Of a stretch of DNA of 64,000 bases, positions 1 through 64,000 are shown piece after piece (position 1 is the stretch's first letter; each line of letters opens with the position of its first letter). The notes beneath the pieces were generated by a model. The model did no database searches and was not told the origin of the DNA. It worked only from the letters and a program-made list of their open reading frames with translations. The position numbers and the translations under genes are program-made. The DNA comes from a virus, in IMG/VR virus record IMGVR_UViG_3300028007_000001, positions 1 through 64,000 of that record; one strand, given 5' to 3'.

Positions 1-290
1 TCGTCCTCTTCCTCGTCGTCGGAGGCGAGTTCTTCCTGCTTCTCCAGGATGGCGTCGATGATCGACGGGGCACGCTTCTTCCCGACTTCGATGTCGAGAC
101 CCTCAGCGATTTCCTTCAGTTCGGACCTCTCCATCTTGGAGAGTTCCTTCTTCGTGTAGACCTTCGCCTCTTCGGCCTCGGCCTCGGCCCCGCTGTCGGC
201 GCCCTTGATCTCCCCGGTGGACCCGACGATGACCTTCACGTCCTCGGCGTCCACTCCGTCGATGTCGATGGTCAGATTGATCCGTGCCAC
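1..290 (-). CDS. Acidic protein with SAP/HeH-like helical motif (partial)
   Basis: Minus-strand reading frame that starts at a GTG (290) and runs off the left edge, so the C-terminus is missing. The visible part has a short beta-rich start (ARINLTIDIDG), an Ala/Glu-rich linker and a helical segment near residues 52-85 (KKELSKMERSELKEIAEG, then a KKRAP turn and a second helix). That helix-extended-helix pattern also ends the next gene upstream (355-1122), so the two may share a binding partner or DNA-binding mode. It is the last visible gene of the left-arm replication operon. Function is not recognised; the SAP/HeH resemblance is by eye. Confidence 0.7.
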   Translation of the reverse strand, partial: MARINLTIDIDGVDAEDVKVIVGSTGEIKGADSGAEAEAEEAKVYTKKELSKMERSELKEIAEGLDIEVGKKRAPSIIDAILEKQEELASDDEEED

Positions 291-354
291 TTACCTGCTC
301 CTTGTTTCGGTTTCCGAAAGTTGGGATTGTCGGTTCAGAAAGTAGACAGGGCGC

Positions 355-1122
355 CTACTCTTCGTCCTGAGCCGCCAAGATGTCTCGGATGATGGCCTTG
401 GTCGGCCGCTTCTCTCCGTTCTTCTTGGTCTTGACTCCGAACTCCTGAGCGACGGCGGCGAGTTCCTTGCGGGACATCTCTCGGAGTTCGGCCTTCGTGT
501 AGCCCTCGTCCTCGTCCCACTCGGTCTCGTTGTCGTCGTCCTCGTCGTCTTCCTCCAGAGCGGACTTGTCGGCCGATCCGCCCGACCCGTAGTACCGCTC
601 CAGAGCATCCGTGATGTATTTCTCCAGGTCGTGCCGCTGGTCGGACTTGACCCGCACCGGCTCTTCCTCAGCGAGTTCGACTTGGTACGAGACCGGGTTG
701 CTGTCGAACATCGTCACGTCGAAGACCCGCTTCTTGAAGGATCCCGGCTTCCGCTCGTACCGAAAGGCGACTCGCTGAGCGAGATCCTTCGGACCCTCCA
801 TCACCAGAACCTTTCGCTCCTTGAGCGAGTAGACGTTGGTGATGAAGCGGTACCGCACTCTGCTCACGTCACGATCGTCGTCGTCGCAGAGCGGGCATCC
901 CTCCCCTGTGCAGGGGACGTACTGCCAGCGGTTGCCGTCTTGGAACTGGTGCTGGTCGAACTCGACCATCTCGTCAGGGGTTTCCAAGAACTGCACCGGG
1001 TGGGACTTGTTCTTCTCCAGCCGCAGACGGAGGGAGTTCCCAGCACCCTTCTCCATCCGCTTCTTGCTCAGGCCCTTGAAGGTCTTCGCTGAGAGACCCT
1101 TGCGGGCGGCGTTCTTTGCCAT
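355..1122 (-). CDS. Putative single-stranded DNA-binding protein with zinc ribbon
   Basis: 255 aa, ATG with a strong GGAGGAA ribosome site. Residues about 40-80 contain FLETPDEMVEFDQHQF followed by a CxxxxCxxC-type knuckle (PCTGEGCPLC), a layout I associate with phage gp32-like ssDNA-binding proteins. The middle looks like an OB-type beta domain, followed by an acidic stretch around residue 200 (EEDDEDDDNETEWDEDEG) and a C-terminal helix-extended-helix segment (KAELREMSRKELAAVAQE). Acidic tails are usual in phage SSBs, where they recruit partners. Its place downstream of primase and helicase supports a replication or recombination role. The exact function is inferred. Confidence 0.6.
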   Translation of the reverse strand: MAKNAARKGLSAKTFKGLSKKRMEKGAGNSLRLRLEKNKSHPVQFLETPDEMVEFDQHQFQDGNRWQYVPCTGEGCPLCDDDDRDVSRVRYRFITNVYSLKERKVLVMEGPKDLAQRVAFRYERKPGSFKKRVFDVTMFDSNPVSYQVELAEEEPVRVKSDQRHDLEKYITDALERYYGSGGSADKSALEEDDEDDDNETEWDEDEGYTKAELREMSRKELAAVAQEFGVKTKKNGEKRPTKAIIRDILAAQDEE

Positions 1123-1130
1123 TCTTCCTC

Positions 1131-1427
1131 CTAGAACTCAGCGCAGAGTTTCAGAAACTCGGCCCGAGCCTGTTCCTCGGACATGCCCTTGAGGTACACG
1201 ACCAACCCCCGGTCAGGATCTTTCACAACGCAGACGAAGTTGAAGTCGGCAAGCGACTTCAGAAAGTTCTTCGCCCGGCGCCCTGAGAGGCTGATCACGT
1301 CCACGATCTTTGATACGACATCCGAAGTGGCTTGCCGGAAGAAACTTCGGTAGCGTTTCTCGGGTTCAGATCCACCGAGTGTGACGCTTGGCGTCAATCC
1401 TCTCGCCGTAGGACACGCTGCCGTCAC
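1131..1427 (-). CDS. Small protein of unknown function
   Basis: The frame is open from 1496, but a strong hairpin covers 1475-1506, so translation probably begins later; I placed it at a GTG at 1427 with low certainty because no clear Shine-Dalgarno is visible. The conserved-looking part is the C-terminal 75 residues (KIVDVISLSGRRAKNFLKSL, then VCVVKDPDRGLVVYLKGM), which looks like a small alpha/beta fold. Only 8 bases separate its stop from the start of the ssDNA-binding-like gene, so they are likely cotranscribed. Confidence 0.55.
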   Translation of the reverse strand: MTAACPTARGLTPSVTLGGSEPEKRYRSFFRQATSDVVSKIVDVISLSGRRAKNFLKSLADFNFVCVVKDPDRGLVVYLKGMSEEQARAEFLKLCAEF

Positions 1428-1474
1428 CGGGTCTGAATCAACTCTCTGTCTCGCACAACAGAGGGGGAGAGGAA

Positions 1475-1506
1475 AAGCCCCAGGGGATGCGCTCACCCTG
1501 GGGCTT
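1475..1506 (-). terminator. Strong hairpin, probable terminator
   Basis: Perfect 11-bp stem (AAGCCCCAGGG at 1475-1485 with its complement at 1496-1506) and a 10-base loop, flanked by pyrimidine-rich sequence on the outgoing minus side. It lies 8 bases past the stop of the sigma-like gene, so it would end or attenuate the transcript arriving from the primase/sigma operon. Confidence 0.7.
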
Positions 1507-1513
1507 CTCTCTG

Positions 1514-1915
1514 CTAGGCCGCTACCTTGCGGCCCTCGTTGATGCGATCTTGCACGGAGATGCGTGCCAGAACTTCTTCCTCGGCAGAGGCATCGGAAAG
1601 TGTCTCTTCGATCGCCGTTCGGACGGCTTCGACATCGAGAGAGACCGTGTGGATGTTCGACATCCGAGACTTTCGGAAAGCGAACTTGATCAGGTCTGCG
1701 AAACGTCGATGGACGAGCGACCAGAAGTACGAGTTGAAGGCCGCTCCCTTGTCGGGGTTGTAGGTCCGGCAGGCGATCCAGAGCACTTCGTAGAGTTCGA
1801 TCTCCAGATCCGCCTGTTCGAATCCCGGAACCTTGTGGAAGTGGATCCGAGAGTACGTTCGGATTTTGCGGTCGTATTGCGGACGAGCAAGGTCAAACCG
1901 CTGACAGTCGAGCAC
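1514..1915 (-). CDS. Sigma-like factor, region 2 only
   Basis: 133 aa from a GTG at 1915, chosen because GGGAGG stands 6 bases upstream; the frame is open to 1930. Residues about 30-80 (DLEIELYEVLWIACRTYNP, then GAAFNSYFWSLVHRRFADL) match the helical pattern of sigma-70 region 2, the part that binds core RNA polymerase and the -10 element. The C-terminal third has no clear helix-turn-helix like region 4. It may be a minimal sigma factor, an RNA-polymerase appropriator or an anti-sigma competitor. A second, complete sigma-like gene sits at 35285-35806. Followed by a strong hairpin. Confidence 0.6.
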   Translation of the reverse strand: MLDCQRFDLARPQYDRKIRTYSRIHFHKVPGFEQADLEIELYEVLWIACRTYNPDKGAAFNSYFWSLVHRRFADLIKFAFRKSRMSNIHTVSLDVEAVRTAIEETLSDASAEEEVLARISVQDRINEGRKVAA

Positions 1916-1949
1916 AGATTTCCTCCCCACTTACCTACCGGAATGTTTC

Positions 1950-2987
1950 CTAGATGGCAGGAAGGAGACTCCCGCCCCGCTTCCAGATGCGGAACGGGAT
2001 AGCCCTCTCCACCATCAACTCCAGGTCGACACCGGATAGTTCTTGAGGGTCGCTCCCCACCGAGAAGGAGAGGTACCTCGCTACGAACACCGGCACGCCC
2101 CGAGAAGTCAGACCAGATCCTAGACCGTCGACCATGTTGCGTCCAGCGTTGTCACGGTCTGCCACGATCACGACCTTCTTGAACCTACTCAGCCGCTCGA
2201 TCCTTTTCGGATTCTTGGAGTTGCTGCCCATGATCCCGATCGCAGGGATCCCGTTCTGGTCGAGCCACATGGCATCGAGCGCACCCTCGACGGCCACGAT
2301 CTCGGGTTCCGCCCCGTAGCGGTCCATCCCGAAGGCGAGTTCGGCCATCTCGACGCCAGGGGTGTTGAGGTACTTTGGCTGCCAGTCCCCGCTCGACTTC
2401 GTTCGTCGGTAGCACCATGCCAGGACGGTCTCTCCGTCTTCGTCCATGATGGGGATCCCGATGGAGTCAGTGATCGTGAACGTCTTGCCGGTGTCGGGGT
2501 TTACCAGTGGTTGGCTGGGGACGTAGCGAACCTTCCACTTCCGTAGCGTTGACTTTCGGAAACCTCTCTTGCGGAGTTCGGTGAGCGGACCCATCTCGTA
2601 TTCGTCAGGAGGCGGGATCGGAGAGACGTGCTTCTCTCGGCGCTTCTTTCCCTCGGTGACTGCTGCGTGCTTCCTCTTGCGAGATCGAGCCTGCACGCTC
2701 GCCAGGATGGCGTCTGGGTTCTCGGGCCGAAGGAGTTCCAGCGCCTTCTTCCGGTCTACGTCCAGAACGAGACAGACGAGGGTCGCAAGGTCTCCCTTCG
2801 CCGGACAGGAGAAGCAATTCCAGAAGCCTGTCGTGGAGTTGATGTAGCAGGAGGGATCGTCGTCTGCGTGGTTCGGGTCAGGGCACGTGAACCTGATCTC
2901 CCGCCCTCCGGTAATCCCGGTGATGTTCAGAAGATCAGAAAGAACCTCTTCGACTGAGGAAACTCCAAGATCCTCTGCGTCAGGCAC
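1950..2987 (-). CDS. DnaG-type DNA primase
   Basis: 345 aa. I start at a GTG whose G is also the last base of the dCTP deaminase TAG (TAGTG overlap); the frame is open to 3035. An N-terminal CHC2-type zinc finger is visible (C35, H40, then C58xxC61 in NCFSCPAKGD). A TOPRIM domain follows in the C-terminal half: EIVAVEGALDAMW holds the catalytic Glu, and VVIVADRDNAGRN the D-x-D pair. It makes RNA primers and would act with the DnaB-type helicase at 4251-5528. At about 345 aa it lacks the long helicase-interaction tail of bacterial DnaG, as is common in phages. Confidence 0.88.
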   Translation of the reverse strand: MPDAEDLGVSSVEEVLSDLLNITGITGGREIRFTCPDPNHADDDPSCYINSTTGFWNCFSCPAKGDLATLVCLVLDVDRKKALELLRPENPDAILASVQARSRKRKHAAVTEGKKRREKHVSPIPPPDEYEMGPLTELRKRGFRKSTLRKWKVRYVPSQPLVNPDTGKTFTITDSIGIPIMDEDGETVLAWCYRRTKSSGDWQPKYLNTPGVEMAELAFGMDRYGAEPEIVAVEGALDAMWLDQNGIPAIGIMGSNSKNPKRIERLSRFKKVVIVADRDNAGRNMVDGLGSGLTSRGVPVFVARYLSFSVGSDPQELSGVDLELMVERAIPFRIWKRGGSLLPAI

Positions 2988-3646
2988 TAGTGAACTCCGT
3001 ACGCAGGGTGCTCTCTCATGCAGAGTTGGCACCACACGATGGGATTTTCGGAATCTTCCTTTCTGCCCTCTCGATTCCCAGGGTTCTCGGGCTGGCTAGG
3101 AGTTGGCCGGGGCGCTGTCGCTCCTGTCTGACCCTGGTACCGAGACTTCAAATCAGGATGCCCGTACGGCTTCATGGCGGGACTGACCGTGCGGGTGTAG
3201 ACCATCTGCCCGATCGACATGCCGGGGGTCAGAACGATGGGAAGATTGGAAACATTGGAAAGTTCCAGGGTTGCCTGACCCTCAAACCCTGGGTCGAAAT
3301 ACCCGGCCGTGGAATGGATCAGAAGACCGACACGTCCCAGAGATGACTTTCCGTTGAGGATCCCCACGACCGCTGTTCCGAACGTCAGATACTCCACCGT
3401 GGTCGCCAGAGCGAACTCTCCTGGGTGAAGAACGAAACCTTCCCTTCCGACGATCACCTGACACGTCAGGTCGTCAGGAGGGTTTTGCGGGTCGACCGAC
3501 ACACGCTGGTAGTTGGTGAAGACCCGGAACTCCGAACCTAGGGTCAGGTCGTACGACGACGGCTGCACTCTCTCCGGGTAGAACGGGTCGATGGAGATCT
3601 CGCCTCGCTCGATCCCCATGAGGATGTCAGTGTCGCTCCAGATCAT
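2987..3646 (-). CDS. dcd: dCTP deaminase (possibly bifunctional)
   Basis: 219 aa. The trimeric dCTP deaminase/dUTPase fold is recognisable: QPSSYDLTLG near residue 28, the GKSSLGRVGL signature at 99-108, HSTAGYFDPGFEG at 111-123 and a catalytic-type Glu in QATLEL near 128. It converts dCTP to dUTP (or directly to dUMP in bifunctional members), feeding dTMP synthesis. The C-terminal 40 residues are an unusual Pro-rich tail ending in CQLCMREH, a possible zinc-binding addition. Stop overlaps the primase start; start overlaps the next gene's stop, so it is translationally coupled. Confidence 0.9.
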   Translation of the reverse strand: MIWSDTDILMGIERGEISIDPFYPERVQPSSYDLTLGSEFRVFTNYQRVSVDPQNPPDDLTCQVIVGREGFVLHPGEFALATTVEYLTFGTAVVGILNGKSSLGRVGLLIHSTAGYFDPGFEGQATLELSNVSNLPIVLTPGMSIGQMVYTRTVSPAMKPYGHPDLKSRYQGQTGATAPRPTPSQPENPGNREGRKEDSENPIVWCQLCMREHPAYGVH

Positions 3647-4068
3647 CGTGGCCTCCAGGGGCAGCAGTCATCGCAGTGGGCGTAGTGCGTCTGAGAATGT
3701 TTCGGACACACAGCGTTTGGGTTCACGACCGAGTGGCTGTTGGACGGGTGGAGTTCGTATGAAGGGCGAGGTAGGCCCAGATTCGGACCCTGGCCTCCTG
3801 GAGACCACACTTCGAAAAGTTTCTGAACTGCCTCGGCCCAGTCATCTCCTTGCACCAAGGTAAGACTTGTCATCTCCCCTGAGAGGTAAATCCGAGGGAT
3901 GGTGAAAAGCCTTTCGCCTGCCCAGTCTCGGACGCTTTCATCGTTTCGCTCAAAGCCGAGTTCGGTCAGGTGGTTGGATGCGTAAATCTGAAACGTTCCT
4001 CTGTCAACCACGCCGACCATCATCCACTCAGGACGTGCGTGCGAGTAGAAGAAGTGACTGCTAGGCAT
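3643..4068 (-). CDS. Unknown protein with Cys/His-rich tail
   Basis: 141 aa from the ATG at 4068, which has AGGAG six bases upstream; an ATG two codons earlier lies inside that site. The C-terminus has CPKHSQTHYAHCDDCCPWRPR-type ligands that could bind zinc. No family is recognised. It overlaps the dCTP deaminase start (ATGA-type coupling), so it is part of the replication operon. Confidence 0.6.
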   Translation of the reverse strand: MPSSHFFYSHARPEWMMVGVVDRGTFQIYASNHLTELGFERNDESVRDWAGERLFTIPRIYLSGEMTSLTLVQGDDWAEAVQKLFEVWSPGGQGPNLGLPRPSYELHPSNSHSVVNPNAVCPKHSQTHYAHCDDCCPWRPR

Positions 4069-4258
4069 CGTCATCTCCTGTGCTCAAGGAGTAGTGCTTC
4101 ACCTTCCTGCGGATGGTGACGCACAATGTTTCTTCTCTGCCGTTCTCTTCGGAGATTCGATGTTCGATCTCAACCTCTTCAGCATGGCCTTCTGAGACTG
4201 ACGTGATGGCTGCGTAGTAGGCAGCCATGAGTTGGCTTGTCGCTCCAGGGTCAGTCAT
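4061..4258 (-). CDS. Small unknown protein
   Basis: 65 aa from the ATG at 4258, which has AAGGAG at good spacing; the same arrangement (AGGAGATGACGATG) is repeated at the next gene, suggesting a duplicated start region. Acidic and basic residues alternate; no domain is recognised. Its start overlaps the helicase stop and its end overlaps the next start. Confidence 0.6.
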   Translation of the reverse strand: MTDPGATSQLMAAYYAAITSVSEGHAEEVEIEHRISEENGREETLCVTIRRKVKHYSLSTGDDDA

Positions 4259-5528
4259 CGTCATCTCCTTCTTCGTCGCCAACCTCTTCCATGTGGCCGT
4301 GGTCGACGTTGAACTTGACTCGCATCCGCTGGATCTCTGGACCGTGACGGTTCTTCACCAGGGAGTAGAACAGAAACTCTCCGACTCTGTTGATGCTGAG
4401 AACTTGGTCAGCGTCCTGGCCGATGGAGTCTCCGTATGCGATGTGCTCCAGTCGAGGCAAGAGAGTCTTCGTCTTCATGGCGTCACGGTTCACCTGGGCA
4501 GAACACCCACCGACCGTGTTGTGACGCATCGCAATGTTTTTGATTCCCGTCGAGAGCGAGGCGACCGCTGTGTAGTCCTCTCGCCCGTCCCTTCCTCGGG
4601 ATGCCTTCATCAAGGTCAGGTAGTCCACCCAGAACAGGTCGGGGTGGTACAACTCGATCTCTGCTTCCATCCGCTCGATCGTGTAGGGATCCGAAAGATT
4701 CCCAACGTCGGCCACGTACAACTGGCCTGAGAACCGATCCTCCAGGATGTTGAGTAGCCTGACGATCCGCTTTTTCGTGACTCGACCCATGACGAGATCG
4801 AGATTGCGGATCGCCTTGTCGGCACCGAACATCTGGGAAGAGAAGAGCGTGTAGAGACGAAGGGCAGTCTCTTCCAGGGTCATCTCCAGCGGGTAGAGCA
4901 CGACCGTTCTTCCGTTCAACACCGCTTGGGCGACGAACATGAGGTTGAGCCAGGATTTGCCCTTGCCCGGTCTCCCGATCAGCGTCACCATCCGGCGCCG
5001 ATGGAGTCCTCCTGTGATGGCGTCGAACTTCTTGAGTCCGGTCGGGATCCCCAGTTCGGTCCCGCTCTTGCGGCGCTTGATGTCCTCCAGCATCCGCTTC
5101 TGAACTTCCTTGCTGAACATGTCGACAACCGAAGACTTTCCGTTTCTGACGGAGATCTCGTTCAGTCGACCCTGAAGGAAGGAGATGGCGTTGTTGACAT
5201 CCTCGGGGGTGTGAACCTCCCGAGAGGCTTCGTCCAAGACGGTCAGCAGGTCGATGTAGTCCTTGCGATCTTGGAGCGTGCGGATCAGAGCCGGGAGATC
5301 TCTGGGCTTGACGGTCTTGTCGGGTTCGAAGTCAGGGAACCGATGCAAGATAACCCCCATCGAGGGGATCTCCTGGTGGTCCCTCTTCTGCCGACAGAGG
5401 TACGTCCAGATCTTGGGGTTGAGGTCGCCCACGAAGTGATCGGCAGTGATCCCCGCCCTCTGGAACTCTCCGAGAGCGTCGGGCTTCTTGACGATGTACG
5501 TGAGGACTGCTGCGTCGGGGGATGCCAC
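4251..5528 (-). CDS. DnaB-type replicative helicase
   Basis: 425 aa, GTG start. The first 110 residues resemble the DnaB N-terminal helical domain. A RecA-type ATPase follows: TGGLHRRRMVTLIGRPGKGKS contains Walker A at 185-192, VLYPLEMTLEE gives the H1a-type Glu, DLFWVDYLTLM is Walker B, and SAQVNRDAMK and NRHGPE match the sensor and arginine-finger regions. It unwinds DNA at the fork and partners the primase. Ends in an acidic tail (EEVGDEEGDDDD). Confidence 0.88.
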   Translation of the reverse strand: MASPDAAVLTYIVKKPDALGEFQRAGITADHFVGDLNPKIWTYLCRQKRDHQEIPSMGVILHRFPDFEPDKTVKPRDLPALIRTLQDRKDYIDLLTVLDEASREVHTPEDVNNAISFLQGRLNEISVRNGKSSVVDMFSKEVQKRMLEDIKRRKSGTELGIPTGLKKFDAITGGLHRRRMVTLIGRPGKGKSWLNLMFVAQAVLNGRTVVLYPLEMTLEETALRLYTLFSSQMFGADKAIRNLDLVMGRVTKKRIVRLLNILEDRFSGQLYVADVGNLSDPYTIERMEAEIELYHPDLFWVDYLTLMKASRGRDGREDYTAVASLSTGIKNIAMRHNTVGGCSAQVNRDAMKTKTLLPRLEHIAYGDSIGQDADQVLSINRVGEFLFYSLVKNRHGPEIQRMRVKFNVDHGHMEEVGDEEGDDDD

Positions 5529-5557
5529 GTGACTTGATACGACAACGGCGGGCGCCG

Positions 5558-5824
5558 CTACTCCAGAGCGTCAGGAAGGTGCTCGTACTCGTTCTTCGCC
5601 ATGATGTTCCGGGCCAGGGCAAGTTGCTTGGCGGTCGGAATCCAGTTCGGCTTGGTAGTGATCTGGCGGGACAAGAACGTGAGGTAGGGGTGGCTCCCCG
5701 AATACTCACGGATCTTTCGGATCAACGCCTCCTGCTCACGGAACTTTCGGAATTCCTTGTCCGTGCTGGAGTGGATGATCTTCTTGACCTGCTTCGCCAG
5801 CGCCCTCTTGTCTGCTCGCCCCAT
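5558..5824 (-). CDS. Small basic helical protein, unknown
   Basis: 88 aa, Lys/Arg-rich helical protein (MGRADKRALAKQVKKII, later ALIRKIREYSG). Sits 30 bases before the helicase start, a position often held by helicase-loading or accessory factors, but that is inference only. No family recognised. Confidence 0.6.
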   Translation of the reverse strand: MGRADKRALAKQVKKIIHSSTDKEFRKFREQEALIRKIREYSGSHPYLTFLSRQITTKPNWIPTAKQLALARNIMAKNEYEHLPDALE

Positions 5825-5839
5825 CCCTCACCCGTCCGG

Positions 5840-6352
5840 CTACTTCTCTTCCCGCATGTTGTCTCGTCGGGAGAAGTCGTAGGTCTCGTCCATCACGAAC
5901 CCATCCGGAGTGTAGAAGCCCCAGGGCTGAGACCGGCGACCAACGATGACGAGAGTCCACGTGGGGGTTGGCTCGACCAGACGGGTGATCCGGTGACACG
6001 TCGTGAGCGGGATCCGATGAACGCTCCAACGCTTCCAGATCCGTAGGTCGCCTCGGGTTGCTCCCTGCACATCGACGCTGGCGTTGAAGGCACGCTCGGA
6101 TGCCTCTCGGATGTCGCAGAACTCTTCGACGTACCCGCCCTTGAGGATGATCGAGATGAAGGGCCAGGGGTGGTCGTGGAGGTCTTCGCCGGGGTCTGGT
6201 CCGTCCATCCGATGAAGAAACATTCCGAACCAAGGGGTCTGGATGATCCGCAACCTGTCGAGGTAGACGATCCCGTCTTCACGGACTAGACGCATCTTGG
6301 AGAGAATCCTCCAGTACGTGTTCACGCTACCAACCCGCTTGAGTGCTCCCAC
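5840..6352 (-). CDS. Cupin-like (RmlC-type) protein
   Basis: 170 aa, GTG start with AGGAGAAG upstream. The central part (LHDHPWPFISIILKGGYVEE near 58-77, then VHRIPLTTCHRITRL and WTLVIVGRRSQPWGFYTPDG) has the double-stranded beta-helix signature of cupins, with the HxH-type pair HDH as candidate metal ligands. Such proteins may be dioxygenases, epimerases or small-molecule binders. Substrate unknown. Its start overlaps the preceding gene by 26 bases. Confidence 0.6.
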   Translation of the reverse strand: MGALKRVGSVNTYWRILSKMRLVREDGIVYLDRLRIIQTPWFGMFLHRMDGPDPGEDLHDHPWPFISIILKGGYVEEFCDIREASERAFNASVDVQGATRGDLRIWKRWSVHRIPLTTCHRITRLVEPTPTWTLVIVGRRSQPWGFYTPDGFVMDETYDFSRRDNMREEK

Positions 6353-6521
6353 GGCTCCACTTCTCCTGAACTCGACGCTTGCTGCGGCGCTTCTTGAGGA
6401 TCACCGCAGCCTCCTTGACCTTTGATACGACAGAGCCGGGGAGGGCGTCTCGATCACCCCGGTCCATGTCGATGATCTCCTGGAGCAAGACCAAGGCTCG
6501 TTCTTCGTGGTTGCGCTTCAC
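6327..6521 (-). CDS. Small unknown protein
   Basis: 64 aa, GTG start with AGGAGG. Charged and helical (EERALVLLQEIIDMDRGDRD), basic C-terminal half. Possibly a DNA-binding accessory; no family is recognised. It is the first gene after the repeat-bearing gap at 6522-6699. Confidence 0.5.
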   Translation of the reverse strand: MKRNHEERALVLLQEIIDMDRGDRDALPGSVVSKVKEAAVILKKRRSKRRVQEKWSRGSTQAGW

Positions 6522-6699
6522 CGCTTCCCTCCTGCTAACAAAGGAAAGTTTCTGAAAAGAAGAGAGGGGGTAGGGGGAGAGATTGGATGGGTACTTCTTC
6601 TCTCTGATGGGTGCTTGTTTGAGGATGGGTACTTCTTAGGTACCGAAAACTGAGATCTCACTTTCCGGGATTCCACTTTTCAGGATCCCACCAAGGTAC
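6522..6699. repeat. Intergenic iteron-like direct repeats (possible origin)
   Basis: 178-base gap with three copies of GATGGGTRCTTSTT at 6586-6599, 6606-6619 and 6624-6637, spaced 20 and 18 bases start to start. A GAAAGTTTCTGAAAA operator-like site lies at 6544-6558 and a purine-rich tract between. The repeats sit between a small gene and a winged-helix protein of replication-initiator type, which is the classic layout of an iteron origin. They could also be operators for that protein. Confidence 0.5.
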
Positions 6700-7011
6700 C
6701 TATGTAGTGCCCTTGGACTTCGATTTGCGGGGACGCTCGAAAACGACTGTCTCGATCACAGTCTTTCCGTCCCTGCGAACATGACGCCTCCGGATGTACC
6801 CAGCGTCCTCAAGTTCTTGGAGGGCCGAGTAGACAGAAGCCTTGCCGTCTGTCTTCCGGTTGACGAGATCGCTGCCCTTCGCTTCCCAGTTGTCGGGAAG
6901 GGACAGCAGGTAGACGAGTAGCCCGGTGGCCTTCCAGGAAAGTTTCGGATTCCTGATTGCGTCGTTCTCGACCACCGTGTACGAGCGCCGACGATGCACC
7001 CGAATGATCAT
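6700..7011 (-). CDS. Winged-helix protein, replication-initiator-like
   Basis: 103 aa from the ATG at 7011 (AAGGGG upstream); the frame is open to 7056. SWKATGLLVYLLSLPDNWEA followed by DLVNRKTDGKASVYSALQ and ELEDAGYIRRRHVRRDGK is a typical winged helix-turn-helix of the DnaD/HTH_36 type found in replication initiators and plasmid Rep proteins. Lys/Ser-rich tail. The adjacent triplicate repeats (6586-6637) are candidate binding sites. Confidence 0.7.
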   Translation of the reverse strand: MIIRVHRRRSYTVVENDAIRNPKLSWKATGLLVYLLSLPDNWEAKGSDLVNRKTDGKASVYSALQELEDAGYIRRRHVRRDGKTVIETVVFERPRKSKSKGTT

Positions 7012-7100
7012 TCGCACCCCTTGAACCGACCCAAACGTAAGTTCGGAAACCTCCAAACCCGCTCTTTACTTTTCCACAGGTTTGAAGTACGGTAAGGGGC

Positions 7101-7166
7101 GATACGCAGATTCAGCGACCGCTGCGAGGTTCCGACTCGCATTCGCAATCGCCGTCACTGCGTATC
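7101..7166. repeat. Long inverted repeat with nested stem
   Basis: GATACGCAG at 7101-7109 is the exact complement of CTGCGTATC at 7158-7166; a smaller stem (GCGAG 7124-7128 with CTCGC 7136-7140) lies inside. No gene covers it. Could be a structured RNA, a protein-binding site or part of an origin; it lies upstream of the winged-helix gene. Confidence 0.4.
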
Positions 7167-7187
7167 ACCACTTACCTACCGAGAGAG

Positions 7188-7210
7188 AGCGCCCCCTTCG
7201 GGGGGGCGCT
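7188..7210 (-). terminator. GC-rich hairpin terminator
   Basis: AGCGCCCCC (7188-7196) pairs with GGGGGCGCT (7202-7210) around TTCGG, with T-rich sequence after it on the plus side and CT repeats on the minus side. It separates the secreted transglycosylase-like gene from the winged-helix gene. The 100 bases between it and 7313 contain nothing else that I can identify. Confidence 0.7.
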
Positions 7211-7312
7211 TCTCTTTCTGGAACTTTCCAGAGATCGAGGTTTACCAGATCTCCGGACTGGGTAACCATACGCCCCTCGTTTGAGCGTTGCAAGCACCCT
7301 CTCGCCGGTTTG

Positions 7313-8104
7313 TTAGGCGCACTCGTAATGGCCCCATCCGCCCGTTGCGATCAACCATGCTCCGACTCGGGCCGACGCTGCTGAGTCATTCCAAGAGAAG
7401 CGTACGTCGTAGCCGAGAGCGGAGAAGCGACCGGCGATGTATCGAGCGTGCTGCTGGCTGATCCCCGCCGCTCGGGTGCTTGCTTGGTTGACGGCGTAGG
7501 GGTTCCCTCCGGACTCGCAGTGGAAGACTTGTCGCAACCTCGCCGGGTCGAGACCGAACTCGACAGCGGCCGAATGCACGTGGTGCTCTCGCTCGGGAGT
7601 CCAGCCTCCGCACCCACCCCAGGATTCGTCTGAGCACTCTCCTGGCTCGACGTAGAGGCTGGGTTCGAAGCGTCCGGAGACAGGAGGCCAGCCTTGGGGA
7701 TCTGGCTCAGGTGGAGGCGTAGAAGCCGCCTCGGGAATTGCGGTTGTCGGCGGCGTAGAAGGCGGCGTCTCGGGCGCCGGGGGAGAATCCGAAACAACCG
7801 TGGTGGTCGTCGTGGCCCTCGGAGGTTCGGGCTTTCGGACTTCCGGCTCGGGGATCGAGCCGATGAAGTAGTTGAGGTTGAGGGGGCACTGCTCGCAGAA
7901 GCGGAACTCTGGCTCTGGTTCCTCGGCGCTGCTGATAGTCAGCCAGGACGGTAGGCCCAGAACCTCGGTCGTATCTCGACCACCGGAATCTTCCGAAACT
8001 GCTGCCACAAGTTGAGGCACCGGAAGTACGATCGTCGCCTGCGCCTGGACGCCGACAGACAGCGCCATAGCCAGGGCGGCGACGGTGATACGATGAACAC
8101 GCAT
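7313..8104 (-). CDS. Secreted transglycosylase-like (lysozyme-fold) protein
   Basis: 263 aa from the ATG at 8104, chosen for AAGGAG seven bases upstream. Residues 1-23 (MRVHRITVAALAMALSVGVQ) form a signal peptide. A Pro/Thr/Glu-rich linker spans about 75-150, typical of wall-spanning proteins. The C-terminal 90 residues (RLRQVFHCESGGNPYAVNQ, then AAGISQQHARYIAGRF) match the lysozyme-like soluble transglycosylase pattern: E of CESGGNP is the catalytic candidate and AGISQ the usual GLMQ-type motif. It would cut peptidoglycan outside the membrane. Unusual in sitting in the early arm under its own promoter rather than with lysis genes. Confidence 0.7.
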   Translation of the reverse strand: MRVHRITVAALAMALSVGVQAQATIVLPVPQLVAAVSEDSGGRDTTEVLGLPSWLTISSAEEPEPEFRFCEQCPLNLNYFIGSIPEPEVRKPEPPRATTTTTVVSDSPPAPETPPSTPPTTAIPEAASTPPPEPDPQGWPPVSGRFEPSLYVEPGECSDESWGGCGGWTPEREHHVHSAAVEFGLDPARLRQVFHCESGGNPYAVNQASTRAAGISQQHARYIAGRFSALGYDVRFSWNDSAASARVGAWLIATGGWGHYECA

Positions 8105-8192
8105 CGCCCGTCTCCTTGGTGAAGGTGTGGGAACACCCAAATTGTAGGGGACGGGCGTTGCTGTGGGTCGGGTTCGTCGCAAAAGGCCGGGA

Positions 8193-8222
8193 AGGGTAGT
8201 CTATCTCGGGGCGACGAGTCAA
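8193..8222 (-). promoter_or_regulatory. Promoter for the secreted transglycosylase-like gene
   Basis: TTGACT (minus strand, 8222-8217) and TACCCT (8198-8193) with an 18-base spacer. The same TACCCT -10 is used by the promoter at 36860. The leader to the ATG at 8104 is about 80 bases. Confidence 0.5.
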
Positions 8223-8265
8223 CAACCCAGATCCGAATTCGGATACTCGGGGTTTCGGAAAAGGA

Positions 8266-8299
8266 AGAGGGGGTCCGCTCTTTCGAACGAACCCCCTCT
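8266..8299 (-). terminator. Hairpin terminator
   Basis: AGAGGGGGT (8266-8274) and ACCCCCTCT (8291-8299) form a 9-bp stem just past the stop of the Lys-rich SAP-like gene, separating it from the promoter at 8193-8222. Confidence 0.65.
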
Positions 8300-8324
8300 C
8301 GGCGGGTGGGAACCCCGGCAGGAC

Positions 8325-8936
8325 TTACTTCTTCGTCTTGGCCTTGCCCTTGGTCTTGCCTGCGCCGTTGACGAACGACTTCGGAACTGCCTGGATGAAC
8401 CCCTGAAGGCCACGGCCCTCTCGGATGATCACGAAGCCGTACTGGTCTCGCAGGGTGCTGGACGCAAGCAGGATCCGCTTGTCGTAGTCACCCAGACCGA
8501 CCGAGTTCCGGTCGTTGGCGTAGGGACGAAGTTCGACCTTTTCCGAAAGTTCCTTCGCAAGATCCTCTCGGGTGCCGCCCTTCATCAAGAGCGGTGCGAT
8601 CGTGTGGAGGTTCGACCCCTCACGGAAGGGGTTGGACTCCTTGATCTCGGCCACCTTCATCTTGACCCGCTTGGTCGCAGGCGTTGCCTTCGAAGCGGCG
8701 GGCGCCTCGGCCTTCTTCGATGCCGACTTCTTCGCAGCAGGCTTGGTGCTCTTCTGCTTCGACTTCGAAGGGGCGGTCTTCTTGGGCTTGCTGCCCTTGG
8801 TCTTCCCGCTGGTCCCGCCTCGCTCGGCACGCTTCACGGCCTTGCGAAGTTCCTCCAGCGACATGTCCTCGTATCCGGAGATCCCGAGGGACTGCGCCCG
8901 CTTCCTCAGTTCCTTGGCCTTGCTGGTCTTCGGCAT
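8325..8936 (-). CDS. Basic nucleoid-protein-like factor (SAP-like start, winged-helix-like end)
   Basis: 203 aa from the ATG at 8936, which has AAGGAGG six bases upstream and a promoter at 8963-8991. N-terminus (MPKTSKAKELRKRAQSLGI, then YEDMSLEELRKAVKRAE) looks like a SAP/HeH helix pair. Residues about 45-95 are a Lys/Ala/Pro/Ser-rich histone-H1-like tail. The C-terminal 95 residues (APLLMKGGTREDLAKELSEK to YGFVIIREGRG) look like a winged helix. The frame is open a further 75 codons upstream to 9161 without a stop, and that extension has an SH3/KOW-like look (SGDQVRYRASTGKIRKGTYL), so a longer form is possible. Confidence 0.65.
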   Translation of the reverse strand: MPKTSKAKELRKRAQSLGISGYEDMSLEELRKAVKRAERGGTSGKTKGSKPKKTAPSKSKQKSTKPAAKKSASKKAEAPAASKATPATKRVKMKVAEIKESNPFREGSNLHTIAPLLMKGGTREDLAKELSEKVELRPYANDRNSVGLGDYDKRILLASSTLRDQYGFVIIREGRGLQGFIQAVPKSFVNGAGKTKGKAKTKK

Positions 8937-8962
8937 CTGAATCCTCCTTGTGCTCTTCTTCG

Positions 8963-8991
8963 ATTGTAGGGTTTCTGATTCCGGATTGCAA
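8963..8991 (-). promoter_or_regulatory. Promoter inside the open-frame extension
   Basis: TTGCAA (8991-8986, minus) and TACAAT (8968-8963) with a 17-base spacer, placing the transcription start about 20 bases before the ATG at 8936. It supports the shorter start of that gene. Confidence 0.5.
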
Positions 8992-9153
8992 GAGATACTT
9001 TCTACTTGCGACTTCGGAACCCAGACCGGGAAGGGATCTCCTTCTAGGTGGACTAAGGCTTGGCCTTGTGCGTTCTTGTCGAGGTACGTGCCTTTGCGAA
9101 TCTTTCCGGTCGAGGCACGATAGCGCACTTGGTCTCCGGAATTGAGAATTCGC

Positions 9154-9456
9154 CTACCCATCGTTGAGTCGGCGCCTTGCTCGCTCCCGCACCGACCCCT
9201 CCTTGACTCGGTTCGGCTCGTCCTCTGCCGTCTCTCGACGGACGAGGTTCTTGTATTTCTTGATGCGCCTCTCCAACTCGGCCTCGTTGAACTCGTCCAC
9301 CAACGCAGCGGTCTTTCGGATTTCTTCTACTGAGTCCGACTTGGCGATGCGCTCATGGCCGAAGGCGAAGCGGATGAACTGGGGAGGGTCGTCAGTGACG
9401 GCCAGGGTGAGGCCCACTTCGGACCACACCCTGACCCCTTTGCGTTCAGGCGCCAT
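9154..9456 (-). CDS. Unknown protein
   Basis: 100 aa from the ATG at 9456 (GGAG at 8-base spacing; a GTG two codons earlier is possible). Beta-rich first half (GVRVWSEVGLTLAVTDD) and strongly charged helical second half rich in Arg and Glu. Overlaps the neighbouring gene by 11 bases. No family recognised. Confidence 0.55.
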   Translation of the reverse strand: MAPERKGVRVWSEVGLTLAVTDDPPQFIRFAFGHERIAKSDSVEEIRKTAALVDEFNEAELERRIKKYKNLVRRETAEDEPNRVKEGSVRERARRRLNDG

Positions 9457-9649
9457 CGACACCGCTCCGAACTGGAACAGGCAGTCGCCGGGGCGGGACG
9501 TGACACCCGGCGTCCACGTCGACCACCGTCATGCCCTCGACCGTGCCGGGCACGGCAGGAGTGCAGGCAGCAGCCAGCGAGTCGTCGTCCACCCACTCGG
9601 GGACACGCATCCGGATTCGAACCTCGACCGTCTTGTAGTCCTCAGCCAT
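9446..9649 (-). CDS. Small unknown protein
   Basis: 67 aa with a good GGAGGAAGG site before the ATG. The first 45 residues (MAEDYKTVEVRIRMRVPEW) have a beta-strand start similar to the 70-aa protein at 11923-12135, suggesting related small factors. Coupled to the helix-turn-helix gene before it by an overlapping ATGGCTGA. Confidence 0.5.
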   Translation of the reverse strand: MAEDYKTVEVRIRMRVPEWVDDDSLAAACTPAVPGTVEGMTVVDVDAGCHVPPRRLPVPVRSGVDGA

Positions 9650-9896
9650 GACCTTCCTCCGTTCGGATCTTCAACACCTGTCGTGCCTGTTCTGGCGTCC
9701 AGAGTTGGTATCCGTTGCTCGCAATCTTTGCGGCTTTGGGAATCTTACCTTGAGAAAGCCACCGCTGCATAGTCCTTTGGGAAACTCCCACGTGGCGGGC
9801 AAGTTCCGAAAGGGTGTAGTGGCCCTTCCTCTCTCTCTCCCAGAGACTTTCGTCTCGGGCGGCTCTCCGTACCTCTGGCGAACTGGGCATACCCAC
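9642..9896 (-). CDS. MerR/excisionase-type helix-turn-helix protein
   Basis: 84 aa. HYTLSELARHVGVSQRTMQR followed by WLSQGKIPKAAKIASNGYQ is the winged-helix signature of MerR/Xis/HTH_17 DNA-binding proteins, with the wing at GYQLWTPEQARQVL. Could be an excisionase-like recombination directionality factor or a small transcription regulator. No integrase is seen in the window, so a regulatory role is more conservative. Confidence 0.75.
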   Translation of the reverse strand: MGMPSSPEVRRAARDESLWERERKGHYTLSELARHVGVSQRTMQRWLSQGKIPKAAKIASNGYQLWTPEQARQVLKIRTEEGHG

Positions 9897-9906
9897 CTAC
9901 GGCTCT

Positions 9907-10125
9907 CTACTCACCAAGATCTTCCAGAGACGACGGAAGACCCTTCATCCGGCGTTCGTTCAGCAACTTGTTCACAAGCCGCATCTGGGTCTTGGTCAGA
10001 GGGAAGTCGTTCTCGTACATGTGCAGCAGTTTCTCAAGTTCCTCGGGGTCTTCCCCCTCGGCCTCAAGTTTCTTGATGGTCTGCCGCAGCCTCTCTTCGT
10101 GCGAGATCGGCTTACGGGGCTTCAC
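9907..10125 (-). CDS. Small coiled-coil protein, unknown
   Basis: 72 aa, GTG start overlapping the stop of the preceding gene. Heptad-like charged helices (RLRQTIKKLEAEGEDPEELE) predominate. No family recognised. Confidence 0.55.
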   Translation of the reverse strand: MKPRKPISHEERLRQTIKKLEAEGEDPEELEKLLHMYENDFPLTKTQMRLVNKLLNERRMKGLPSSLEDLGE

Positions 10126-10798
10126 TGGGGTCTCCGACCCACACGTCGGCCTCGGGGTTCCTGCCCTCGATCACGGCCTTGTGGAGCGGGTACAGGGACT
10201 CTCTGAACTTACGCTTGAGCGCCGCCATCCCTTGGCCCACCCTCTCGATCTCGGCCTTGTTCTCGGGCCTCCCGAGACTGGTCACGACAGCCCGCTCGAC
10301 CAACAGATCCACGTTCTTAGCGTCGATCAATTCTTTGCACGGCTGGCAGCACGCCCAGAGTTTGTCGATGTCTTGTGTGGACGCAACCAGGGTGAGACTA
10401 CGGCGCTCCAAGACCTCTCGGTTGACAGGTTCCGAAACTCCGATCTTCCACTCCGGATCCGGCAGAGCACAGAAGTCACAGACCATGCGAGGATCCGGAT
10501 TGTCTTCCGTTCGGACGGGCTTCACCGGGTGGTCGTCGTCGGATCCGGCGAACGGGTGTACCCACGTGACCGACCCGTCCCGAGAGTCCCGCACTCGGTT
10601 GATCCGGTAGCCGCAAACCTCGCAGTCGAAAAGCGGAGGGGCAGCCTGGTACGAGAACTCAGCCACCATCATCCTTCCCTGCCGGACGATGGGCAGCCCG
10701 AGACCTGCCGTGACTTTCTGAAACTCGTCGTTTGAGCGGGCTACGTGAACTCCGTTGTCGCTCAGGATCTTGCTCAGTTCTTCGGGTGTCATTCCCAT
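10112..10798 (-). CDS. Zinc-ribbon protein, unknown
   Basis: 228 aa. Three Cys pairs are visible: CEVCGYRINR near residue 60, CDFCALPDPEWKI near 108 and ACCQPCKELIDAK near 150, followed by a helix with DLLVERAVVTS. The CDFCxxPDPxW arrangement is one I associate with a recurring actinobacterial and actinophage family of unknown role. A nucleic-acid-binding or protein-binding zinc function is plausible. Confidence 0.6.
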   Translation of the reverse strand: MGMTPEELSKILSDNGVHVARSNDEFQKVTAGLGLPIVRQGRMMVAEFSYQAAPPLFDCEVCGYRINRVRDSRDGSVTWVHPFAGSDDDHPVKPVRTEDNPDPRMVCDFCALPDPEWKIGVSEPVNREVLERRSLTLVASTQDIDKLWACCQPCKELIDAKNVDLLVERAVVTSLGRPENKAEIERVGQGMAALKRKFRESLYPLHKAVIEGRNPEADVWVGDPSEAP

Positions 10799-10808
10799 AG
10801 GTACGTAC

Positions 10809-11735
10809 CTACCTGTTCCATCGGAACACTCGGTCCTTCACGATCAGAGGACGATCTGCCGGACCCTTGACTCCGGGCTTGACCCACGTCACGTGGAATC
10901 CTTCGGGGTGGCACTTGCAGTGCCGCTTACCCCAGTGTCCTCGCTGAATCCATCGGTGGCTCCACGCAACCTCTCGGCCTTCAGAAACGCCTTCGTCATT
11001 GCGAGGGGCGTACTCACGTGCCCGCAAGGAGATCACTCGCACTTCCTGCTGGCGGTAGAGATAGCCCGTCCTGTCGAGACGCTTCCGGGTTGGGCGGTCG
11101 AGACGGCGTGGTTCGTTGTTGGGCAACTTCTGCTGCACGAACCGCCAGAACGCTCGGACGGTCTTGGTCATGCCGCCCACGTTCTCAACCGCAGGAGGCT
11201 CGACTCCGAAAGGCACATGAACGTGGTGCCAGAGAAGAAGTTTCGGAAGATGGCGGCGGTTGTCCTCTGAGATATTCCGAAGACCCTCGTCGTCCTGGTC
11301 GTCTCGCCAGGAGTAGAACGTGATCTGGACGCCGGGCACTTCCTTCAGCCCCGCCATCATGCGAGCGTGAGACCACGCAAACGCTCGGGTGCCGATCTGC
11401 TCTTCACGAAGATCGGTCGTGAAGAAAGACTTGTCGAGCCACACGAACCCTGACGGGGTGGGAAGGTCGATCTCTTGCAGGGCAGAGGTTGGGAAACTTT
11501 CTGCCGCATGAACCATCAAGTCCACCATGTCAGCGTGGACCCAGTAGGTCTCTGCCCGGTCGATGCGGAGAGCCTCGTTCTGAGCGAGGAATTGGGCATC
11601 CCACTCGGGTCCAAAACTGGTATCCCCAGTCTTGTCGAGAGAGCGCAGGTATCCGTTGGCGTAGGAGACGCCTCGGGGCGACATCCAGTACCGGATCAGA
11701 TCAACCTGCTCTTCCAGGACTTGGAGGGAGTTCAT
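10809..11735 (-). CDS. Unknown Trp/Arg-rich protein of actinobacterial mobile-element type
   Basis: 308 aa from the ATG at 11735, which overlaps the upstream stop; the frame stays open to 11966 but that part is a shadow of two other genes. The C-terminal 80 residues (EVAWSHRWIQRGHWGKRHCK, HVTWVKPGVKGPADRPLIV, VFRWNR) resemble a domain I associate with actinobacterial plasmid and phage proteins of unknown activity. The middle has FAWSHARMMAGLKEVPGVQI and LLLWHHVHVPFG. No catalytic motif is certain. Confidence 0.55.
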   Translation of the reverse strand: MNSLQVLEEQVDLIRYWMSPRGVSYANGYLRSLDKTGDTSFGPEWDAQFLAQNEALRIDRAETYWVHADMVDLMVHAAESFPTSALQEIDLPTPSGFVWLDKSFFTTDLREEQIGTRAFAWSHARMMAGLKEVPGVQITFYSWRDDQDDEGLRNISEDNRRHLPKLLLWHHVHVPFGVEPPAVENVGGMTKTVRAFWRFVQQKLPNNEPRRLDRPTRKRLDRTGYLYRQQEVRVISLRAREYAPRNDEGVSEGREVAWSHRWIQRGHWGKRHCKCHPEGFHVTWVKPGVKGPADRPLIVKDRVFRWNR

Positions 11736-11926
11736 TCGGAATTCCTCGACTCGTAACTGCTGAGGTACGACCTGATCTCGGTGAGCGTGTTGAACCACGT
11801 CGCCCACTCGCCGTCCCGCTCGACGTTGTACCCACCCTCGGGATCTACGAGAATCCGAAAGGTAGCGCCGGTGGCGATCGACTGATACACGTACCCGTCG
11901 TCGGACTTTCGGAGAACGATGGTCAT
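11732..11926 (-). CDS. Small unknown protein
   Basis: 64 aa, ATG with AGGAAG. Beta-rich (MTIVLRKSDDGYVYQS, FRILVDPEGGYNVERDG) then an amphipathic helix. Overlaps neighbours by 4 bases at its end and start, indicating tight coupling. Confidence 0.55.
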   Translation of the reverse strand: MTIVLRKSDDGYVYQSIATGATFRILVDPEGGYNVERDGEWATWFNTLTEIRSYLSSYESRNSE

Positions 11927-12135
11927 GCCTGCTTCCTCCGTCGTGATACGGCGCCGCCGTCCACATCGGATTCCACGACTTCGTACGTGGATTCGCCGTC
12001 AGCGCCTAGTCCGTCGAGATCGAAGTCGAGCGACTCCAACTGCTCCTGGATTCTTTCGGAAATCTCGTCGTTGCTGGCGAACTTCCCCTCGACCCGCTCG
12101 ACCTGAAGGGTGATGGTGAACTGGAACTCGGCCAT
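11923..12135 (-). CDS. Small unknown protein
   Basis: 70 aa from the ATG at 12135, overlapping the previous stop as TGATG. MAEFQFTITLQVERVEGKF is beta-rich and resembles the start of the protein at 9446-9649. Acidic centre, basic tail (SRRRKQA). Confidence 0.55.
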   Translation of the reverse strand: MAEFQFTITLQVERVEGKFASNDEISERIQEQLESLDFDLDGLGADGESTYEVVESDVDGGAVSRRRKQA

Positions 12136-12560
12136 CACTCACCGCCCCACCCGATGCGGATGTAGGGAGACGACGTGGTGACGAAGGCACACTGAGCGAC
12201 CACCTTCGGGTCGATGTTGCCTGCGGCAACTTCCGCCGCCAACTTGTCCTTGTCCACGTCTTCCTTGCGGATTCGCTTCCACTGAGCGGCGGTGAGAGCG
12301 TCCTTCAACTGCTCGGGGTCGTAGTTGACGTACTCGTTCTCGACCACGGTGATTCGGATCTCGTCGTCGCCGCCCTGAATGGTCGTGACCTTCCGGGCCT
12401 TCAACTGCTCAACGAGGGTGGCCTGGACTTCCTTCTTCTTGGCCTCCCAGCGGGCAGCCTTCTTTCGGAAGTCTTCGAACTCACGGCCGAGTTCGAAGAG
12501 GACTCGCTCGGGCAGACGCTTGACGCCCTTCTTCTTCTTGGACTTGGACTTCGCAGGCAT
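12135..12560 (-). CDS. Unknown Lys-rich protein, first gene of an operon
   Basis: 141 aa. Basic start (MPAKSKSKKKKGVKRLPER), a long helix (RKKAARWEAKKKEVQATLVE) and a beta part (TIQGGDDEIRITVVENEYV). It resembles phage proteins of unknown role seen near recombination genes, but I cannot name a family. It has the AAGGGGGTAC leader before the ATG and lies directly downstream of the promoter at 12590-12618. Confidence 0.6.
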   Translation of the reverse strand: MPAKSKSKKKKGVKRLPERVLFELGREFEDFRKKAARWEAKKKEVQATLVEQLKARKVTTIQGGDDEIRITVVENEYVNYDPEQLKDALTAAQWKRIRKEDVDKDKLAAEVAAGNIDPKVVAQCAFVTTSSPYIRIGWGGE

Positions 12561-12589
12561 GTGTACCCCCTTGGGAATGTTCTGGTTGA

Positions 12590-12618
12590 ATGGTAGCAGA
12601 AAGTTTCTGCTGTGTCAA
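12590..12618 (-). promoter_or_regulatory. Promoter with CAGAAASTTTCTG operator
   Basis: Minus strand: TTGACA (12618-12613), 17-base spacer, TACCAT (12595-12590). The spacer holds the 15-base odd palindrome GCAGAAAGTTTCTGC (12596-12610). A repressor bound there would block RNA polymerase. Drives the genes from 12560 leftward. Confidence 0.8.
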
Positions 12619-12628
12619 CCTTGGATCT

Positions 12629-12746
12629 CCGGGCCGGTGCGGCGGTCCACACTCGACCCCCACCGAGGTCGTCCCGTCCTCTGGCGGTCCAATGGAGGGC
12701 CAGACGGAGAGGCGTTCCCCCGTCCAGGGCCAGGGCACCGGCCCGG
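12629..12746 (-). ncRNA. Candidate structured RNA closed by a 12-bp stem
   Basis: CCGGGCCGGTGC (12629-12640) is the exact complement of GCACCGGCCCGG (12735-12746), enclosing 94 bases that can form two smaller stems and carry a direct repeat of GGACCGCC (minus strand). No believable gene overlaps it. It lies just downstream (minus sense) of a tRNA-like gene and another long hairpin, so all three may derive from one transcript. Identity unknown. Confidence 0.4.
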
Positions 12747-12770
12747 AGAGAACTTTCGGATTTTGGGCCT

Positions 12771-12821
12771 GGGGGTAAGCCGTCGCCTGCCGCCACGGTG
12801 TGATCAGGACGGCTTACCCCC
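12771..12821 (-). terminator. Long hairpin downstream of the tRNA-like gene
   Basis: 14-bp perfect inverted repeat (GGGGGTAAGCCGTC at 12771-12784 and its complement at 12808-12821) with a 23-base loop; AAAATCC follows on the minus strand. Probable terminator or processing signal for the tRNA-like transcript. Confidence 0.6.
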
Positions 12822-12828
12822 GGCCCAG

Positions 12829-12897
12829 TGGAGGCAGAGGGAATCGAACCCTCGGGTCGTGCGGTTTTAGGTGCCGCTAACCCCACCATGTGCCCCC
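12829..12897 (-). tRNA. tRNA-like gene, apparent anticodon CUA
   Basis: Minus strand, 69 bases. Acceptor GGGGGCA pairs with TGCCTCC (one G-T), discriminator A, no encoded CCA. The T arm is canonical: GAGGG, loop TTCGATT, CCCTC. The anticodon arm is GCGGC, loop ACCTAAA, ACCGC, putting CTA in the anticodon place with C instead of U at position 33 and a C-A closing mismatch. The D region is only 13 bases, too short for a normal D arm. It may be an atypical or degenerate tRNA; if charged it would read UAG codons. Confidence 0.45.
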
Positions 12898-12902
12898 AAG
12901 CG

Positions 12903-13319
12903 TCAGGTCTGCTGACGCTCTCGTACTACCTCCCGAAGACCCTTGAGTACGTCGATCTGCTGAGAGATGGCGTACGCCTGGATCGTGTAGGAGTCGATGT
13001 GCTTACCGGCGTTTCCTTGGTTCTCTCCGAGTGCGCTCAGAACGTTTCCTTCGGGGTTGGTCAGAGCAAACTGGAGCCGCTCACGAATGCTCGTTGCTGT
13101 TCTAACCGCCCCGTTGCACTCTCGGATGGCCTGATTGAGAGCAGAACGCCGCTCGCTCTCAAGCGACTCGATCAGGCGGGTCAGCAGAACGTCCATGTCT
13201 GGCCCCTTGGTGGGGTCGTCCAGAGCATCTCGCTCTCTCAGCAGTCGCTCGACCTTCTGTTGGATCCCGGTCTTTCGGGGTGCCGTCGCCCTTCCGGCCC
13301 TCGGCGTTCTTGTCGGCAT
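12903..13319 (-). CDS. Unknown helical protein
   Basis: 138 aa from the ATG at 13319, overlapping the previous stop. Basic start (MPTRTPRAGRATAPRKTGI) followed by long helices (VERLLRERDALDD, LIESLESERRSALNQAI, AYAISQQIDVLKGLREVVRE) that suggest a coiled-coil or helical bundle. No family recognised. Confidence 0.55.
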   Translation of the reverse strand: MPTRTPRAGRATAPRKTGIQQKVERLLRERDALDDPTKGPDMDVLLTRLIESLESERRSALNQAIRECNGAVRTATSIRERLQFALTNPEGNVLSALGENQGNAGKHIDSYTIQAYAISQQIDVLKGLREVVRERQQT

Positions 13320-13321
13320 GG

Positions 13322-13600
13322 TCAGTCCCCCCACCTGAAGCCCTCACGAAACTTTCGGATTTCCTCTTCGCTGAGGTTGTGATCTCCGGGGCACGACTTG
13401 CTGTGAACAAGCCCCACCGTCAGGTCTTCGAACGGCTCGGTCGAAGCCTCGGCCCAGTCGACAGACCAAACGTGGTCTCCCCACATGAACCGGCGCCTCC
13501 ATGAGATCGTCGGAAGAACCTGCCTCACGAACCCGACGCCCGCCCAGAACCCCAGGGCGAAGACGAATGCGAACGGAGCGATCAACCACAGGTCTGTCAT
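13322..13600 (-). CDS. Small membrane-anchored protein
   Basis: 92 aa; the ATG overlaps the helicase stop (GCATGA). Residues 5-28 (WLIAPFAFVFALGFWAGVGF) are one transmembrane helix, followed by a cytosolic-looking domain with HVWSVDWAEASTEPFEDLTV. No family recognised. A long open frame continuing upstream is a shadow of the helicase. Confidence 0.6.
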   Translation of the reverse strand: MTDLWLIAPFAFVFALGFWAGVGFVRQVLPTISWRRRFMWGDHVWSVDWAEASTEPFEDLTVGLVHSKSCPGDHNLSEEEIRKFREGFRWGD

Positions 13601-15390
13601 GCCGCCTCTCCTTCTTCCTCGGCGCTGCTCCACGATCCGTCGAGCAGACTCCGAATGTCCTTCATCGTGATCTTCGGAACCTGACGCCCGCCATCCCGCT
13701 CGACCATCCGGTCGAAGATGGCCTGCTTCTTCTTGAGCAGTGCAGCGATCCGCTCTTCCACCGACCCACGCACACGGATCTCGATCACGTGAACCGTGTC
13801 CGTCTTGGAGTCCATGCCTCGGAGTCCACCCGCCGCCGACCGGCCTACTGCCTGGTCGTGTGCGGCGGGAGTCCAGAGCATGTCGGTGAAGATCACATAG
13901 GTTGCTACGCCCAGGTTCACCGCTTCTTGGTTGGCTTGGATGGTCCCGATGTAGACGTGGCAGTCCTCGTCCTTGTTGAACCTTCGGATTTCGGCCTGCC
14001 TCTTCTTCAAGTCCTTCTCTTCGCCCGTCACGTAGGCCGGGTTGTAGTCCTGCAACTCCCGACGAAGGATCTGGGCGGCGCTCGACCACTGGGTGAAGAT
14101 GATGGCCTTCTCCCCGTTCGCTACCAGTTCCTCCACGATCTCCTTGACGACCGGAATCTTTGGACTTACAGGCTTACCGTCGTAGAGTTCCGGGGAGAAG
14201 CACGCCTGCTTGAGCCTGGTGAGCCAAGGCAGGATCCCAGCGATACCCCGGACCTCTCCGTTTTCCAGTTCCAGCAGAGCCTCTTCCTCGATCTTCCGGT
14301 ACAACTTCGCAGACTCCGGGGTGTGGTCGACGTGACGAACCGACCACACGGCTTTCGGAAACCGCTTCTTGAGTTCCTTCTGCACATGCTCCTTGCGACG
14401 GCGCAGCGAGATCGAGTTCAGGAATTCCTTGAGTTCGGCCATCGCTCCGACCTTGTACGCAACCACCGTCCGGTGCGGACCCTCTCGGATGGCGATGGAG
14501 TTCACGAACGGCTCGTACTCCGGGAACAACTTCGGGTAGAGCCGGTGCAGGACGGGCCAGATCTCTTCCGGCCTGTTCATAATCGGCGTCCCCGACATGT
14601 GGAGTTCGTGACTGGCCTGGATCTGGATGAAGCCCCGAGTGACCTGAGCCGTGGGGTTCTTTGCCTTGTGATGCTCGTCCGAGATGAAGAGATCCCACTC
14701 TTCATCGAAGACGGCAGGGTTCGTGTACGACCAGTCCACGATCTTGCGCCGGTCGTAGATCGGCTTCGCCCGAATGCCTTCCCAGTTGATGATGGTGATC
14801 CTGCTCTTGTTCCGGATGCGAGCGTCCCGAGTGGCAGCGTCTCCCTCGACCACCGTGTAGGAAAGTTTCGGAAAGAACTCGTCAAGAACTTCTGCCCACG
14901 TCCACTTGGCGTTGTTCGGGCAGACGACGAGAACTCGCTTCTTGCGAGCGAGGCAGATGTAGGCAAGAGCAACGAACGTCTTGCCCAGACCCATCTCGTC
15001 GTTCAGGAGTTGGATCTTCTGGTCGAAGATCAACTTGAGAGCCTGTCGCTGGAACCGCAGCAGCGTCCCGATGAACTTCGGGATCGAGAACTGCGGCGCC
15101 GGTAGACGACGCAGACGCTCCCGCTCGACCGCCACCAGTTTCTTCAGGATCCCACGTGAGAGTTCGGCCTGCGGGAAGGCAAGGCACAGCCGGTCGAGGT
15201 ACCGAAGGTTGAACCGGAAGTAGATCTTGGAAGACCCTCGCACGTCTTCACGGACAGGACGTGCCTTCCGTTCCAGGATCTCGTTGTAGATCACGTCCTG
15301 GATCACGTACGGGTCTTCGTCCTTCCGGTCACAGATCAAGACCAGATGGCGACCCCTGGGATCTCCCTTCTTGCTGAGGCTGATCTTCAC
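13597..15390 (-). CDS. SNF2-family DNA helicase/translocase
   Basis: 597 aa, GTG start. Superfamily 2 motifs in order: Walker A in NDEMGLGKTFVAL (131-138), ISDEHHKAKN (motif II DEHH, 238-241), MSGTPIMN (266-269), IIFTQWSSAAQILRREL (motif IV region), YIGTIQANQEAVNLG (V) and HDQAVGRSAAGG (VI, in place of the common QxxGRxxRxGQ). Such enzymes move on duplex DNA; in phages they serve in replication, recombination or displacing bound proteins. Ends in an acidic tail coupled to the membrane-protein gene. Confidence 0.88.
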   Translation of the reverse strand: MKISLSKKGDPRGRHLVLICDRKDEDPYVIQDVIYNEILERKARPVREDVRGSSKIYFRFNLRYLDRLCLAFPQAELSRGILKKLVAVERERLRRLPAPQFSIPKFIGTLLRFQRQALKLIFDQKIQLLNDEMGLGKTFVALAYICLARKKRVLVVCPNNAKWTWAEVLDEFFPKLSYTVVEGDAATRDARIRNKSRITIINWEGIRAKPIYDRRKIVDWSYTNPAVFDEEWDLFISDEHHKAKNPTAQVTRGFIQIQASHELHMSGTPIMNRPEEIWPVLHRLYPKLFPEYEPFVNSIAIREGPHRTVVAYKVGAMAELKEFLNSISLRRRKEHVQKELKKRFPKAVWSVRHVDHTPESAKLYRKIEEEALLELENGEVRGIAGILPWLTRLKQACFSPELYDGKPVSPKIPVVKEIVEELVANGEKAIIFTQWSSAAQILRRELQDYNPAYVTGEEKDLKKRQAEIRRFNKDEDCHVYIGTIQANQEAVNLGVATYVIFTDMLWTPAAHDQAVGRSAAGGLRGMDSKTDTVHVIEIRVRGSVEERIAALLKKKQAIFDRMVERDGGRQVPKITMKDIRSLLDGSWSSAEEEGEAA

Positions 15391-15414
15391 GTAGAACCTT
15401 TCGGATTCTCGGAA

Positions 15415-15446
15415 GACTGGGGACTCAGGAGAGAGAGTCCCCAGTC
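15415..15446 (-). terminator. Hairpin terminator at the end of a short operon
   Basis: GACTGGGGACT (15415-15425) pairs perfectly with AGTCCCCAGTC (15436-15446) around a 10-base loop; it overlaps the last codons of the 98-aa gene. Ends the transcript from the promoter at 15743. Confidence 0.7.
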
Positions 15447-15721
15447 TCGGCGCTGTCTTGCTCTTCGATGAAGTCGTTCACCGACATGTCCGTGGGGATC
15501 CGAGTGAGGAACCCCGCCTTCTCCAACGACTGGACGAAGGCCCGGTTGTCGGACGTGTCGATCTCCACGTTCCGAGAGAAGTTCCCGACTCGACGGGCGA
15601 CCGACTTGCGGTACGACTCTAGCGAAGAGGCTTCGACCAACTTGAGAGAAGAGAGTGCTGCAACAACGTCGTCGTACGACCGACCCTTCACAGCACTTCC
15701 GTCGATTGTGAGGAAGCGCAT
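15425..15721 (-). CDS. Unknown small protein in a one-gene operon
   Basis: 98 aa, ATG with AAGGAG. MRFLTIDGSAVKGRSYDDV is beta-rich; the rest is alpha/beta (VARRVGNFSRNVEIDTSDN, FVQSLEKAGFLTRIPTDMS). It has its own operator-bearing promoter and a terminator, which suggests an immediate-early regulator. No family recognised. Confidence 0.6.
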   Translation of the reverse strand: MRFLTIDGSAVKGRSYDDVVAALSSLKLVEASSLESYRKSVARRVGNFSRNVEIDTSDNRAFVQSLEKAGFLTRIPTDMSVNDFIEEQDSAETGDSLS

Positions 15722-15742
15722 GATGCTCCTTTCCTTCCTGGC

Positions 15743-15771
15743 AGTATACCAGAAAGTTTCTGTTTTGTCAA
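15743..15771 (-). promoter_or_regulatory. Promoter with CAGAAASTTTCTG operator
   Basis: Minus strand: TTGACA (15771-15766), 17-base spacer, TATACT (15748-15743). The spacer carries CCAGAAAGTTTCTG (15749-15762). Closest of the set to consensus, so probably strong and repressible. Confidence 0.85.
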
Positions 15772-15775
15772 GCCA

Positions 15776-16432
15776 CTAGAGGACGTGCTGACACTGACCG
15801 CCGTGGAGTCGGCACTTCGGGATTTCGGATTCTTCGGGTTCCCGCCGCCGTTCACGTGGGGTCAGGCGTTGGGCGGTCTCGTTTGGCTCGCACTCGGGGT
15901 CGTCACAGTGACCCGTCGTGTTCTGGTTGTGGAGTGACGAGTTGCAGGAGTAGCACGTCCTCTGGCAACGCACGGTGTACGTCACTCCCTGGTAAGGACC
16001 GGGGATGGTGACGGAAGGTTCTTCGGGCGTGATCACTGACAAGATCTCCGAAGGCACGTACGAAATCCCATCGGATACGAGTTCGTTGAAGGAGAACGTT
16101 TCCGGTCGTCGCTGCGTGAGTAGACAAACCAGAAGACCGGCCTCGATCAAGTCCTTCTGTCGCTCTGTCAGGATCACCCCTGACCTGCCCGTCCAGAGCG
16201 GTCGCCCTGATCGGCTCAGATGAGCCACCATGTACCAGTTCTCGCTCTGGGGATGGATGGCCTTGATGATCCTCTGCCCTCGGAGGTTGGCAGTCTCCTG
16301 CACCGTCCATACGTTGAACTGAAGTTCACGTTCTTGGGCGTAGACGGTCTCAGACCGGACCCTGAAGAACCCGTTGGGGACGAACAACGCTTGGTTCACC
16401 CTGGCAGGCTCGTACTCCCAACTGGCGGGCAT
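15776..16432 (-). CDS. Unknown protein with Cys-rich C-terminus
   Basis: 218 aa, ATG with GAAAGGAG. First 110 residues are beta-rich (ALFVPNGFFRVRSETVY, LQFNVWTVQETANLRGQ). The C-terminus has multiple candidate zinc ligands: CQRTCYSCNSSLHNQ, HCDDPEC and CRLHGGQCQH. Co-directional with the cyclotransferase-like gene. No family recognised. Confidence 0.55.
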   Translation of the reverse strand: MPASWEYEPARVNQALFVPNGFFRVRSETVYAQERELQFNVWTVQETANLRGQRIIKAIHPQSENWYMVAHLSRSGRPLWTGRSGVILTERQKDLIEAGLLVCLLTQRRPETFSFNELVSDGISYVPSEILSVITPEEPSVTIPGPYQGVTYTVRCQRTCYSCNSSLHNQNTTGHCDDPECEPNETAQRLTPRERRREPEESEIPKCRLHGGQCQHVL

Positions 16433-16452
16433 CTCTCACTCCTTTCGGATTT

Positions 16453-16896
16453 TCAGATGTGATGATCCTCTAGCCAGTTGCCCGACACGATCCTCGGGCC
16501 GTCTGGCTCGTACAGGTAGTGGAATCCGAAAGCCTCCCTCTCGGACCCATCGGGCATCTGCACCATGATCTTCCGCAGTTCGTACCCAGCGCCCTCTTCC
16601 ATCCTGATCACGCTGTCGGTCACAGGGTGGTCGGCGTGCATGATCAGAAGGTCTCCGATGATCACGCCGGGGCGATCGAACTTCGCCACAGGGTACGCAC
16701 GCATGTAGGGCCGGACGTGGTAGAGGCTTCCGACTGCCTGAACATTCGGAATCTCGTCCAGCACTGCTTCTTTGGCCCAGGAGTAGTTGCCCTCTCCGAC
16801 TCGGAGAGTGCCATACGCCAGCAAGGGGAGCCGATGGCCCCCCTCGCCAGCGATGGCGTTCCACTCCCTCACAAGGTCGTGAGTGGAGATCGTCAC
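16453..16896 (-). CDS. Gamma-glutamylcyclotransferase-like (AIG2 family)
   Basis: 147 aa, GTG start overlapping the upstream stop. LPLLAYGTLRVGEGNYSWA near residue 24 is the YGxLRxGxxN substrate-loop signature of the GGCT/AIG2 fold; GSLYHVRPYMRAYPVAKFD and GDLLIMHADHPVTDSVIRM, with the catalytic-type Glu in RMEEGAGYELRKIMV, follow in the family order. Members release 5-oxoproline from gamma-glutamyl amines or peptides. Being in the same arm as the amidoligase and glutamine amidotransferase suggests a shared gamma-glutamyl or isopeptide chemistry, which is inference. Confidence 0.75.
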   Translation of the reverse strand: MTISTHDLVREWNAIAGEGGHRLPLLAYGTLRVGEGNYSWAKEAVLDEIPNVQAVGSLYHVRPYMRAYPVAKFDRPGVIIGDLLIMHADHPVTDSVIRMEEGAGYELRKIMVQMPDGSEREAFGFHYLYEPDGPRIVSGNWLEDHHI

Positions 16897-17825
16897 ACGA
16901 CCTCCCGAACTCCCGCCGCCCGAAGAGCGGCGATCAGGTCCGGCTTCCGCATGGAGTAGCCACCCGAAACGATCCCTCGGCTGAGCCGACGAAGTTCCGT
17001 GATCCCCATGCTGTCGAGCGTGACGTTCACGGTCGGAGGACCGTCGACCGGCACCGGCTGGTCGGGAGCAGGCTCCACGATTCCGGTCCCCGAGATCGTG
17101 TCGACGTACTCCACGCCGTCTTCGACAGCGGGGTAGGCAGCATCGGCCTCGACCGTCTGGTCTTCTGTCGGGTCGCCGCCCCCGATCTCGACCATCTCGT
17201 CGTCGTCCTGCTCAGAGTCGTCCAGACCGTCCTCAGCCTCGATCAGATCGCTCACCGTCACTTCGCCCGACTCCACAGCAGCGATCATGTCGATGGAGAA
17301 GTTCGGGACTGCGATGGCCTGGTACCAGAAGCCGTCCTCGATCGCCAGACCGAGACTGACCATCTTCTGCCACGTCTCGGTCGTGAACGTGTCCTTGGGG
17401 CTGACGGCTGGGGTGAGCAGACGCTTCCGAGCCATCTTTCGGAAAGTGACAGGACGGATCTGGTAGAAGAGCGAGTACGCCCACTTCATGGCGTCATACT
17501 CCCCGACCGAGTTCCGACCGCACTGCACCATGTGGTATCGGAATGCCTGGAAGAGATGCAGGAGGAATCGAGAGCGATCCCCCACGACGATCTCGGCCTG
17601 ATCCTCGTCGGAGTAGGCGGGAGACCAATCCCACGCCGTGTACGCCCCGCCGATGCGAACGACCGGCGCCGGGATCCCGTACGCCTTGGCCGCAACGTCA
17701 CAGAACTCCTGACCCGCAACCTCTCGGTCTGCCGGGTCCATCCTGGACGGCTGAGAATCGGCCAGAGTACGAGCGGCCTCGACAACTGACTCTCGGATGT
17801 TTCGGAATGCGAGATGGAGCCGCAC
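16893..17825 (-). CDS. Unknown protein with SAP-like C-terminus
   Basis: 310 aa, GTG start with AAGGAG. Residues 40-110 (EFCDVAAKAYGIPAPVVRI, AEIVVGDRSRFLLHLFQAF) look like a metallopeptidase-type fold of the SprT kind, but the expected HExxH is replaced by HLFQAFRYH, so it may be inactive. An acidic linker (about 200-265) leads to a C-terminal helix pair (MGITELRRLSRGIVSGGYS, DLIAALRAAGV) resembling SAP/HeH. First gene after the promoter at 17865. Confidence 0.55.
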   Translation of the reverse strand: MRLHLAFRNIRESVVEAARTLADSQPSRMDPADREVAGQEFCDVAAKAYGIPAPVVRIGGAYTAWDWSPAYSDEDQAEIVVGDRSRFLLHLFQAFRYHMVQCGRNSVGEYDAMKWAYSLFYQIRPVTFRKMARKRLLTPAVSPKDTFTTETWQKMVSLGLAIEDGFWYQAIAVPNFSIDMIAAVESGEVTVSDLIEAEDGLDDSEQDDDEMVEIGGGDPTEDQTVEADAAYPAVEDGVEYVDTISGTGIVEPAPDQPVPVDGPPTVNVTLDSMGITELRRLSRGIVSGGYSMRKPDLIAALRAAGVREVV

Positions 17826-17864
17826 TTTCGGTTCTCCTTTTCAGTGGAAGTTTCGGCTGGTATC

Positions 17865-17893
17865 AGGATACCAGAAAGTTTCTGGTATGTCAA
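17865..17893 (-). promoter_or_regulatory. Promoter with CCAGAAAGTTTCTGG operator
   Basis: Minus strand: TTGACA (17893-17888), 17-base spacer, TATCCT (17870-17865). The 15-base perfect odd palindrome CCAGAAAGTTTCTGG fills 17871-17885. Confidence 0.85.
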
Positions 17894-17901
17894 GAGGAAA
17901 T

Positions 17902-17936
17902 CTGGAAGGGGACTAGCCGAGTGTGTCCCCTTCCAG
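17902..17936 (-). terminator. Hairpin terminator after the first amidotransferase
   Basis: 12-bp perfect stem: CTGGAAGGGGAC (17902-17913) and its complement (17925-17936), 11-base loop, then ATTTCCTC on the minus strand. It overlaps the last bases of the amidotransferase gene and isolates that operon from the next promoter. Confidence 0.75.
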
Positions 17937-19013
17937 AGAGGCAATGAAGTCCTCGTATTCCTCCCGAGTAACGAGCATGTCTCCGATCCACATCATGTCT
18001 CCGCTGCTGTTTCCGTTCTGCTGAGCGGAAGAGCGTCGGTCTCGGATGCGGATGCCAGAACCGAGTTCGCCGTTCCGGGCTGCCTTGGCGGCACGCTGCC
18101 CGTAGTAGGCGCCCATCGTCAGGCTTACGTCCTTCGGAGTTTCGGAATCCTTCTTGCTCTTAGATCTGGGCTTGGGCTTCGGCTCTGCCTTGGAGACAGG
18201 AGTGCGATCGCCCATGATCAGTTGACGCTCCAAGACCTCCGAAGGAGTCATTACCGGGTAACCCCTCGACTCGTACTCGAAATCCCAGGCCGGGATTTTG
18301 GACGTTCTCACCTTCGGTCGGAATCGGTAGCGATTCAGGATCCTCCCTTCTTTCACGACCAAGAGGCGGTTTTCCGAAACAACAGACACTGATTCGAACT
18401 CGATCTCGGGCTGCAAGTTCTCCAACGCCCGAGGGTTCGAAGCGAACAGAAGGTTTCCTCTCTTCGTCCACCCGAGCGTGATCTGCCTGCCGTACGTTCT
18501 GGCGATGTGCAGAACGGCGGGGTTCGTGAGCCGGGTGTAGATGGTAACCATCGACCCGTAGACCTTGCTCAACCCGCCAGTCGGACCCCACCTGTTGACG
18601 GCAGCGAAGATGGCCTCGCTGTCCACTTCGGTCTTCGGGTCGAACCGGCCTGTCTTCGCCAGGATCTCTTCGTGGTTGGAGATCACGCCGTTGTGAACGC
18701 CCACGATGTTCTGGTGAACGATCGGGTGGTTGTTCAGCATGTTCTGGGGAGAGCCGTGAGTGGCCCACCGAGTGTGGCCCACGACCCAACGAGGGTTCGT
18801 CTCAACCCCGGTGATCACGTTGTCGATCGCCTGGTCGGTGTCGGCTCGACCCCGGTGCTTTTCCACCGTCACGCCCTTGTCGGGCACGTACTGCATCCAC
18901 CCGTAGGCGTGCGGGCCTTGGGCAACCGAGTCGATGAACATGAGAGCCATGATCTCGTACGTCGGAATGTCTTCCGGCTCGCCGCCGTAGCAGATCCCTA
19001 GAAGTCGACACAT
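17913..19013 (-). CDS. Class II glutamine amidotransferase (copy A)
   Basis: 366 aa. An N-terminal nucleophile glutaminase: Cys2 after the initiator Met (MCRLLGICYG), GHTRWATHG at 79-87, NNHP at 94-97, VHNGVISN at 106-113 and DSEAIF at 131-136, all in the purF/asnB/glmS-type order. It hydrolyses glutamine and releases ammonia for a partner. Beyond residue 230 it has no synthetase or isomerase domain, only a Lys/Pro/Ser-rich tail, so ammonia must be handed to another protein, most simply the amidoligase read just before it. The copy at 30483-31304 shares all these motifs but has a shorter tail. Confidence 0.88.
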   Translation of the reverse strand: MCRLLGICYGGEPEDIPTYEIMALMFIDSVAQGPHAYGWMQYVPDKGVTVEKHRGRADTDQAIDNVITGVETNPRWVVGHTRWATHGSPQNMLNNHPIVHQNIVGVHNGVISNHEEILAKTGRFDPKTEVDSEAIFAAVNRWGPTGGLSKVYGSMVTIYTRLTNPAVLHIARTYGRQITLGWTKRGNLLFASNPRALENLQPEIEFESVSVVSENRLLVVKEGRILNRYRFRPKVRTSKIPAWDFEYESRGYPVMTPSEVLERQLIMGDRTPVSKAEPKPKPRSKSKKDSETPKDVSLTMGAYYGQRAAKAARNGELGSGIRIRDRRSSAQQNGNSSGDMMWIGDMLVTREEYEDFIASLEGDTLG

Positions 19014-19032
19014 CTTTCGGATTCACCCCCTC

Positions 19033-19965
19033 TCAGAATGAGAACTGTGGAACGGAGCATCGCCAGCACACCTTCCTCAACAACTTCCAGTCCTCTTCGG
19101 ACATGAGGATCTCGGTGTCCTGAACGTTTCCGTTTGGACCCCTCTTCTTGCTCTCCGTTCGGAGGATCTGCTGCAAGCGGAGGAAGACCGCCTTTTCGGA
19201 AACTGTACCCGCCCGCATGGAACCGAGCGGGTAGGAATTGGCAATCTTTCGGTAGTGGCCTCGCCGTGCGTCCTCCACGATGGCTACGCACAGAGCGATG
19301 TACGCCTGCACACGATCAGGGTTCACCGACGAGTTGAAATAGCGGAACTCGATAGTGCCCCGGAAGAAGTACGAGTGGAGGTTGAGAGCCAGGTATCGAG
19401 AGACGCCGGGCTGGAAGACCCTCACGCCGTCTCGCATGTCGTGCCCACCCTCCCACAACGAGAGGATGTCTGCCTCCGATTCGGCTGCTGCTGCCCTCTC
19501 GACAAGCCCCCGAGGAAGAGGCTGGGCGTACTGCCTTGCTCCGGGACGGATTGTTTCCCATCCTGAAGAGGCAATGCGGTAGAGAGCGTCTTCGAACTTG
19601 TAGCAGAACCGCACGACCGACCCGAGTTGCCTCCCGGTGAAGTTCGTGCCGTTCTCGTTGCGAGCCTCCACGTGTACGTGGATACCGGCCGAGGCATGAG
19701 GACGGGCGCCTGCGTTCTGCAACGCAAGGACAGCCGTCGTCACTTGATCTCGGTGGTCTGGGTGGTCGAAGAGTAGAGGCGGCGAGACCAGTTCTCCGCC
19801 ACCCTCCACCGACCCGTCTCGCTTGACAGTCCAAGACGGAACGGAGGCTCCTGAGTCGTGACTGTGCGTGTGGTCGATCGTCTCCAGACCTGCGGCCCGG
19901 AGTGAAGCGATAACAGCGGAGAGATCACCTTGGAACTCGATCTCGACGCCGAAACGTCTCGGCAT
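19033..19965 (-). CDS. Amidoligase (glutamine-synthetase/GCS-like fold), copy A
   Basis: 310 aa, ATG after AAGGGGTAC. Hallmarks of the Amidoligase_2 family: FGVEIEF at 5-11, WTVKRDGSVEGGGELVSPP around 45-63, ASAGIHVHVE at 91-100 and FRGTIEFRYFN at 201-211, supplying the Glu and His ligands for two Mg-ATP sites. Such enzymes join a carboxylate to an amine with ATP, as in gamma-glutamyl ligases. Only 19 bases separate it from the glutamine amidotransferase, so they form a two-gene unit under the promoter at 20006. Substrate unknown. Copy B (29555-30412) is clearly homologous. Confidence 0.88.
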   Translation of the reverse strand: MPRRFGVEIEFQGDLSAVIASLRAAGLETIDHTHSHDSGASVPSWTVKRDGSVEGGGELVSPPLLFDHPDHRDQVTTAVLALQNAGARPHASAGIHVHVEARNENGTNFTGRQLGSVVRFCYKFEDALYRIASSGWETIRPGARQYAQPLPRGLVERAAAAESEADILSLWEGGHDMRDGVRVFQPGVSRYLALNLHSYFFRGTIEFRYFNSSVNPDRVQAYIALCVAIVEDARRGHYRKIANSYPLGSMRAGTVSEKAVFLRLQQILRTESKKRGPNGNVQDTEILMSEEDWKLLRKVCWRCSVPQFSF

Positions 19966-20005
19966 GATGTGTACCCCTTGTGCTTCCTACCTACCGATGC
20001 ACGGC

Positions 20006-20034
20006 AGAATAGCAGAAACTTTCGGGTTTGTCAA
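20006..20034 (-). promoter_or_regulatory. Leftward promoter of the central divergent pair
   Basis: Minus strand: TTGACA (20034-20029), 17-base spacer, TATTCT (20011-20006). The spacer has the half-diverged operator GCAGAAACTTTCGGG, which merges the operator half site with the dispersed TTTCGG motif. Drives amidoligase copy A. Confidence 0.85.
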
Positions 20035-20093
20035 GCCCGAAGTTCGGTGGCTGCCCGGCAGAGCGGGAGAAACCTAGCACGTGACCTGCGTAC

Positions 20094-20122
20094 TTGACAA
20101 ATCAGAACGTTTCTGCTAAGGT
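20094..20122 (+). promoter_or_regulatory. Rightward promoter of the central divergent pair
   Basis: TTGACA (20094-20099), 17-base spacer, TAAGGT (20117-20122). The spacer holds CAGAACGTTTCTG (operator variant). Only six bases separate the -10 box from the ATG at 20129, so the message is probably leaderless. Confidence 0.85.
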
Positions 20123-20128
20123 TCACGC

Positions 20129-20281
20129 ATGGCAGATTTCAAGGTGACTCTGACCGTGGAAGTGGACGAGGATGTTGTGGACGATCCCAACACCAGCCTC
20201 GTAACCAACAAGATCCAGCAGGCTCTCGTTCTCTCTCTTCCGCACGGATGGAACTTCTTCGACTTGGAGGTCGAGCGGTGA
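20129..20281 (+). CDS. Small protein from a leaderless message
   Basis: 50 aa. MADFKVTLTVEVDEDVVDD is a beta hairpin start resembling other small phage proteins here (9446, 11923), then a helix and LPHGWNFFDLEVER. First gene of the right arm; its start falls at the predicted transcription start. No function recognised. Confidence 0.7.
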   Translation: MADFKVTLTVEVDEDVVDDPNTSLVTNKIQQALVLSLPHGWNFFDLEVER

Positions 20282-20430
20282 GCAAATGTCGTGACTGCGG
20301 CAAGCCCAAAGAGGTAGACGGCTACCGGCTCTGCGAAGAATGCTCCGAAGCCAGGTACGAGGCGCAGCGTGACTACCTGGCCGACCAGGAGTTCGAACTC
20401 CGTCGTGAGCGACGGGTCTTCGGAGACTGA
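20278..20430 (+). CDS. Small zinc-ribbon protein
   Basis: 50 aa, GTG start overlapping the previous TGA (GTGA). CRDCGKPKEVDGYRLCEEC has two CxxC pairs 13 residues apart, a compact zinc ribbon, followed by a charged helix. Probably binds nucleic acid or protein; exact role unknown. Confidence 0.65.
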   Translation: MSKCRDCGKPKEVDGYRLCEECSEARYEAQRDYLADQEFELRRERRVFGD

Positions 20431-20498
20431 GAACGATTCCTCACCCAAGATCTGAGCGGGGTAGCATTTCGTCGGAGCACCCTCCCGCCCAGTGCAAG

Positions 20499-20542
20499 CG
20501 GGGTCGGGACCAGGGAGTCGAATCCCTGGCATCCCGGCCCCG
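20499..20542 (+). ncRNA. Long stem-loop with T-arm-like tip
   Basis: Outer stem GGGGTCGGGA (20500-20509) with TCCCGGCCCC (20532-20541, one G-T), inner perfect 7-bp stem CCAGGGA/TCCCTGG around GTCGAA. The tip resembles a tRNA T arm, but I could not fold a full tRNA on either strand. It lies in the gap between two genes, so it may be a terminator, an RNA element or a tRNA remnant. Confidence 0.5.
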
Positions 20543-20560
20543 TTTCGCTATTCTCCGGCC

Positions 20561-20818
20561 ATGTCCGATCGGGCGATCTTCGGAGAGCATGTCTCGTCCC
20601 GAGAGTCCATTCCCTATTTCGGAAAGAATCGGGTCTGCTCTGCCGAAGGGTGCAACACGTCGCTGAGCCAATACAACCCCAGCGACAGATGCTCTCTGCA
20701 TCGACGCTCGACCCTGACTCGGGGCGTCAAACTTCGGTCAACTTCCGGTCAGGGTCGGTCTCGATCTACGAACAGATCAGCCCGAACCAAGACCAAGGAT
20801 TCCAAGAAACGTACGTAG
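20561..20818 (+). CDS. Small zinc-binding protein with basic tail
   Basis: 85 aa. Candidate ligands CSAEGCNTSL and CSLHRRS form a C-x4-C...C-x2-H site, followed by an Arg/Ser/Thr/Lys-rich tail. A TATTCT box six bases before the ATG, with a CTGGCA -35-like box at 17-base spacing, resembles the leaderless layout at 20094, less convincingly. Confidence 0.6.
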   Translation: MSDRAIFGEHVSSRESIPYFGKNRVCSAEGCNTSLSQYNPSDRCSLHRRSTLTRGVKLRSTSGQGRSRSTNRSARTKTKDSKKRT

Positions 20819-20938
20819 GTATCCGAAACCGAAAGTCCTGGTCAGAGGCTATTTCAGGTTTCGGAGTTTGACGAGAGTTCGACAGGTGGGGGTCCGTAGG
20901 TGCCTATCCTTGGGTGAACCGACCCAGGAGAGCCTGCG

Positions 20939-21586
20939 ATGCCGAAGGGCAAGACTCGATCCAGCCTGAGCCTTCGTGAGCGCCGAGAGCAGGCGTTCCG
21001 AATGTACGAGCAGGGCTACACGCCCACCGAGGTAGCCAAGGAACTCCGGGTGTCTCGGGCGACGGCCCACACGTACAAGAAGAAGTACGAAGAGTCGATC
21101 GAGGAAGAGGCTCGACTCCATCCCGGCCTCATGCGGGATGTGCTTGCCAACACGATCCGGAGCCTCCGGGAACTCGATCGCATCCGTGCTGACGCCTGGA
21201 AGCGGCTGAACGAGAAGAGGGTCCACAAGTACGTGGAGTGCCCGGACTGCGGATCTGACTTCGACGTGGTGGTTCGTGAGCCTGCGAGCGACCAGAGCCG
21301 GGTGCAGTATCACAACGTTCTGATCCGAGCGCAGGAGCAGAGGGCCAAACTCTTCGGCGTCCTGGGGGTGAAGCAGGAAGTCTTCGTGATGATCACCCAG
21401 GTCAAGTTGGTGCAAGACCGGATCCTCAACTTCTTGCAGAACAACCTCTGCCCTCACGATCGAGAGAACCTAGAACGTTTCCTTCTTTCGGATCCTGAGA
21501 TCGTGGCCTACATGGCGAGTCCGGGATACATCGACGCCGAGGTCGTAGGCGAGATCGCTGCGGAATCCGAATTCGGATCTGAGTAG
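20939..21586 (+). CDS. Helix-turn-helix protein, possible small terminase subunit
   Basis: 215 aa. RREQAFRMYEQGYTPTEVAK and LRVSRATAHTYKKKYEES form a Hin/transposase-like helix-turn-helix at residues 14-55. A Cys pair (CPDCGSDFDVVV) follows at about 100 and a long helical part near 125-185. The layout of N-terminal HTH plus helical oligomerisation region resembles small terminase subunits, but the large subunit is 17 kb away, so a transcription regulator is equally possible. Confidence 0.6.
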   Translation: MPKGKTRSSLSLRERREQAFRMYEQGYTPTEVAKELRVSRATAHTYKKKYEESIEEEARLHPGLMRDVLANTIRSLRELDRIRADAWKRLNEKRVHKYVECPDCGSDFDVVVREPASDQSRVQYHNVLIRAQEQRAKLFGVLGVKQEVFVMITQVKLVQDRILNFLQNNLCPHDRENLERFLLSDPEIVAYMASPGYIDAEVVGEIAAESEFGSE

Positions 21587-21600
21587 TGGGGTAAAGAAGA

Positions 21601-21634
21601 GACCCCTCCCGAGGTCGTGGGTTCGGGAGGGGTC
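21601..21634. terminator. Bidirectional terminator between converging genes
   Basis: 12-bp perfect stem: GACCCCTCCCGA (21601-21612) with TCGGGAGGGGTC (21623-21634), A-rich before and T-rich on the minus exit (TCTCTTCTTTAC). Serves the plus gene ending at 21586 and the minus gene ending at 21731. Confidence 0.75.
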
Positions 21635-21730
21635 TCAGTGGTGGCGCCGTAGGAAGGTGGTGCGGAGAGGAAGGGGTACGCAACCTCACTTCCACCTTCC
21701 TTGCCGAACAGCCCCGAGTGACACCTTACA

Positions 21731-21967
21731 TCAATCGAGCGCCGAGGGAAGACCCTCGCCAGGAATTTCGGATTCTTCCACCATCCGACCGTAGTGGCGA
21801 GCGGCTCGCATCACTCGACGGCACAGCAGGACGAGCCAGAACGACCCCCACGCCACCGCCCCGAAGGTGTAGAGGGGATTGATCGAGAACGCCACCGCCA
21901 GGATGGCGATCCCCACGATCAGCCCGAAGACTGCTGCTACGCCCCCGGCTAGGGCTAGAACTCCCAT
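21731..21967 (-). CDS. Two-helix membrane protein
   Basis: 78 aa with two hydrophobic segments: residues 3-28 (VLALAGGVAAVFGLIVGIA) and 32-50 (LYTFGAVAWGSFWLVLLC), then a basic helix. Third gene of the minus island. Could be a holin-like or superinfection-exclusion protein; no evidence decides. Confidence 0.6.
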   Translation of the reverse strand: MGVLALAGGVAAVFGLIVGIAILAVAFSINPLYTFGAVAWGSFWLVLLCRRVMRAARHYGRMVEESEIPGEGLPSALD

Positions 21968-21968
21968 G

Positions 21969-22268
21969 TCACGCTCCCGTTTCCTCCATCTGGGTCAGGA
22001 AGTCGCACAGGGCATCCACTTCCGCCTGCACGCACTCCTTGACTCGCTCTTCGGACTGTCGGAACCTGCGGGCGGCGTCGTACGTACTTTCGGAAGACGC
22101 CTCCCGGTTGGCCCTCACTCGATGTAGTTCCAACTGCGCTCTCGCCATCTCTTCGATGGCCTGAGACGTAGTGGTTCGGAGTTCCATCAACTGACGGGCG
22201 AACTGACCGCCCTCCGAGTCCAAGAACTCTTGGACGGACTGATCGAACTCGTCGTCTTCCTCGGGCAT
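21969..22268 (-). CDS. Coiled-coil protein, unknown
   Basis: 99 aa, highly charged and helical (QSVQEFLDSEGGQFARQLME, IEEMARAQLELHRVRANRE, RVKECVQAEVDALCDFLTQM). One base from the membrane-protein gene. No family recognised. Confidence 0.6.
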   Translation of the reverse strand: MPEEDDEFDQSVQEFLDSEGGQFARQLMELRTTTSQAIEEMARAQLELHRVRANREASSESTYDAARRFRQSEERVKECVQAEVDALCDFLTQMEETGA

Positions 22269-22306
22269 GGCAACCCCTCCCTGCGTAGTAGGTACGTAGG
22301 GAGAGG

Positions 22307-22573
22307 TTACCTGCGGGTGGTGGTCCGTCGTGAGGAACCCGAGCCGTTGTTCTGGGCCTGCTCTTCACGTACCTGACGGAGAATCTGCGACACCCGGATT
22401 TCCGAAAGTCCGGAGATGTCTGCGATCTCACGGTAGGTCAGCCCGGCGTTGAATGCCTTGAGCATCCCCTTGAAGAACTTGCGGCGACTTCTCTCGGCTC
22501 TGGCCTCGTCTCGGCTTCGAACTGCGCTGAGTTCGGTGAGACGCTGCCGAGCGGTCTCCTTGCGGTTCGGCAT
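22307..22573 (-). CDS. Helix-turn-helix regulator (sigma region 4-like)
   Basis: 88 aa from the ATG at 22573 (CAGGGAG upstream); the frame is open to 22624. FKGMLKAFNAGLTYREIADI and SGLSEIRVSQILRQVREEQ form a clear helix-turn-helix like sigma-70 region 4 or LuxR-type domains. First gene of a three-gene minus island driven by the promoter at 22667; a candidate repressor for the divergent promoters beside it. Confidence 0.7.
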   Translation of the reverse strand: MPNRKETARQRLTELSAVRSRDEARAERSRRKFFKGMLKAFNAGLTYREIADISGLSEIRVSQILRQVREEQAQNNGSGSSRRTTTRR

Positions 22574-22666
22574 CTGCGTGCTCCCTGATTGGCTGCTCGT
22601 CTTCAGTTTCTCACATCTCGTCATCCGGATCCAGTTGAAAGTAGATCCGTAGAGAGGATGCTATGC

Positions 22667-22695
22667 ACCATACCAAACTATCGGAACTTTGTCAA
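22667..22695 (-). promoter_or_regulatory. Leftward promoter of the minus island
   Basis: Minus strand: TTGACA (22695-22690), 17-base spacer, TATGGT (22672-22667). The spacer holds a degenerate AAGTTCCGATAGTTTGG instead of the perfect palindrome. Confidence 0.8.
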
Positions 22696-22782
22696 GCGAG
22701 ACTTTCCGAAACCGATTTCCGAATTCGGATATGGGTACGGGCGGGAGCGCCAGGTCCGAGTTTCCGAATGTCCGATTGCCTC

Positions 22783-22811
22783 TTGACACACGGAGAACAT
22801 TCCTATATAGT
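22783..22811 (+). promoter_or_regulatory. Rightward promoter with long leader
   Basis: TTGACA (22783-22788), 17-base spacer, TATAGT (22806-22811). A near-consensus promoter whose first convincing start codon is 460 bases downstream (23273), so it makes a long structured leader. It has no CAGAAASTTTCTG palindrome. Confidence 0.85.
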
Positions 22812-23272
22812 GAAGCCACTTGCTAGCCACGCCCCACCGAACCCTCTCTACTCCACTCGGGAGGGGAAGCCGGGAACACCGGGGAAGGGTGGAACGAAGC
22901 AGATCCTCTAGGTATCCGTGGCTCACTGCCGACAGAGGTCGGTGCAAGGGAGAGAGGCGCTGGACTCAAAAGCAGTCCAGTCCTCTCTCCCAGCACCGGG
23001 AACGTCGTTCGGGCGACGTAAAACAGGGGTTAGGCCCGAAGCGGTATCCGAAAGGTTACGTCCCGAAAAACCGAACAAGGTGGCGTGGAGTGGGAGCGTC
23101 ACCGAATCTCTGGCGGAATCCCACCCGGCAGAGAGAGAGTTCGGAAGCATCCTGCTAGGTCAGCCGGGCGGTCTAGCAGGTCAGGTTTATGTTCCGGCGA
23201 GGGAGTTGCCCGACCCCAGAAGAAAGGAGCGACGGCTCCATCGGGCACTCAAAATTCCGAAAGGGGTACGGT
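22812..23272 (+). ncRNA. Structured untranslated leader or small RNA region
   Basis: No believable gene in 460 bases downstream of a strong promoter. Main structure: 22941-22997, an almost continuous stem of 5 bp (GGTGC/GCACC), 10 bp (GGGAGAGAGG/CCTCTCTCCC) and 7 bp (CTGGACT/AGTCCAG) with a 7-base loop CAAAAGC. A second stem, ACGTCG/CGACGT around TTCGGG, is at 23002-23019. A third, TGCCCGA (23207-23213) with TCGGGCA (23241-23247), encloses GGAGC/GCTCC and lies just before the AGGGGTAC of the next gene. Attenuator, riboregulator or independent small RNA are all possible. Confidence 0.6.
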
Positions 23273-24175
23273 ATGACTCGCACGGACGTTCACGCTCCGA
23301 GCAACTTCGATCCTGCTGACTACGAGTACGTCACGTGGTTCTACAAGGGCGAGTGCCCGCAGTTGATTGAGGGCGAACTTCGATTTTCGGATCGTCGTGA
23401 GCAGGCCGAGCGTCTGCTTTCCGAAAGTGCGTTCCGGGGCAACTACGCCAACCGAGGGAACTGCGATCACTGCGGCGCCTACTTCCTCTGGGTCACGGTG
23501 TGGCGTCACCGCCCGACCAACCAGCACATCGCTGTGGGCGAGATCTGCGCCTCCGAACGTTTCTCTCTGCCTAGCCGGGTGGCTTTCGAGTTGAAGTACG
23601 CCCGAGACCGGGTGGCCGAGGCTCGTCAGCGGGAGCGCCGCTACTCCGAAGTGGTGGAGTGGATGCAGAACGAGTGCCCCGACCTGATCCCGATCCTCAG
23701 TCGAGAGAACATCGAGGATCACCCTGCTTTCGGAAATTCGTTCGTTGCTGACGTTCGTCGGCGGCTGTGGCAGTACGGCCCGCCTCTGACCGAGCGGCAG
23801 GTTGCGGCTCTTCGGAGTGCGAAGCAACGCTCCGAGTCTGTCCAGCAGGAGCGTGAGGAAGAGACATACGTCCCTACGCCTCTTGGCCGCACGACGTTCG
23901 AAGGGGTCGTGGTCAAGACCGATACCAAGGAAAGCGACTACGGCATTCGGCACACGATGATCGTGAAGGTCGAGCAGGGCGAAGGCGTGTGGCTCTGCTA
24001 CGTCACCATTCCGAACTCCATCCTTGGGGTGGGTCGTGGAGACCGTGTGCGTCTAACCGCCAAGATCGAGCGGGGTCGTGACGAACATTTCGGATTCGGA
24101 AAGCGACCGACCCAAGCCGTGGTCGTGGCCCGAGCAGAAGAGGAACGAGCGGTTTCTGCTTCTGCACTTGACTAA
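23273..24175 (+). CDS. Zinc-finger and beta-domain protein, unknown
   Basis: 300 aa from the ATG at 23273 (AAAGGGGTAC leader). CDHCGAYFLWVTVWRHRPTN near residue 64 is a zinc-knuckle half paired with GEICASERF near 90; a long charged helix follows (ELKYARDRVAEARQRERRYS), and residues 205-285 look like an OB-type beta barrel (TFEGVVVKTDTKESDYGIRH, IPNSILGVGRGDRVRLTAK). A nucleic-acid-binding role is plausible. No family name is certain. Confidence 0.65.
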   Translation: MTRTDVHAPSNFDPADYEYVTWFYKGECPQLIEGELRFSDRREQAERLLSESAFRGNYANRGNCDHCGAYFLWVTVWRHRPTNQHIAVGEICASERFSLPSRVAFELKYARDRVAEARQRERRYSEVVEWMQNECPDLIPILSRENIEDHPAFGNSFVADVRRRLWQYGPPLTERQVAALRSAKQRSESVQQEREEETYVPTPLGRTTFEGVVVKTDTKESDYGIRHTMIVKVEQGEGVWLCYVTIPNSILGVGRGDRVRLTAKIERGRDEHFGFGKRPTQAVVVARAEEERAVSASALD

Positions 24176-24196
24176 TCACAAACTTTGTGATATAGT
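24168..24196 (+). promoter_or_regulatory. Promoter with TCACAAACTTTGTGA operator
   Basis: TTGACT (24168-24173), 17-base spacer, TATAGT (24191-24196). The 15-base perfect odd palindrome TCACAAACTTTGTGA occupies 24176-24190, sharing the AAACTTT core with the CAGAAAC sites but with different flanks. The -35 box overlaps the end of the preceding gene. Confidence 0.85.
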
Positions 24197-24224
24197 CTGC
24201 TATGGTCGTGAGAAAGGGGTACAC

Positions 24225-24578
24225 GTGAATCAGTACGAGGTTGGCGCCATCCTCCGGGTGAAGGCCAGGAGCGAGCAGGACGCTGTGGATACCGTTCATG
24301 GCGCCATCGACCGGGCCAGCCACCTTGACGACGGGACCGGACTTGTCGACGGTGTTGCGTACCGTCCGATTCCGGGTGCCAAGGTAATCGTGTTCCAGTG
24401 GAACACCGATCACGGCGAGTGCTACGAGTGCGGGCGCCCGGCTGCGTTCATGGTGGTCGACGCCGCCGCCCCTCGCCAGTACGACCCGTCATACCCCTAC
24501 AACCTTCGCTGTGCCTTGTGTGCTGCCAACAACGCAGCAGACGGCGAGACCATCCGACGAATCCGGGAGGAAGCATGA
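24225..24578 (+). CDS. Unknown protein with two Cys pairs
   Basis: 117 aa, GTG start after AAAGGGGTAC. First half alpha/beta (YEVGAILRVKARSEQDAVDT), then CYECGRPAAFMVV and CALCAANNAADG as CxxC pairs 30 residues apart. First gene after the promoter at 24168. No family recognised. Confidence 0.65.
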   Translation: MNQYEVGAILRVKARSEQDAVDTVHGAIDRASHLDDGTGLVDGVAYRPIPGAKVIVFQWNTDHGECYECGRPAAFMVVDAAAPRQYDPSYPYNLRCALCAANNAADGETIRRIREEA

Positions 24579-24883
24579 CCGTAGTGTCCAGACGAGACGG
24601 CGAACTGACGGTCGAAGGCGGCACGGTCGAAGAGATCATTCAGAAGATCGTCTTCGAAGAGGGGTGTTCAATCCTGATCACTCCCGTCACTCTCGCTGAC
24701 GAGACCGTGACGATCTCGACCCGGATCTCGTACGGCGATCCCGAGCGGGACAACGTGGTCCGGGAAGCGTTCGACTATGCGGAGTGGGGCAACCATCCGG
24801 AGAGTTTCGAGCAGTCTCTCCGGTTCGCCGCTGGCAACCACTACGGAAGCCACGAAGACTTCGAAGACGACGAGGAAGGCTGA
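24575..24883 (+). CDS. Acidic unknown protein
   Basis: 102 aa, ATG overlapping the previous TGA. Alpha/beta with an acidic tail (HEDFEDDEEG). No family recognised. Confidence 0.6.
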   Translation: MTVVSRRDGELTVEGGTVEEIIQKIVFEEGCSILITPVTLADETVTISTRISYGDPERDNVVREAFDYAEWGNHPESFEQSLRFAAGNHYGSHEDFEDDEEG

Positions 24884-24884
24884 C

Positions 24885-25208
24885 ATGGCGTACGGCTGGA
24901 TCATCAACCGAGATCACCTGAGCCAGCAGAACAAGTCGATCATCGGCCCGTCCGAACTCGACGGCACCGACGAAGGTCACGATCTCATTGAGCGGCTGAC
25001 CAACGGCGAGGGCGCCGAATTCCGAATCTACGACGACGACGGGTACCTCTACTACTCCGGTCGGTGCATCGTGGAGGGCGAGGACGGGGTGACGTTCAGC
25101 GGCGGATCCGAAGAGTGGTTCGGGCCGCTGTGGGATTTCGGAGAACCGGGCGCCGGGGCAACCGAGATCCGATACAAGGACGAGCAGGGCGAGTGGAAGA
25201 CGCTCTGA
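24885..25208 (+). CDS. Acidic unknown protein
   Basis: 107 aa. Beta-rich with many aromatic residues (RIYDDDGYLYYSGRCIVEG, SEEWFGPLWDFGEPG). Follows the previous stop by one base. Small acidic proteins of this kind in early arms are sometimes DNA mimics, but I see nothing that proves it. Confidence 0.6.
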   Translation: MAYGWIINRDHLSQQNKSIIGPSELDGTDEGHDLIERLTNGEGAEFRIYDDDGYLYYSGRCIVEGEDGVTFSGGSEEWFGPLWDFGEPGAGATEIRYKDEQGEWKTL

Positions 25209-25221
25209 GGGAGGTCGTGAC

Positions 25222-25674
25222 GTGCAGATCTGGGGAGTGACCAAAGAGGAACTGGAATCCGTGATCCAGGACGTGGGCGACTTCTTCTACGGCGGAAACG
25301 TTCGCTTGGAGGGCTACGCCCCTCGCCCTGGGAACTCGGCCCTGTGGCACCTTCGTTACAACAAGCCTCGCAGCAAGGGCGGCAAGGGTGTTCGGATCGC
25401 TCGCAACGGCAAGACGGTTGGGTCGTGCTGGCACGTTCATCGAGACGTGATGGCCGAGATCTTCCGCCGCTTTCCGAATGCACGCATCAAGTCTGCTCTG
25501 GCAGACTACCGGAGCAAGGAGGACTTCGAACAGAAGTTTTCGGATACGTACGAGACGACGTACTACGGGATGGGTCCGTGGGGCACGACAGAGGAATTCG
25601 GAAATTCGTGCCTCTGCTCCGAGGAAGGCCCACGGCCTGCGTTCCTTCCGCTCAACTACTCGGAGGTTGTGTGA
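25222..25674 (+). CDS. Unknown protein
   Basis: 150 aa, GTG start with GGGAGG. Alpha/beta (VTKEELESVIQDVGDFFYGG, WHLRYNKPRSKGGKGVRIA, CWHVHRDVMAEIFRRFPN). No catalytic motif recognised. Confidence 0.6.
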   Translation: MQIWGVTKEELESVIQDVGDFFYGGNVRLEGYAPRPGNSALWHLRYNKPRSKGGKGVRIARNGKTVGSCWHVHRDVMAEIFRRFPNARIKSALADYRSKEDFEQKFSDTYETTYYGMGPWGTTEEFGNSCLCSEEGPRPAFLPLNYSEVV

Positions 25675-25675
25675 A

Positions 25676-26152
25676 GTGTCGCTGATCGACAGCAACATGA
25701 AGATCTATTTGGCGAGGGCGTTCGCCATCGCCCACCACGGCGATCAGGTCGACAAGTGCGGGATGCCTTACGTCGGCCACCTGGAAAGGGTGGCGACCTT
25801 CGTTGAGGGGTGGCTCTCTCCTGGGTTCTCGACAGAGGTCGTTGTCGCTGCTTGGCTTCACGACGTGGTGGAGGACACCGACACGACGGTCGGTGACGTA
25901 GAAGCGGCATTCGGAATGCGGGTCGGAGAACTGGTAGACCTGCTGACTCGGCGCCCCCATCCCGAAGAGACCCACGCCGAATACATCGAGAGGGTCTGTG
26001 CCGATCCCGACGCCGTAATCATCAAGATCGCTGACGTGTTGGACAACATGGATCCGAACCGCCGAAACTCCGAGGGCAACCGGCCCGACGAGTACGACGG
26101 GATGCTCACTCGCTACCACAAGGCGCTGGCTCGACTCGTTCGGGAACTCTGA
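25676..26152 (+). CDS. HD-domain phosphohydrolase, SpoT/MESH1-like
   Basis: 158 aa from a GTG near the preceding stop; an ATG at 25697 is an alternative. Motifs of the RelA/SpoT-type HD hydrolase: AIAHHGDQVDKCGMPYVGH near 17-34 (first His and GxPYxxH), AAWLHDVVEDTDTTVGDVE near 54-71 (HDxxED), and IKIADVLDNMDPNRRN near 118 (KxADxxxN). Family members hydrolyse (p)ppGpp or related pyrophosphates with Mn. A stand-alone copy would let the phage lower host alarmone levels; this is inferred from motifs. Confidence 0.82.
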   Translation: MSLIDSNMKIYLARAFAIAHHGDQVDKCGMPYVGHLERVATFVEGWLSPGFSTEVVVAAWLHDVVEDTDTTVGDVEAAFGMRVGELVDLLTRRPHPEETHAEYIERVCADPDAVIIKIADVLDNMDPNRRNSEGNRPDEYDGMLTRYHKALARLVREL

Positions 26153-26171
26153 GTTTCGGAAAGGAAGACAC

Positions 26172-26402
26172 GTGAAGTTGGTCTACCAGATCAAGTCCGG
26201 CGACCGGCTGACCAAGATCCTGCCAGGGATGGGCAATCCTCCCCAGCAGGTCTCGGTCAGCCTCACCGACCTTGTGGCCGGGATTCTTTCGGATTCTCGA
26301 CACGTGGCGACGGTCACGGTCCAACTCACGAACGGTGACGAGATCACCTACGCCCGCAACGAGGCGGGTGACAACGCAACCGAGAGGCTTCGGAACCGAT
26401 GA
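26172..26402 (+). CDS. Small unknown protein
   Basis: 76 aa, GTG start after GGAAAGGAAG. Beta strands at both ends (MKLVYQIKSGDRLTKIL, VATVTVQLTNGDEITYARN). No family recognised. Confidence 0.55.
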   Translation: MKLVYQIKSGDRLTKILPGMGNPPQQVSVSLTDLVAGILSDSRHVATVTVQLTNGDEITYARNEAGDNATERLRNR

Positions 26403-26569
26403 AGATGCTCTGCCCCTATCACCAGTACCAGTACGAGCAGGCGGCTTTCCTGTTCCAGTTCTCGGTGTTCCTTTTCGGAATCCAGAACACAGGCATGGCG
26501 GTAGCCAGTCTCGGGCAAGCCTTCTTCACCGCCGCAGACGCTCTCTCCTGTCACGGAATCGAGGGATGA
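26399..26569 (+). CDS. Small hydrophobic protein
   Basis: 56 aa, ATG overlapping the previous stop. A Cys/Tyr/Gln start (MKMLCPYHQYQYEQAA) then a hydrophobic helix (FLFQFSVFLFGIQNTGMAVA). Possibly membrane-bound. No family recognised. Confidence 0.5.
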   Translation: MKMLCPYHQYQYEQAAFLFQFSVFLFGIQNTGMAVASLGQAFFTAADALSCHGIEG

Positions 26570-26862
26570 TGGAACAGTCCGACGTTCAGAAACTACGAGA
26601 CGCCAAGGAGCAGGTCGCCCGAGCGAAGGCTGAGTTGGTCTCTGCCGTGAACAATCTGGCCTCGGTGATCAAGGACGTAGCACCTGCCAATGTCAAGATT
26701 CGGGTTCCCGAACTTTCGGAAATCCACACTCACTGGATTCCTTCGGCGGATACCTCGACCGCTTCGTCGGTCGGTACCTGCGGCCTCCACAATCACACCC
26801 CCGAGGAATACGGTCGTGAGCATGACGACACGACGGGCCTCCCGACAGATCGGCACCGATGA
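26566..26862 (+). CDS. Small helical protein, unknown
   Basis: 98 aa; the start overlaps the previous stop, and a second ATG follows directly. First half is a coiled helix (VQKLRDAKEQVARAKAELVS), the rest His-rich and polar (CGLHNHTPEEYGREHDD). No family recognised. Confidence 0.5.
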   Translation: MMEQSDVQKLRDAKEQVARAKAELVSAVNNLASVIKDVAPANVKIRVPELSEIHTHWIPSADTSTASSVGTCGLHNHTPEEYGREHDDTTGLPTDRHR

Positions 26863-27089
26863 TGTGGTGGCACGTGTATGCAGGCTCAATCCCTGGTGTC
26901 GGGGTCGTGACGGCCGTCAACAACTCTCTGACGCCTCCTGACGAGGCAGAAGAGTACGTCACGTTCCAGCAGTCAGTGCGGCTCGATCTCGTTCACTCGC
27001 TCGATCACAAGCCGTCTCCGGAAGAGTTGGTCGAGATCGTGGACGAGATGATGGAGAAGGCCAAGAACGGGTCTCCCGAGAACAACTGA
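26859..27089 (+). CDS. Small unknown protein
   Basis: 76 aa, start overlapping the previous stop. MMWWHVYAGSIPGVGVVTA then an acidic helix (PEELVEIVDEMMEKAKNG). No family recognised. Confidence 0.5.
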   Translation: MMWWHVYAGSIPGVGVVTAVNNSLTPPDEAEEYVTFQQSVRLDLVHSLDHKPSPEELVEIVDEMMEKAKNGSPENN

Positions 27090-27107
27090 GAAATCGGGGT
27101 TTCGGAA

Positions 27108-27287
27108 ATGCGATGCGAGATCTGCGAGGACTCGACGGCCTGCCCTGACTGCGCCGGAACGGGAGAGTGCCAGGACTGCACCCCCGAAGACGACGACTGC
27201 GATATTTGCGCCGGGACTCATTCGTGTGTGGAGTGCGACGGCGACGGTGAGTGCCACTACTGCCGAGATTCGGAAAGAGAGGGGTAG
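27108..27287 (+). CDS. DnaJ-type Cys-rich zinc protein
   Basis: 59 aa with eleven Cys. The repeats CEICEDSTACPDCAGTGECQ, CDICAGTHSCVECDGDGEC and YC follow the CxxCxGxG pattern of DnaJ/HSP40 zinc fingers. Too short for the ORF track cut-off. Probably binds two zincs and a protein partner. Read with the next zinc protein. Confidence 0.65.
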   Translation: MRCEICEDSTACPDCAGTGECQDCTPEDDDCDICAGTHSCVECDGDGECHYCRDSEREG

Positions 27288-27524
27288 GTGAAACCCATCG
27301 AGGTCTACTGCTCTGAGTGCGGGGCAGAACCAGGCAAGAAGTGCATCGACATGCGATACGCACGGAGGACCGGAACGTTCCCCACTAACCGCCCGCACCG
27401 AATCCGAATCTTCTACGCCAACAACCCCGACAAGTGCGGGTGCTGCCCATTCCCCGGTGTATTCGATGATCCGCACGCCGATAACTGCGCCTGTCACTAC
27501 GAAGTTTCGGAAAGCGAGGGGTAG
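27288..27524 (+). CDS. Zinc-finger protein, phage type
   Basis: 78 aa, GTG directly after the previous TAG. CSECGAEPGKKCIDMRYARR then FPTNRPHRIRIFYAN is the C-x2-C-x5-C...HxxR signature of a small zinc-finger domain found in many actinophages; CGCCPFPGVF and CACHYEVSE add more ligands. Function unknown. Confidence 0.65.
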   Translation: MKPIEVYCSECGAEPGKKCIDMRYARRTGTFPTNRPHRIRIFYANNPDKCGCCPFPGVFDDPHADNCACHYEVSESEG

Positions 27525-27526
27525 CA

Positions 27527-27790
27527 ATGTACGGATGCAGATACTCAGACAACGACAGAGTGATGGAGCAACTGCGATCGACGGGGTATTCCGAACTGAC
27601 CATACCCTTCTATCGTTTCTCCAAAGAGAGTGATGCCGTCAATGCCGCTCGCCAACGGGCCTATCGGTTGGCAAAGAAGATCGGGGTACGAGTTACGACA
27701 GCAGCAGGGTGGCATGTTTTGTACGTCTCGGTGCTGGACTCGAAACTACCCTCGCTAGCATCGAGGAAGCGTTCACGTCCTGACTCGTAG
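27527..27790 (+). CDS. Small basic protein, unknown
   Basis: 87 aa after a GGGGTAG leader. YSELTIPFYRFSKESDAVNA and ARQRAYRLAKKIGVRVTTA suggest a small alpha/beta fold. Last gene before a 640-base gene-free stretch. Confidence 0.5.
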   Translation: MYGCRYSDNDRVMEQLRSTGYSELTIPFYRFSKESDAVNAARQRAYRLAKKIGVRVTTAAGWHVLYVSVLDSKLPSLASRKRSRPDS

Positions 27791-28428
27791 TACCGAATCC
27801 AACGTCAATAGATCCCCAAGTCAAACGAATTCAGAAAGATCGAGGGGTACAACACACCTACTATCTACATACCTACTCAGTACCGAGCGCCACGTCCCCG
27901 CATTCGCACCAGTTTCGAATCGCCAAATCCCGATACGCCATATCTATTCCCTCTTTCGGAAACTTCCATCCCATATCCGTGTCGTAGGTTTTGGTTCCGT
28001 TTCCCCTGGTCATGCCTTCCTCTCCCATTGCCGCCCCCATCCTCCGGTGGAGTAGAGAACCTCCATGCGTAGAGGAAAGAATGCATAGGTATGTATAGGA
28101 ATGTTGGGAATGTTCGGAAGCGTAGGGGATCTCGGGTAGAGGTACTGGGTAGTAGGGGGAAACCCCTCGTAGATTCGGAAAGATCACATACGTAGGTACA
28201 TATGGTTTCCGGAATTCGGATATCCGTGAGGCGTAGGCGTAGCCCCCGGATTCGGGGATTCGGATATGCGTAGTGCGTAGGCGTAGGTGGGATCTCCGAA
28301 AGCCCGAAGCGTAGAGCGCCCCCTCCTTTCCGAAAATCCGAATTCGGATACGGCCCGGCCTCGGTCAGCGATATCCGAATTCGGATATAGGGAGGGGGTT
28401 GCACGGTATCCGAAAGCCCGATTGCCCA
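27791..28428. repeat. Gene-free stretch rich in short degenerate repeats
   Basis: No convincing gene on either strand; the long minus-strand open frames here have poor starts and odd composition. The stretch holds GCGTAGGCGTAG (28229-28240 and again near 28278), TATAGGTATG-like runs, and palindromes of the TCCGAATTCGGATA type near 28337 and 28368. It ends in the promoter at 28429. Probably regulatory or architectural DNA. Confidence 0.55.
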
Positions 28429-28458
28429 TTGACAACCTTTCCCATAGTCTGCTATGGT
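28429..28458 (+). promoter_or_regulatory. Promoter with CCATAG-N4-CTATGG operator
   Basis: TTGACA (28429-28434), 18-base spacer, TATGGT (28453-28458). CCATAG TCTG CTATGG (28442-28457) is a perfect 6-bp inverted repeat covering the -10 box. Confidence 0.8.
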
Positions 28459-28486
28459 AATGTTGCCATCGAGGAAGGGGTACGAC

Positions 28487-28708
28487 ATGCAAATCGCTGA
28501 GATTCAGGCCCAAGTGGAGATCGACCAACGTCACCATCCGGCTCCCCACGTTCCCTCTGGTCGTGTGATCGAGGTCGCCTGTCAGGGTGAGTACGTGATT
28601 GTCCGCACCAGAGGCACCACTCTCCTTCTCACCCCCAGCCAGGCCCGAGAGTTCGCTCGGGCACTCCGAAAGGCAGAACGCCAGGTTCGGAATGGAGAAA
28701 CGGCTTGA
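28487..28708 (+). CDS. Small unknown protein
   Basis: 73 aa, ATG after GGAAGGGGTACGAC. Beta-rich centre (GRVIEVACQGEYVIVRTRG) and a basic C-terminal helix (SQAREFARALRKAERQVRNG). Its last codons contain the -35 box of the next promoter. No family recognised. Confidence 0.6.
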   Translation: MQIAEIQAQVEIDQRHHPAPHVPSGRVIEVACQGEYVIVRTRGTTLLLTPSQAREFARALRKAERQVRNGETA

Positions 28709-28733
28709 CAAACTTTCCATAGTGTGCTATGGT
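28705..28733 (+). promoter_or_regulatory. Promoter with CCATAG-N4-CTATGG operator
   Basis: TTGACA (28705-28710), 17-base spacer, TATGGT (28728-28733). CCATAG TGTG CTATGG at 28717-28732 repeats the palindrome of the promoter 280 bases upstream, and AAACTTT follows the -35 box. Confidence 0.85.
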
Positions 28734-28764
28734 GAGTGAGTCAGCCAAACACAAGGGGTACGTC

Positions 28765-29136
28765 ATGCAGACATTCGAAGAGCGCATGGTGGAGGCACTG
28801 GAAAGCGGGGCACTGAAGCCCAGCCAGGTCGGCCTCACGGAGATCGAAGTCCGGTACTACGCCGATCCCACGGCTGAGGTACCCGAGGACAAGGAAGAGA
28901 ACACGTGCGATCTCGTCGCCGTCACCTACACGGACGACGGCAAGCGCACGGCGCCGCACTGCGACAACGCCTACACCGACGACAAGAGCGACACGATCGA
29001 AGGTGTCGGCGGGGAGTACGCAACCACCGGAGATCGACGGGAGACCTTCTCCTACATCTCCGACGACAAGGACTTGGTAGCCCGAGTGGCAGCGATTCTG
29101 GACGGCCCAGCAATCAGCGCCATCATCGGGCAGTAG
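28765..29136 (+). CDS. Acidic unknown protein
   Basis: 123 aa, ATG after AAGGGGTACGTC. Very acidic in the middle (EVPEDKEENTCDLVAVTYTD, DDKSDTIEGVGGEYATTGD). Single-gene operon with its own promoter and terminator, typical of an immediate-early host-takeover protein or DNA mimic; this is inference only. Confidence 0.6.
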   Translation: MQTFEERMVEALESGALKPSQVGLTEIEVRYYADPTAEVPEDKEENTCDLVAVTYTDDGKRTAPHCDNAYTDDKSDTIEGVGGEYATTGDRRETFSYISDDKDLVARVAAILDGPAISAIIGQ

Positions 29137-29159
29137 GACTGGCGTACCCCAACCCAGTA

Positions 29160-29197
29160 GGGAATCCCCCGGTTTTCGGATCGGGGGATTCCCTTTT
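29160..29197 (+). terminator. Rho-independent terminator
   Basis: 12-bp perfect stem GGGAATCCCCCG (29160-29171) with CGGGGGATTCCC (29182-29193), 10-base loop and TTTT immediately after. The clearest terminator in the window. Confidence 0.9.
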
Positions 29198-29486
29198 GCG
29201 TAGCAACGTATGGGAATTCGGAGTTTCGGAAATCGTAGGCGTAGCAGCGTAGCACCCCGGAAATCCGAAGGTCCGAAGCGTAGGTGTGGCCGGTCTCCGA
29301 GGATCCGAAACTCCGGCCTTGTGCATGTGATCACATTCACAAACTTTCCCCATACGTGCATACGTATGCAGGTTTCCGAATATCCGAATTCGGATATCGG
29401 CGGGCGCCGATCGGGCGAGTCCGAATTTCCGAAACTCCGGGCGCACGTGTGACTTTCGTCACATCGGGCAGAAAGTTTCCGAATTC
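29198..29486. repeat. Gene-free stretch with palindromes before amidoligase copy B
   Basis: No gene. Contains GCGTAG repeats near 29231-29250, an AAACTTTCCCC site near 29340, and TTTCCGAATATCCGAATTCGGATATC near 29372-29395 (split here: TTTCCGAATATCC then GAATTCGGATATC). A TTTCCGAATATCCGAA relative recurs beyond the far end of the cassette at about 31412. Confidence 0.5.
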
Positions 29487-29507
29487 CATAGGAACCTATG
29501 CTACGAT
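29487..29507 (+). promoter_or_regulatory. Possible promoter/operator of amidoligase copy B
   Basis: CATAGG AA CCTATG (29487-29500), a perfect palindrome, followed by TACGAT (29502-29507) as a -10 candidate. No good -35 box is seen, so activation by a factor bound to the palindrome is possible. Upstream is GAAAGTTTCC, the AAASTTT core. Confidence 0.45.
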
Positions 29508-29554
29508 GGCGCCGCAGGCGCCGAACGGCGGCGCCCAAGCGATAGGGGTACGCA

Positions 29555-30412
29555 ATGGCACGCACGATCGGTATGGAAATTGAGACCGGATGCGATGACT
29601 GGGCGCCCGTTGTCGGTGGCATCCGTTCTCGTGGCGTCTACCTGGAAACGACCGACAACTACGCCACTGGCGAACGGGTCGACCAGTGGACGGCAAAGCC
29701 TGACGGGTCGGTCGATGGGATGGAAATCGTTTCTCCACCCTTCGAATTCGCTTCGCCATTCTGGCGTGACGAACTCCGGAAGGTTTGCGAAGGCGCCCGC
29801 TCGGGCGGCGCCCGCCCGCACTCTTCGGCCGGTATCCATGTCCACGTGGACGTCTCCGACCTTCCCGCCCGGAACGTGGCGAGTATCGTCAAGTTCGTCC
29901 ACAAGTTCGAAGACTTCCTGTACCGGATCGCTTCGGCAGGATGGCAAACGATCCGATCGGGCGCCGCTACCTACGCCAAGCCGATTCACCCGAACCTCGC
30001 CCATGCCATGTACCGGGTACGTTCGGCGGGCGACCTTGAGCGGGCATGGTCGGGCGTCGACCGATACCACGCCGTGAACCTTCACTCGTACTTCTTCCGG
30101 GGAACGGTGGAGTTTCGGATTTTCAACTCATCGTTGAATCCGGATCGCATCGCATCCTTCGTGGCGTTGTGTCACGGCATCGTTGAGGATGCAACTCGCC
30201 ACTCCCGTTCGCTTTCGTCCGTCTATCCGGTCGGAGGAATGGCGTCCGGTGCTACGGACGAACGGGCGCTACTGCTTCGTCTCCAACAAATCCTCACATG
30301 CTATGACCGCGACACTTCGGCGCCCATGCTTCACGCTGACTGGCAAACCCTCCGCCGCACGTGCTGGCAAGAGTCTCGCCCGCAGGTCGCCGAATCACTC
30401 GCCCGGTGGTAA
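29555..30412 (+). CDS. Amidoligase, copy B
   Basis: 285 aa, ATG after ATAGGGGTACGCA. Same family as copy A: IGMEIE at 5-10, WTAKPDGSVDGMEIVSPP at 45-62, SSAGIHVHVD at 90-99 and FRGTVEFRIFN at 181-191, with long shared segments such as NLHSYFFRGT and VNPDR/LNPDR. ATP-dependent carboxylate-amine ligase of unknown substrate. Read 70 bases before its own glutamine amidotransferase. Local sequence is richer in GGGCGCC-type words than surrounding genes, hinting at separate acquisition. Confidence 0.87.
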   Translation: MARTIGMEIETGCDDWAPVVGGIRSRGVYLETTDNYATGERVDQWTAKPDGSVDGMEIVSPPFEFASPFWRDELRKVCEGARSGGARPHSSAGIHVHVDVSDLPARNVASIVKFVHKFEDFLYRIASAGWQTIRSGAATYAKPIHPNLAHAMYRVRSAGDLERAWSGVDRYHAVNLHSYFFRGTVEFRIFNSSLNPDRIASFVALCHGIVEDATRHSRSLSSVYPVGGMASGATDERALLLRLQQILTCYDRDTSAPMLHADWQTLRRTCWQESRPQVAESLARW

Positions 30413-30482
30413 CGGGCGCACAACTCCCCGGCGCCCGTCATACGGGCGGGCGCCCATCCTTCGAACAGAAAGGTTTCTGACA

Positions 30483-31304
30483 ATGTGCAGACTCTTCGGC
30501 ATGTACCTTCCGAAGCAGGAACGGATTCCTGCTAACGAGATCGCTGCCATGCTGGCATACCGTCTAACGGACCTAGGTCCGGACGCCTACGGTGTCGCCA
30601 CGTGGCAAGGCGGAAACGCAAAGGTTCGGCATTCAAACTACGTCGGCCGTGCTGACTCGCCCGCCGGTATCTGTACCATCCTGTCCACGGTGCCACGCCA
30701 TGCACGGTGGGTTATCGGTCATACCCGGTACGCCACGCATGGGGATCCGGAGCACGCCTACAACAATCACCCGATTCGTCACGGCCGAATCATCGGCGCC
30801 CACAATGGCGTTATCTGGAACTACGCCGACATTCTCCGGGTGACTGGGCGCCACGATCGGCGGGCGGAAGTGGATTCCGAAGCAATCTTCGCACTCGCCC
30901 ACAAGTTCGGCGCCGACAACGTGGAAGAACTTTCCGAACTTTGCGGGAGCATCGCTGCTACGTATGTCGACATTCGGCGCCCGTCCACGTTGTATCTGCT
31001 TCGTGGTGCGGACTCGCCACTCATTGTCGGGCGAACGGAGAACGGCGGACTCATTTGGGCGAGCGAGCGCCAGGCACTCCACTCGCTTCGCCCGCTCGTG
31101 ACCTACGTGGAAACAGTCGACATGCCAGAGGATCGGCTATACGTGGTGCGTGACGGGCGCATCGTGCAACGCCTGGACGTTCCTTTCTGGCATCCTCGCC
31201 CGGTTGTTCCTGCCAAGAAGAAGGGAGGAAAGTCAAAGGGTGCCACTACCCCCGGCGCCCAGCACAAGGCTAGCAAGCGTGGCGAGATCATTTTCGGAAA
31301 GTGA
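30483..31304 (+). CDS. Class II glutamine amidotransferase, copy B
   Basis: 273 aa from the ATG at 30483 (AGAAAGG upstream; the longer open frame is a shadow). Cys2 nucleophile (MCRLFGMYLP), GHTRYATHG at 79-87, NNHP at 94-97, AHNGVIWN at 106-113 and DSEAIF at 131-136, in register with copy A. The C-terminal tail is shorter and Lys/Gly-rich. Supplies ammonia to a partner, most likely amidoligase copy B. Confidence 0.87.
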   Translation: MCRLFGMYLPKQERIPANEIAAMLAYRLTDLGPDAYGVATWQGGNAKVRHSNYVGRADSPAGICTILSTVPRHARWVIGHTRYATHGDPEHAYNNHPIRHGRIIGAHNGVIWNYADILRVTGRHDRRAEVDSEAIFALAHKFGADNVEELSELCGSIAATYVDIRRPSTLYLLRGADSPLIVGRTENGGLIWASERQALHSLRPLVTYVETVDMPEDRLYVVRDGRIVQRLDVPFWHPRPVVPAKKKGGKSKGATTPGAQHKASKRGEIIFGK

Positions 31305-31333
31305 CGCCACGCACCTAACCTGACTTTCGGATT

Positions 31334-31356
31334 CGGGCGCCTACGGGCGCCCGTTT
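31334..31356 (+). terminator. Terminator of the amidoligase B operon
   Basis: CGGGCGCC TACG GGCGCCCG (31334-31353), 8-bp perfect stem with a stable tetraloop, then TTT. Confidence 0.75.
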
Positions 31357-31823
31357 CCATTGCATGGGCACGAATCCGAATTCGGATATTGGGATATAGA
31401 CCTATGTGAAGTTTCCGAATATCCGAAAAGGAAAGCAGGTCGTCGTTTTTTGAGGTTGCGGTTGGAGGCTCAGGTAACCATACAGAGTTCGTTCAACATA
31501 AGTAGAATGTTTCTCTTTCCTATATAGAGGTATGTGATTCGTGATGCGTGGTTCGTGATGCGTGAACCAAGGAGGGGCCGAGGCGCAGATACATACAATA
31601 TGATTCCAATATACATGTATCGGAAAGTTTCTGAAAAACGGCGAGCACTGCGTGCTGAGAGAAGTCTTCGTCCAGCAACGGGGGACGTTCTTCCGGCTCG
31701 TTTTCCTGGCTCGTTCGAACGTCCGTCTGGTGAGGGGTACTGCGATCGGATTTCTTGTCGGGGGTCGGCTCCGGTGTCGTATCAATAGACGTGAGCCAAA
31801 TGCGGACTGACAAGGAGAGCGGG
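31357..31823. other. Gene-free stretch
   Basis: No gene I can support; open frames on both strands have poor composition. Contains a TCCGAATTCGGATA palindrome near 31372, TTTCCGAATATCCGAA near 31412, a direct repeat TTCGTGATGCGTG near 31538 and 31551, GAAAGTTTCTGAAAA near 31622 and an AT-rich TATATAG near 31524 that could be a -10 box. Confidence 0.5.
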
Positions 31824-31934
31824 ATGGACGGGAAAGAGTTCGGTACGGCGGTGTCGGCGTTGATGATCTTCTGTGCCGTGGCGGGTGCGTTGATCGGCGC
31901 TGGGACCGTGGTCGTCGTGTGGATGGCGATGTGA
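31824..31934 (+). CDS. Very small single-span membrane protein
   Basis: 36 aa, ATG with AAGGAGAGCGGG. Residues 8-34 (TAVSALMIFCAVAGALIGAG) are one hydrophobic helix. Coupled to the next small membrane protein by ATGTGATG. Too short for most gene finders. Confidence 0.5.
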   Translation: MDGKEFGTAVSALMIFCAVAGALIGAGTVVVVWMAM

Positions 31935-32098
31935 TGAACGGCGTGGTGCGGTTTCTGCTGACGTTGGCAGCCATGACGGCCATCGACTACGGGATGTTCG
32001 GCCTGGAGCCGACTGTGGGGCGTCTGCGCCGGTACTGCGCCGTGGGAGGCATTCTCTGCCTCGCCATCGTGATCTCGTCTGAGTACGGGTCTTCGTGA
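31934..32098 (+). CDS. Small membrane protein
   Basis: 54 aa, start overlapping the previous stop. Two hydrophobic stretches (VVRFLLTLAAMTAID and CAVGGILCLAIVI) separated by a basic loop. Holin-like topology, but the neighbourhood gives no support for lysis. Confidence 0.5.
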   Translation: MNGVVRFLLTLAAMTAIDYGMFGLEPTVGRLRRYCAVGGILCLAIVISSEYGSS

Positions 32099-32460
32099 TG
32101 GCGAGGGCAATTCTGCTGTCGCCCCCGGAACGCTTCTTGCTCGATCAGTGGGCACGAACTCTCAGGGAGACCTTTGGGCAGCCGTATCTGGTCGGGTCTG
32201 TCGTGCGTACTCAAACCGAACGCAGGTATCGGGATGTGGACGTTCGGATTCTTCTGGAACGAGAGGCATGGCTGTCTCTGGTGTGGTGTGTCGACACTCT
32301 GAACGCTGCCATCTCCATCTGGGGTCAGAAGGCAACGGGACTGCCGATCGACTTCCAGTTCCAGAGGGCGATCAGGGCGCCCAACGGGATTCGCATTCCT
32401 ATCGGAATCATTCCTGACCGAAGAGAAGAAAGGGAGTCGGATGCCGAACTACAAGAGTGA
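32098..32460 (+). CDS. Nucleotidyltransferase-fold protein
   Basis: 120 aa, ATG overlapping the previous TGA. FGQPYLVGSVVRTQTERRYRD followed by VDVRILLERE has the GS...DxD core of the minimal nucleotidyltransferase fold near residues 27-54, and LPIDFQFQ near 93 supplies the third acidic residue. Could add nucleotides to a protein or RNA, as antitoxin-type MNT proteins do; target unknown. Confidence 0.65.
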   Translation: MARAILLSPPERFLLDQWARTLRETFGQPYLVGSVVRTQTERRYRDVDVRILLEREAWLSLVWCVDTLNAAISIWGQKATGLPIDFQFQRAIRAPNGIRIPIGIIPDRREERESDAELQE

Positions 32461-32698
32461 TCTGGTCATGGGGGAAAAGTACCGTGACGCAACGACCGGA
32501 CTGGAGGGCACTCTCGTCTCCGTCCACTTCTACGAGCACGCCTGCGAGCGAGCCACGCTTCGGTGGGTCAACGGGAATCGGGAAGTGGTCGAAGCGTCCT
32601 TCGATGCTCCCGAACTGATTCGGATCGAGACGGGTCGTGCGGCCCGTACGTCGAGGCCGGGTGGCCCTCGACGTTCCGAAGGCGGAAGGAACCAATGA
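32441..32698 (+). CDS. Small unknown protein
   Basis: 85 aa overlapping its neighbours by 20 and 4 bases. Beta-rich core (GTLVSVHFYEHACERATLRW, REVVEASFDAPELIRIE) and an Arg/Gly-rich tail. No family recognised. Confidence 0.55.
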   Translation: MPNYKSDLVMGEKYRDATTGLEGTLVSVHFYEHACERATLRWVNGNREVVEASFDAPELIRIETGRAARTSRPGGPRRSEGGRNQ

Positions 32699-32889
32699 GA
32701 CTCTGCGAGAACTGCCTCATGTTCGGGGACGTACGAGAGACCCCGGTCGGGTACGCCAGCGGGTCACAGCGTGATCCTGTGCAGGCGAGGCTGGAACTGT
32801 GCGTGACCTGCCGAGACGCTCTGGTTTCGGGAGAACTCGGAACGTTTTCAGGAAGGTACACGTCAGAGCGCAACATCAAGCGCCCCTGA
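32695..32889 (+). CDS. Small zinc-binding protein
   Basis: 64 aa. CENCLMFGDVRETP and CVTCRDALVSGELG give two CxxC pairs about 30 residues apart, a zinc ribbon. Overlaps the previous gene by 4 bases. Confidence 0.6.
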   Translation: MRLCENCLMFGDVRETPVGYASGSQRDPVQARLELCVTCRDALVSGELGTFSGRYTSERNIKRP

Positions 32890-32904
32890 TCGAAAGGAAG
32901 AGCC

Positions 32905-33111
32905 ATGCCCACGTCGAACACGCTCTTGGACGGAGAGAGCGTCTTGAGGGTCGAGTTGCAGCGGCTTCGGACTACTTACTCCACGATCGTTCAGGAGATC
33001 GACTCTGTGAAGAGTGAGTTCGTGCGCCTCCAAGAGCAGAAGGGCGTGCTGGAGTCGAGCATCGCCAACTTGGAGCGTGATATCGAGCGTCTCAAGGAAC
33101 AATCGCAATGA
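32905..33111 (+). CDS. Coiled-coil protein
   Basis: 68 aa, ATG after GAAAGGAAG. Nearly the whole chain is one heptad-patterned helix (VLRVELQRLRTTYSTIVQEI, FVRLQEQKGVLESSIANLER). Possible oligomerisation partner or fusion-inhibitor-like factor; function unknown. Confidence 0.6.
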   Translation: MPTSNTLLDGESVLRVELQRLRTTYSTIVQEIDSVKSEFVRLQEQKGVLESSIANLERDIERLKEQSQ

Positions 33112-33257
33112 TTCTGGTGGGGGTGTGCCTCGGGGTGTCGACGTTGTGTGCTGTCGCCGCCATCTTCTACTTCTTCGATGGCGACAAGGGATCTGCCATG
33201 ATCTCGTCGTACGTGGGTGCGTCGTGGCTCATGGTGGCGCTGGGAGTGAAGCGATGA
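33108..33257 (+). CDS. Small two-span membrane protein
   Basis: 49 aa, ATG overlapping the previous TGA. MILVGVCLGVSTLCAVAAIF is one helix, and SYVGASWLMVALGV a second. Overlaps the next start by 4 bases. Confidence 0.5.
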   Translation: MILVGVCLGVSTLCAVAAIFYFFDGDKGSAMISSYVGASWLMVALGVKR

Positions 33258-33703
33258 CGATGAACGGAAGTCTTCTGAAGCCGGAACTGGTGATGGTCTC
33301 GATGGGGCCTCTGCATCTCATGGCGGCGACCAACTCCACCTTTGGCGAGATGCTCCCCCAGGGAGACTGGCTTCGCCTCGACGTGAACACCGGAGTCCAC
33401 CATCTTCCGCAGATGTACCGGGAGACGGAAGTGGTTCCGTTCGACACTGTGCGTCTGGAAGACCACGGCTTCTGCCACGAATGCAGCGGGTTCGGGCTGA
33501 CGAGGCTCTTCGCCATGTTCACCGTCGACACCGCCCTCGACGGCCAGCACGGCACTGTCTGCACCACGTGCAACGGCACCGGGCGCCCCGGAGTCAGGAT
33601 CGAGACGGTTCGGTTCGGGGGCAAGACCGAAATCCGAATGAAGTGGAAGGAGCGCCTGAAGGTGCTCCCCTGCCATGACTGCGCCTCGTCGTTCGGCGGC
33701 TGA
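33254..33703 (+). CDS. Protein with DnaJ-like zinc motif
   Basis: 149 aa. Beta-rich first half; CHECSGFGLTRLF and CTTCNGTGRPGVR form the CxxCxGxG zinc pairs around residues 74-118, with a further CHDC at the C-terminus. Ends inside the WhiB gene (29-base overlap). No enzyme motif seen. Confidence 0.6.
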   Translation: MTMNGSLLKPELVMVSMGPLHLMAATNSTFGEMLPQGDWLRLDVNTGVHHLPQMYRETEVVPFDTVRLEDHGFCHECSGFGLTRLFAMFTVDTALDGQHGTVCTTCNGTGRPGVRIETVRFGGKTEIRMKWKERLKVLPCHDCASSFGG

Positions 33704-33995
33704 CGTGGACTGGCTCGACCAGGCCGTCTGCAAGGGCAGAACGAGACTCTTCTTTGCGCCTCCTGGCGAGGGCACGGTGATGAAGCGTCTCCGTGAAGAC
33801 GCCGCTCGGAAAGTTTGCCAAACGTGTCCGGTGATGTTGACGTGCCGACAGCACGCACGAGACCACCAGGAGTACGGCTTCTGGGGAGGCGAGTCTGAGG
33901 ACGAGCGGGCGCTGAACGGCTACCTGTCTTGGCAGGCGTTCACAGGCACGAAGCGTCGGAAGATGAAGAAGATCCTCCAAGGAGCCGAATCGTGA
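33675..33995 (+). CDS. WhiB-family Fe-S transcription regulator
   Basis: 106 aa. The four cluster-binding Cys are C19, C48, C51 and C57 (AVCKG, then CQTCPVMLTC), followed by EYGFWGGESEDERALNGYL, the conserved GxWGG turn, and a basic tail (TKRRKMKK). WhiB-like proteins bind host sigma-A and reprogram promoters; phage copies such as WhiBTM4 can block host regulators. This family is confined to actinobacteria and their phages and fixes the host group. Confidence 0.92.
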   Translation: MTAPRRSAADVDWLDQAVCKGRTRLFFAPPGEGTVMKRLREDAARKVCQTCPVMLTCRQHARDHQEYGFWGGESEDERALNGYLSWQAFTGTKRRKMKKILQGAES

Positions 33996-34519
33996 GCGGA
34001 GAGACAACCCTGGTTGTGGCATACCTATGTATGTTGGTGATTCTTCCCATAGCCGGGTATGCAGTGGCGGTGTACCGCAGGAGAAAGTTTCGAAAGAAGA
34101 TCCTCTCCGCAGGACGGATGATCGTCAACTCTGGACTGAGGCTTGCCTTTGCTGGTATCGGCGCCGCTGCCATCAAGGCGGCTCAGGAATTCGAAGAGGC
34201 TCTTGTGCGAGTCAGTAGGGAGTTGAGCGCCAAGCCCAGAGTCTTTCTGATTGCGTGCAACCACTTTGAGTTCTACGCCTGGTGCAGACATGTGGATCTC
34301 AACCCCAACGATGTGACGTGCCTGATCACGATGGAGCACGCCTTCCGGTACCAGTTCACACACATGGACGAGTTTTGGGAAACGCACCGGGCGTGGTTCC
34401 ACAACCCCGACTACCACGACATCGTTGACAGAATCCGAATGTTCTCTCCTGACGCCAAGATCCATCGAAGGTTGGACGAGCGTGTCGAGGTCGAGGGTCC
34501 GCTGAAGGAGTTGTGGTGA
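33992..34519 (+). CDS. Membrane-anchored protein, unknown
   Basis: 175 aa, GTG start overlapping the WhiB stop. Residues 6-26 (TLVVAYLCMLVILPIAGYA) form a transmembrane helix, followed by a basic stretch and a soluble alpha/beta part: RVFLIACNHFEFYAWCRHVD and CLITMEHAFRYQFTHMD. The strand-then-turn look suggests a Rossmann-like fold, but no nucleotide-binding motif is certain. Confidence 0.55.
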   Translation: MSGETTLVVAYLCMLVILPIAGYAVAVYRRRKFRKKILSAGRMIVNSGLRLAFAGIGAAAIKAAQEFEEALVRVSRELSAKPRVFLIACNHFEFYAWCRHVDLNPNDVTCLITMEHAFRYQFTHMDEFWETHRAWFHNPDYHDIVDRIRMFSPDAKIHRRLDERVEVEGPLKELW

Positions 34520-34710
34520 ACGACGACGAGAGAGTGACCATCACGCTTTCTGTTCATCCGGGCGACATCCCCCGGATGAAGAAGTCGCTGGAGGCGTCAG
34601 CCCAAAAGGCGTTCGTCTACTACGCCAAGGGTCAGAAGCAGCGGTGGCTGAGCATCGCTACTCGATTCACCGACTACGTTCGTCAACTTTCCGATCAGGA
34701 GAGGTCGTGA
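34516..34710 (+). CDS. Small unknown protein
   Basis: 64 aa, GTG overlapping the previous stop (GTGA). VTITLSVHPGDIPRMKKSL and a basic helix. No family recognised. Confidence 0.5.
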   Translation: MNDDERVTITLSVHPGDIPRMKKSLEASAQKAFVYYAKGQKQRWLSIATRFTDYVRQLSDQERS

Positions 34711-34874
34711 AGGAAATCATTCTGAAGTGGGCTGAGGCCATCGTCCGGAAGTTCAAGCCTCGTTCTGGCGAGGCGTGGACGTGTCCTCGATGCCGACACA
34801 ACATCTCAGCGAAGGCCAACTATTGCCCGATTGACGGGACGAAGCGCCAGGAGAAGACGAATGACCAAGTGTGA
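34707..34874 (+). CDS. Zinc-ribbon protein
   Basis: 55 aa, GTG start. WTCPRCRHNISAKANYCPID is a rubredoxin-like zinc ribbon with CxxC pairs 13 residues apart, after a basic amphipathic helix. Confidence 0.6.
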   Translation: MKEIILKWAEAIVRKFKPRSGEAWTCPRCRHNISAKANYCPIDGTKRQEKTNDQV

Positions 34875-35004
34875 GAACTGCCTCCACCCAGAGGCGCTGC
34901 ACGACAAGGACGGCAAGTGCCTCGTCCTCCGAGACTCCTACTCTCGGAAACTTTGCGTTTGCATCGGCCTCAAGGTCGGCGCCCCCACCGGGAGGTCGAC
35001 GTGA
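34861..35004 (+). CDS. Small Cys-rich protein
   Basis: 47 aa. CENCLHPEALHDKDGKCL and CVCIGL offer candidate zinc ligands, similar in flavour to the other ribbon proteins here. Overlaps both neighbours by a few bases. Confidence 0.55.
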   Translation: MTKCENCLHPEALHDKDGKCLVLRDSYSRKLCVCIGLKVGAPTGRST

Positions 35005-35273
35005 GTCTGTTCGGGAGGCAGTTCGCTCGCAGGGTCGAGCAGCACACAGAACATGCGAGAGAGCGGTTCCCAGACAGCATCCACGAAGACCTTGCTCAGT
35101 GGATCTCGGCAATCACAGAGGAAGTTGGGAAACTCGCCAGAGCAAACAACAAACTTCTGATCGCCCGAGACTTGGGAGTTCGTCAGCAGTGGACTGAAGA
35201 GGTTCGGCATCGCTGCCTTACCATTGCGTCCCTCGTCCGGAGACTCGCAGAACATGCGTCTCGGGTCGACTAA
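35001..35273 (+). CDS. Helical protein, possible MazG-like
   Basis: 90 aa, GTG start. The pattern HEDLAQWISAITEEVGKLAR with later RHRCLTIASLVRRLAEH resembles the all-helical MazG/dUTPase-like fold (EExGxL), but the full acidic metal site is not clear, so catalysis is uncertain. Confidence 0.5.
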   Translation: MSLFGRQFARRVEQHTEHARERFPDSIHEDLAQWISAITEEVGKLARANNKLLIARDLGVRQQWTEEVRHRCLTIASLVRRLAEHASRVD

Positions 35274-35284
35274 CATAGGGAGGT

Positions 35285-35806
35285 ATGTCAGACGAAGAGA
35301 TCTGGCAATACAGAGGGCTGGTCTACGCAGTAGCCCGCAAGATCATTGCCAGCCATCGAGCGAACGTCGACTTCGATGATCTTCTCGATGAAGGGCAAGT
35401 GCTGCTGCTTGAGGTTGGGCGAAGGTGGGATCCCGACAGGGGGATCGACTTCACTCCGTACGTGATCTACCACCTTCGGTTCCGGATGATCGACTACATC
35501 CGAACCTTGACGGGCCGCAATAGAGAAAAGTTCCACTTGAGGCGCCCGAAGGCCACAGACCCTCACTACTACAAGTTCGAAAGACTCCGGTTCGAAGAGG
35601 GAGGCTTCTCTGAGATCGAAGAGAAGGACTTCGTTCGGAGTCTTTTCGAAAATCCCATCTTCGACCACCAAGAGCGCCACGTGATGCACTTGTTCATGGA
35701 GGGCATGAACCACCGGAGGGTGGGAGAGGCTCTGGGGGTATCGGAGTCGAGAGTCTCTCAGATCTTGAAGTCGATCAGACAGAAAGTTTCCTATATCCAG
35801 GCGTAG
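35285..35806 (+). CDS. Sigma-70-type RNA polymerase sigma factor
   Basis: 173 aa. Region 2: YRGLVYAVARKIIASHRANV, FDDLLDEGQVLLLEVGRRWD and DRGIDFTPYVIYHLRFRMID, in the order of FliA/SigB-type factors (residues 8-75). Region 4: HVMHLFMEGMNHRRVGEALG and VSESRVSQILKSIRQKV, a clear helix-turn-helix at 130-170. Region 3 is short. Located just before the late genes, so it probably directs polymerase to late promoters. Confidence 0.85.
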   Translation: MSDEEIWQYRGLVYAVARKIIASHRANVDFDDLLDEGQVLLLEVGRRWDPDRGIDFTPYVIYHLRFRMIDYIRTLTGRNREKFHLRRPKATDPHYYKFERLRFEEGGFSEIEEKDFVRSLFENPIFDHQERHVMHLFMEGMNHRRVGEALGVSESRVSQILKSIRQKVSYIQA

Positions 35807-35824
35807 ATTCCAAGGAGAACGAAC

Positions 35825-36616
35825 ATGCCTGACATCGAGTTCCTGCTTCACCCGCATTGGTCCGGAGTGGCTCCCGAGCCTGAGCCAGCGGCCAAGTACC
35901 TCCCGTCTTGGTACCGGGAACTTGAGATGGAGTTCATGTCTGTCAACGCAGACGGCGCTCCCATGCCTGACCGCACACTGAGGCGCTGTATGCCGTTCCT
36001 CGACGCTATGCAGATGGGATACGTGCTCAGACTCCCGTCGAGGGTCTACGTCCAGGCGACCGACAACACCGTCCAGTTCTCCTGGGGTTCCATTCGATGG
36101 GGTTTGGTCGACAAGCACGACGATCGCCAGTTCGAAGGATCCAACTGGGGAGATTTCGGAATCTTCAAGTGGGTCCAGCCTTGGTTCGTCAAGACTCCGC
36201 CTGGCTACTCAGTGGCCTTCCTGCCTTTGCTGAACCGCCATCCTTACGACGCTCTCTACTACCCCGGCGCTCAGTCGGACTCGGGGGAGATCTCCAAGAC
36301 GGCGCTGTTCGAATGCCTCGCAGGAGTGGTGGAGACGGACACGTACCCGGCGATGGTGAACTTTCCGTTCCGGTGGTTGCGTCCGAACTGGTCCGGATGG
36401 ATCAACCAGGGAGAGCCTCTGGTTCAGGTGTTCCCGTTCAGGCGTGAGGACTGGGGTATGTCGATCGGAGAGGCCACCCAAGACGACTTGAAGGCCGACT
36501 ACATGGTCTCGGTAGGCGCACAAGCCACCGAGAACTACTACAAGGGCCAGTTCAGGCGTCGGAAGTCTTGGAATCGTCGCTCTCCAGAGGGTTCTGATCA
36601 AGGATCGGACGTATAA
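35825..36616 (+). CDS. Conserved phage-type protein of unknown function
   Basis: 263 aa, ATG with AAGGAG. KYLPSWYRELEMEFMSV then TLRRCMPFLDAMQMGYVLRL and VQFSWGSIRWGLVDKHDD are features of a phage protein family I recall only as a domain of unknown function. Rich in Trp, Tyr and Pro. Lies between the sigma factor and the late region. Confidence 0.6.
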   Translation: MPDIEFLLHPHWSGVAPEPEPAAKYLPSWYRELEMEFMSVNADGAPMPDRTLRRCMPFLDAMQMGYVLRLPSRVYVQATDNTVQFSWGSIRWGLVDKHDDRQFEGSNWGDFGIFKWVQPWFVKTPPGYSVAFLPLLNRHPYDALYYPGAQSDSGEISKTALFECLAGVVETDTYPAMVNFPFRWLRPNWSGWINQGEPLVQVFPFRREDWGMSIGEATQDDLKADYMVSVGAQATENYYKGQFRRRKSWNRRSPEGSDQGSDV

Positions 36617-36859
36617 TCCGGAAAATTTCCGATTTTAGAGCGGGATTTCGGGAAAATTTCTGGTTTCAGAGGGGTTCTGTAGGGTCTGAGAGGGCCGCTA
36701 TCGAGTCACTACCCCGTCGCTAGGGCGGTACTCGCTTACTTACTAGGGCGGTGCTCCCACTTTCACGATTCTGGGATGGCAAGCCTCTGACCTGCACCTT
36801 TGCGTCACTGGGCCTGTAAGAAGTCCCCAGAATCCGAAAAATCTTCCTGTGCTGAGCAC
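36617..36859. promoter_or_regulatory. Regulatory gap before the late region
   Basis: No gene. Two GGAAAATTTCYG sites (36632-36643 region and near 36651), the first containing the palindrome GGAAAATTTCC, resemble the AAASTTT operator with one base changed. CTAGGGCGGTRCTC is directly repeated at 36720-36733 and 36743-36756. Candidate control region for the early-to-late switch, or near a packaging site. Confidence 0.5.
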
Positions 36860-36888
36860 TTGGCTGCGGTCACACAAGGTGGTACCCT
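36860..36888 (+). promoter_or_regulatory. Promoter of the ribbon-helix-helix gene
   Basis: TTGGCT (36860-36865), 17-base spacer, TACCCT (36883-36888). The ATG at 36896 is seven bases beyond the -10 box, so this message is also likely leaderless. Confidence 0.65.
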
Positions 36889-36895
36889 GTAACAC

Positions 36896-37150
36896 ATGCC
36901 AGACAGAAACCGAAACAACCGACACGTCAGCGTCCGAATGCCGGAAGACCTGTACGCCGCCATCAAGGAGGTAGCAGACGAGCACAAAGTTTCTGTTGGT
37001 TGGGCGATCCGGAGTGCTCTAGAGAACGCCTTCATGGGTAACAACAGGCCACGAAGAACCGAAAGGCCAGCGAGTACCCGGATCACCAACAGCGCAGATA
37101 CCAGTGGCGCTGCAAACTTTCTGCAAGCGCATAACTCGGGAGGCATGTGA
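36896..37150 (+). CDS. Ribbon-helix-helix (CopG/Arc-type) DNA-binding protein
   Basis: 84 aa. NRHVSVRMPEDLYAAIKEVA then EHKVSVGWAIRSALENAF is a textbook ribbon-helix-helix: a DNA-reading strand and two helices (residues 8-46). Polar tail. Likely a repressor acting in the direct-repeat region just upstream. Confidence 0.8.
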   Translation: MPDRNRNNRHVSVRMPEDLYAAIKEVADEHKVSVGWAIRSALENAFMGNNRPRRTERPASTRITNSADTSGAANFLQAHNSGGM

Positions 37151-37341
37151 TGGCAGTGACAGAAGTTTCCGCTTCGGAGGTCAGCGTGGGAGACAAGATC
37201 GTCTTCCCGTCGTCTCGCACTCCGAAGGAGGTCGAGTCTGTCGTCATGTCGGACGACTCCACCGTCACTCTCGTATCGGACTCAGGACAGACACGGTGGA
37301 AGGTGCCCGCAGACTTCACCGTGAAGAAGGAGGAAGCGTGA
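37150..37341 (+). CDS. Small beta-rich protein
   Basis: 63 aa; the ATG overlaps the previous TGA. VSVGDKIVFPSSRTPKEVES and VTLVSDSGQTRWKVPADF suggest an SH3-like barrel. No family recognised. Confidence 0.55.
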   Translation: MAVTEVSASEVSVGDKIVFPSSRTPKEVESVVMSDDSTVTLVSDSGQTRWKVPADFTVKKEEA

Positions 37342-37631
37342 CCACCAGCGACACTGACTTGATGGCGTGGGCCAGCGAGTGGGCCGACAAGTACGACCAG
37401 GGATGGGACGAACCCTCTCTGGAGAAGTTGACAGGCCAGACGGTCAGCGTCACCCATCCTGACAAGAGGCACGGCTACGAGATCAAGGTGGTGGGGTACG
37501 GCGCCATCACGATCCAGGTGGGCGAAAGCCCTGTGAAGCAATACTGCCTGGTCTCCGACGAGGGCCGGATGTACCCCATCATGGCTGGCGTCGAGATCGA
37601 AGTGGTTGCCAAGGAGGGCGACTCGGGTTAG
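37338..37631 (+). CDS. Small unknown protein
   Basis: 97 aa, GTG overlapping the previous stop. Acidic helix start (DTDLMAWASEWADKYDQGW) then beta strands (GYEIKVVGYGAITIQVGES). Last gene before a terminator. Confidence 0.55.
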   Translation: MTTSDTDLMAWASEWADKYDQGWDEPSLEKLTGQTVSVTHPDKRHGYEIKVVGYGAITIQVGESPVKQYCLVSDEGRMYPIMAGVEIEVVAKEGDSG

Positions 37632-37684
37632 AGTCGCCCTGCGTGTGCGACACCCCAAGTTGGCTGCTCGGGGAACGTGGCAGC

Positions 37685-37718
37685 GAGAAAGGCCCTGGCT
37701 TCGGTCGGGGCCTTTCTC
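37685..37718 (+). terminator. Terminator before the late operon
   Basis: GAGAAAGGCCC (37685-37695) pairs with GGGCCTTTCTC (37708-37718), 11-bp perfect stem, 12-base loop. Isolates the regulator genes from the structural genes. Confidence 0.8.
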
Positions 37719-37774
37719 ATTCCTATCCTCTCGGTGTGCGTACCATAGGTCTGTACGTACATAGGAGCGGTGCT

Positions 37775-37960
37775 GTGCGGTCTCCTGTCGAGAAGGTTCT
37801 CAGAGAACTTTGCGATTCGGTGGAAGAAAACGTTCCTCTCTCGGGTCGCAACGCCAAACTGGAAACTGCCATCGGCCAGGCCCGCAAGACGCTCTTGACT
37901 CTTCAGGAGGATCGGGATGGCCGTACTGGCGATCAACAAACTGGAACTCGCCGGGGTTGA
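37775..37960 (+). CDS. Small helical protein
   Basis: 61 aa, GTG with AGGAG upstream. PVEKVLRELCDSVEENVPLS and LETAIGQARKTLLTLQEDRD are helical. Overlaps the next gene by 44 bases, so either a coupled small gene or a false call. Confidence 0.4.
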   Translation: MRSPVEKVLRELCDSVEENVPLSGRNAKLETAIGQARKTLLTLQEDRDGRTGDQQTGTRRG

Positions 37961-38273
37961 CCCGGACGCCCTTCTGGTGGCAGCCGCCGCTGGAGGCGAC
38001 ACGGTTCCCAACCAGAACGATCGGGTCTTCGTTCTTGTCCGCAACGGCGGGGCTGGCCCCGTCACCGTGACGGTCAACGACGTGCGATCGAGCGGACCCG
38101 AAGGCGCTGCGGCCTTCAACCCGGACGTTCAGATCAGCGTCCCTGCTGGCGCCGACCGCTTCATCGGGGTCTTCGACCCCAACCGCTTCAACAACGACGT
38201 GGGCCACGTCGAGTTGACATACTCCGACGTGACCAGCGTGCAGGTCGCCGCTTTCGCTGCCACCCGTCGATAG
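37917..38273 (+). CDS. Ig-like beta structural protein
   Basis: 118 aa, ATG with AGGAGGA. Repeated strands such as DRVFVLVRNGGAGPVTVTVN and DVQISVPAGADRFIGVFD, ending GHVELTYSDVTSVQVAAF, indicate an immunoglobulin-like beta sandwich. Such proteins decorate heads or tails. First gene of the late block. Confidence 0.65.
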   Translation: MAVLAINKLELAGVDPDALLVAAAAGGDTVPNQNDRVFVLVRNGGAGPVTVTVNDVRSSGPEGAAAFNPDVQISVPAGADRFIGVFDPNRFNNDVGHVELTYSDVTSVQVAAFAATRR

Positions 38274-38285
38274 AGAACCAGAGCC

Positions 38286-40019
38286 GTGCCGACCGCATCA
38301 CGTGCTCAACAGCCCAGTGGACCGGATGCCTTCCTCAGAGCCGTCCGGTCTGCTGGGCGTTCTCTGAAGGATCGCTACCGTGACGACCCAGTAGGTCTTG
38401 CAGAACGTTTGGGATTGAAACTCCCTCGCAAGCCGGTTCTCGTCATGGAAGAACTGGGGATCTACGACCCTGAGAAGCACGGACCCATCACTCCAGGACT
38501 CCGTGAACTCGTAGAGGATGTATGCCTTCTCCGAGTCGAGTCTGCTGCCGCCGTAGCCAACCGAGGCGGCGGGAAGAGCCAGGGGGTCTCGTTCATCGAG
38601 TTCTTCCTCTGGATGCTCCGAGACTTCGACGCTCTGAACCTCGGTGGTTCGGAACTTCAGGCCGACAACGTTTACCAATACCTCCTTGGCTACCTCGACA
38701 CCGACGCCGAGTGGCAGAGGCTCGTCAAGGGTGAGCCGATGAAGGAGAAGACGACCAGCGTCGAGCACGCATGGGTCCGAGTCCTCACCGCTTCTCAGAA
38801 GTCGGTTCGATCTCCCCACGCTGGAGGTTTCCGAAAGGGTAAGTGGCGTGGTGGCCTCCTTGTCATTGACGAGGAAGCAGAAACCGAAAAAGACATCGTT
38901 GAGGCGGCTCTGCCGACCATCAACACGGCTACGCCTTCGGTCAACGTTCGGTGCTCCACCTTCCACAACATCGAGGGGTCGTTCGCAGACCTCGTACGAG
39001 ACCACGTGGAGATGGGATACAAACTTTACCAATGGGACATCTTCGATGTCTGCGCTGGGTGCGAGTGTGGAGGCGGCGGTTGCGAGTCTCCAGAACCCTG
39101 CTTCCGTGAAGATCACTTCGAAGAGTACGTCGACCCGGACGACGGCGAGATCAAGAAGAGGCTTCTCCATCGTGCCTACTGCGGAGGCAGAGCGAAGTAC
39201 GCCGAGGGATGGATCCCGATGGCGGAAATTGAGAAACTTTGGAAGAGGCTGAAGCGCAACCACGCCAAGTGGGAAGTCGAGGCGATGGGGCAGCGGCCCT
39301 CAACCAAGGGCCATGTCATCAAGGACTTGAAGAAATTTTCCGAAAACATCACTCTCGACTCTGGCGATCAGTTGTACCTCCCTGGCGCCCCCATCTCGAT
39401 CTGCGTCGACTGGGGGACTGCCGCTGCTGGAGTCGAGGTATGGCAGGAGCAGCCTGGAGACAAGCACGCCTTGATCTACTGCGAGCAGTTGGAAGAGGCG
39501 GGGCAGACAGAGATCATCGGCGAGATCGTCTCTCTCGCTAGTCGGTTCCGCAGAGAACTTTCGGAAATTGCAGCGGACATCGGTGGTGGTGGCAACTACC
39601 TCAACCCTCTTTTGCGTGACCACCACCGACTTCCGGTGCGTGACGTTGACTTCCAGACCGAGAAGGAAGCCGCCGTCGCCGCTTGGAACATTTTCAACGA
39701 GGCCGGGGCGACCCTCATTCCATCCGAGTTCCAACTGTTCAAAGAACAGGTCGAGAACTGGAAGAGGAAGAACGGCAGGATCGCCAAGGGCAACGACCAC
39801 CTGTGCGACACCGCCGTCTGCTACTTCTCAAAGTTTGCAGAACGTCTAGGCACGAACCACCTGAGAGTTCCTGCTCGGTCCTTCTCTTCTGGAAGGTCTG
39901 CGCCGGAACAGCCTCGATCCCCGACTGACCTTCGTCAGCCGTCCCAGCCCATCTCTCGACTCCCTGTAAGGGCGTCGATCAGGACTTTCGGAAACTCAAA
40001 GAAAAACCGGCGTCGCTAG
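38286..40019 (+). CDS. Terminase large subunit
   Basis: 577 aa, GTG start. Walker A-type NRGGGKS at 92-98, Walker B LLVIDEE at 191-197 and the coupling region TINTATPSVNVRCST give the packaging ATPase. A Cys-rich segment near 253-272 (DVCAGCECGGGGCESPEPC) with a later CGGR looks like an inserted zinc knuckle. The RNase H-type nuclease follows: ISICVDWGTAAAG near 370 and IAADIGGGG near 430. Cuts and packages DNA into proheads with the portal read next. Confidence 0.9.
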   Translation: MPTASRAQQPSGPDAFLRAVRSAGRSLKDRYRDDPVGLAERLGLKLPRKPVLVMEELGIYDPEKHGPITPGLRELVEDVCLLRVESAAAVANRGGGKSQGVSFIEFFLWMLRDFDALNLGGSELQADNVYQYLLGYLDTDAEWQRLVKGEPMKEKTTSVEHAWVRVLTASQKSVRSPHAGGFRKGKWRGGLLVIDEEAETEKDIVEAALPTINTATPSVNVRCSTFHNIEGSFADLVRDHVEMGYKLYQWDIFDVCAGCECGGGGCESPEPCFREDHFEEYVDPDDGEIKKRLLHRAYCGGRAKYAEGWIPMAEIEKLWKRLKRNHAKWEVEAMGQRPSTKGHVIKDLKKFSENITLDSGDQLYLPGAPISICVDWGTAAAGVEVWQEQPGDKHALIYCEQLEEAGQTEIIGEIVSLASRFRRELSEIAADIGGGGNYLNPLLRDHHRLPVRDVDFQTEKEAAVAAWNIFNEAGATLIPSEFQLFKEQVENWKRKNGRIAKGNDHLCDTAVCYFSKFAERLGTNHLRVPARSFSSGRSAPEQPRSPTDLRQPSQPISRLPVRASIRTFGNSKKNRRR

Positions 40020-40053
40020 CGTTACGTACGTACGTAGGTATGATGGAGGCACT

Positions 40054-41562
40054 ATGCCTGTCGAACCCGTCACCCTCTCCAACCGAGACGCACAGGTGCA
40101 GCAAGTGCGCTCTCTGCGGCACGCCGTGCGATCCCTCAAGGCCGGTAGAGCAACGCCTTCTGCCTTCATCGGAGACGAGAGGGCGAACTCCCGAGACCTG
40201 ATCCGATCGGCGTTCCAGCAGTACGCCCCTCTGGCGTACCGACTTCCTTGGGAAGTTCTCGATCTGGTGGAACTTCTCTCGACGTTCAACCCCGACTACT
40301 CGCAGGCCGTCGAGAACCTCAAGATGCTCGCCAACAGCGGGCACAAGTTGGTGGTCGACGCCGACGTTGATCTCCAGCGTCGTCGCACCAGAGATCTCCT
40401 GGAAGAGAAGTCTCGGACTATCCAGGAGCAGCACGGCGGTATCGACGGGGTGGTCGAGAAGTTGATGGATCAAGCCGCCGTGTACGGGGCGATGTGCGGT
40501 GAGTGGATCCTCAGCGACGACCTGACCGAAGTCGTGGACTTCGCAGACATCAACCCAAAGAAGATCCGGTTCTTCTGGGACGAGGAAGAGCAGAGATACA
40601 TTCCGTTTCAGAAGGTGACAGGAGCGCAACTCAAGGCGGCGAAGGAAGCAGGCCAGGAAACTCGGGGCCAGTGCGTCCGGCTCAACGAGATCACCTTCCG
40701 CTACTACGCCTTCGACGCTGCTCCAGGATCTCCGTACGGCACCCCTCCGTTCATCGCTGCATTGCAAAACATTGCGATTCAGCGAGACCTCGTTGGCAAC
40801 ATGGCCCAGATCGTCAAGAAGATCGGACTGCTTGCTCTGATCGACGTGACGATTGAGAGGCTCCAGCCTCAGCCCGGCGAGACTGACGCCCAGTTCATTG
40901 CTCGGGCGAGCGCCTACCTGGAGGACTACGCAGAAGCCGCTGAAGAGATGGTGAAGGACGGCGGCATGATCCACTTCGATGACGTGGAAGTGAAGCCCAC
41001 CCAGATCGGCGGGAACGCTGCCGGGGCTACCAACATCCACAAGCAGAACGAGGAACTGATCTTCTCTGGCCTGAAGTCGATGCCCTCCGTCCAGGGTCGT
41101 TCGTACTCCACCACGGAGACCTACGCCGGGGTGGCCTACGACATCATCATCCGAAACACTCTGAAGTATCAGCGTGGCGCCAAGAGGATGATCGAGTCCG
41201 GCTACTGGTTGATGGCCTCGCTGCAAGGTCTTCGCCCGACCGACATCTCTGTGACGTTCCACAAGAACCGGACGCTCCAGAGGCTCCAAGAAGTCCAGGC
41301 TCAGTCCGTCGAGATTCGGAATGCTGCCCTCAAGTGGCTGCTCGGGATCATCGACCAGCAACTCGTCGCTCAGGAACTCGGCTACGACGACCCTGTGCGT
41401 CCGATGTCTGAGCCTCCGCAAGATCTGGTCCGAATGCTGCCATCCCTCGACACAACGTACGTAGGTATGGATGATTTCGGGTCGGAGTCTGGAACCGAGG
41501 CCAGAATGGAGGAAGAAGATGACCGAGAACGAGACGACGAAGGATCAGAATCCGAAGTCTGA
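40054..41562 (+). CDS. Portal protein
   Basis: 502 aa. Identified by place (after terminase, before protease/capsid), size and pattern: VLDLVELLSTFNPDYSQAVE, then GGIDGVVEKLMDQAAVYGAM, FYSLVKN-free helical core, ALQNIAIQRDLVGNMAQIVK stem helices, and an acidic tail (EEEDDRERDDEGSE). Forms the dodecameric channel for DNA. Assignment rests mostly on context. Confidence 0.8.
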   Translation: MPVEPVTLSNRDAQVQQVRSLRHAVRSLKAGRATPSAFIGDERANSRDLIRSAFQQYAPLAYRLPWEVLDLVELLSTFNPDYSQAVENLKMLANSGHKLVVDADVDLQRRRTRDLLEEKSRTIQEQHGGIDGVVEKLMDQAAVYGAMCGEWILSDDLTEVVDFADINPKKIRFFWDEEEQRYIPFQKVTGAQLKAAKEAGQETRGQCVRLNEITFRYYAFDAAPGSPYGTPPFIAALQNIAIQRDLVGNMAQIVKKIGLLALIDVTIERLQPQPGETDAQFIARASAYLEDYAEAAEEMVKDGGMIHFDDVEVKPTQIGGNAAGATNIHKQNEELIFSGLKSMPSVQGRSYSTTETYAGVAYDIIIRNTLKYQRGAKRMIESGYWLMASLQGLRPTDISVTFHKNRTLQRLQEVQAQSVEIRNAALKWLLGIIDQQLVAQELGYDDPVRPMSEPPQDLVRMLPSLDTTYVGMDDFGSESGTEARMEEEDDRERDDEGSESEV

Positions 41563-41662
41563 TCGACCCGGCGAAAACCCTCCCGAGGGCAAGGTCAAGC
41601 AGTCTGATCGAGACCGGGAACAGAAAACTTTCCAGCGTCCGGGCACGGAGGTCCGCAAGTGA
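41519..41662 (+). CDS. Small charged protein
   Basis: 47 aa; starts within the portal end (44-base overlap), and its TGA overlaps the next GTG. Entirely hydrophilic (MTENETTKDQNPKSDRPGE, VKQSDRDREQKTFQRPG). Coupling to both neighbours suggests a real head-assembly accessory. Confidence 0.5.
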   Translation: MTENETTKDQNPKSDRPGENPPEGKVKQSDRDREQKTFQRPGTEVRK

Positions 41663-43530
41663 ACGAGAAGGTCGCCACCTTGCAGCGTCACCCCAAGAAC
41701 AAGTCTCTCTCTGAGGCCGTTCAGGAGGACGCCCCGAAGTTCAAGGCCGTCTCCAAGAACGGCATCAACAAGCGGTCGACGCTGATCAAGGCTCCCGGTG
41801 ACGAGGGTCAGGTCGGTGGGATCATGGAGCCGACTGCTGAGCAGTTGGAGAAGATCAACCAGTTCACTCGTCGCACCGTCTCGGCCGAAGAGGTCTGCGT
41901 CCTGCCCACCCTGTCGTGCAACGACTTGGTGGACCGGGACTACGACCAGTTCGTCAAGCAGTGCGTCAAGGACTTCGCCGCAATGGAGCAGCCGTTCTCT
42001 CCGGTCGGCAAGTCCTTCATGGTCGATCACGCCTACTCGGTCGCCAACGCCGTTGGACGGATCTTTGACGTGGGGACGAAGACGATCAACAACGCCTTCT
42101 TCCTCACCAACGACGTATACATTCCGAACACCGAGAAGAACTCGGACTTCCTTGAAGATGTCGAGTTCGGAGTCAACTGGGCTGTCTCGGTTGGCGTGGT
42201 TCTCGGGAAGTCGGAGTGCTCCGTCTGCGGAGAGCGGTTCTCTTCGTGGGGATATTGGTGCATCAACGGCCACGACAAGGGCCTGCACTACACGAAGGAC
42301 GCAGAAGAGGATTCTTTCGGATGGCCCATTCCGTGTGAGCCGTCCGAGAAGGGCGCCATCCTCTGCGTCCGGCAGTTCTCTGACCCGAGGGACTTCTACG
42401 AACTGTCTCAGGTCTTCCTGGGGGCGCAGTATTACGCCGCCCTGGAGCGTGACCCCGAGATGGACGGAATCCTCAAGGCTGCGAGCGCAGAAGGCATTCC
42501 TGTCATCGGCCTGTCGGAAGAGCAGGCCAAGGAGATTCCGTTCCGCCACGAACCGCCCAAGGTCACGGAGGCCCGACTCGCTGGTCTGGTTTCCGAAACC
42601 GAAGACGGTCTCGTCAAGTGGACGGACGAGCAGGGTTTCCTCTGGGTCTACAACCCGCAGGAACCTGAAGAGGGCGTGATGTCGCTCGGAAGGTCTTCGG
42701 AACACGAAGACGAAGATGTCGAAAACGACAAGGAGGCCAGCGATGGCAGTGAGGAACTGGACGAACATGCTTCGGGGAACGACGCAGCGGGAGACGAGCA
42801 ACACGCTCAGCCCGACTCGTCGGGTCGGAAGCAGCATCGGTCGGAAGATCCGGGGTCGGAAGTCGGCTCAGTTCAACCGGGGTCGTCGGGCACGCTGACC
42901 GCAAGTGCCGACGAGGACGATTCCGAAGAGGAAGAGTCCGACCCGGATGAAGTCGCTGGTGACGGCGACGAGTCGGAGGACGGCGGGGAAGAAGACGAGG
43001 CCGAGGAAGATTCGGAATCCGAGACGGTGGATGCGGTCGCCGCTGCTCGGAGAGCCGGTCTTCCTTCCGAACTGATTTCCTCGGTAGTTGGTTCGGGAAC
43101 GGCGACGGTCGAGTCTCTCTTCTCCGCTGCCTCCGCAGAGATCAAGGCCCTCCGCAAGACGATCACGAATCTGGAGGCCAAGGGAGAGATCGCTGACAAG
43201 TACGTGGAGGAACTGCGTGCTGACGCCCTCTCCTGGTACATCAAGTCTCGCCAGGCCGGTGAGCAGCGACCCGTCAAGACCGAAACTTTCGAGAAGTTGC
43301 TCGATCGTTGCGGTGACGACGTGGAACTGATCAAGGCTCTGCGGGACGAGCAGAAGGAAGCCGCCCACGCCAAGTTTCCCAAGTCGGTTCGGCGGTCGAC
43401 CTTCCCTGGCGATCCGCACGAAGTCGAGCGGCCTCGTCTGTTCGGTGCGGACGATCGAACCGAGGAAGAGGAAGTTTCCGAAACCGTTGATTCGGCGGGA
43501 GACACGAAGGTCAGACGAATCCACGGCTAA
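41659..43530 (+). CDS. Capsid maturation protease fused to scaffold
   Basis: 623 aa, GTG start. N-terminal 300 residues: LPTLSCNDLVDRDYDQFVKQ, VGKSFMVDHAYSVANAVGRI and VSVGVVLGKSECSVCGERFS, a zinc-knuckle-bearing domain in the place of the prohead protease. Residues about 350-455 are very acidic (DSEEEESDPDEVAGDGDES), then a long helix (ASAEIKALRKTITNLEAKGE) as in scaffolding proteins. One chain therefore probably cleaves and scaffolds the prohead. The protease class cannot be proved by eye. Confidence 0.7.
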   Translation: MNEKVATLQRHPKNKSLSEAVQEDAPKFKAVSKNGINKRSTLIKAPGDEGQVGGIMEPTAEQLEKINQFTRRTVSAEEVCVLPTLSCNDLVDRDYDQFVKQCVKDFAAMEQPFSPVGKSFMVDHAYSVANAVGRIFDVGTKTINNAFFLTNDVYIPNTEKNSDFLEDVEFGVNWAVSVGVVLGKSECSVCGERFSSWGYWCINGHDKGLHYTKDAEEDSFGWPIPCEPSEKGAILCVRQFSDPRDFYELSQVFLGAQYYAALERDPEMDGILKAASAEGIPVIGLSEEQAKEIPFRHEPPKVTEARLAGLVSETEDGLVKWTDEQGFLWVYNPQEPEEGVMSLGRSSEHEDEDVENDKEASDGSEELDEHASGNDAAGDEQHAQPDSSGRKQHRSEDPGSEVGSVQPGSSGTLTASADEDDSEEEESDPDEVAGDGDESEDGGEEDEAEEDSESETVDAVAAARRAGLPSELISSVVGSGTATVESLFSAASAEIKALRKTITNLEAKGEIADKYVEELRADALSWYIKSRQAGEQRPVKTETFEKLLDRCGDDVELIKALRDEQKEAAHAKFPKSVRRSTFPGDPHEVERPRLFGADDRTEEEEVSETVDSAGDTKVRRIHG

Positions 43531-43552
43531 CCAGAATTCAATGGTTCTGGTT
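43529..43552 (+). terminator. Hairpin after the protease/scaffold gene
   Basis: AACCAGAA (43529-43536) with TTCTGGTT (43545-43552). No T tract, so probably an mRNA stability or processing element that adjusts capsid expression. Confidence 0.45.
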
Positions 43553-43578
43553 CAAGCCAAGCCATACTGACGTATAGA
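43551..43578 (+). promoter_or_regulatory. Possible promoter for the capsid genes
   Basis: TTCAAG (43551-43556) and TATAGA (43573-43578) with a 16-base spacer, upstream of a strong GGAGG. Weak match; would raise decoration and major capsid protein output. Confidence 0.35.
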
Positions 43579-43597
43579 GATCCAAGGAGGATCAGAA

Positions 43598-44053
43598 ATG
43601 ACGACCAAGGCGACTGGCGGCAAGATCACCGGACTTCTGGCCCTCACGATGGAGGGGCAGGTCGCTCTCTCGGTGGGCGATCCGGTGATGGTCACTGGCG
43701 ACTACGAGTGCGATCCCTACGACGGTACCTCTCCGTTCGTCGGCGTCGTCTCGGTCGCCAACGTGAAGCGGGATGCAGCCACCGGGAACTACCCGGTTGC
43801 CAACGCTCCTGGCGACTGCACCGTCGAGGTCCGTGGCCTCTTCGTTCGTCAGTGCGTTGCTGCTGGCGCAGTCACGGCGGGGAAGTACGTCGTGATCGAC
43901 GGAACGAACCAGAAGTTCGCAGAACTCACGGAGCAGGGACTCGCTGAGGGCACTCCCAACACCTTCACCGGAGACCCCGACCGTGAGATCGTCGGCATCG
44001 CCCTCACGGCGGCTGCTGCCGAGGACGACCTGATCGACGTTCTCTTCATCTAG
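43598..44053 (+). CDS. Capsid decoration/stabilisation protein
   Basis: 151 aa. Beta-barrel pattern typical of head decoration proteins: GQVALSVGDPVMVTGDYEC, APGDCTVEVRGLFVRQC and AVTAGKYVVIDGTNQKFAE. Directly before the major capsid gene. Ends in TAG. Confidence 0.75.
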   Translation: MTTKATGGKITGLLALTMEGQVALSVGDPVMVTGDYECDPYDGTSPFVGVVSVANVKRDAATGNYPVANAPGDCTVEVRGLFVRQCVAAGAVTAGKYVVIDGTNQKFAELTEQGLAEGTPNTFTGDPDREIVGIALTAAAAEDDLIDVLFI

Positions 44054-44113
44054 GGCGCCAGCCCAAGAAGCAGGAAGACCAACAACCGGCTCGGTAGGCC
44101 AGGAGGAAACCCG

Positions 44114-45244
44114 ATGGGACTCAGCGTGAGGGAAGTGGCGTCCAAGTGGAATGGATGCGCTGTCCGCAAGGACTCGCTCAACATGGAGCAACTCCACAAG
44201 GACATGCAGAGTTTGCGGAAGATGCGGAAGGACGTGTCTCTGAAGGGCTTCCTCCAGGACGCCTGGGGCGAGGACATGACCCCGGAACGTTTCTACCGGG
44301 AACTCGGCATCGACCTGTCGGAGATGACGGTCGGCAAGATGCTGAACACGTCCGACCTGAACCGTTGGCTGTTTCCGGAAATCTTCCGTGACGCCATTCG
44401 GCGGGGTCTGGAATACACGCCCTTCCACTCGGCCCTCGTTGCCACGGAAGAGACGATCGACTCAACCGGCCTCACGATGCCGTTCATGGATCTCACGTCC
44501 ACCGACATCGACCGGGACGAGTTCGCTCTTCGTGACGTGAACGAGGGTGCGACGATTCCCGAGGGCGAGATCCTGACCTGGAGCGAGAAGCAGGTCACGA
44601 TCAAGAAGAAGGCTCGGGGTCTCAAGCAGACCTACGAGTCGATCATGTTCACGCCGATCGACCTGGCTGCGATCTACTTCGAAGAACTCGGCACGAAGTT
44701 GGGTGCCGATCTCGACAAGGATCTGATCGACATCGCCGTCAACGGCGACCAGGCAGACGGCTCGGAGGCTGCTCCGGTCATCGGTGCGGCGGTGGCGAAC
44801 ACCCTCGCCTACACCGACCTGACTCGGGCGTGGATCCGGTTCCGTCGCATCGGCCGGAACTCGACGGTGATGCTCTGCAACGAGGCAGACGCCATCTCGA
44901 TCCTCGACATGGACGAGTTCAACCTGACGATCACGTTGCCTGCGGCTCAGGAGTCGCCGGTCAACCTGAACGTCCGGACTCCGCTCCCCACGTCGCAGGA
45001 CGTGTACGTCCACGACTCGGTGCCCGACAAGAACATCATCTTCGTGGACGTGGCTCGGGCCTTCGTCCAACTGACTGCCATGCCGCTCCTGATCGAGTCG
45101 GAGCGGATCGTGAGCCGTCAGTTGGAGGGCGAGTACGTGTCGATCATCACCGGCTTCGCCAACATCTTCAAGGACGGCCGGATGATCCTCGACTACTCGA
45201 CCGACCTGACCACCAACCCCGGCCCGACGCCGCCCGAGGCGTAG
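44114..45244 (+). CDS. Major capsid protein (HK97 fold)
   Basis: 376 aa. Features of HK97-type capsid proteins: an N-terminal helical arm (MEQLHKDMQSLRKMRKDVSL), E-loop-like FALRDVNEGATIPEGEILTW and KKKARGLKQTYESIMFTPID, then ELGTKLGADLDKDLIDIAVN and the A-domain core MLCNEADAISILDMDEFNL. Place, size and abundance of codons favoured in late genes agree. Confidence 0.85.
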   Translation: MGLSVREVASKWNGCAVRKDSLNMEQLHKDMQSLRKMRKDVSLKGFLQDAWGEDMTPERFYRELGIDLSEMTVGKMLNTSDLNRWLFPEIFRDAIRRGLEYTPFHSALVATEETIDSTGLTMPFMDLTSTDIDRDEFALRDVNEGATIPEGEILTWSEKQVTIKKKARGLKQTYESIMFTPIDLAAIYFEELGTKLGADLDKDLIDIAVNGDQADGSEAAPVIGAAVANTLAYTDLTRAWIRFRRIGRNSTVMLCNEADAISILDMDEFNLTITLPAAQESPVNLNVRTPLPTSQDVYVHDSVPDKNIIFVDVARAFVQLTAMPLLIESERIVSRQLEGEYVSIITGFANIFKDGRMILDYSTDLTTNPGPTPPEA

Positions 45245-45303
45245 GCATAGTCGCCTATACCTGCGGGTAGCACAGATCCCGACTGAGGACGAAGGGAGTC
45301 CAC

Positions 45304-45825
45304 ATGCCAAGCGATCCCAACTACGTGAGAATCACCAACCGGCTCAGTTTCGGCGTCGTTGCCGACATCGCCGGGGGAAGCCGCTGGTCGATCTCCGGAA
45401 ACGACGTGAAGGAGTTTCCGAAGGACAAGACAGCCAAGCGGTTCGTCCGGAAGATGATCGCCAACGGTCGTCTGGAGCCTGCTTCGAAGAGCGAGTACGA
45501 GGAAGTTCAGGAGAACCGTCGCACGATGGCTGCTTCTGTTCCTCAGCGGAGTTCTTCTTCGGAAGAGCGCCACACTCCAATCCAGGAGCAGGCCATCCGA
45601 GACAAGGCTCGGGAACTGCGAGAGCAGGGATCGAAGTCGGAACCTTCGGAAGATTCCGAAAGTGACGACGAAGAGAGCGATGACGAGGATCGGTCCTACG
45701 AGGACATGAAGGTCGATGATCTTCGTCAAATGCTCTTGGAGCGGGGTCTTCCGACTACGGGCAAGAAGGACGAACTGATCGCTCGTCTGGAGGAAGACGA
45801 CGAGGACGACGAGGACGACGAGTAG
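45304..45825 (+). CDS. Structural accessory protein with SAP domain
   Basis: 173 aa. N-terminus beta-rich (YVRITNRLSFGVVADIAGG). Acidic middle (SEDSESDDEESDDEDRSYED), then a clear SAP motif (MKVDDLRQMLLERGLPTTG, KKDELIARLEEDDED). SAP domains bind DNA; in this head-gene context it might contact packaged DNA or the head vertex. Confidence 0.65.
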   Translation: MPSDPNYVRITNRLSFGVVADIAGGSRWSISGNDVKEFPKDKTAKRFVRKMIANGRLEPASKSEYEEVQENRRTMAASVPQRSSSSEERHTPIQEQAIRDKARELREQGSKSEPSEDSESDDEESDDEDRSYEDMKVDDLRQMLLERGLPTTGKKDELIARLEEDDEDDEDDE

Positions 45826-45837
45826 CCAGGAGGAAGC

Positions 45838-46452
45838 GTGGGCTTGTCATCTGACGGTCAAGCGGCGCTTCTGACTGGTGGCCTGGGTGATCTGATCACC
45901 CACGTCTCGCTCCACACCGGCAATCCGGGGGGCACCGGCGCCAACGAGGTCGCTGGTGCCCCCTACTCACGTCAGCCGGTTTCCTGGACGGCGGCAGCCA
46001 ACGGTCAGCGTGCCAACGATGCGGTGATCAACTTCGACGTTCCTTCCGGAACTACGGCGCTCTGGGTCGGGTACTGGAGCGCCCTGAATGGAGGCACGTT
46101 CTACGGATGCTCGCCCGTCAATGGGAATCTTTGGGGTTCGGGAGTAGCGAAGGCGTCTGACAACACGATCACTTCGTACGACCACGGTCTTGAGGTTGGA
46201 GACCGAATCGTCGTGTCGGCCATTGCTGCTGGAGTCCTCCCTGGAGGGATGTCGAGTGGAGATCTCTTCTGGGTGGTCGACGCTCCTTCTACGGCCACGT
46301 TCAAGGTGAGCACCGTCGAGGGAGGCGCCGTGTTCGATATCACGGCGAACTCCGAACTGTTCTTTCAGAAAGTTCTTCCAGAGTTCTTCTCGTCAATCGG
46401 CACTCTGAGTTTCCAGGCAGGCGATCTGGTGATCGACGCTCGGGCGCTTTGA
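45838..46452 (+). CDS. Virion structural protein
   Basis: 204 aa, GTG with AGGAGGAA. LGDLITHVSLHTGNPGGTGA, NFDVPSGTTALWVGYWSA and NGGTFYGCSPVNG form a beta-sandwich pattern that I recognise from actinophage minor structural proteins. The rest is beta-rich (FKVSTVEGGAVFDITANS). Confidence 0.65.
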   Translation: MGLSSDGQAALLTGGLGDLITHVSLHTGNPGGTGANEVAGAPYSRQPVSWTAAANGQRANDAVINFDVPSGTTALWVGYWSALNGGTFYGCSPVNGNLWGSGVAKASDNTITSYDHGLEVGDRIVVSAIAAGVLPGGMSSGDLFWVVDAPSTATFKVSTVEGGAVFDITANSELFFQKVLPEFFSSIGTLSFQAGDLVIDARAL

Positions 46453-46485
46453 GAGCACGTAACATACGTATGTAGGGAGGAAGTC

Positions 46486-46752
46486 ATGCCGAAGCGAACC
46501 TTCGATCGCAGTGCCAAGGTGCTCGCCAACCAGGAGTTCGACGCCTTCTACGTGGACGGCGTTGTTCACGTCGTTCGGCGGTCCACTGGCGATGTCGTCG
46601 CTCAGGGGAATCCGAACGATCCCGAGGACGCCTCGATGGCGAACTTCCTCGCTTCGGCCTTCGCAGCGGCCCTCAATCGCACTCCCGACGTGGAGAACAC
46701 GTCTCAAGATGTGGCAGAAGGTTCGGAAACTTCTGCTCAGGAGGACAACTGA
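46486..46752 (+). CDS. Small unknown structural-region protein
   Basis: 88 aa after a TACGTATGTAGGGAGG leader. VLANQEFDAFYVDGVVHVVR then an acidic tail. No family recognised. Confidence 0.55.
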   Translation: MPKRTFDRSAKVLANQEFDAFYVDGVVHVVRRSTGDVVAQGNPNDPEDASMANFLASAFAAALNRTPDVENTSQDVAEGSETSAQEDN

Positions 46753-46753
46753 G

Positions 46754-47572
46754 ATGAACTTGCACACGATCGACTCTGGTCGGGGGACGACTCACGCCGC
46801 TCGGGAGGCATACCCCGATATGCGGGCCTACGATCAGGCTCGCCTCGATGCGATGTCGGTGTTCTCTATCCCCGAGAAGACAGCCGCTATGAAGCGAGTC
46901 CGTGACTGGTACTCGTCTCTTCCTTCGGCACGCTCGTCGCTCGACCGTCCGACTGAGGCAGACTTCGCTGCCGTGTTCGGTTCTTTCAACGTCCACCACG
47001 CCCTCAACGGTGGCCTGGTGGAGTGCGAGAACCCTCACGACCACTCTGGTCGTCCTCAGCGGTTCGTGCTTCGAAAGCGTCCGACTTTCGGAAACACCGA
47101 AACGATCGAGGAATACATCGCCGCTCAGGCCATGCTTGTCCAGGAAGAGCCTGTCCTCGTTCACGTGGGCAACGTCTTTCTGAACGAAGGCACGGAGGAA
47201 CTCTGGAACCGGCTGACCGGCGTGGGAACGCTCGACGTTCTCTTCGACAACTCCAACGCCCGGATCGGGGTCGGGTCTGACGGCGCTACCGCTGCCGTGC
47301 GTACTCAGACCGGCCTCCAGGGCGTTGACAAGTCGTACGCAGTCATGGAGGCCGGATTCCCCACCGTGACGCCAGGAGACGGCGCTGGTGGCGCCATCGC
47401 CTCGTTCAAGGGCGTCTACGACGGCAACTCGGGGAACCACGATCACAAGGAGTGGGTCGTGGACAACAAGGCCGCTGCCGGGACGATCACCATGAACAGG
47501 TTCGTCCAAGACTTCGGAACCAAGTTGCTTGGCGCCGTATGGACGTACACCTTCCAACTTCGGATCAACTGA
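46754..47572 (+). CDS. Virion structural protein
   Basis: 272 aa from the ATG at 46754. GTTHAAREAYPDMRAYDQAR, a helical part, then beta-rich C-terminal half with VLFDNSNARIGVGSDGATAA, VEAGFP-like MEAGFPTVTPGDGAGGAIAS and DHKEWVVDNKAAAGTITMNR. Probably a minor head or tail protein; assignment by context. Confidence 0.6.
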   Translation: MNLHTIDSGRGTTHAAREAYPDMRAYDQARLDAMSVFSIPEKTAAMKRVRDWYSSLPSARSSLDRPTEADFAAVFGSFNVHHALNGGLVECENPHDHSGRPQRFVLRKRPTFGNTETIEEYIAAQAMLVQEEPVLVHVGNVFLNEGTEELWNRLTGVGTLDVLFDNSNARIGVGSDGATAAVRTQTGLQGVDKSYAVMEAGFPTVTPGDGAGGAIASFKGVYDGNSGNHDHKEWVVDNKAAAGTITMNRFVQDFGTKLLGAVWTYTFQLRIN

Positions 47573-47601
47573 CATAGGAATGATTCCGAAGGAGATGGCC
47601 T

Positions 47602-47814
47602 GTGCCTCGGGAGATCCATCACGGAGGATGCACTCACTTTCCTGACGGGATCTGCGTGATCTCAGAAGGCGGCGACCCTTCGCACTTGTCTGACGAAGAG
47701 TTGGCGTCGATGTCGGACGAAGAGGCTTCGGAATATTTCACGTCCTTGATCGGATCCTCTGTCACGATTGAGAATGCTTCTGATCCTTCGATCAGGATCG
47801 TGAGGACGCCGTAA
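47602..47814 (+). CDS. Small acidic protein
   Basis: 70 aa, GTG after AAGGAGATGGCCT. HLSDEELASMSDEEASEYFT is acidic. The stop shares a base with the next start. No family recognised. Confidence 0.5.
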   Translation: MPREIHHGGCTHFPDGICVISEGGDPSHLSDEELASMSDEEASEYFTSLIGSSVTIENASDPSIRIVRTP

Positions 47815-49937
47815 TGGCACTCCTTGACTGGATCACGTGTGATCTGGAATCGACCGCTGAGTTCGACTCCACCCAGACATCGAGCAACGGGTCAATCTCC
47901 TTCACCACGTCTGATCTGTTTGCCGGGTACGCAGCCTTGCGGCTGATCGGAGGCGGCGTTTCTCCGACCACCCAGGCCGTGATGAACTTCGCATCCGCCA
48001 GAACCGCACTCACGGTTCGGTTCTTCGTGGACGTTTCTGCAAGGTTTGGGATTGGTGGCGGCGGGGCGCACGATATCTTCTCCATCAACATCGACATCGG
48101 CGGATCTGCGGTTCTGGTTCGTCACGACTCGGACGCAGCGGACTGCTCTTTCTTCCTGGTTGACGGAAGCGGTACGAACTTCGGCTCCGTTCTCTCGTTC
48201 GCAGAGTTTGGCGCTGCTGCTCAGCGTTGGTTCTGCGTCGAAGTGAGCCTCGATGACACAGGAGGGTTGAACAAGTATCGGCTCAGAGTTTGGAAACTCG
48301 ACCTCGACGGCTCTGGCACCCTCAAGGAAACCGAAGGAACATCTGCAAACGTTGCACAAGACTGGGTATCGGCTGGCCCCTACTACCAAGCCTCCCTCCC
48401 TGTTCGGTACCAGCACATCATCCTCGATGGCAACTACGGCGCTGATCTAGGACCGCACTTGATGCTCCAGTGGGCACCGCCTGTCGCTGACATCACGACT
48501 GAGTGGGCTACGAACCCCGGTGGACAGCCCAACCATTACGGATTGCTGGACGAGCGGGTTCGGAATGATGCCGACTCGATCAACACGACCACCAACAACG
48601 CTTGGGAGCGGTACGAGGTACAAGATCCGAGCCTTCCAAACGGAAAGAATGTGAAGGCCATCTCTCTCGGGTGTGTCCACCAGGGCGGCGGGGCGCTCCA
48701 TGACGAGCAGATTCACGGATACATCCTCGATCCTGCCAATGCGACGGTGGCGACTGCCTTCGTACGGCCTTCGGTGACAGTCAGGAACACGTCACGTGCT
48801 CTTGTGCGTCACATTGCAGACATTCCGAAGGCGACAGCCCAGGGATACCGGATGGGGTTCCGTCACCAGACGGTCGGTGGTGGTGGTGACATCAACAACA
48901 TCTACCAAGCCTGGTTCGTCTACGTCATGGATACATCCGTCTCGTCCGTCGATACGGCCACTGGGGACGAAGACGTATCTGAGCACGGATCAATCGGTAT
49001 TGATTCAGCGCAAGGGGCAGAGGACGCATTCCCTGATCGGATCCCTGTGCCCGACTCTGCACTGGGGTTTGAGACTCCCGAGATCAACTTCTACAAGGAG
49101 GGGGAGGATGCGGCAGGAGCCGAAGAGTCGATCTCGGTCGAGAGGGTCGACAACGATTCCGCTTCGGGAGAAGAGGTTCCTGAGTACCGTCTTGCTCGGG
49201 CTGGAGACGATGCGGCCGGTGGAGAAGACACTGCTGCTGTGCATCGTGTCGCATTCCCTGACGTTGCGGTCGGAGAGGGAGAGCAGGCAGAGGTCAACAG
49301 AGAGGGCGTTGATCAGGCATCCGGTGAGTCCTCTCTCAACTCGCTCAGCCGGATCGTTTCGGATTCTGCCGAGGGCGAGGAAGTGCCCGAGACGAGGTTG
49401 AGTCGAGACGGAGACGACGCCTCCGGTGGAGAAGAGGCCGCTGCCCTTGCCAGGTCTGAGATGGATTCGTCAGTCGGGGTTGACGAAGCAGCCCTACATG
49501 AGCGCACTGCCGAGGACGATGCAGTTGGGTCGGGCGACTACGAACTGACCCAGCAGGCACTCGACACTGCCACTGGTGCTGAGATCAGGGGAGAATCCGA
49601 AAGAATCGTGGAGGATTCAGCCCTAGGCCATGAGTATCAAATGGTGCTCGACGCCAGGGATTACCTCTTCACCAGGCAGGCTACGACTCGACTCCTGGCG
49701 GGGGCGTCTTCCGTCACTGCCTCTTCTGATCACGTTGGCAGTGCGTCATCAACTCTGGTTGTTGGAGCACTGCCAAGATTCCGAAAGAAGTCTACGGACA
49801 GGTCTCTGGAGGGAGAAGGCCGAGTGCTCTCTGGGGAATCGTCGGGGACTGTGAAGAAGGGTTCCAAAGCCAAGATCCAGCACGCCAGAGTCGGCATGAA
49901 GTTGCTCAAGGACTCTGCCGACGCTCAGGAAGTCTGA
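47814..49937 (+). CDS. Large virion protein with lectin-like head and acidic repeats
   Basis: 707 aa. N-terminal 230 residues form a jelly-roll/laminin-G-like beta domain (FTTSDLFAGYAALRLIGGG, IFSINIDIGGSAVLVRHDS, WFCVEVSLDDTGGLNKYRL). Residues about 385-630 are some thirteen degenerate 16-18-residue repeats built on D-S/A-A-x-G-x-E (examples DSASGEEVPE, DDAAGGEDTAA, DDASGGEEAAA). A basic tail closes the chain. Probably a head or tail appendage; the Asp/Glu repeats might bind calcium, as RTX-like repeats do, but they do not match the RTX consensus. Confidence 0.65.
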   Translation: MALLDWITCDLESTAEFDSTQTSSNGSISFTTSDLFAGYAALRLIGGGVSPTTQAVMNFASARTALTVRFFVDVSARFGIGGGGAHDIFSINIDIGGSAVLVRHDSDAADCSFFLVDGSGTNFGSVLSFAEFGAAAQRWFCVEVSLDDTGGLNKYRLRVWKLDLDGSGTLKETEGTSANVAQDWVSAGPYYQASLPVRYQHIILDGNYGADLGPHLMLQWAPPVADITTEWATNPGGQPNHYGLLDERVRNDADSINTTTNNAWERYEVQDPSLPNGKNVKAISLGCVHQGGGALHDEQIHGYILDPANATVATAFVRPSVTVRNTSRALVRHIADIPKATAQGYRMGFRHQTVGGGGDINNIYQAWFVYVMDTSVSSVDTATGDEDVSEHGSIGIDSAQGAEDAFPDRIPVPDSALGFETPEINFYKEGEDAAGAEESISVERVDNDSASGEEVPEYRLARAGDDAAGGEDTAAVHRVAFPDVAVGEGEQAEVNREGVDQASGESSLNSLSRIVSDSAEGEEVPETRLSRDGDDASGGEEAAALARSEMDSSVGVDEAALHERTAEDDAVGSGDYELTQQALDTATGAEIRGESERIVEDSALGHEYQMVLDARDYLFTRQATTRLLAGASSVTASSDHVGSASSTLVVGALPRFRKKSTDRSLEGEGRVLSGESSGTVKKGSKAKIQHARVGMKLLKDSADAQEV

Positions 49938-49973
49938 GGTACCCTCTACATAGGTACGTACTAGGGAGACGAG

Positions 49974-50759
49974 ATGCCGCAGGACGACGTTCTGATCGTG
50001 AGGATGGAGGACACCCTCCCGATCCTCACCCTCCAACTCTTGGACGAGAGCGGTGCTGCCGTCTCTCTTGACAGTGGAACAGATGCCGCTCAACTGAAGG
50101 TTCAGTTGTCAGGAGCCGACCCCGACGATCCTCTGGTTGTCGATGCCGCCATGACCATCACGGACGGCGCTCAGGGCATCGTGACTTACCAGTGGGACTC
50201 GGCAGACACCGACACGAAGGGCGTCTACGACTTTTGGGTCGTTGTCACCTTCGGAGACGGAACGATCCAGAGTTTCCCCCAAGGCGGAACCTTTACCCTT
50301 GTGGTTGAAGACGGAACGGTCATGTCAACCGACGTGATGCGTCTTCGTGCGAAGGCCGGGGACCGCTACGCAGACGTAGAGGTTCCGTTCTTCACCAACT
50401 ACGAACTCCAGGCGATCTTGGATGAAGTGGGCGGTGATCTCGATCGAGCCGCCTACGAGTGCTGGTCGATCAAGACTGCCGCCTACTCGGAGTTCTACGA
50501 CATCGAAGAGTCGGGGTCGGGCAGAAGGATTTCGCAAAAGTTCCGTCAGGCTCGGGAGATGCTCAGTGTCTACGAGAAGAAGGCATGGGATCGAGTCGCT
50601 GCTACGAGGGTTGTGGGCGTTCCTATGTCTCTTGACGAGTCGGGAGACGATCCTCTCGACGGTGGATACATCTCACTTCCACGTGCGAGCGACTACATCC
50701 GGAGATACCCGCTCTACCGAATGAGGGCGATCTACGGCGGGGTGGTGCAGCAGACGTGA
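49974..50759 (+). CDS. Ig-like domain fused to head-tail connector
   Basis: 261 aa. First 110 residues: beta sandwich resembling BppU-type N-domains (VRMEDTLPILTLQLLDESGA, GVYDFWVVVTFGDGTIQSFP). The remainder (VEVPFFTNYELQAILDEVGG, LDRAAYECWSIKTAAYSEFY) is the helical pattern of the HK97 gp6-type connector that docks under the portal. Confidence 0.65.
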   Translation: MPQDDVLIVRMEDTLPILTLQLLDESGAAVSLDSGTDAAQLKVQLSGADPDDPLVVDAAMTITDGAQGIVTYQWDSADTDTKGVYDFWVVVTFGDGTIQSFPQGGTFTLVVEDGTVMSTDVMRLRAKAGDRYADVEVPFFTNYELQAILDEVGGDLDRAAYECWSIKTAAYSEFYDIEESGSGRRISQKFRQAREMLSVYEKKAWDRVAATRVVGVPMSLDESGDDPLDGGYISLPRASDYIRRYPLYRMRAIYGGVVQQT

Positions 50760-51127
50760 ACAAGCAAATGCTCCGTGCTCTCCAGCAGGGCACGTCGACT
50801 CTGATCAACCAAGAGTCCGTCGACATCCAACTCACTCGTCAGCCTGCTTGGGAGCAGACCGAAGCGGGGGGCGTTCGGCGTTCTTCTGGCGCCGCAGACA
50901 TCCTCGATTCCCAAAGTTTCTTCTTTGGGGAGGTCCGGTCTGACGCTGTTGAAGTACGAAGCGACCGTGGAGAGGCTGTTGTTCTTCGGCACGTCTTGAT
51001 CGGTCCTGCCGACGCAGACGTGGAAGAAGGAGACTCCTTCTCGGTCGGAGGACGTTCGTTCAAGGTCGAATACATCAACCCGAACCGGGAGTACCAGACC
51101 AAGGCGTACGTGTCGGAGCGTGTGTGA
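50756..51127 (+). CDS. Head-tail joining (head-closure) protein
   Basis: 123 aa, GTG overlapping the previous stop. Beta-rich (SVDIQLTRQPAWEQTEAGG, VEEGDSFSVGGRSFKVEYIN) as in SPP1 gp16/HK97 gp7-type stoppers. Assignment from order: after the connector and before the gp10-like protein. Confidence 0.65.
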   Translation: MNKQMLRALQQGTSTLINQESVDIQLTRQPAWEQTEAGGVRRSSGAADILDSQSFFFGEVRSDAVEVRSDRGEAVVLRHVLIGPADADVEEGDSFSVGGRSFKVEYINPNREYQTKAYVSERV

Positions 51128-51711
51128 TGCCTGCTGGTAGCGGATTCCGTGCAACTTCATCGGCCATCAACAAGGGAGCACGCATCCCTGGCGTGACCGG
51201 CCGGAAGCCTCCTGGAAATGGAAATCTTGGGTTTCGCAACTTCAACACCCGAGTTCCATTTATGAGCGGGTCTGGGGGAGTGACGGGCGCTTCCTTCTTT
51301 CGTGAGTCTCACCGCCAGATCATGCGAGACCGAAGAGGAAGGTTTGCTGGCGGGTGGGGCTTCGCATGGCAGGGGTTTGAGGCCACTCACGACGAGATCC
51401 ATTCTCTCGGACTCAACCTGACCAGTGCGGGGAACCTCAAGGGCGCCGTCGAGCAACTTGCGAAGGACATGCTGGACTACGCCCAGCAGAACGCTCCGTG
51501 GCAGGACCGAACCGGGCTGGCCCGAGAGAGCCTTCAGTCCCGAGTCGTGTGGCACGACGAGACTTCTTTCTCAATCTTTCTGGGTCACGGTTCGGAGGTC
51601 TACTACGGCGTGTGGCTTGAGGTCCGGTGGGGAGGCAGGTACGCCATCCTTCTTCCGACTCTTCTTCACTTCGCACCCCAGTTCCGATCCCGCATTGCGG
51701 GCGTTGTGTAG
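51127..51711 (+). CDS. Neck/tail-completion protein (HK97 gp10-like)
   Basis: 194 aa; the ATG overlaps the previous TGA. The C-terminal part LKGAVEQLAKDMLDYAQQNA followed by PWQDRTGLARESLQSRVVWH and YYGVWLEVRWGGRYAILLPT carries the gp10-like signature. A long basic N-terminal extension precedes it. Confidence 0.75.
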   Translation: MPAGSGFRATSSAINKGARIPGVTGRKPPGNGNLGFRNFNTRVPFMSGSGGVTGASFFRESHRQIMRDRRGRFAGGWGFAWQGFEATHDEIHSLGLNLTSAGNLKGAVEQLAKDMLDYAQQNAPWQDRTGLARESLQSRVVWHDETSFSIFLGHGSEVYYGVWLEVRWGGRYAILLPTLLHFAPQFRSRIAGVV

Positions 51712-51719
51712 GAGACGAG

Positions 51720-52133
51720 ATGGAAAAGGTTCTGGTTCCAGCCATCAAGGCAGATCCCGACATCTCTGGTCTGGTCGCTGATCGTGTGTTCGCCCCAACC
51801 GCTTTGGGGGTTGGAAACATTCCTGCCGACCCTCAGAAGCCATATCTGACGTGGAACGAGATGCCTTCAGATCGGGTGGCGTCTGTTCGGGAGACCTCTC
51901 GGGCCACTCTTCGTCAGTACCAGTTCTTCGTCTACGACGAGGCTGGCGACACGTTGCGTGTCAACGAGATCCTGTCCCATCTCCGGAGAGTCGTTGAGGA
52001 TCTTGCGCCCTACAACCAGGACGGAATCCGAATCAGCGAAGCCACCTGGCTTGGAGAGTCGCAGGTTTACAGCGACGACGAGATGGGCGCCGTGGTCAGG
52101 TACGGACTTGCTCAGTTCATGGTGAACGGGTAA
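51720..52133 (+). CDS. Tail terminator protein
   Basis: 137 aa. VLVPAIKADPDISGLVADRV then PYLTWNEMPSDRVASVRETS, TLRQYQFFVYDEAGDTLRVN and ILSHLRRVVEDLAPY is the alpha/beta pattern of lambda gpU/SPP1 gp17 tail terminators, in the expected place. Confidence 0.75.
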   Translation: MEKVLVPAIKADPDISGLVADRVFAPTALGVGNIPADPQKPYLTWNEMPSDRVASVRETSRATLRQYQFFVYDEAGDTLRVNEILSHLRRVVEDLAPYNQDGIRISEATWLGESQVYSDDEMGAVVRYGLAQFMVNG

Positions 52134-52213
52134 TCCGATTCCCACCCTACATACGTACGCACAGGTACCATAGTGATGTAGGTGATCACCTGACCGCACA
52201 GGAGGAAAATTCC

Positions 52214-52675
52214 GTGGCGCAGCAGACGACTGCCATCAAGTTCATGGGTCGTGTCGACCGCAGGGTCATCCCTGCCGGTGAGGACTGGGGCGGTCGTCTC
52301 CAGGATCCTCTGAGTCGTGATCTCGTCTGGGACAAGTCCAACAACTGGATCCTGGATGTTTCCGATCTTCCCGCAGAGGTCGTTGCTCTCGTCCTCGCAG
52401 AGCCAAACATGCGGGACGTGACCGGCCAGCGGATGGTTCCGCCGAACGACTACCAGAAGGCGTACCTCCGGATGAAGGACGTGGAGATCCCGGCCTCTCC
52501 GTCCGACGAGGGCGCTCCGAGTGAGAACCCCGGCGAGCGTCCTCTTGAGGGCGGTGTCGAGGCGTCCTCGTCCGATCCTTCTTCGTCCGAGTCGACCCCG
52601 GAAGACAAGGCGGCTGCTGAGCCGACTGGGGAGGCCAAGACGGAGGGGAGCGACCGCAAGAGCCGTCGTTCGTGA
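52214..52675 (+). CDS. Tail-region protein with acidic low-complexity tail
   Basis: 153 aa, GTG with AGGAGGAAAA. The first 95 residues are folded (TTAIKFMGRVDRRVIPAGED, DLPAEVVALVLAEPNMRDV); the tail is Ser/Glu/Pro-rich. Function unknown. Confidence 0.55.
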   Translation: MAQQTTAIKFMGRVDRRVIPAGEDWGGRLQDPLSRDLVWDKSNNWILDVSDLPAEVVALVLAEPNMRDVTGQRMVPPNDYQKAYLRMKDVEIPASPSDEGAPSENPGERPLEGGVEASSSDPSSSESTPEDKAAAEPTGEAKTEGSDRKSRRS

Positions 52676-52887
52676 AGTTCCGATGCCCGTCTCGCATCCA
52701 CGGAATCGTCGTGGAGAAAGGTCGCATGGAAGTGAAGTGCGGCTCCAAGCGATGCGGGGCGGGTAGCGGGATCGTCGTCCTGCACTACTTCAGCACCACC
52801 ACCGGGGAGTTGTTGGAAACAAGAAAGTTTGCTGATCCGGCCAAGTCGGTCGGCAGCAAATCCAAATCACAGGAGGTAAAGGCATAA
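52672..52887 (+). CDS. Small protein with Com-like zinc site
   Basis: 71 aa, GTG overlapping the previous stop. CPSRIHGIVVEKGRMEVKCG then RCGAGSGIVVLHYF gives a Cys set resembling Mu Com-type fingers that bind mRNA to couple translation. Its stop overlaps the tail-tube start, which fits translational coupling. Confidence 0.55.
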   Translation: MKFRCPSRIHGIVVEKGRMEVKCGSKRCGAGSGIVVLHYFSTTTGELLETRKFADPAKSVGSKSKSQEVKA

Positions 52888-53423
52888 TGCCTCTCGACAC
52901 TCCGCTTCCCTTCGGATTGCGGGACGTGAAGGTTCGTCCGTACGGCTCGGCTCAGTCCGAGAACGTCGACCTGCCGAACGCCCGCACGTTCACGTTCTCG
53001 GAGTCGGAAGACTTCGAAGAACTGCGAGGCGACGACGGTGTTGCGGCGGTCCACGGCAACGGTCCCACGGTTGACTGGGAACTGGAAGCCGGTGGTGTGC
53101 CGCTCGACGCCATCAAGACGATGTTCGGTGGAACTCTCACCGAGACGGGTGTGACCCCGAACATCAAGATCACCTTCCAGAAGGCGGCGACGGACCAGCG
53201 TCCGTACTTCACCGTCGAGGGGCAGGCGATCTCCGACAGCGGCGGCGACTTCCACGTCACCCTCTTCCGCTGCCGGGCCACCGGGGAACTGTCTGGCGAG
53301 ATGTCGGACGGCGCCTTCTGGCTCACCGGGGCGAGTGGTACGGCCCTCCGTGACGCCGACAACAACGATCTCGTCTACGAGTTCGTCCAGAACGAGAGCG
53401 AGACCGACATCGTGACCGTGTAG
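52887..53423 (+). CDS. Major tail (tube) protein
   Basis: 178 aa, ATG with AGGAGG. NARTFTFSESEDFEELRGDD and TVDWELEAGGVPLDAIKTMF then PYFTVEGQAISDSGGDFHVT follow the Hcp/gpV-like tail tube fold. Size and place before the tail chaperones agree. Confidence 0.8.
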   Translation: MPLDTPLPFGLRDVKVRPYGSAQSENVDLPNARTFTFSESEDFEELRGDDGVAAVHGNGPTVDWELEAGGVPLDAIKTMFGGTLTETGVTPNIKITFQKAATDQRPYFTVEGQAISDSGGDFHVTLFRCRATGELSGEMSDGAFWLTGASGTALRDADNNDLVYEFVQNESETDIVTV

Positions 53424-53469
53424 TTCTTTCGGAACTACGCACAACCAAACCGAGAAGGAGAGCACGCAG

Positions 53470-54060
53470 ATGCCGGACTCGGAAGAAACCCAGATCGGAC
53501 AACTGAGGCAAGAGTCGGAGCCGAAGCCCACTTCCGCTGCGGAGTGGAACAAGGGCCGAACCTACGGTGGGGAAGGTTTCGTGATCGAACTCCCCTCGGG
53601 CAACTTCGCCCGAGTGCGGCGTTCGCTCGACCTTCCTTCTCTTCTGCGTTCGGGAAAGATTCCGAATCCCCTGGGCGATGCCATCGGAGAGATGATGGTT
53701 CAGGGGAAGGAGGGTCTTCCCGACACGGAGTTCGATCGCACGATGCTGCTCCAGTTGATGGATCTTCTGGATCAGACGGCCTGCTCGATGATGGTCGAGC
53801 CTCGGGTCTCGATGCCTTCCGTTCGTCTCAACGAAGAGAGCGACGAGGCGTACTTCAAGAGGATCGAGGAATGGGAACCCGAAGAGGGCACCATCTCGAT
53901 CTTCGACCTTGCGCTTGAGGACAAGTTGTTCCTCTTCTACGTCGGCCAGGGGGCGGCTGCCGACCTGGAACGGTTTCGTGAAGAATCGCAAACTTTCCTG
54001 GGCGGTGTACCAGCAGGCGAAGACGTGGGGGCAGAGGCCGAGTCAACTCCTGGGGATTGA
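53470..54060 (+). CDS. Tail assembly chaperone, upstream frame
   Basis: 196 aa. FVIELPSGNFARVRRSLDLP, LLQLMDLLDQTACSMMV and EGTISIFDLALEDKLFLFYV match the gpG-like part of siphovirus tail chaperones. The last 25 residues (GGVPAGEDVGAEAESTPGD) overlap the next frame and look non-conserved, as expected when ribosomes shift frame before them. Confidence 0.8.
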   Translation: MPDSEETQIGQLRQESEPKPTSAAEWNKGRTYGGEGFVIELPSGNFARVRRSLDLPSLLRSGKIPNPLGDAIGEMMVQGKEGLPDTEFDRTMLLQLMDLLDQTACSMMVEPRVSMPSVRLNEESDEAYFKRIEEWEPEEGTISIFDLALEDKLFLFYVGQGAAADLERFREESQTFLGGVPAGEDVGAEAESTPGD

Positions 54061-54283
54061 TGACCCCTACACGGCTTTCTGCGTCGATGAAGCCGTGTGG
54101 ATGTGGGGCAACCACGTCGAGTCAGAACTGAACAAGGCAACAGACGGAGCCAAGAACAAAGACCAAGCGAGATCGAGACTCGTAGCGGCTACTCGACGCC
54201 TGTTCACCGAGGAAGGCGAAGAGGGCGAGAAGAAAGGTTCCTTCAGAGATCCAGCCCTTATGCTCGGTGGAGGTAAGAAGTAG
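53909..54283 (+). CDS. Tail assembly chaperone, downstream (frameshifted) frame
   Basis: Open frame that is +1 relative to the chaperone before it. The meaningful part begins near 53990: SWAVYQQAKTWGQRPSQLLG and IDDPYTAFCVDEAVWMWGN, a hallmark of the gpT-like half of actinophage chaperones. It has no plausible start of its own, so it is made as a fusion by a +1 (or -2) frameshift somewhere in 53960-54005, where the message reads CGCAAACTTTCCTGGG. The more usual siphovirus shift is -1. Confidence 0.75.
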   Translation: MRLRTSCSSSTSARGRLPTWNGFVKNRKLSWAVYQQAKTWGQRPSQLLGIDDPYTAFCVDEAVWMWGNHVESELNKATDGAKNKDQARSRLVAATRRLFTEEGEEGEKKGSFRDPALMLGGGKK

Positions 54284-57200
54284 TTGCCTGGGAACAGCAC
54301 TGACAGACACAACCCTGGGATCCACATCGAAGCGACGGGCCGTACCGCTGGTGCGGTGCGTGCCCTCGCTCGATTGGAGCAGGCTGCTGCTCAGTCGTGG
54401 TGGGGTCTCCACAACCTGGGCCTCGCATTCGCAGCCCTTCCTGCCGCCGTAGGCGCCGGTACTGCTGCTGCCGTGAAATGGGCAGCGGAGTGGGAGAAGG
54501 GCATGAAGGGGGTCGCTCGGGCGGCTGACCTTCAGGGGAAGGCTCTGGACGACCTGGAGAACTCCCTCAAGAGCATTGCTCGGATCAAGCCGATCTCACC
54601 GGGCGAGATCCTTGGCGTTGCTCAGTTGGCAGGGCAGTTGGGCGTAGAGGGTGAGAGGGCCATCTCTCGCTTCACCAGTGTCGTCACTGACCTTGTGGCG
54701 ATTTCGGAAGACCTGACCTTCGATCAGGCGGGGCGATCTATCGCTCGTATCGCCGCTTCTGCCGAGGTAGGAGCGGAAGGTTTCGACAACATCGCTTCTG
54801 CCATTGCCAAGGCCGGTATCGCAACTGCTGCATCGGAAGGCGAGATCTCCAAACTCGCTACCGACCTGGCCGGTATCGGTGCAACTTTCGGATTCTCGGC
54901 AGACAAGATCATCGGTTGGGCAGCCGCTCTGCGTTCTGCGGGTGTTCCGGCAGAGCGTGCTCGTACGGCAGTGCTCAAGACTGCCTTCGACATCTCCACC
55001 GCTGTCGGTGAGGCTGGAGACGAGATCGAACTGTTCGCTGAAGTCGCCGGTATGTCCGTGTCGAAGTTTTCGGATTTGTTCCGGAGGGATGCCAGCGCCG
55101 CCATGACCCAGTTCGTTGTTGGGCTGGGAGACTTGCAGGACAGCGCATCTGGCGCTGAGCAGGTTCTTGCTCAACTCGGCATCACTGAGGCACGTCAGTC
55201 TCAGACCCTTTTGCAGTTGGCGACCATGCAGGCTCAGAGCGCCAACTCCAACGCCCAACTCACGTCGATCCTGGAGATGACAAACCAGGCGTACGTCGAA
55301 GGTCTGTTCCTTGGCGAGCAGACCGCCACGATGTACGGAACGCTTTCGGCTCGACTGCAAATGTTCCGAAACTTGGTGCATGAGGCGGGAGTGAGTTTCG
55401 GCCAAGCCTTCCTTCCTGCTCTGAAGCAGGCCGTCGAGTGGGCGTCGAGGTTCGTTCTCGGAATCATCAACCTCCCAGGACCGATGAAGTTGGTCATCGC
55501 CGCTCTGGGTGGCCTGGTGACGGTGTTCAGCGCCGCATTGGCAATCGTCACCCTCTTCGGCCCGAGAGTCGCCATTGCTACGGGAGCCTTGCTTCACCTG
55601 ATCGGTGTGATGGGCGGCAGCGCCGCATCGGCCGAGAAGTTGAAGTCCAAGATGCACGAACTCGGGTTCTCGTTCGGAAAGGTTGACACCGAGGTTCGTC
55701 AGTCTGTTGGCGGAATGATGATGGCTCAGTCTCAGGCTGAGCAGATCCAACATGCGCTACTTCGGCTCGCCAACGCCATCGACCGGGTGAGCAACAGTTT
55801 CGCAAACCTTACTCTTCGGGTTCGTACTGCATCTGCTGCGATGGGAGAGAAGATTCGTTCTGCTCTCGGCCTTGCACGTGCAGAGGACATCGTGGAGAAG
55901 GAAGTCAACGATGTCACCATTGCCATGCATCGTCAGCAGTCGGCTTCTGTGTCGTCCGGCACTGCTATCTCTGGTGCTGGTGCTGCCGCCGCTGGAGCCA
56001 CATCTCTCTTTGCTCGATTCCGGGGCATCGTGGCGGGACTCGGAAAGACGTTCCTGTTCCTCCTTCCTCTCTTGCTTGCCTTCCAGCAGATCTGGAGCCG
56101 GGGAGGCGGCGAGCAGAAGCGAATCGAAGCCCAGCAGAAGTTGGGCGATACGACGAAGCAACTAGCGGCGTACCTAGCCAGAAGCAACGACCTGTCTCGG
56201 GAGCAGGCTCGTCTGTTCCTTCAGGGCAAGGTTAGGACGGAAGAACTTTCCGAAAGCATGAAGAAGTACGGAGAGTTCTCTGGTAGCGCCGCCAAGAACA
56301 TCCAGGCTGCTGCTGAGGCATTCGGTGTGAGCGCAGGCGCTCTCGCTAGCGCCGTGTTCGCTGACGCTCAGGCTGAGTTGGAAGCCATCGGAATTGGGTC
56401 AGAACGTGCCGCTCGGGGAACGATCGACCTGGGTGACTCGGCCGAAGAGACTGCACGGAAGGTTCGTGCTGAGAGAGATGCACTCCGTGAGTTGGCAAAC
56501 CTTCTGGAGCAGATTGCTCAGGCCCACATCGACATCGTTGAGGCCGAGATCCGGCAGAGAGAAGCCGCTCTTGCCGTCGCTCAGGCGCAAGAGCGTTACA
56601 ACGAGGCTCTGGCCGCAACGAAGGACCGCACCGAGGCCATCCGACGTGCAGAGCATGATCTTCAGCAGGCTCAGATGGCTCGGGAGCAGTCCATCCTTCG
56701 TTTGCAGGAGGCGCAGTATCAACTCTCGATCGCTCGCACTCTCGCAACCGAGAGGGTTGCCGAGGCAGAGGATGCTCTGGCCGACTCTCAAGACAGGCTC
56801 CTTCGTTCGCAGCAGAATGTTTTGGATATCGAGCAGGAGATCGCTGAACTCCGTGCTGGCCCTACGATGGAAGAGATTCTTCGGGCCACCAATAAACTGC
56901 GTGACGCTCAACTCAGCCTTGTCCGGTCGACTCAAAGCGTTTCCGATGCTCAGTGGTTGCTGAATCACCTTCGACAAGAGGGTGCGGGCGCCCGAGACAT
57001 TCGTGAAGCCGAGATGAAGTTGGAAGAGGCTCGGCTTTCAGTTTCGGATTCTCAACTCGACTTGATCGAAAGCGAGAGGGAACTCGCAGAACTCCGTGAC
57101 GAGACTCTTCGCCAGCAGAGGATCAACGAACTGGAGCGAGAACTCGCTGCTGCTCGTCGTGATGTGGACGAAGCCACCAGGGCGATCGCTAAGGCAGAGC

Positions 57201-59656
57201 GGGAACTCCAAATTGCTCGGGACCGTTTGAAGAATGATTCCGATTACAAGGAGGCAGAACTCGCTCTTGGTCAGGCTCGCCTGAGTCTCAAGGATCAGAC
57301 GAACGCAGTCAGGGACGCAGAGAACGCCCTGGCTAGGGCGAGGTCTGGGAATGACGCCGCTCGGGCTTTGGAAGAGGCCGAGATCGCTCTTGAGCGTGCA
57401 TACCTCAACTCTGCCGAGGCGGCAGTCGAGGTACAGCGTCAGACAGCCCTCATGGCGGGCCAGAACTGGGACGCTGGAGACTCTGCTCGGGCACTCGCTC
57501 AGGAACTCGACAAGATCGGAGACTCGATCAACATCGAGCCTGTCCGAAAGAGGATCGAGGAAATCTCCGAGGCGTTGATGAACGCCCCCTCTGTCCCTGA
57601 AGTCCCCGAAGCCTTCTCTGACGCTGGCGAGGATGCCGCCGGAAACTTTGCAGACTCGTTCGGGGACGAGATGGGGGATGCCATTCCTCTTGCTCTTGAT
57701 GGCATTGGTCAGACCGCAGTTCAGAAACTTCTTGGAGATATGGAGAGTTCTGCCTCGGGAGGCGGCGGAAAGAAGAGCATCTGGGAACGACTCCTTGACC
57801 CTCAGCGGTTCATCGTTGGTGGCGGTGTCGGTAGTGCGGTGGGTGCCATCGTCGGAGCCATCGTGGGGGCGTTCGGTGGTCCCATTGGTATCGCTGCTGG
57901 CGCCTTCATCGGTCAGTGGGTCGGAAGCATCGTGGCGATCTTCTGGGAAGAGATCACCGCAGGTATCGGGTGGGTCGCCAAGAACATTCCGAAGCACGGA
58001 GGCAAGATCATTCAGGGCCTCTGGGACGGGATCGTTGAACTCGGAAAGGATCTGTTCTGGAATTGGCCGAAGAGGCTGATCGGGTGGATTGTAGACCCGC
58101 TCCTGAATACTTTCCGAATGAGGTCTCCGTCTCGGTTGATGGCCGATATGGGCAAGAACATCATCCGAGGGCTTCTCAACGGCATCAAGGAAGTCGGCCG
58201 AGACGTTCTCCAGTGGTTCCGTGACCTGCCTGGAAAGATCGTCAGCGCCCTTGGTTCTTTCGCTAGCACGGTCTCTCGGTTCTTCCGTGAGAACAACCCG
58301 ATCAAGATTCTGGGCGAGTTCCTGAGCGATCGTTGGAAGAGCGTCCGAGAGTGGCTGAAGGAACTTCCCGGAAAGATCACTGGTGCGATCGGTGATCTCG
58401 GCGGCGCTGTTGGAAAGGTTCTGAACCCGATCAAGAACGCATTCAAGAAGCCGTTCGAATGGGTCTGGGACAAGATCCTCAGTCCGTTCTTCGACGTGAT
58501 TATGAAGATCGCTGACGTGATCCCCGACGTCGACTTCAAGAAGCCCGCCAAGCCGAAGTTCGGAACTGTCGAAGAGCACCACCGAGGCGGCGTCGCAGGC
58601 AAGGGCAAGAAGAAGCGCCGACTGGACTCTCTTCGTCCTGGCGAGGTTCCTGCCGTCCTCCAGTCCGGAGAGGGCATCATCTCCCGTCGAGGGATGCGGC
58701 TTCTCCCCGAGGGCTACCTCGACGCTCTCAACAAGGGGCGTGCTCCTGAGACGGGTGGACCCAGCCTGAAGGACGTTGCCAACGCTGTTGGAGGCGCTGG
58801 AGGGTGGATTCGGGATAGAGCGGGTGACGCTGTTTCGTTCGTGGTCGAGAAGTTCCGTGAGGCTGCTGCTTGGGGTCTGGAGCGTCTCGTCGGACCAATC
58901 AAGTCCGCAATCCAGAAGGCCGGAAGTCTTTTCGGATTCCCTGGAGAGATGCTCGCTGGCTTGATGACAACTCCTGTCGATCGAGCCATCGAGTGGATCC
59001 GTGGTGCCCAGAAGGACACCGAGGGGATGTTCAAGATCGGGTCCGGCCTGCACTACGGCATGGGGGCCAGCGCATCCGGTCCTCTGATCGACTTCCTGAA
59101 GTCGTCGGGGTTCAAGTACGGGCGGGACTTCCGAGTCACTTCCGTCTGGCGCCCCACCGATCTCGACAGCCTCCACTCCAAGAGGAAGGCCGTCGACTTC
59201 GGAAACCCTGGCGGTCCTGGAATTTTGACCCCAGGGCTGAAGAAGATCTTCGACGCCTTTGCTCGGGTGAAGGATCAACTGTACGAGTTGATCTATGCAG
59301 GAGCGGACTGGAACATCCTGCGAGGAAGGGTCGTCCCGATCCACAAGGTCCGGCCCACCCTCCAGATGTCTCACCTGGATCACGTTCACGCTGCTCTGGC
59401 AGACCAAGGGCGAGTGATTCCTCCTGGCCTGTCGATGATCCTCAACAAGACAGGACTCCCGGAGTACCTCCTTCCGAATGATTTGGTTCGGGGGATGATT
59501 ATGAAGGACGACATGATGCGGATGCTTTCCGCTCTGGAGAGAGATCCGGTGGTCTCGGGTGGCGATACGTTCAACTTCAACATGATCCCTACTGCCACTG
59601 CTCACGAAGTCGTCCGAGAAGTGTTCTGGCAGAAGAAGATCACGTCGAGGGGGTGA
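54284..59656 (+). CDS. Tape measure protein with C-terminal M15-like peptidase domain
   Basis: 1,790 aa, TTG start with GGAGGT. Helical throughout with hydrophobic segments (LGLAFAALPAAVGAGTAAA near residue 45; LVIAALGGLVTVFSAALAI near 410; GGVGSAVGAIVGAIVGAFGG near 1185) and long coiled coils at about 700-1100. VPAVLQSGEGIISRRGMRLL near 1450 is common in these proteins. Residues about 1585-1705 (SVWRPTDLDSLHSKRKAVDF, then SHLDHVHAAL) look like an M15/VanY-type metallopeptidase, with His, Asp and His ligands. It sets tail length and would nick the wall during DNA entry. Confidence 0.9.
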   Translation: MPGNSTDRHNPGIHIEATGRTAGAVRALARLEQAAAQSWWGLHNLGLAFAALPAAVGAGTAAAVKWAAEWEKGMKGVARAADLQGKALDDLENSLKSIARIKPISPGEILGVAQLAGQLGVEGERAISRFTSVVTDLVAISEDLTFDQAGRSIARIAASAEVGAEGFDNIASAIAKAGIATAASEGEISKLATDLAGIGATFGFSADKIIGWAAALRSAGVPAERARTAVLKTAFDISTAVGEAGDEIELFAEVAGMSVSKFSDLFRRDASAAMTQFVVGLGDLQDSASGAEQVLAQLGITEARQSQTLLQLATMQAQSANSNAQLTSILEMTNQAYVEGLFLGEQTATMYGTLSARLQMFRNLVHEAGVSFGQAFLPALKQAVEWASRFVLGIINLPGPMKLVIAALGGLVTVFSAALAIVTLFGPRVAIATGALLHLIGVMGGSAASAEKLKSKMHELGFSFGKVDTEVRQSVGGMMMAQSQAEQIQHALLRLANAIDRVSNSFANLTLRVRTASAAMGEKIRSALGLARAEDIVEKEVNDVTIAMHRQQSASVSSGTAISGAGAAAAGATSLFARFRGIVAGLGKTFLFLLPLLLAFQQIWSRGGGEQKRIEAQQKLGDTTKQLAAYLARSNDLSREQARLFLQGKVRTEELSESMKKYGEFSGSAAKNIQAAAEAFGVSAGALASAVFADAQAELEAIGIGSERAARGTIDLGDSAEETARKVRAERDALRELANLLEQIAQAHIDIVEAEIRQREAALAVAQAQERYNEALAATKDRTEAIRRAEHDLQQAQMAREQSILRLQEAQYQLSIARTLATERVAEAEDALADSQDRLLRSQQNVLDIEQEIAELRAGPTMEEILRATNKLRDAQLSLVRSTQSVSDAQWLLNHLRQEGAGARDIREAEMKLEEARLSVSDSQLDLIESERELAELRDETLRQQRINELERELAAARRDVDEATRAIAKAERELQIARDRLKNDSDYKEAELALGQARLSLKDQTNAVRDAENALARARSGNDAARALEEAEIALERAYLNSAEAAVEVQRQTALMAGQNWDAGDSARALAQELDKIGDSINIEPVRKRIEEISEALMNAPSVPEVPEAFSDAGEDAAGNFADSFGDEMGDAIPLALDGIGQTAVQKLLGDMESSASGGGGKKSIWERLLDPQRFIVGGGVGSAVGAIVGAIVGAFGGPIGIAAGAFIGQWVGSIVAIFWEEITAGIGWVAKNIPKHGGKIIQGLWDGIVELGKDLFWNWPKRLIGWIVDPLLNTFRMRSPSRLMADMGKNIIRGLLNGIKEVGRDVLQWFRDLPGKIVSALGSFASTVSRFFRENNPIKILGEFLSDRWKSVREWLKELPGKITGAIGDLGGAVGKVLNPIKNAFKKPFEWVWDKILSPFFDVIMKIADVIPDVDFKKPAKPKFGTVEEHHRGGVAGKGKKKRRLDSLRPGEVPAVLQSGEGIISRRGMRLLPEGYLDALNKGRAPETGGPSLKDVANAVGGAGGWIRDRAGDAVSFVVEKFREAAAWGLERLVGPIKSAIQKAGSLFGFPGEMLAGLMTTPVDRAIEWIRGAQKDTEGMFKIGSGLHYGMGASASGPLIDFLKSSGFKYGRDFRVTSVWRPTDLDSLHSKRKAVDFGNPGGPGILTPGLKKIFDAFARVKDQLYELIYAGADWNILRGRVVPIHKVRPTLQMSHLDHVHAALADQGRVIPPGLSMILNKTGLPEYLLPNDLVRGMIMKDDMMRMLSALERDPVVSGGDTFNFNMIPTATAHEVVREVFWQKKITSRG

Positions 59657-59659
59657 GTC

Positions 59660-60496
59660 ATGGCTGCTGGGGACTTGATCAACCGGAAGAAGCAGTACGA
59701 GTTCCGAAACCTTCTGATCGGATCCAACACGGTCTACGTGGTGGAGCAGGTAGACGGTTTGCACTCAATGCCCGAGATCGAGAGGACCGACACGGAGTAC
59801 CAGTTCAAGCATGGCTCTGCTCCTGGCTTCGTTCGCATGGCAGAGCGAGAGATCGAGATCGAGATGAAGATCGACAGCAGCGTGGACGACATCGGATCCG
59901 CCCTTGCTGCCGTCAGGAGTGCTTTCCAACTACCACGACGTAGGTTCTCACGAACTCTGGAACCTTTCGTCTGGATGGATGACGACAACATCAAGAAGCG
60001 AGTGATGGCACGATGCCTTCGTAGAAACATTCCATCCGACTACGAACTTGCCCTGGGGCTTGGTCAGGTGGATCTTCTCTTGGTAGCCCCCGACCCAATC
60101 ATCCTCTCCAACACGCTCAGGAGCGCCCAGGTCAACCTTGGGGTGGGATCTACGAGCGGAAGCGTCGACATCGAGAACCTGGGCGACTTCGTAGACGGCT
60201 ACGACCCGACCATCCAGATCCAGGGTCCGTTCGTGAATCCTCGGATCACCAACGAAAACGACGACTTCCGCCAGATCAAGATCGACGTGGAAGGCGGGGC
60301 CGCAGACGTTCTGGAGATCAACGTCAAGAACAACACGGTCACTCTGAACGGAGTGGACGTGTTCGAAAAGGTTCGGACTGACAACCTCTGGTGGTCGGTT
60401 CTTCCGGGAACGAATCGGATTGTTTACGACCGTGATGGGTCAGAAGTCTCGGCCGCTTCCAGGCTGACGATCTTCTGGCGAGACACCTGGCAGTAG
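59660..60496 (+). CDS. Distal tail protein (Dit-like)
   Basis: 278 aa. YEFRNLLIGSNTVYVVEQVD with RYPRR-free VRSAFQLPRRRFSRTLEPFV, then DLLLVAPDPIILSNTLRSAQ and a galectin-like C-terminal beta domain (GDFVDGYDPTIQIQGPFVNP, DVLEINVKNNTVTLNGVDV), is the two-domain layout of Dit proteins directly after the tape measure. Forms the hub at the tail tip. Confidence 0.75.
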   Translation: MAAGDLINRKKQYEFRNLLIGSNTVYVVEQVDGLHSMPEIERTDTEYQFKHGSAPGFVRMAEREIEIEMKIDSSVDDIGSALAAVRSAFQLPRRRFSRTLEPFVWMDDDNIKKRVMARCLRRNIPSDYELALGLGQVDLLLVAPDPIILSNTLRSAQVNLGVGSTSGSVDIENLGDFVDGYDPTIQIQGPFVNPRITNENDDFRQIKIDVEGGAADVLEINVKNNTVTLNGVDVFEKVRTDNLWWSVLPGTNRIVYDRDGSEVSAASRLTIFWRDTWQ

Positions 60497-60505
60497 GGAG
60501 AAGTC

Positions 60506-60949
60506 ATGGCTTTCGTGTTCAACGTGGGGAAGGGGCGTGTGCGCCAACTCGTCGCTGACGGAGCGACGATCAAGTGCCTGCTCTTGAAGACCGCAGAGGC
60601 AGATGCAGATCTCAAGGATCGTGACTCGATCCAAGACATTCTGGATCAGGCTGGCAACGTCGAAGCGGACTTCACCAACTACGCCAGGCAGACCCTCGCC
60701 GGTCTCAGTATCACGGTGGACGACGTGACGAATCGAACCGTTGCAAAACATTCCGATGTCACGTGGGTCGGTGCTGGGGGCGCTGTCAACAACACCTTGG
60801 CAGTGGCGATCTTCTACCTCGATGTCGACGGCACCGATCCCAACGCCGTACCTCTTACCGGCCACCAGTACGTGGTGACGACAGACGGCACTGACCTTCT
60901 GCTCCGGTGTGCAGAGCAGGGGTTCTGGCGATCGCAAGACGGATCGTAG
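60506..60949 (+). CDS. Minor tail protein
   Basis: 147 aa. FNVGKGRVRQLVADGATIKC, NYARQTLAGLSITVDDVTN and VTWVGAGGAVNNTLAVAIFY form a beta-rich pattern seen in tail-tip proteins of actinophages. Exact role unknown. Confidence 0.6.
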   Translation: MAFVFNVGKGRVRQLVADGATIKCLLLKTAEADADLKDRDSIQDILDQAGNVEADFTNYARQTLAGLSITVDDVTNRTVAKHSDVTWVGAGGAVNNTLAVAIFYLDVDGTDPNAVPLTGHQYVVTTDGTDLLLRCAEQGFWRSQDGS

Positions 60950-60967
60950 TTTCGGAAAGGCATAGGA

Positions 60968-61975
60968 ATGGCTCGACGGAGATTCAACTTCATCAAGGGG
61001 CAGACGAGCGACAGCCCTCTCTCTTCTGTGGCGCTGGCGTTCTCTTCTCCTGCTCTGGCGTCTCTTCCTGCCATCACGGCGCCGGATTACGTTGCCATCA
61101 CCTTCGACCCCGATGGGAGCGCCCCGGAGATTGCGTGGATCACTGACCACGTAGCCGGATCTCAGGTCGCCACCATCGTCCGAGAGAAGGAAGGCACTAC
61201 CGCTGCCGAGTGGCCTCAGAACACGAAGTGGGTCCACGCCCCCACGAAGTACGACTGGGAAGAGGCTGCTTGGAGCATCGGTGATCTCCGGTGGTCTACT
61301 CGATCTGACCTGGGTCCGAACTGGGAGCAGGTCGATCTTCAAGAGGTCAGTCGTACCGACTATTCCGAACTTTTCGCAATCGTCGGAACTGCGTTCGGTG
61401 CAGGCGACGGACTCAACACCTTCAACCTCCCTGGTGCGTCAGGTCGTGTTCCTGTCGTGGTTGGTAGCGGCGCTGGTCTCACCGCTCGCAGCCTTGGAGA
61501 TAGTGGCGGCGCCGAGACTGTGGTTCTGGGAACTCCGGAGATCCCGGCTCACGACCACGGCGCCGCTGGAACTCACTCGCACACGATCTCCACCAACGGT
61601 GGAGGAAGCCATAGCCACAACATTTCCACTAACGATTCAACGCACTCCCACAACACCGACAGTCATAGTCACTTCCACGACGTGGGGTACACGACTGACT
61701 TGGCAGGTGGTGGTGGCGGTCGTCAGGTCAACAACGCTGCTGGTGGTAACGCCGTAGCCTCAACGTCGAACGAGAGTCATTCTCACAACGTGAGCAACAG
61801 CACTCACTCACACTCCGGAAACACGAACACTGCGAGCAATCACACTCACACCGGCAATACAAATAACGTTTCTGATCACACCCACGCATCTGTCGGTGGA
61901 GGTCAGCCGCACCAAAACATGCCTCCCTACTTGGCCGTGGGGTACTTGCACATCAAGGTCAGAGACGACTTGTAG
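60968..61975 (+). CDS. Tail collar-domain fibre protein with His-rich shaft
   Basis: 335 aa. Residues about 135-195 carry the phage tail-collar domain (GTAFGAGDGLNTFNLPGASG, RVPVVVGSGAGLTARSLGD, GAETVVLGTPEIPAHDHGA). Residues about 194-316 are SHSH/HxH repeats like the needle of T4 gp12 and similar fibres, where His rows bind metal ions inside a trimer. Ends with the usual NMPPYLAVGYLHIKV. Receptor-binding fibre or its foot. Confidence 0.85.
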   Translation: MARRRFNFIKGQTSDSPLSSVALAFSSPALASLPAITAPDYVAITFDPDGSAPEIAWITDHVAGSQVATIVREKEGTTAAEWPQNTKWVHAPTKYDWEEAAWSIGDLRWSTRSDLGPNWEQVDLQEVSRTDYSELFAIVGTAFGAGDGLNTFNLPGASGRVPVVVGSGAGLTARSLGDSGGAETVVLGTPEIPAHDHGAAGTHSHTISTNGGGSHSHNISTNDSTHSHNTDSHSHFHDVGYTTDLAGGGGGRQVNNAAGGNAVASTSNESHSHNVSNSTHSHSGNTNTASNHTHTGNTNNVSDHTHASVGGGQPHQNMPPYLAVGYLHIKVRDDL

Positions 61976-62008
61976 AGGCTGGATCCCGATCGAGGACAGT
62001 AGAGACAC

Positions 62009-64000
62009 ATGCCTCTGGGACAGAACGTTTACGGAACTCAACCATACGGAGGGGAGGCATTCCCCTCTATCATTGTCATCGACACTGCGGTCGAGGAAGA
62101 GTACGGCATCCTCGTGCTGGAGTCGGTCGGTGATGTTCCTCTGCCTGCCGTCGAGGAAGAACTTGAGTCGCCGGTTCTCGATCCTCGGTTCATCCTCGGG
62201 TCCGATGTCACGATGCTCGGCTTCACCGTCGACATCTACGTCGTGGATAAGTTCGGAAATCGGCTTGCCCAACTTCCCAACGCCAAGGTGAACTCGATCT
62301 CAGACGTTCTGAACTCTCCTGACACGGCCTCGATCTCTGTCGACCCGCTCGATCCAGGGGTTCGTAACTTGAGCCTGGTCAACAAGGAAGTTCAGATCTG
62401 GATCGACGGAGATTTGAAGTTCTGGGGCCAGCCGTGGCGAGTAAACGGAAACTTTCGAGAGATCACGTTCGAACTGGAAGATCCAATGGGGTCTTTCCGA
62501 AAGAGGATCATCGACCGTACCTCACTGATCTATACCAGCATCGAGCAGAGAGACATCGCCTGGGAGTTGCTCAACTACGCCCAGCAAGACACGATGGACG
62601 GCCAGACCAATCGTGACCTCAACATCACCAAGGGCGAGTGGAGCGGGGTGTCGAGACTTCGCTCTCGGCAGTATCTCCGAGAAGAGCACCCCAAGATCTA
62701 TCAACTCCTGGAAGAGTTCCCTCTCTTGGACGGTGGGTTCGACTGGGATCTCGTATACAACCTCGATGCCGCCGTCTCGTACGAAGAAGAGGTACTGAAG
62801 CGCAACCCGATTGGGTACTGGATTCTTTCGGATTCAGACGACACCGACACGGCGTTGGACAGTTCCGGGCAGGGGCGCCACGGAGTGATCATGGGGGATC
62901 CTCTGAGAGTCTCTGGGATGCTTCAGGACGATCCCTACGGCGCCTTGCACTTCACCGGGGTTGACGAGTACGTCGACATCGAGGACGACGTGTGGTTCGA
63001 CGGTGGTGCCTTCACCGTCGCTGCGTGGGTGCAACTCCACTCCTACGTCGACTACCAGAGGTTGATCGAGTTCGGAGCCGGTCAGGACAACAGCAACGTC
63101 GTCCTGTTCTTGTCTGCTGACGCCGCCAACTCTCGCAAGGTCGGTGCCTTTCAGTTCAACGGTGCGGTGCAGAGCAGCATCGTGTACGCCCCGTCGTCTC
63201 TCAACCTCGACACGATCTACTTCCTCGTCTTCGCCTACGACGGAAACGGAAACCTCAAGATCTACAAGGACGGGGTTCTTTGGGCGACCCTTGCGTTCGG
63301 AGATCCTGACAACGTTCTCAGGACGACCAACTACATCGGAAAGTCGGAGTGGGGGCACATCGGACTCACTCAGGGCATCATCCAGCACGTCGCCATCTTC
63401 TCGGAAGAACTTTCGGATTCTGTCGTCCAGAGGCTCTACGACACAGGACAGGGGACGTTCGACACCCGAGTCGAGCGTCAGTGGCAGCCATACCACCCCC
63501 GCAAGGGGATCGCTCGCATCCGGGAGAAGTTGATTTGGAAGGCAGACGAAGAAGGCAAGGAAGACCTCAGAAACATTTTGTCGTTCTCTTGGAGCGAGGA
63601 CGCTGTTGGCATGGCGACGGAGGTATACGCCCTCGGAGGAACGTCGTCTGAAGGCATCCGGTTCGAAGGTATCCATGAGAACGTTTCCAAGAGCGCAGAG
63701 TATGGCGTTCTGCAAGAGGTCTGGTCAGAAGGCGACACACTCGACACGACATGGCTCACCGACAGGGCGAAGCGAGAGGTTCTCGATCGAGAAGAGCCTG
63801 CCGTTGCAGTCAGCATCACAGGCGCTCAAGGCGTAGACCCAGACCTGGCGAGCACGATCGACGTTGGTGATTGGCTGCCGATCGTCATTGATCATGGGAG
63901 GATTCAGGTAGACGCCTACTATCGGGTGTCTACGAAGATCTGGAGGCCCGACAACACCTTCGATCTGGAGTTCGACCCTGAGTACCGGACAGAACTCGAC
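62009..64000 (+). CDS. Minor tail protein with embedded laminin-G/lectin domain (partial)
   Basis: At least 664 codons, ATG at 62009, open at the right edge. First 260 residues resemble siphovirus tail-hub proteins (FTVDIYVVDKFGNRLAQLPN, VQIWIDGDLKFWGQPWRVN, FELEDPMGSFRKRIIDRTS). Residues about 264-480 are a concanavalin/laminin-G domain: TALDSSGQGRHGVIMGD, ALHFTGVDEYVDIEDDVWF, FTVAAWVQLHSYVDYQRLIE and YKDGVLWATLAFGDPDNV. The hub sequence resumes after it, so the lectin is an insertion, likely for sugar binding on the host surface. Confidence 0.82.
   Translation, partial: MPLGQNVYGTQPYGGEAFPSIIVIDTAVEEEYGILVLESVGDVPLPAVEEELESPVLDPRFILGSDVTMLGFTVDIYVVDKFGNRLAQLPNAKVNSISDVLNSPDTASISVDPLDPGVRNLSLVNKEVQIWIDGDLKFWGQPWRVNGNFREITFELEDPMGSFRKRIIDRTSLIYTSIEQRDIAWELLNYAQQDTMDGQTNRDLNITKGEWSGVSRLRSRQYLREEHPKIYQLLEEFPLLDGGFDWDLVYNLDAAVSYEEEVLKRNPIGYWILSDSDDTDTALDSSGQGRHGVIMGDPLRVSGMLQDDPYGALHFTGVDEYVDIEDDVWFDGGAFTVAAWVQLHSYVDYQRLIEFGAGQDNSNVVLFLSADAANSRKVGAFQFNGAVQSSIVYAPSSLNLDTIYFLVFAYDGNGNLKIYKDGVLWATLAFGDPDNVLRTTNYIGKSEWGHIGLTQGIIQHVAIFSEELSDSVVQRLYDTGQGTFDTRVERQWQPYHPRKGIARIREKLIWKADEEGKEDLRNILSFSWSEDAVGMATEVYALGGTSSEGIRFEGIHENVSKSAEYGVLQEVWSEGDTLDTTWLTDRAKREVLDREEPAVAVSITGAQGVDPDLASTIDVGDWLPIVIDHGRIQVDAYYRVSTKIWRPDNTFDLEFDPEYRTELD

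Follow-up and report, generated by a model that had tools for sequence, protein, structure and literature searches.

Genes for an amidoligase and a class II glutaminase are commonly found side by side in phages, and this pairing is already known: cassettes of this kind are carried by hundreds of phages. They have been described as a phage 'peptidoglycan-modification' cassette, a prediction made by Iyer 2009 and Hardies 2013 and relayed in the later papers on which our account of it draws (PMC5498523, PMC10580990, PMC11945000). According to the same papers, the wider cassette may change the side chains of peptidoglycan, so that superinfection is stopped or lysis is tuned. In a planctomycete phage the cassette genes were assigned to nitrogen metabolism, a function inferred from growth without an enzyme assay (PMC10945688), and protein-tagging roles have been proposed for related phage ligases, the R2K ATP-grasp enzymes (PMC4431377). 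Doubled amidoligases are also known in other elements; prophage LM41phi13, for example, is listed with two amidoligase ORFs and a gamma-glutamyl cyclotransferase (GGCT) (PMC11318856). No biochemical test or proven substrate of any phage cassette member was found in the literature. The earlier note on this DNA held that the pairing had no defined function in a phage, a statement at odds with the fact that the cassette is recognised and its function predicted in print, and with glutaminase relatives in hundreds of phage records.

Gene content of the two modules

The window analysed here is the first 64,000 bases (1-64000) of an uncultured virus record that is 81,346 bases long. Module A consists of four genes that run leftward on the minus strand from 19965 to 16453. 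The first gene of this leftward block encodes amidoligase A (19033-19965; 310 aa), a GS-like enzyme of family PF12224, and is followed by the gene for class II glutaminase A (17913-19013; 366 aa), a GATase_6 protein whose C-terminus is extended by about 130 aa. Next come a cassette-associated protein that we call X (16893-17825; GTG start), homologues of which adjoin the cassette elsewhere, and an AIG2-like GGCT (16453-16896; PF06094, E=2.3e-8, above the cut-off). Other genes on this strand include those for an SNF2 helicase, DnaB, dCTP deaminase and primase. Module B lies on the plus strand and is made up of amidoligase B (29555-30412; 285 aa), likewise GS-like and of PF12224, and class II glutaminase B (30483-31304; 273 aa), a GATase_6 protein that starts MCRLF. 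A start for glutaminase B at 30183 was rejected, since the frame there only runs on upstream of the gene; the Cys2 typical of class II enzymes follows the start codon at 30483 (MCRLF).

The combination taken as the mark of the cassette, an amidoligase, a class II glutaminase and GGCT in one gene run, is present in module A, and module B is without GGCT. The entire 81-kb record has a single GGCT and a single X; both belong to module A and are absent from module B, so the two modules are not equivalent. The earlier note had correctly described the core pair of module A and the same gene order, amidoligase then glutaminase, in both modules, but it overlooked the X and GGCT genes.

A promoter-like site that matches the consensus (20006-20034, minus strand; TTGACA-17-TATTCT, with TG before the second hexamer) lies about 40 bases 5' of the first codon of amidoligase A, and a second consensus match is located between the glutaminase A and X genes (17865-17893, minus strand). 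Promoter-like sites in the region numbered 10, where 4.3 were expected by chance, and those beside module A are only suggestive. A terminator-like hairpin 3' of module B (31334-31353, plus strand) is a weak feature, such sites being equally frequent in shuffles.

Enzyme families, conserved residues and predicted fold

All four proteins score above the Pfam gathering cut-offs, which bears out the claim that the phage has two intact amidoligase and class II glutaminase pairs. The amidoligases match Amidoligase_2 (PF12224) with E=3.8e-27 for A and E=7.6e-22 for B (96 and 79 bits against a cut-off of 22), the glutaminases match GATase_6 with E=1e-15 for A and E=9.9e-19 for B, and the PHROG assignments are 'amidoligase enzyme' and 'glutamine amidotransferase'. 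Copies A and B are 44% identical in the amidoligase and 40% identical over 231 aa in the glutaminase, a likeness that is not due to chance, and they occupy separate loci; they are therefore diverged and differently placed, as had been noted.

The motifs reported earlier are present as described and coincide with columns that are invariant among 17 amidoligases and 10 glutaminases. For the amidoligases, A and B included, these columns are G6, E8, E10, W45, S52, E58, H96, H98, N195, E206 and R208, and both copies keep the active-site set of two strand-1 acidic residues, the Glu of E-V-S-P, HxH and ExR. Loss of ATP-site ligands had been named as grounds for abandoning the proposed function, and neither copy has lost any. 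Invariant columns of the glutaminases include C2, H80, R82, T85, G87, N94, H96, P97, H107-N108-G109 and D131, so Cys2, the catalytic Arg (R82), Asn-Gly (N108-G109) and Asp (D131) are kept in both. In Pfam searches, the C-terminal sugar isomerase domains of GlmS were absent from glutaminases A and B, which have the glutaminase domain only, and ordinary amino-sugar synthesis is thus an unlikely function for either.

The top Foldseek matches of the amidoligase A model were Dop, the predicted glutathione synthase 1tt4 and glutamine synthetases (E 4e-5 to 1e-3), and PafA was also among the matches. This model is of moderate quality (pLDDT 67, pTM 0.71) and its TM-scores are low, yet it points to a GS-like fold for amidoligase A, the one copy modelled. 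The conserved ligands and the predicted fold support the earlier proposal of ATP-dependent amide-bond chemistry fed by ammonia from glutamine.

Composition, repeats and phylogeny of module B

Module B sits in a compositional island of 1.95 kb (29403-31351). The hexamer GGCGCC occurs 18 times in the island (9.2/kb) versus 69 in the remaining 79.4 kb of the record (0.87/kb), an excess with a nominal Poisson P=4e-13 for bounds that were fixed post hoc. The top tetranucleotide outlier windows fall in the island as well, and the neighbouring repeat-rich 27-29 kb region is also atypical; the codon usage of module B is only mildly low. Most of the segment from 27790 to 29550 is non-coding, and it is rich in repeats (GGCGTAG and TTCGGA), compositionally odd, and has two strong promoter-like sites 5' of small ORFs. 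Minus-strand genes placed over 28184-29622 by an automatic gene call were rejected; they have negative codon scores, and one overlaps amidoligase B.

An identical 17-mer, GTTTCCGAATATCCGAA, flanks the island at 29372 and 31411. In the left bracket (29372-29395, plus strand) it overlaps the palindrome ATCCGAATTCGGAT (29382), and in the right bracket (31374-31427, plus strand) the palindrome, at 31374-31387, precedes the 17-mer at 31411-31427. The palindrome core TCCGAATTCGGA has eight copies, at 8231, 21565, 22717, 28336, 28373, 29382 and 31374 of the window and at 66995 of the record; several of these are intergenic and two bracket module B. The palindrome could serve as an operator or in recombination, and since its core is found at six other sites in the record, it may be an operator and not the end of a mobile element.

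In the concatenated tree, the branch of module B is about 2.4 times as long as that of module A (0.98 vs 0.40). The GlmS-like glutaminases of two loci from our scans, L022 and L024 (about 600 aa, probably whole GlmS), were left out of the later trees. We rejected the view that B is established as a duplicate of A, for the two were sister groups in a sparse tree and, with related contigs added, the data fit either order. The AU test accepts B as sister to A (p=0.58) and also accepts B outside A and its relatives L026 and L027 (p=0.60). Duplication is therefore not separable from import. The phylogeny of both copies that had been proposed at the outset shows the longer branch of B and does not separate the two topologies. 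The distinct composition of module B and its missing GGCT point first to a core module that probably arrived later or was duplicated.

Relatives of the two modules

Three IMG/VR contigs, L026 (3300036402_000045), L027 (3300015195_000005) and L028 (3300012984_000016), are much closer to the window phage than the remaining loci of our scans. As in module A, L026 and L027 have the amidoligase, glutaminase, X and GGCT genes upstream of an SNF2 helicase gene, and they share further neighbourhood genes with the window phage; L028 has amidoligase, glutaminase and X in the same order, near the end of the contig. Their amidoligases are 53, 42 and 47% identical to amidoligase A and 39, 35 and 38% identical to amidoligase B, respectively. 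Unlike the window phage, each of these records, which may be incomplete, has exactly one amidoligase and one glutaminase. Judged from the sequences, module A is the resident copy and module B is the extra one.

Beyond these contigs, an IMG/VR scan with the glutaminase alignment alone gave 80 loci, 78 of which also encode an amidoligase. GGCT was present in 28 of the 80 within the stretches fetched, many of which are incomplete, and some loci are near-duplicates. No relative came from IMG/VR when the query was amidoligase B by itself or an alignment of A and B, and the sole match in one GTDB scan was a locus in a deltaproteobacterial MAG. Relatives of glutaminase B were found in 279 of 50,697 phage records, at 281 places, and both surplus places belong to one 124-kb record with three. 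That record, PQ859842.1 (Pseudomonas phage CP-p-PA-21011), carries a PaP3-like cassette and is probably a threefold concatemer of a genome of roughly 41 kb; at the sensitivity of this search, it is therefore rare for one phage to have two such glutaminases. Another possible doubling is L069 (IMG/VR 3300028364_000014, 238 kb), in which two glutaminase ORFs (E 4e-40 and 2e-35) lie within 8277-13952 near one weak amidoligase match.

The phage itself appears to belong to a poorly sampled lineage. Immediately ahead of the portal gene, where a large terminase would be expected, a gene (38286-40019) encodes a 577-aa protein that had no Pfam, PHROG or phage-record match, and the major head protein had matches in only 7 phage records.

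Protein X is associated with the cassette

Protein X matched no Pfam or PHROG family. Its homologues in the three closest contigs adjoin the cassette (L026, 11465-12391; L027, 11362-12312; L028, 2493-3335), and a first profile built from these and the window protein found X in two further loci, L042 (8114-8587) and L044 (2749-3258), with E-values of about 2e-17 and 3e-17. One further round added a match in L007 (6203-6688; E=1.5e-4), and no other ORF scored E<1 in the roughly 100 loci searched. All of the homologues found by profile are within 1.7 kb of a glutaminase; the loci had been selected by the cassette, so this demonstrates adjacency and not exclusivity. Homology to Wheelbite gp91, Ottawa gp63 or the Alcaligenes phage protein adjoining its amidoligase was not detected.

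The conserved core of X is WAxSxFYxxxPxxFR. By eye its C-terminus is SAP/Rho_N-like, which is a lead only, and one X relative has a weak Rho_N match. Folded alone, X gave a meaningless model (pLDDT 41). As far as our searches extend, X is a new and undescribed cassette-associated family, and it provides a new handle on the cassette.

Discussion

What reaction might the two modules carry out? Ammonia release by class II glutaminases depends on Cys2, and ligases of the GS fold use ATP to activate a carboxylate. The Dop, glutathione synthase and glutamine synthetase families make or break amides of the gamma-carboxyl of glutamate, and the GGCT family attacks gamma-glutamyl groups. The fold matches of amidoligase A, together with the GGCT gene in its operon, suggest that the cassette builds and edits gamma-glutamyl-type amides. 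Activity in vivo, the partnership of the enzymes, their target and their time of action are inferred. The glutaminase would free ammonia from glutamine, the amidoligase would turn a carboxylate, most likely of the gamma-glutamyl type, into an acyl phosphate, and the activated carboxylate would then be joined to that ammonia or to another amine. The GGCT of module A may cleave or recycle gamma-glutamyl products. That the proteins belong to these families and perform glutamine-fed ligase chemistry is a part of the reading that we hold with considerable confidence. The amidoligase and GGCT genes of Geobacillus GR1, Bacillus 031MP004 and a Blautia phage locus, where no glutaminase was detected, suggest that the glutaminase is not always needed and that ammonia may not be the sole amine.

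Among possible targets the leading candidate is the peptidoglycan of the host, whose stem peptide may be modified so as to hinder superinfection or tune lysis. The choice of peptidoglycan is based on the published prediction and is a tentative one, distinctly possible and short of probable. Counting against it, RimK ATP-grasp and COOH-NH2 ligase, two of the enzymes on which the published pathway is based, were not detected; these long-form enzymes (PF08443 and PF14395) had no match in the whole record, and PF14395 was detected in PaP3, Vp_R1 and QDWS535. Module B is an extra, faster-evolving core pair, acquired through duplication or imported from a related phage; it probably forms the same class of bond, with a changed substrate or with different timing. 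A role for module B distinct from that of A is rather doubtful. Taken as a whole, the reading of glutamine-fed ATP amidoligases, with A as a resident four-gene cassette acting on the stem peptide and B as an extra core copy, falls a little short of an even chance.

It is also conceivable, if somewhat unlikely, that the functions are split, in that module A keeps the GGCT-linked reaction, the fast-evolving module B, having no GGCT, amidates or ligates a different acceptor, and X is an unrecognised partner or targeting protein. In that event, one phage would run two distinct amide modifications.

An alternative is that the cassette acts on free gamma-glutamyl compounds or other small metabolites, in nitrogen or glutathione-like metabolism or in making a signalling or toxic product, and that GGCT turns the product over. 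GGCT acts on free gamma-glutamyl compounds, amidoligase A resembles the predicted glutathione synthase 1tt4 in its fold, and the planctomycete phage genes were assigned to nitrogen metabolism. However, that assignment came from growth and not from an enzyme assay, the cassettes occur for the most part in phages, and amidoligase and glutaminase often lack an accompanying GGCT, as in module B and in many loci that are incomplete. On balance, we regard a metabolite target as unlikely, while taking it seriously.

Less can be said for the idea that the amidoligase, like the Pup ligase and Dop, amidates or tags Glu or Asp side chains of host or phage proteins. Dop entries are the best structural matches, with PafA listed too, and the tagging roles proposed for R2K ATP-grasp ligases offer a parallel, but the Dop matches span only the shared GS-like core at about 10-12% identity and TM 0.33-0.35. 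Moreover, free ammonia supplied by a glutaminase fits amidation better than tagging, which leaves a protein target quite improbable.

It is similarly improbable that module B is a passenger: copied or imported, and either on its way to being lost or doing nothing that A does not do. The island composition, the bracket repeats, the longer branch and the lack of GGCT and X are what such a passenger might show, as is the single copy in the three related contigs. Against this, both frames are open and all catalytic residues are kept. Module B also retains 64/82 and 53/69 of the positions that are invariant among A-type enzymes, some of which an equally diverged but inert copy would be expected to lose, and B is thus arguably functional.

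Modification of phage DNA bases against restriction, through an amide-bearing base, is very improbable: some 7-deazaguanine DNA pathways use class II glutaminase domains and the phage has dCTP deaminase and ThyX genes, but these two are ordinary phage nucleotide genes, GGCT has no evident part in base modification, and QueC, sought as the mark of a Gat-QueC 7-deazaguanine pathway, gave no hit with E<=1 in the complete record, with positive controls in 14/14 genomes.

Comparison with known systems

The arrangement of module A has clear counterparts. In the Arthrobacter phage Wheelbite (Laroyevirus), gp92-gp94 likewise bring GGCT, amidoligase and class II glutaminase together, and the glutaminase is 34-35% identical to A and B. 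Unlike the window phage, Wheelbite has one module, its order is GGCT-amidoligase-glutaminase, and it has no detectable X. In LUZ24-like and related phages (PaP3, UFV-P2, Vp_R1), as in module A, the amidoligase is directly followed by the class II glutaminase with GGCT in the same run, whereas the long cassette of these phages adds COOH-NH2 ligase and RimK ATP-grasp and has longer glutaminases.

More than one amidoligase along with GGCT in a single mobile element is seen in L007 (IMG/VR 3300037882_004258), in L021, the linear Streptomyces plasmid NZ_CP109456, and in prophage LM41phi13. L007 has two closely related, divergently oriented amidoligases within 2130-7502, together with one glutaminase, X and GGCT, and three related amidoligase genes cluster within 689-7494 of the plasmid, with GGCT nearby. 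In contrast to the window phage, the copies in these elements are close together and accompanied by at most one glutaminase (L007), and in the tree the amidoligase expansions of L007 and L021 are separate from the A/B pair. A full conserved cassette together with a diverged core-only copy allows modules that have GGCT and X, and that lack them, to be compared within one phage, which may help in finding the substrate. As far as the searches made here extend, a single phage with two amidoligase-glutaminase pairs that lie apart and differ in make-up is new.
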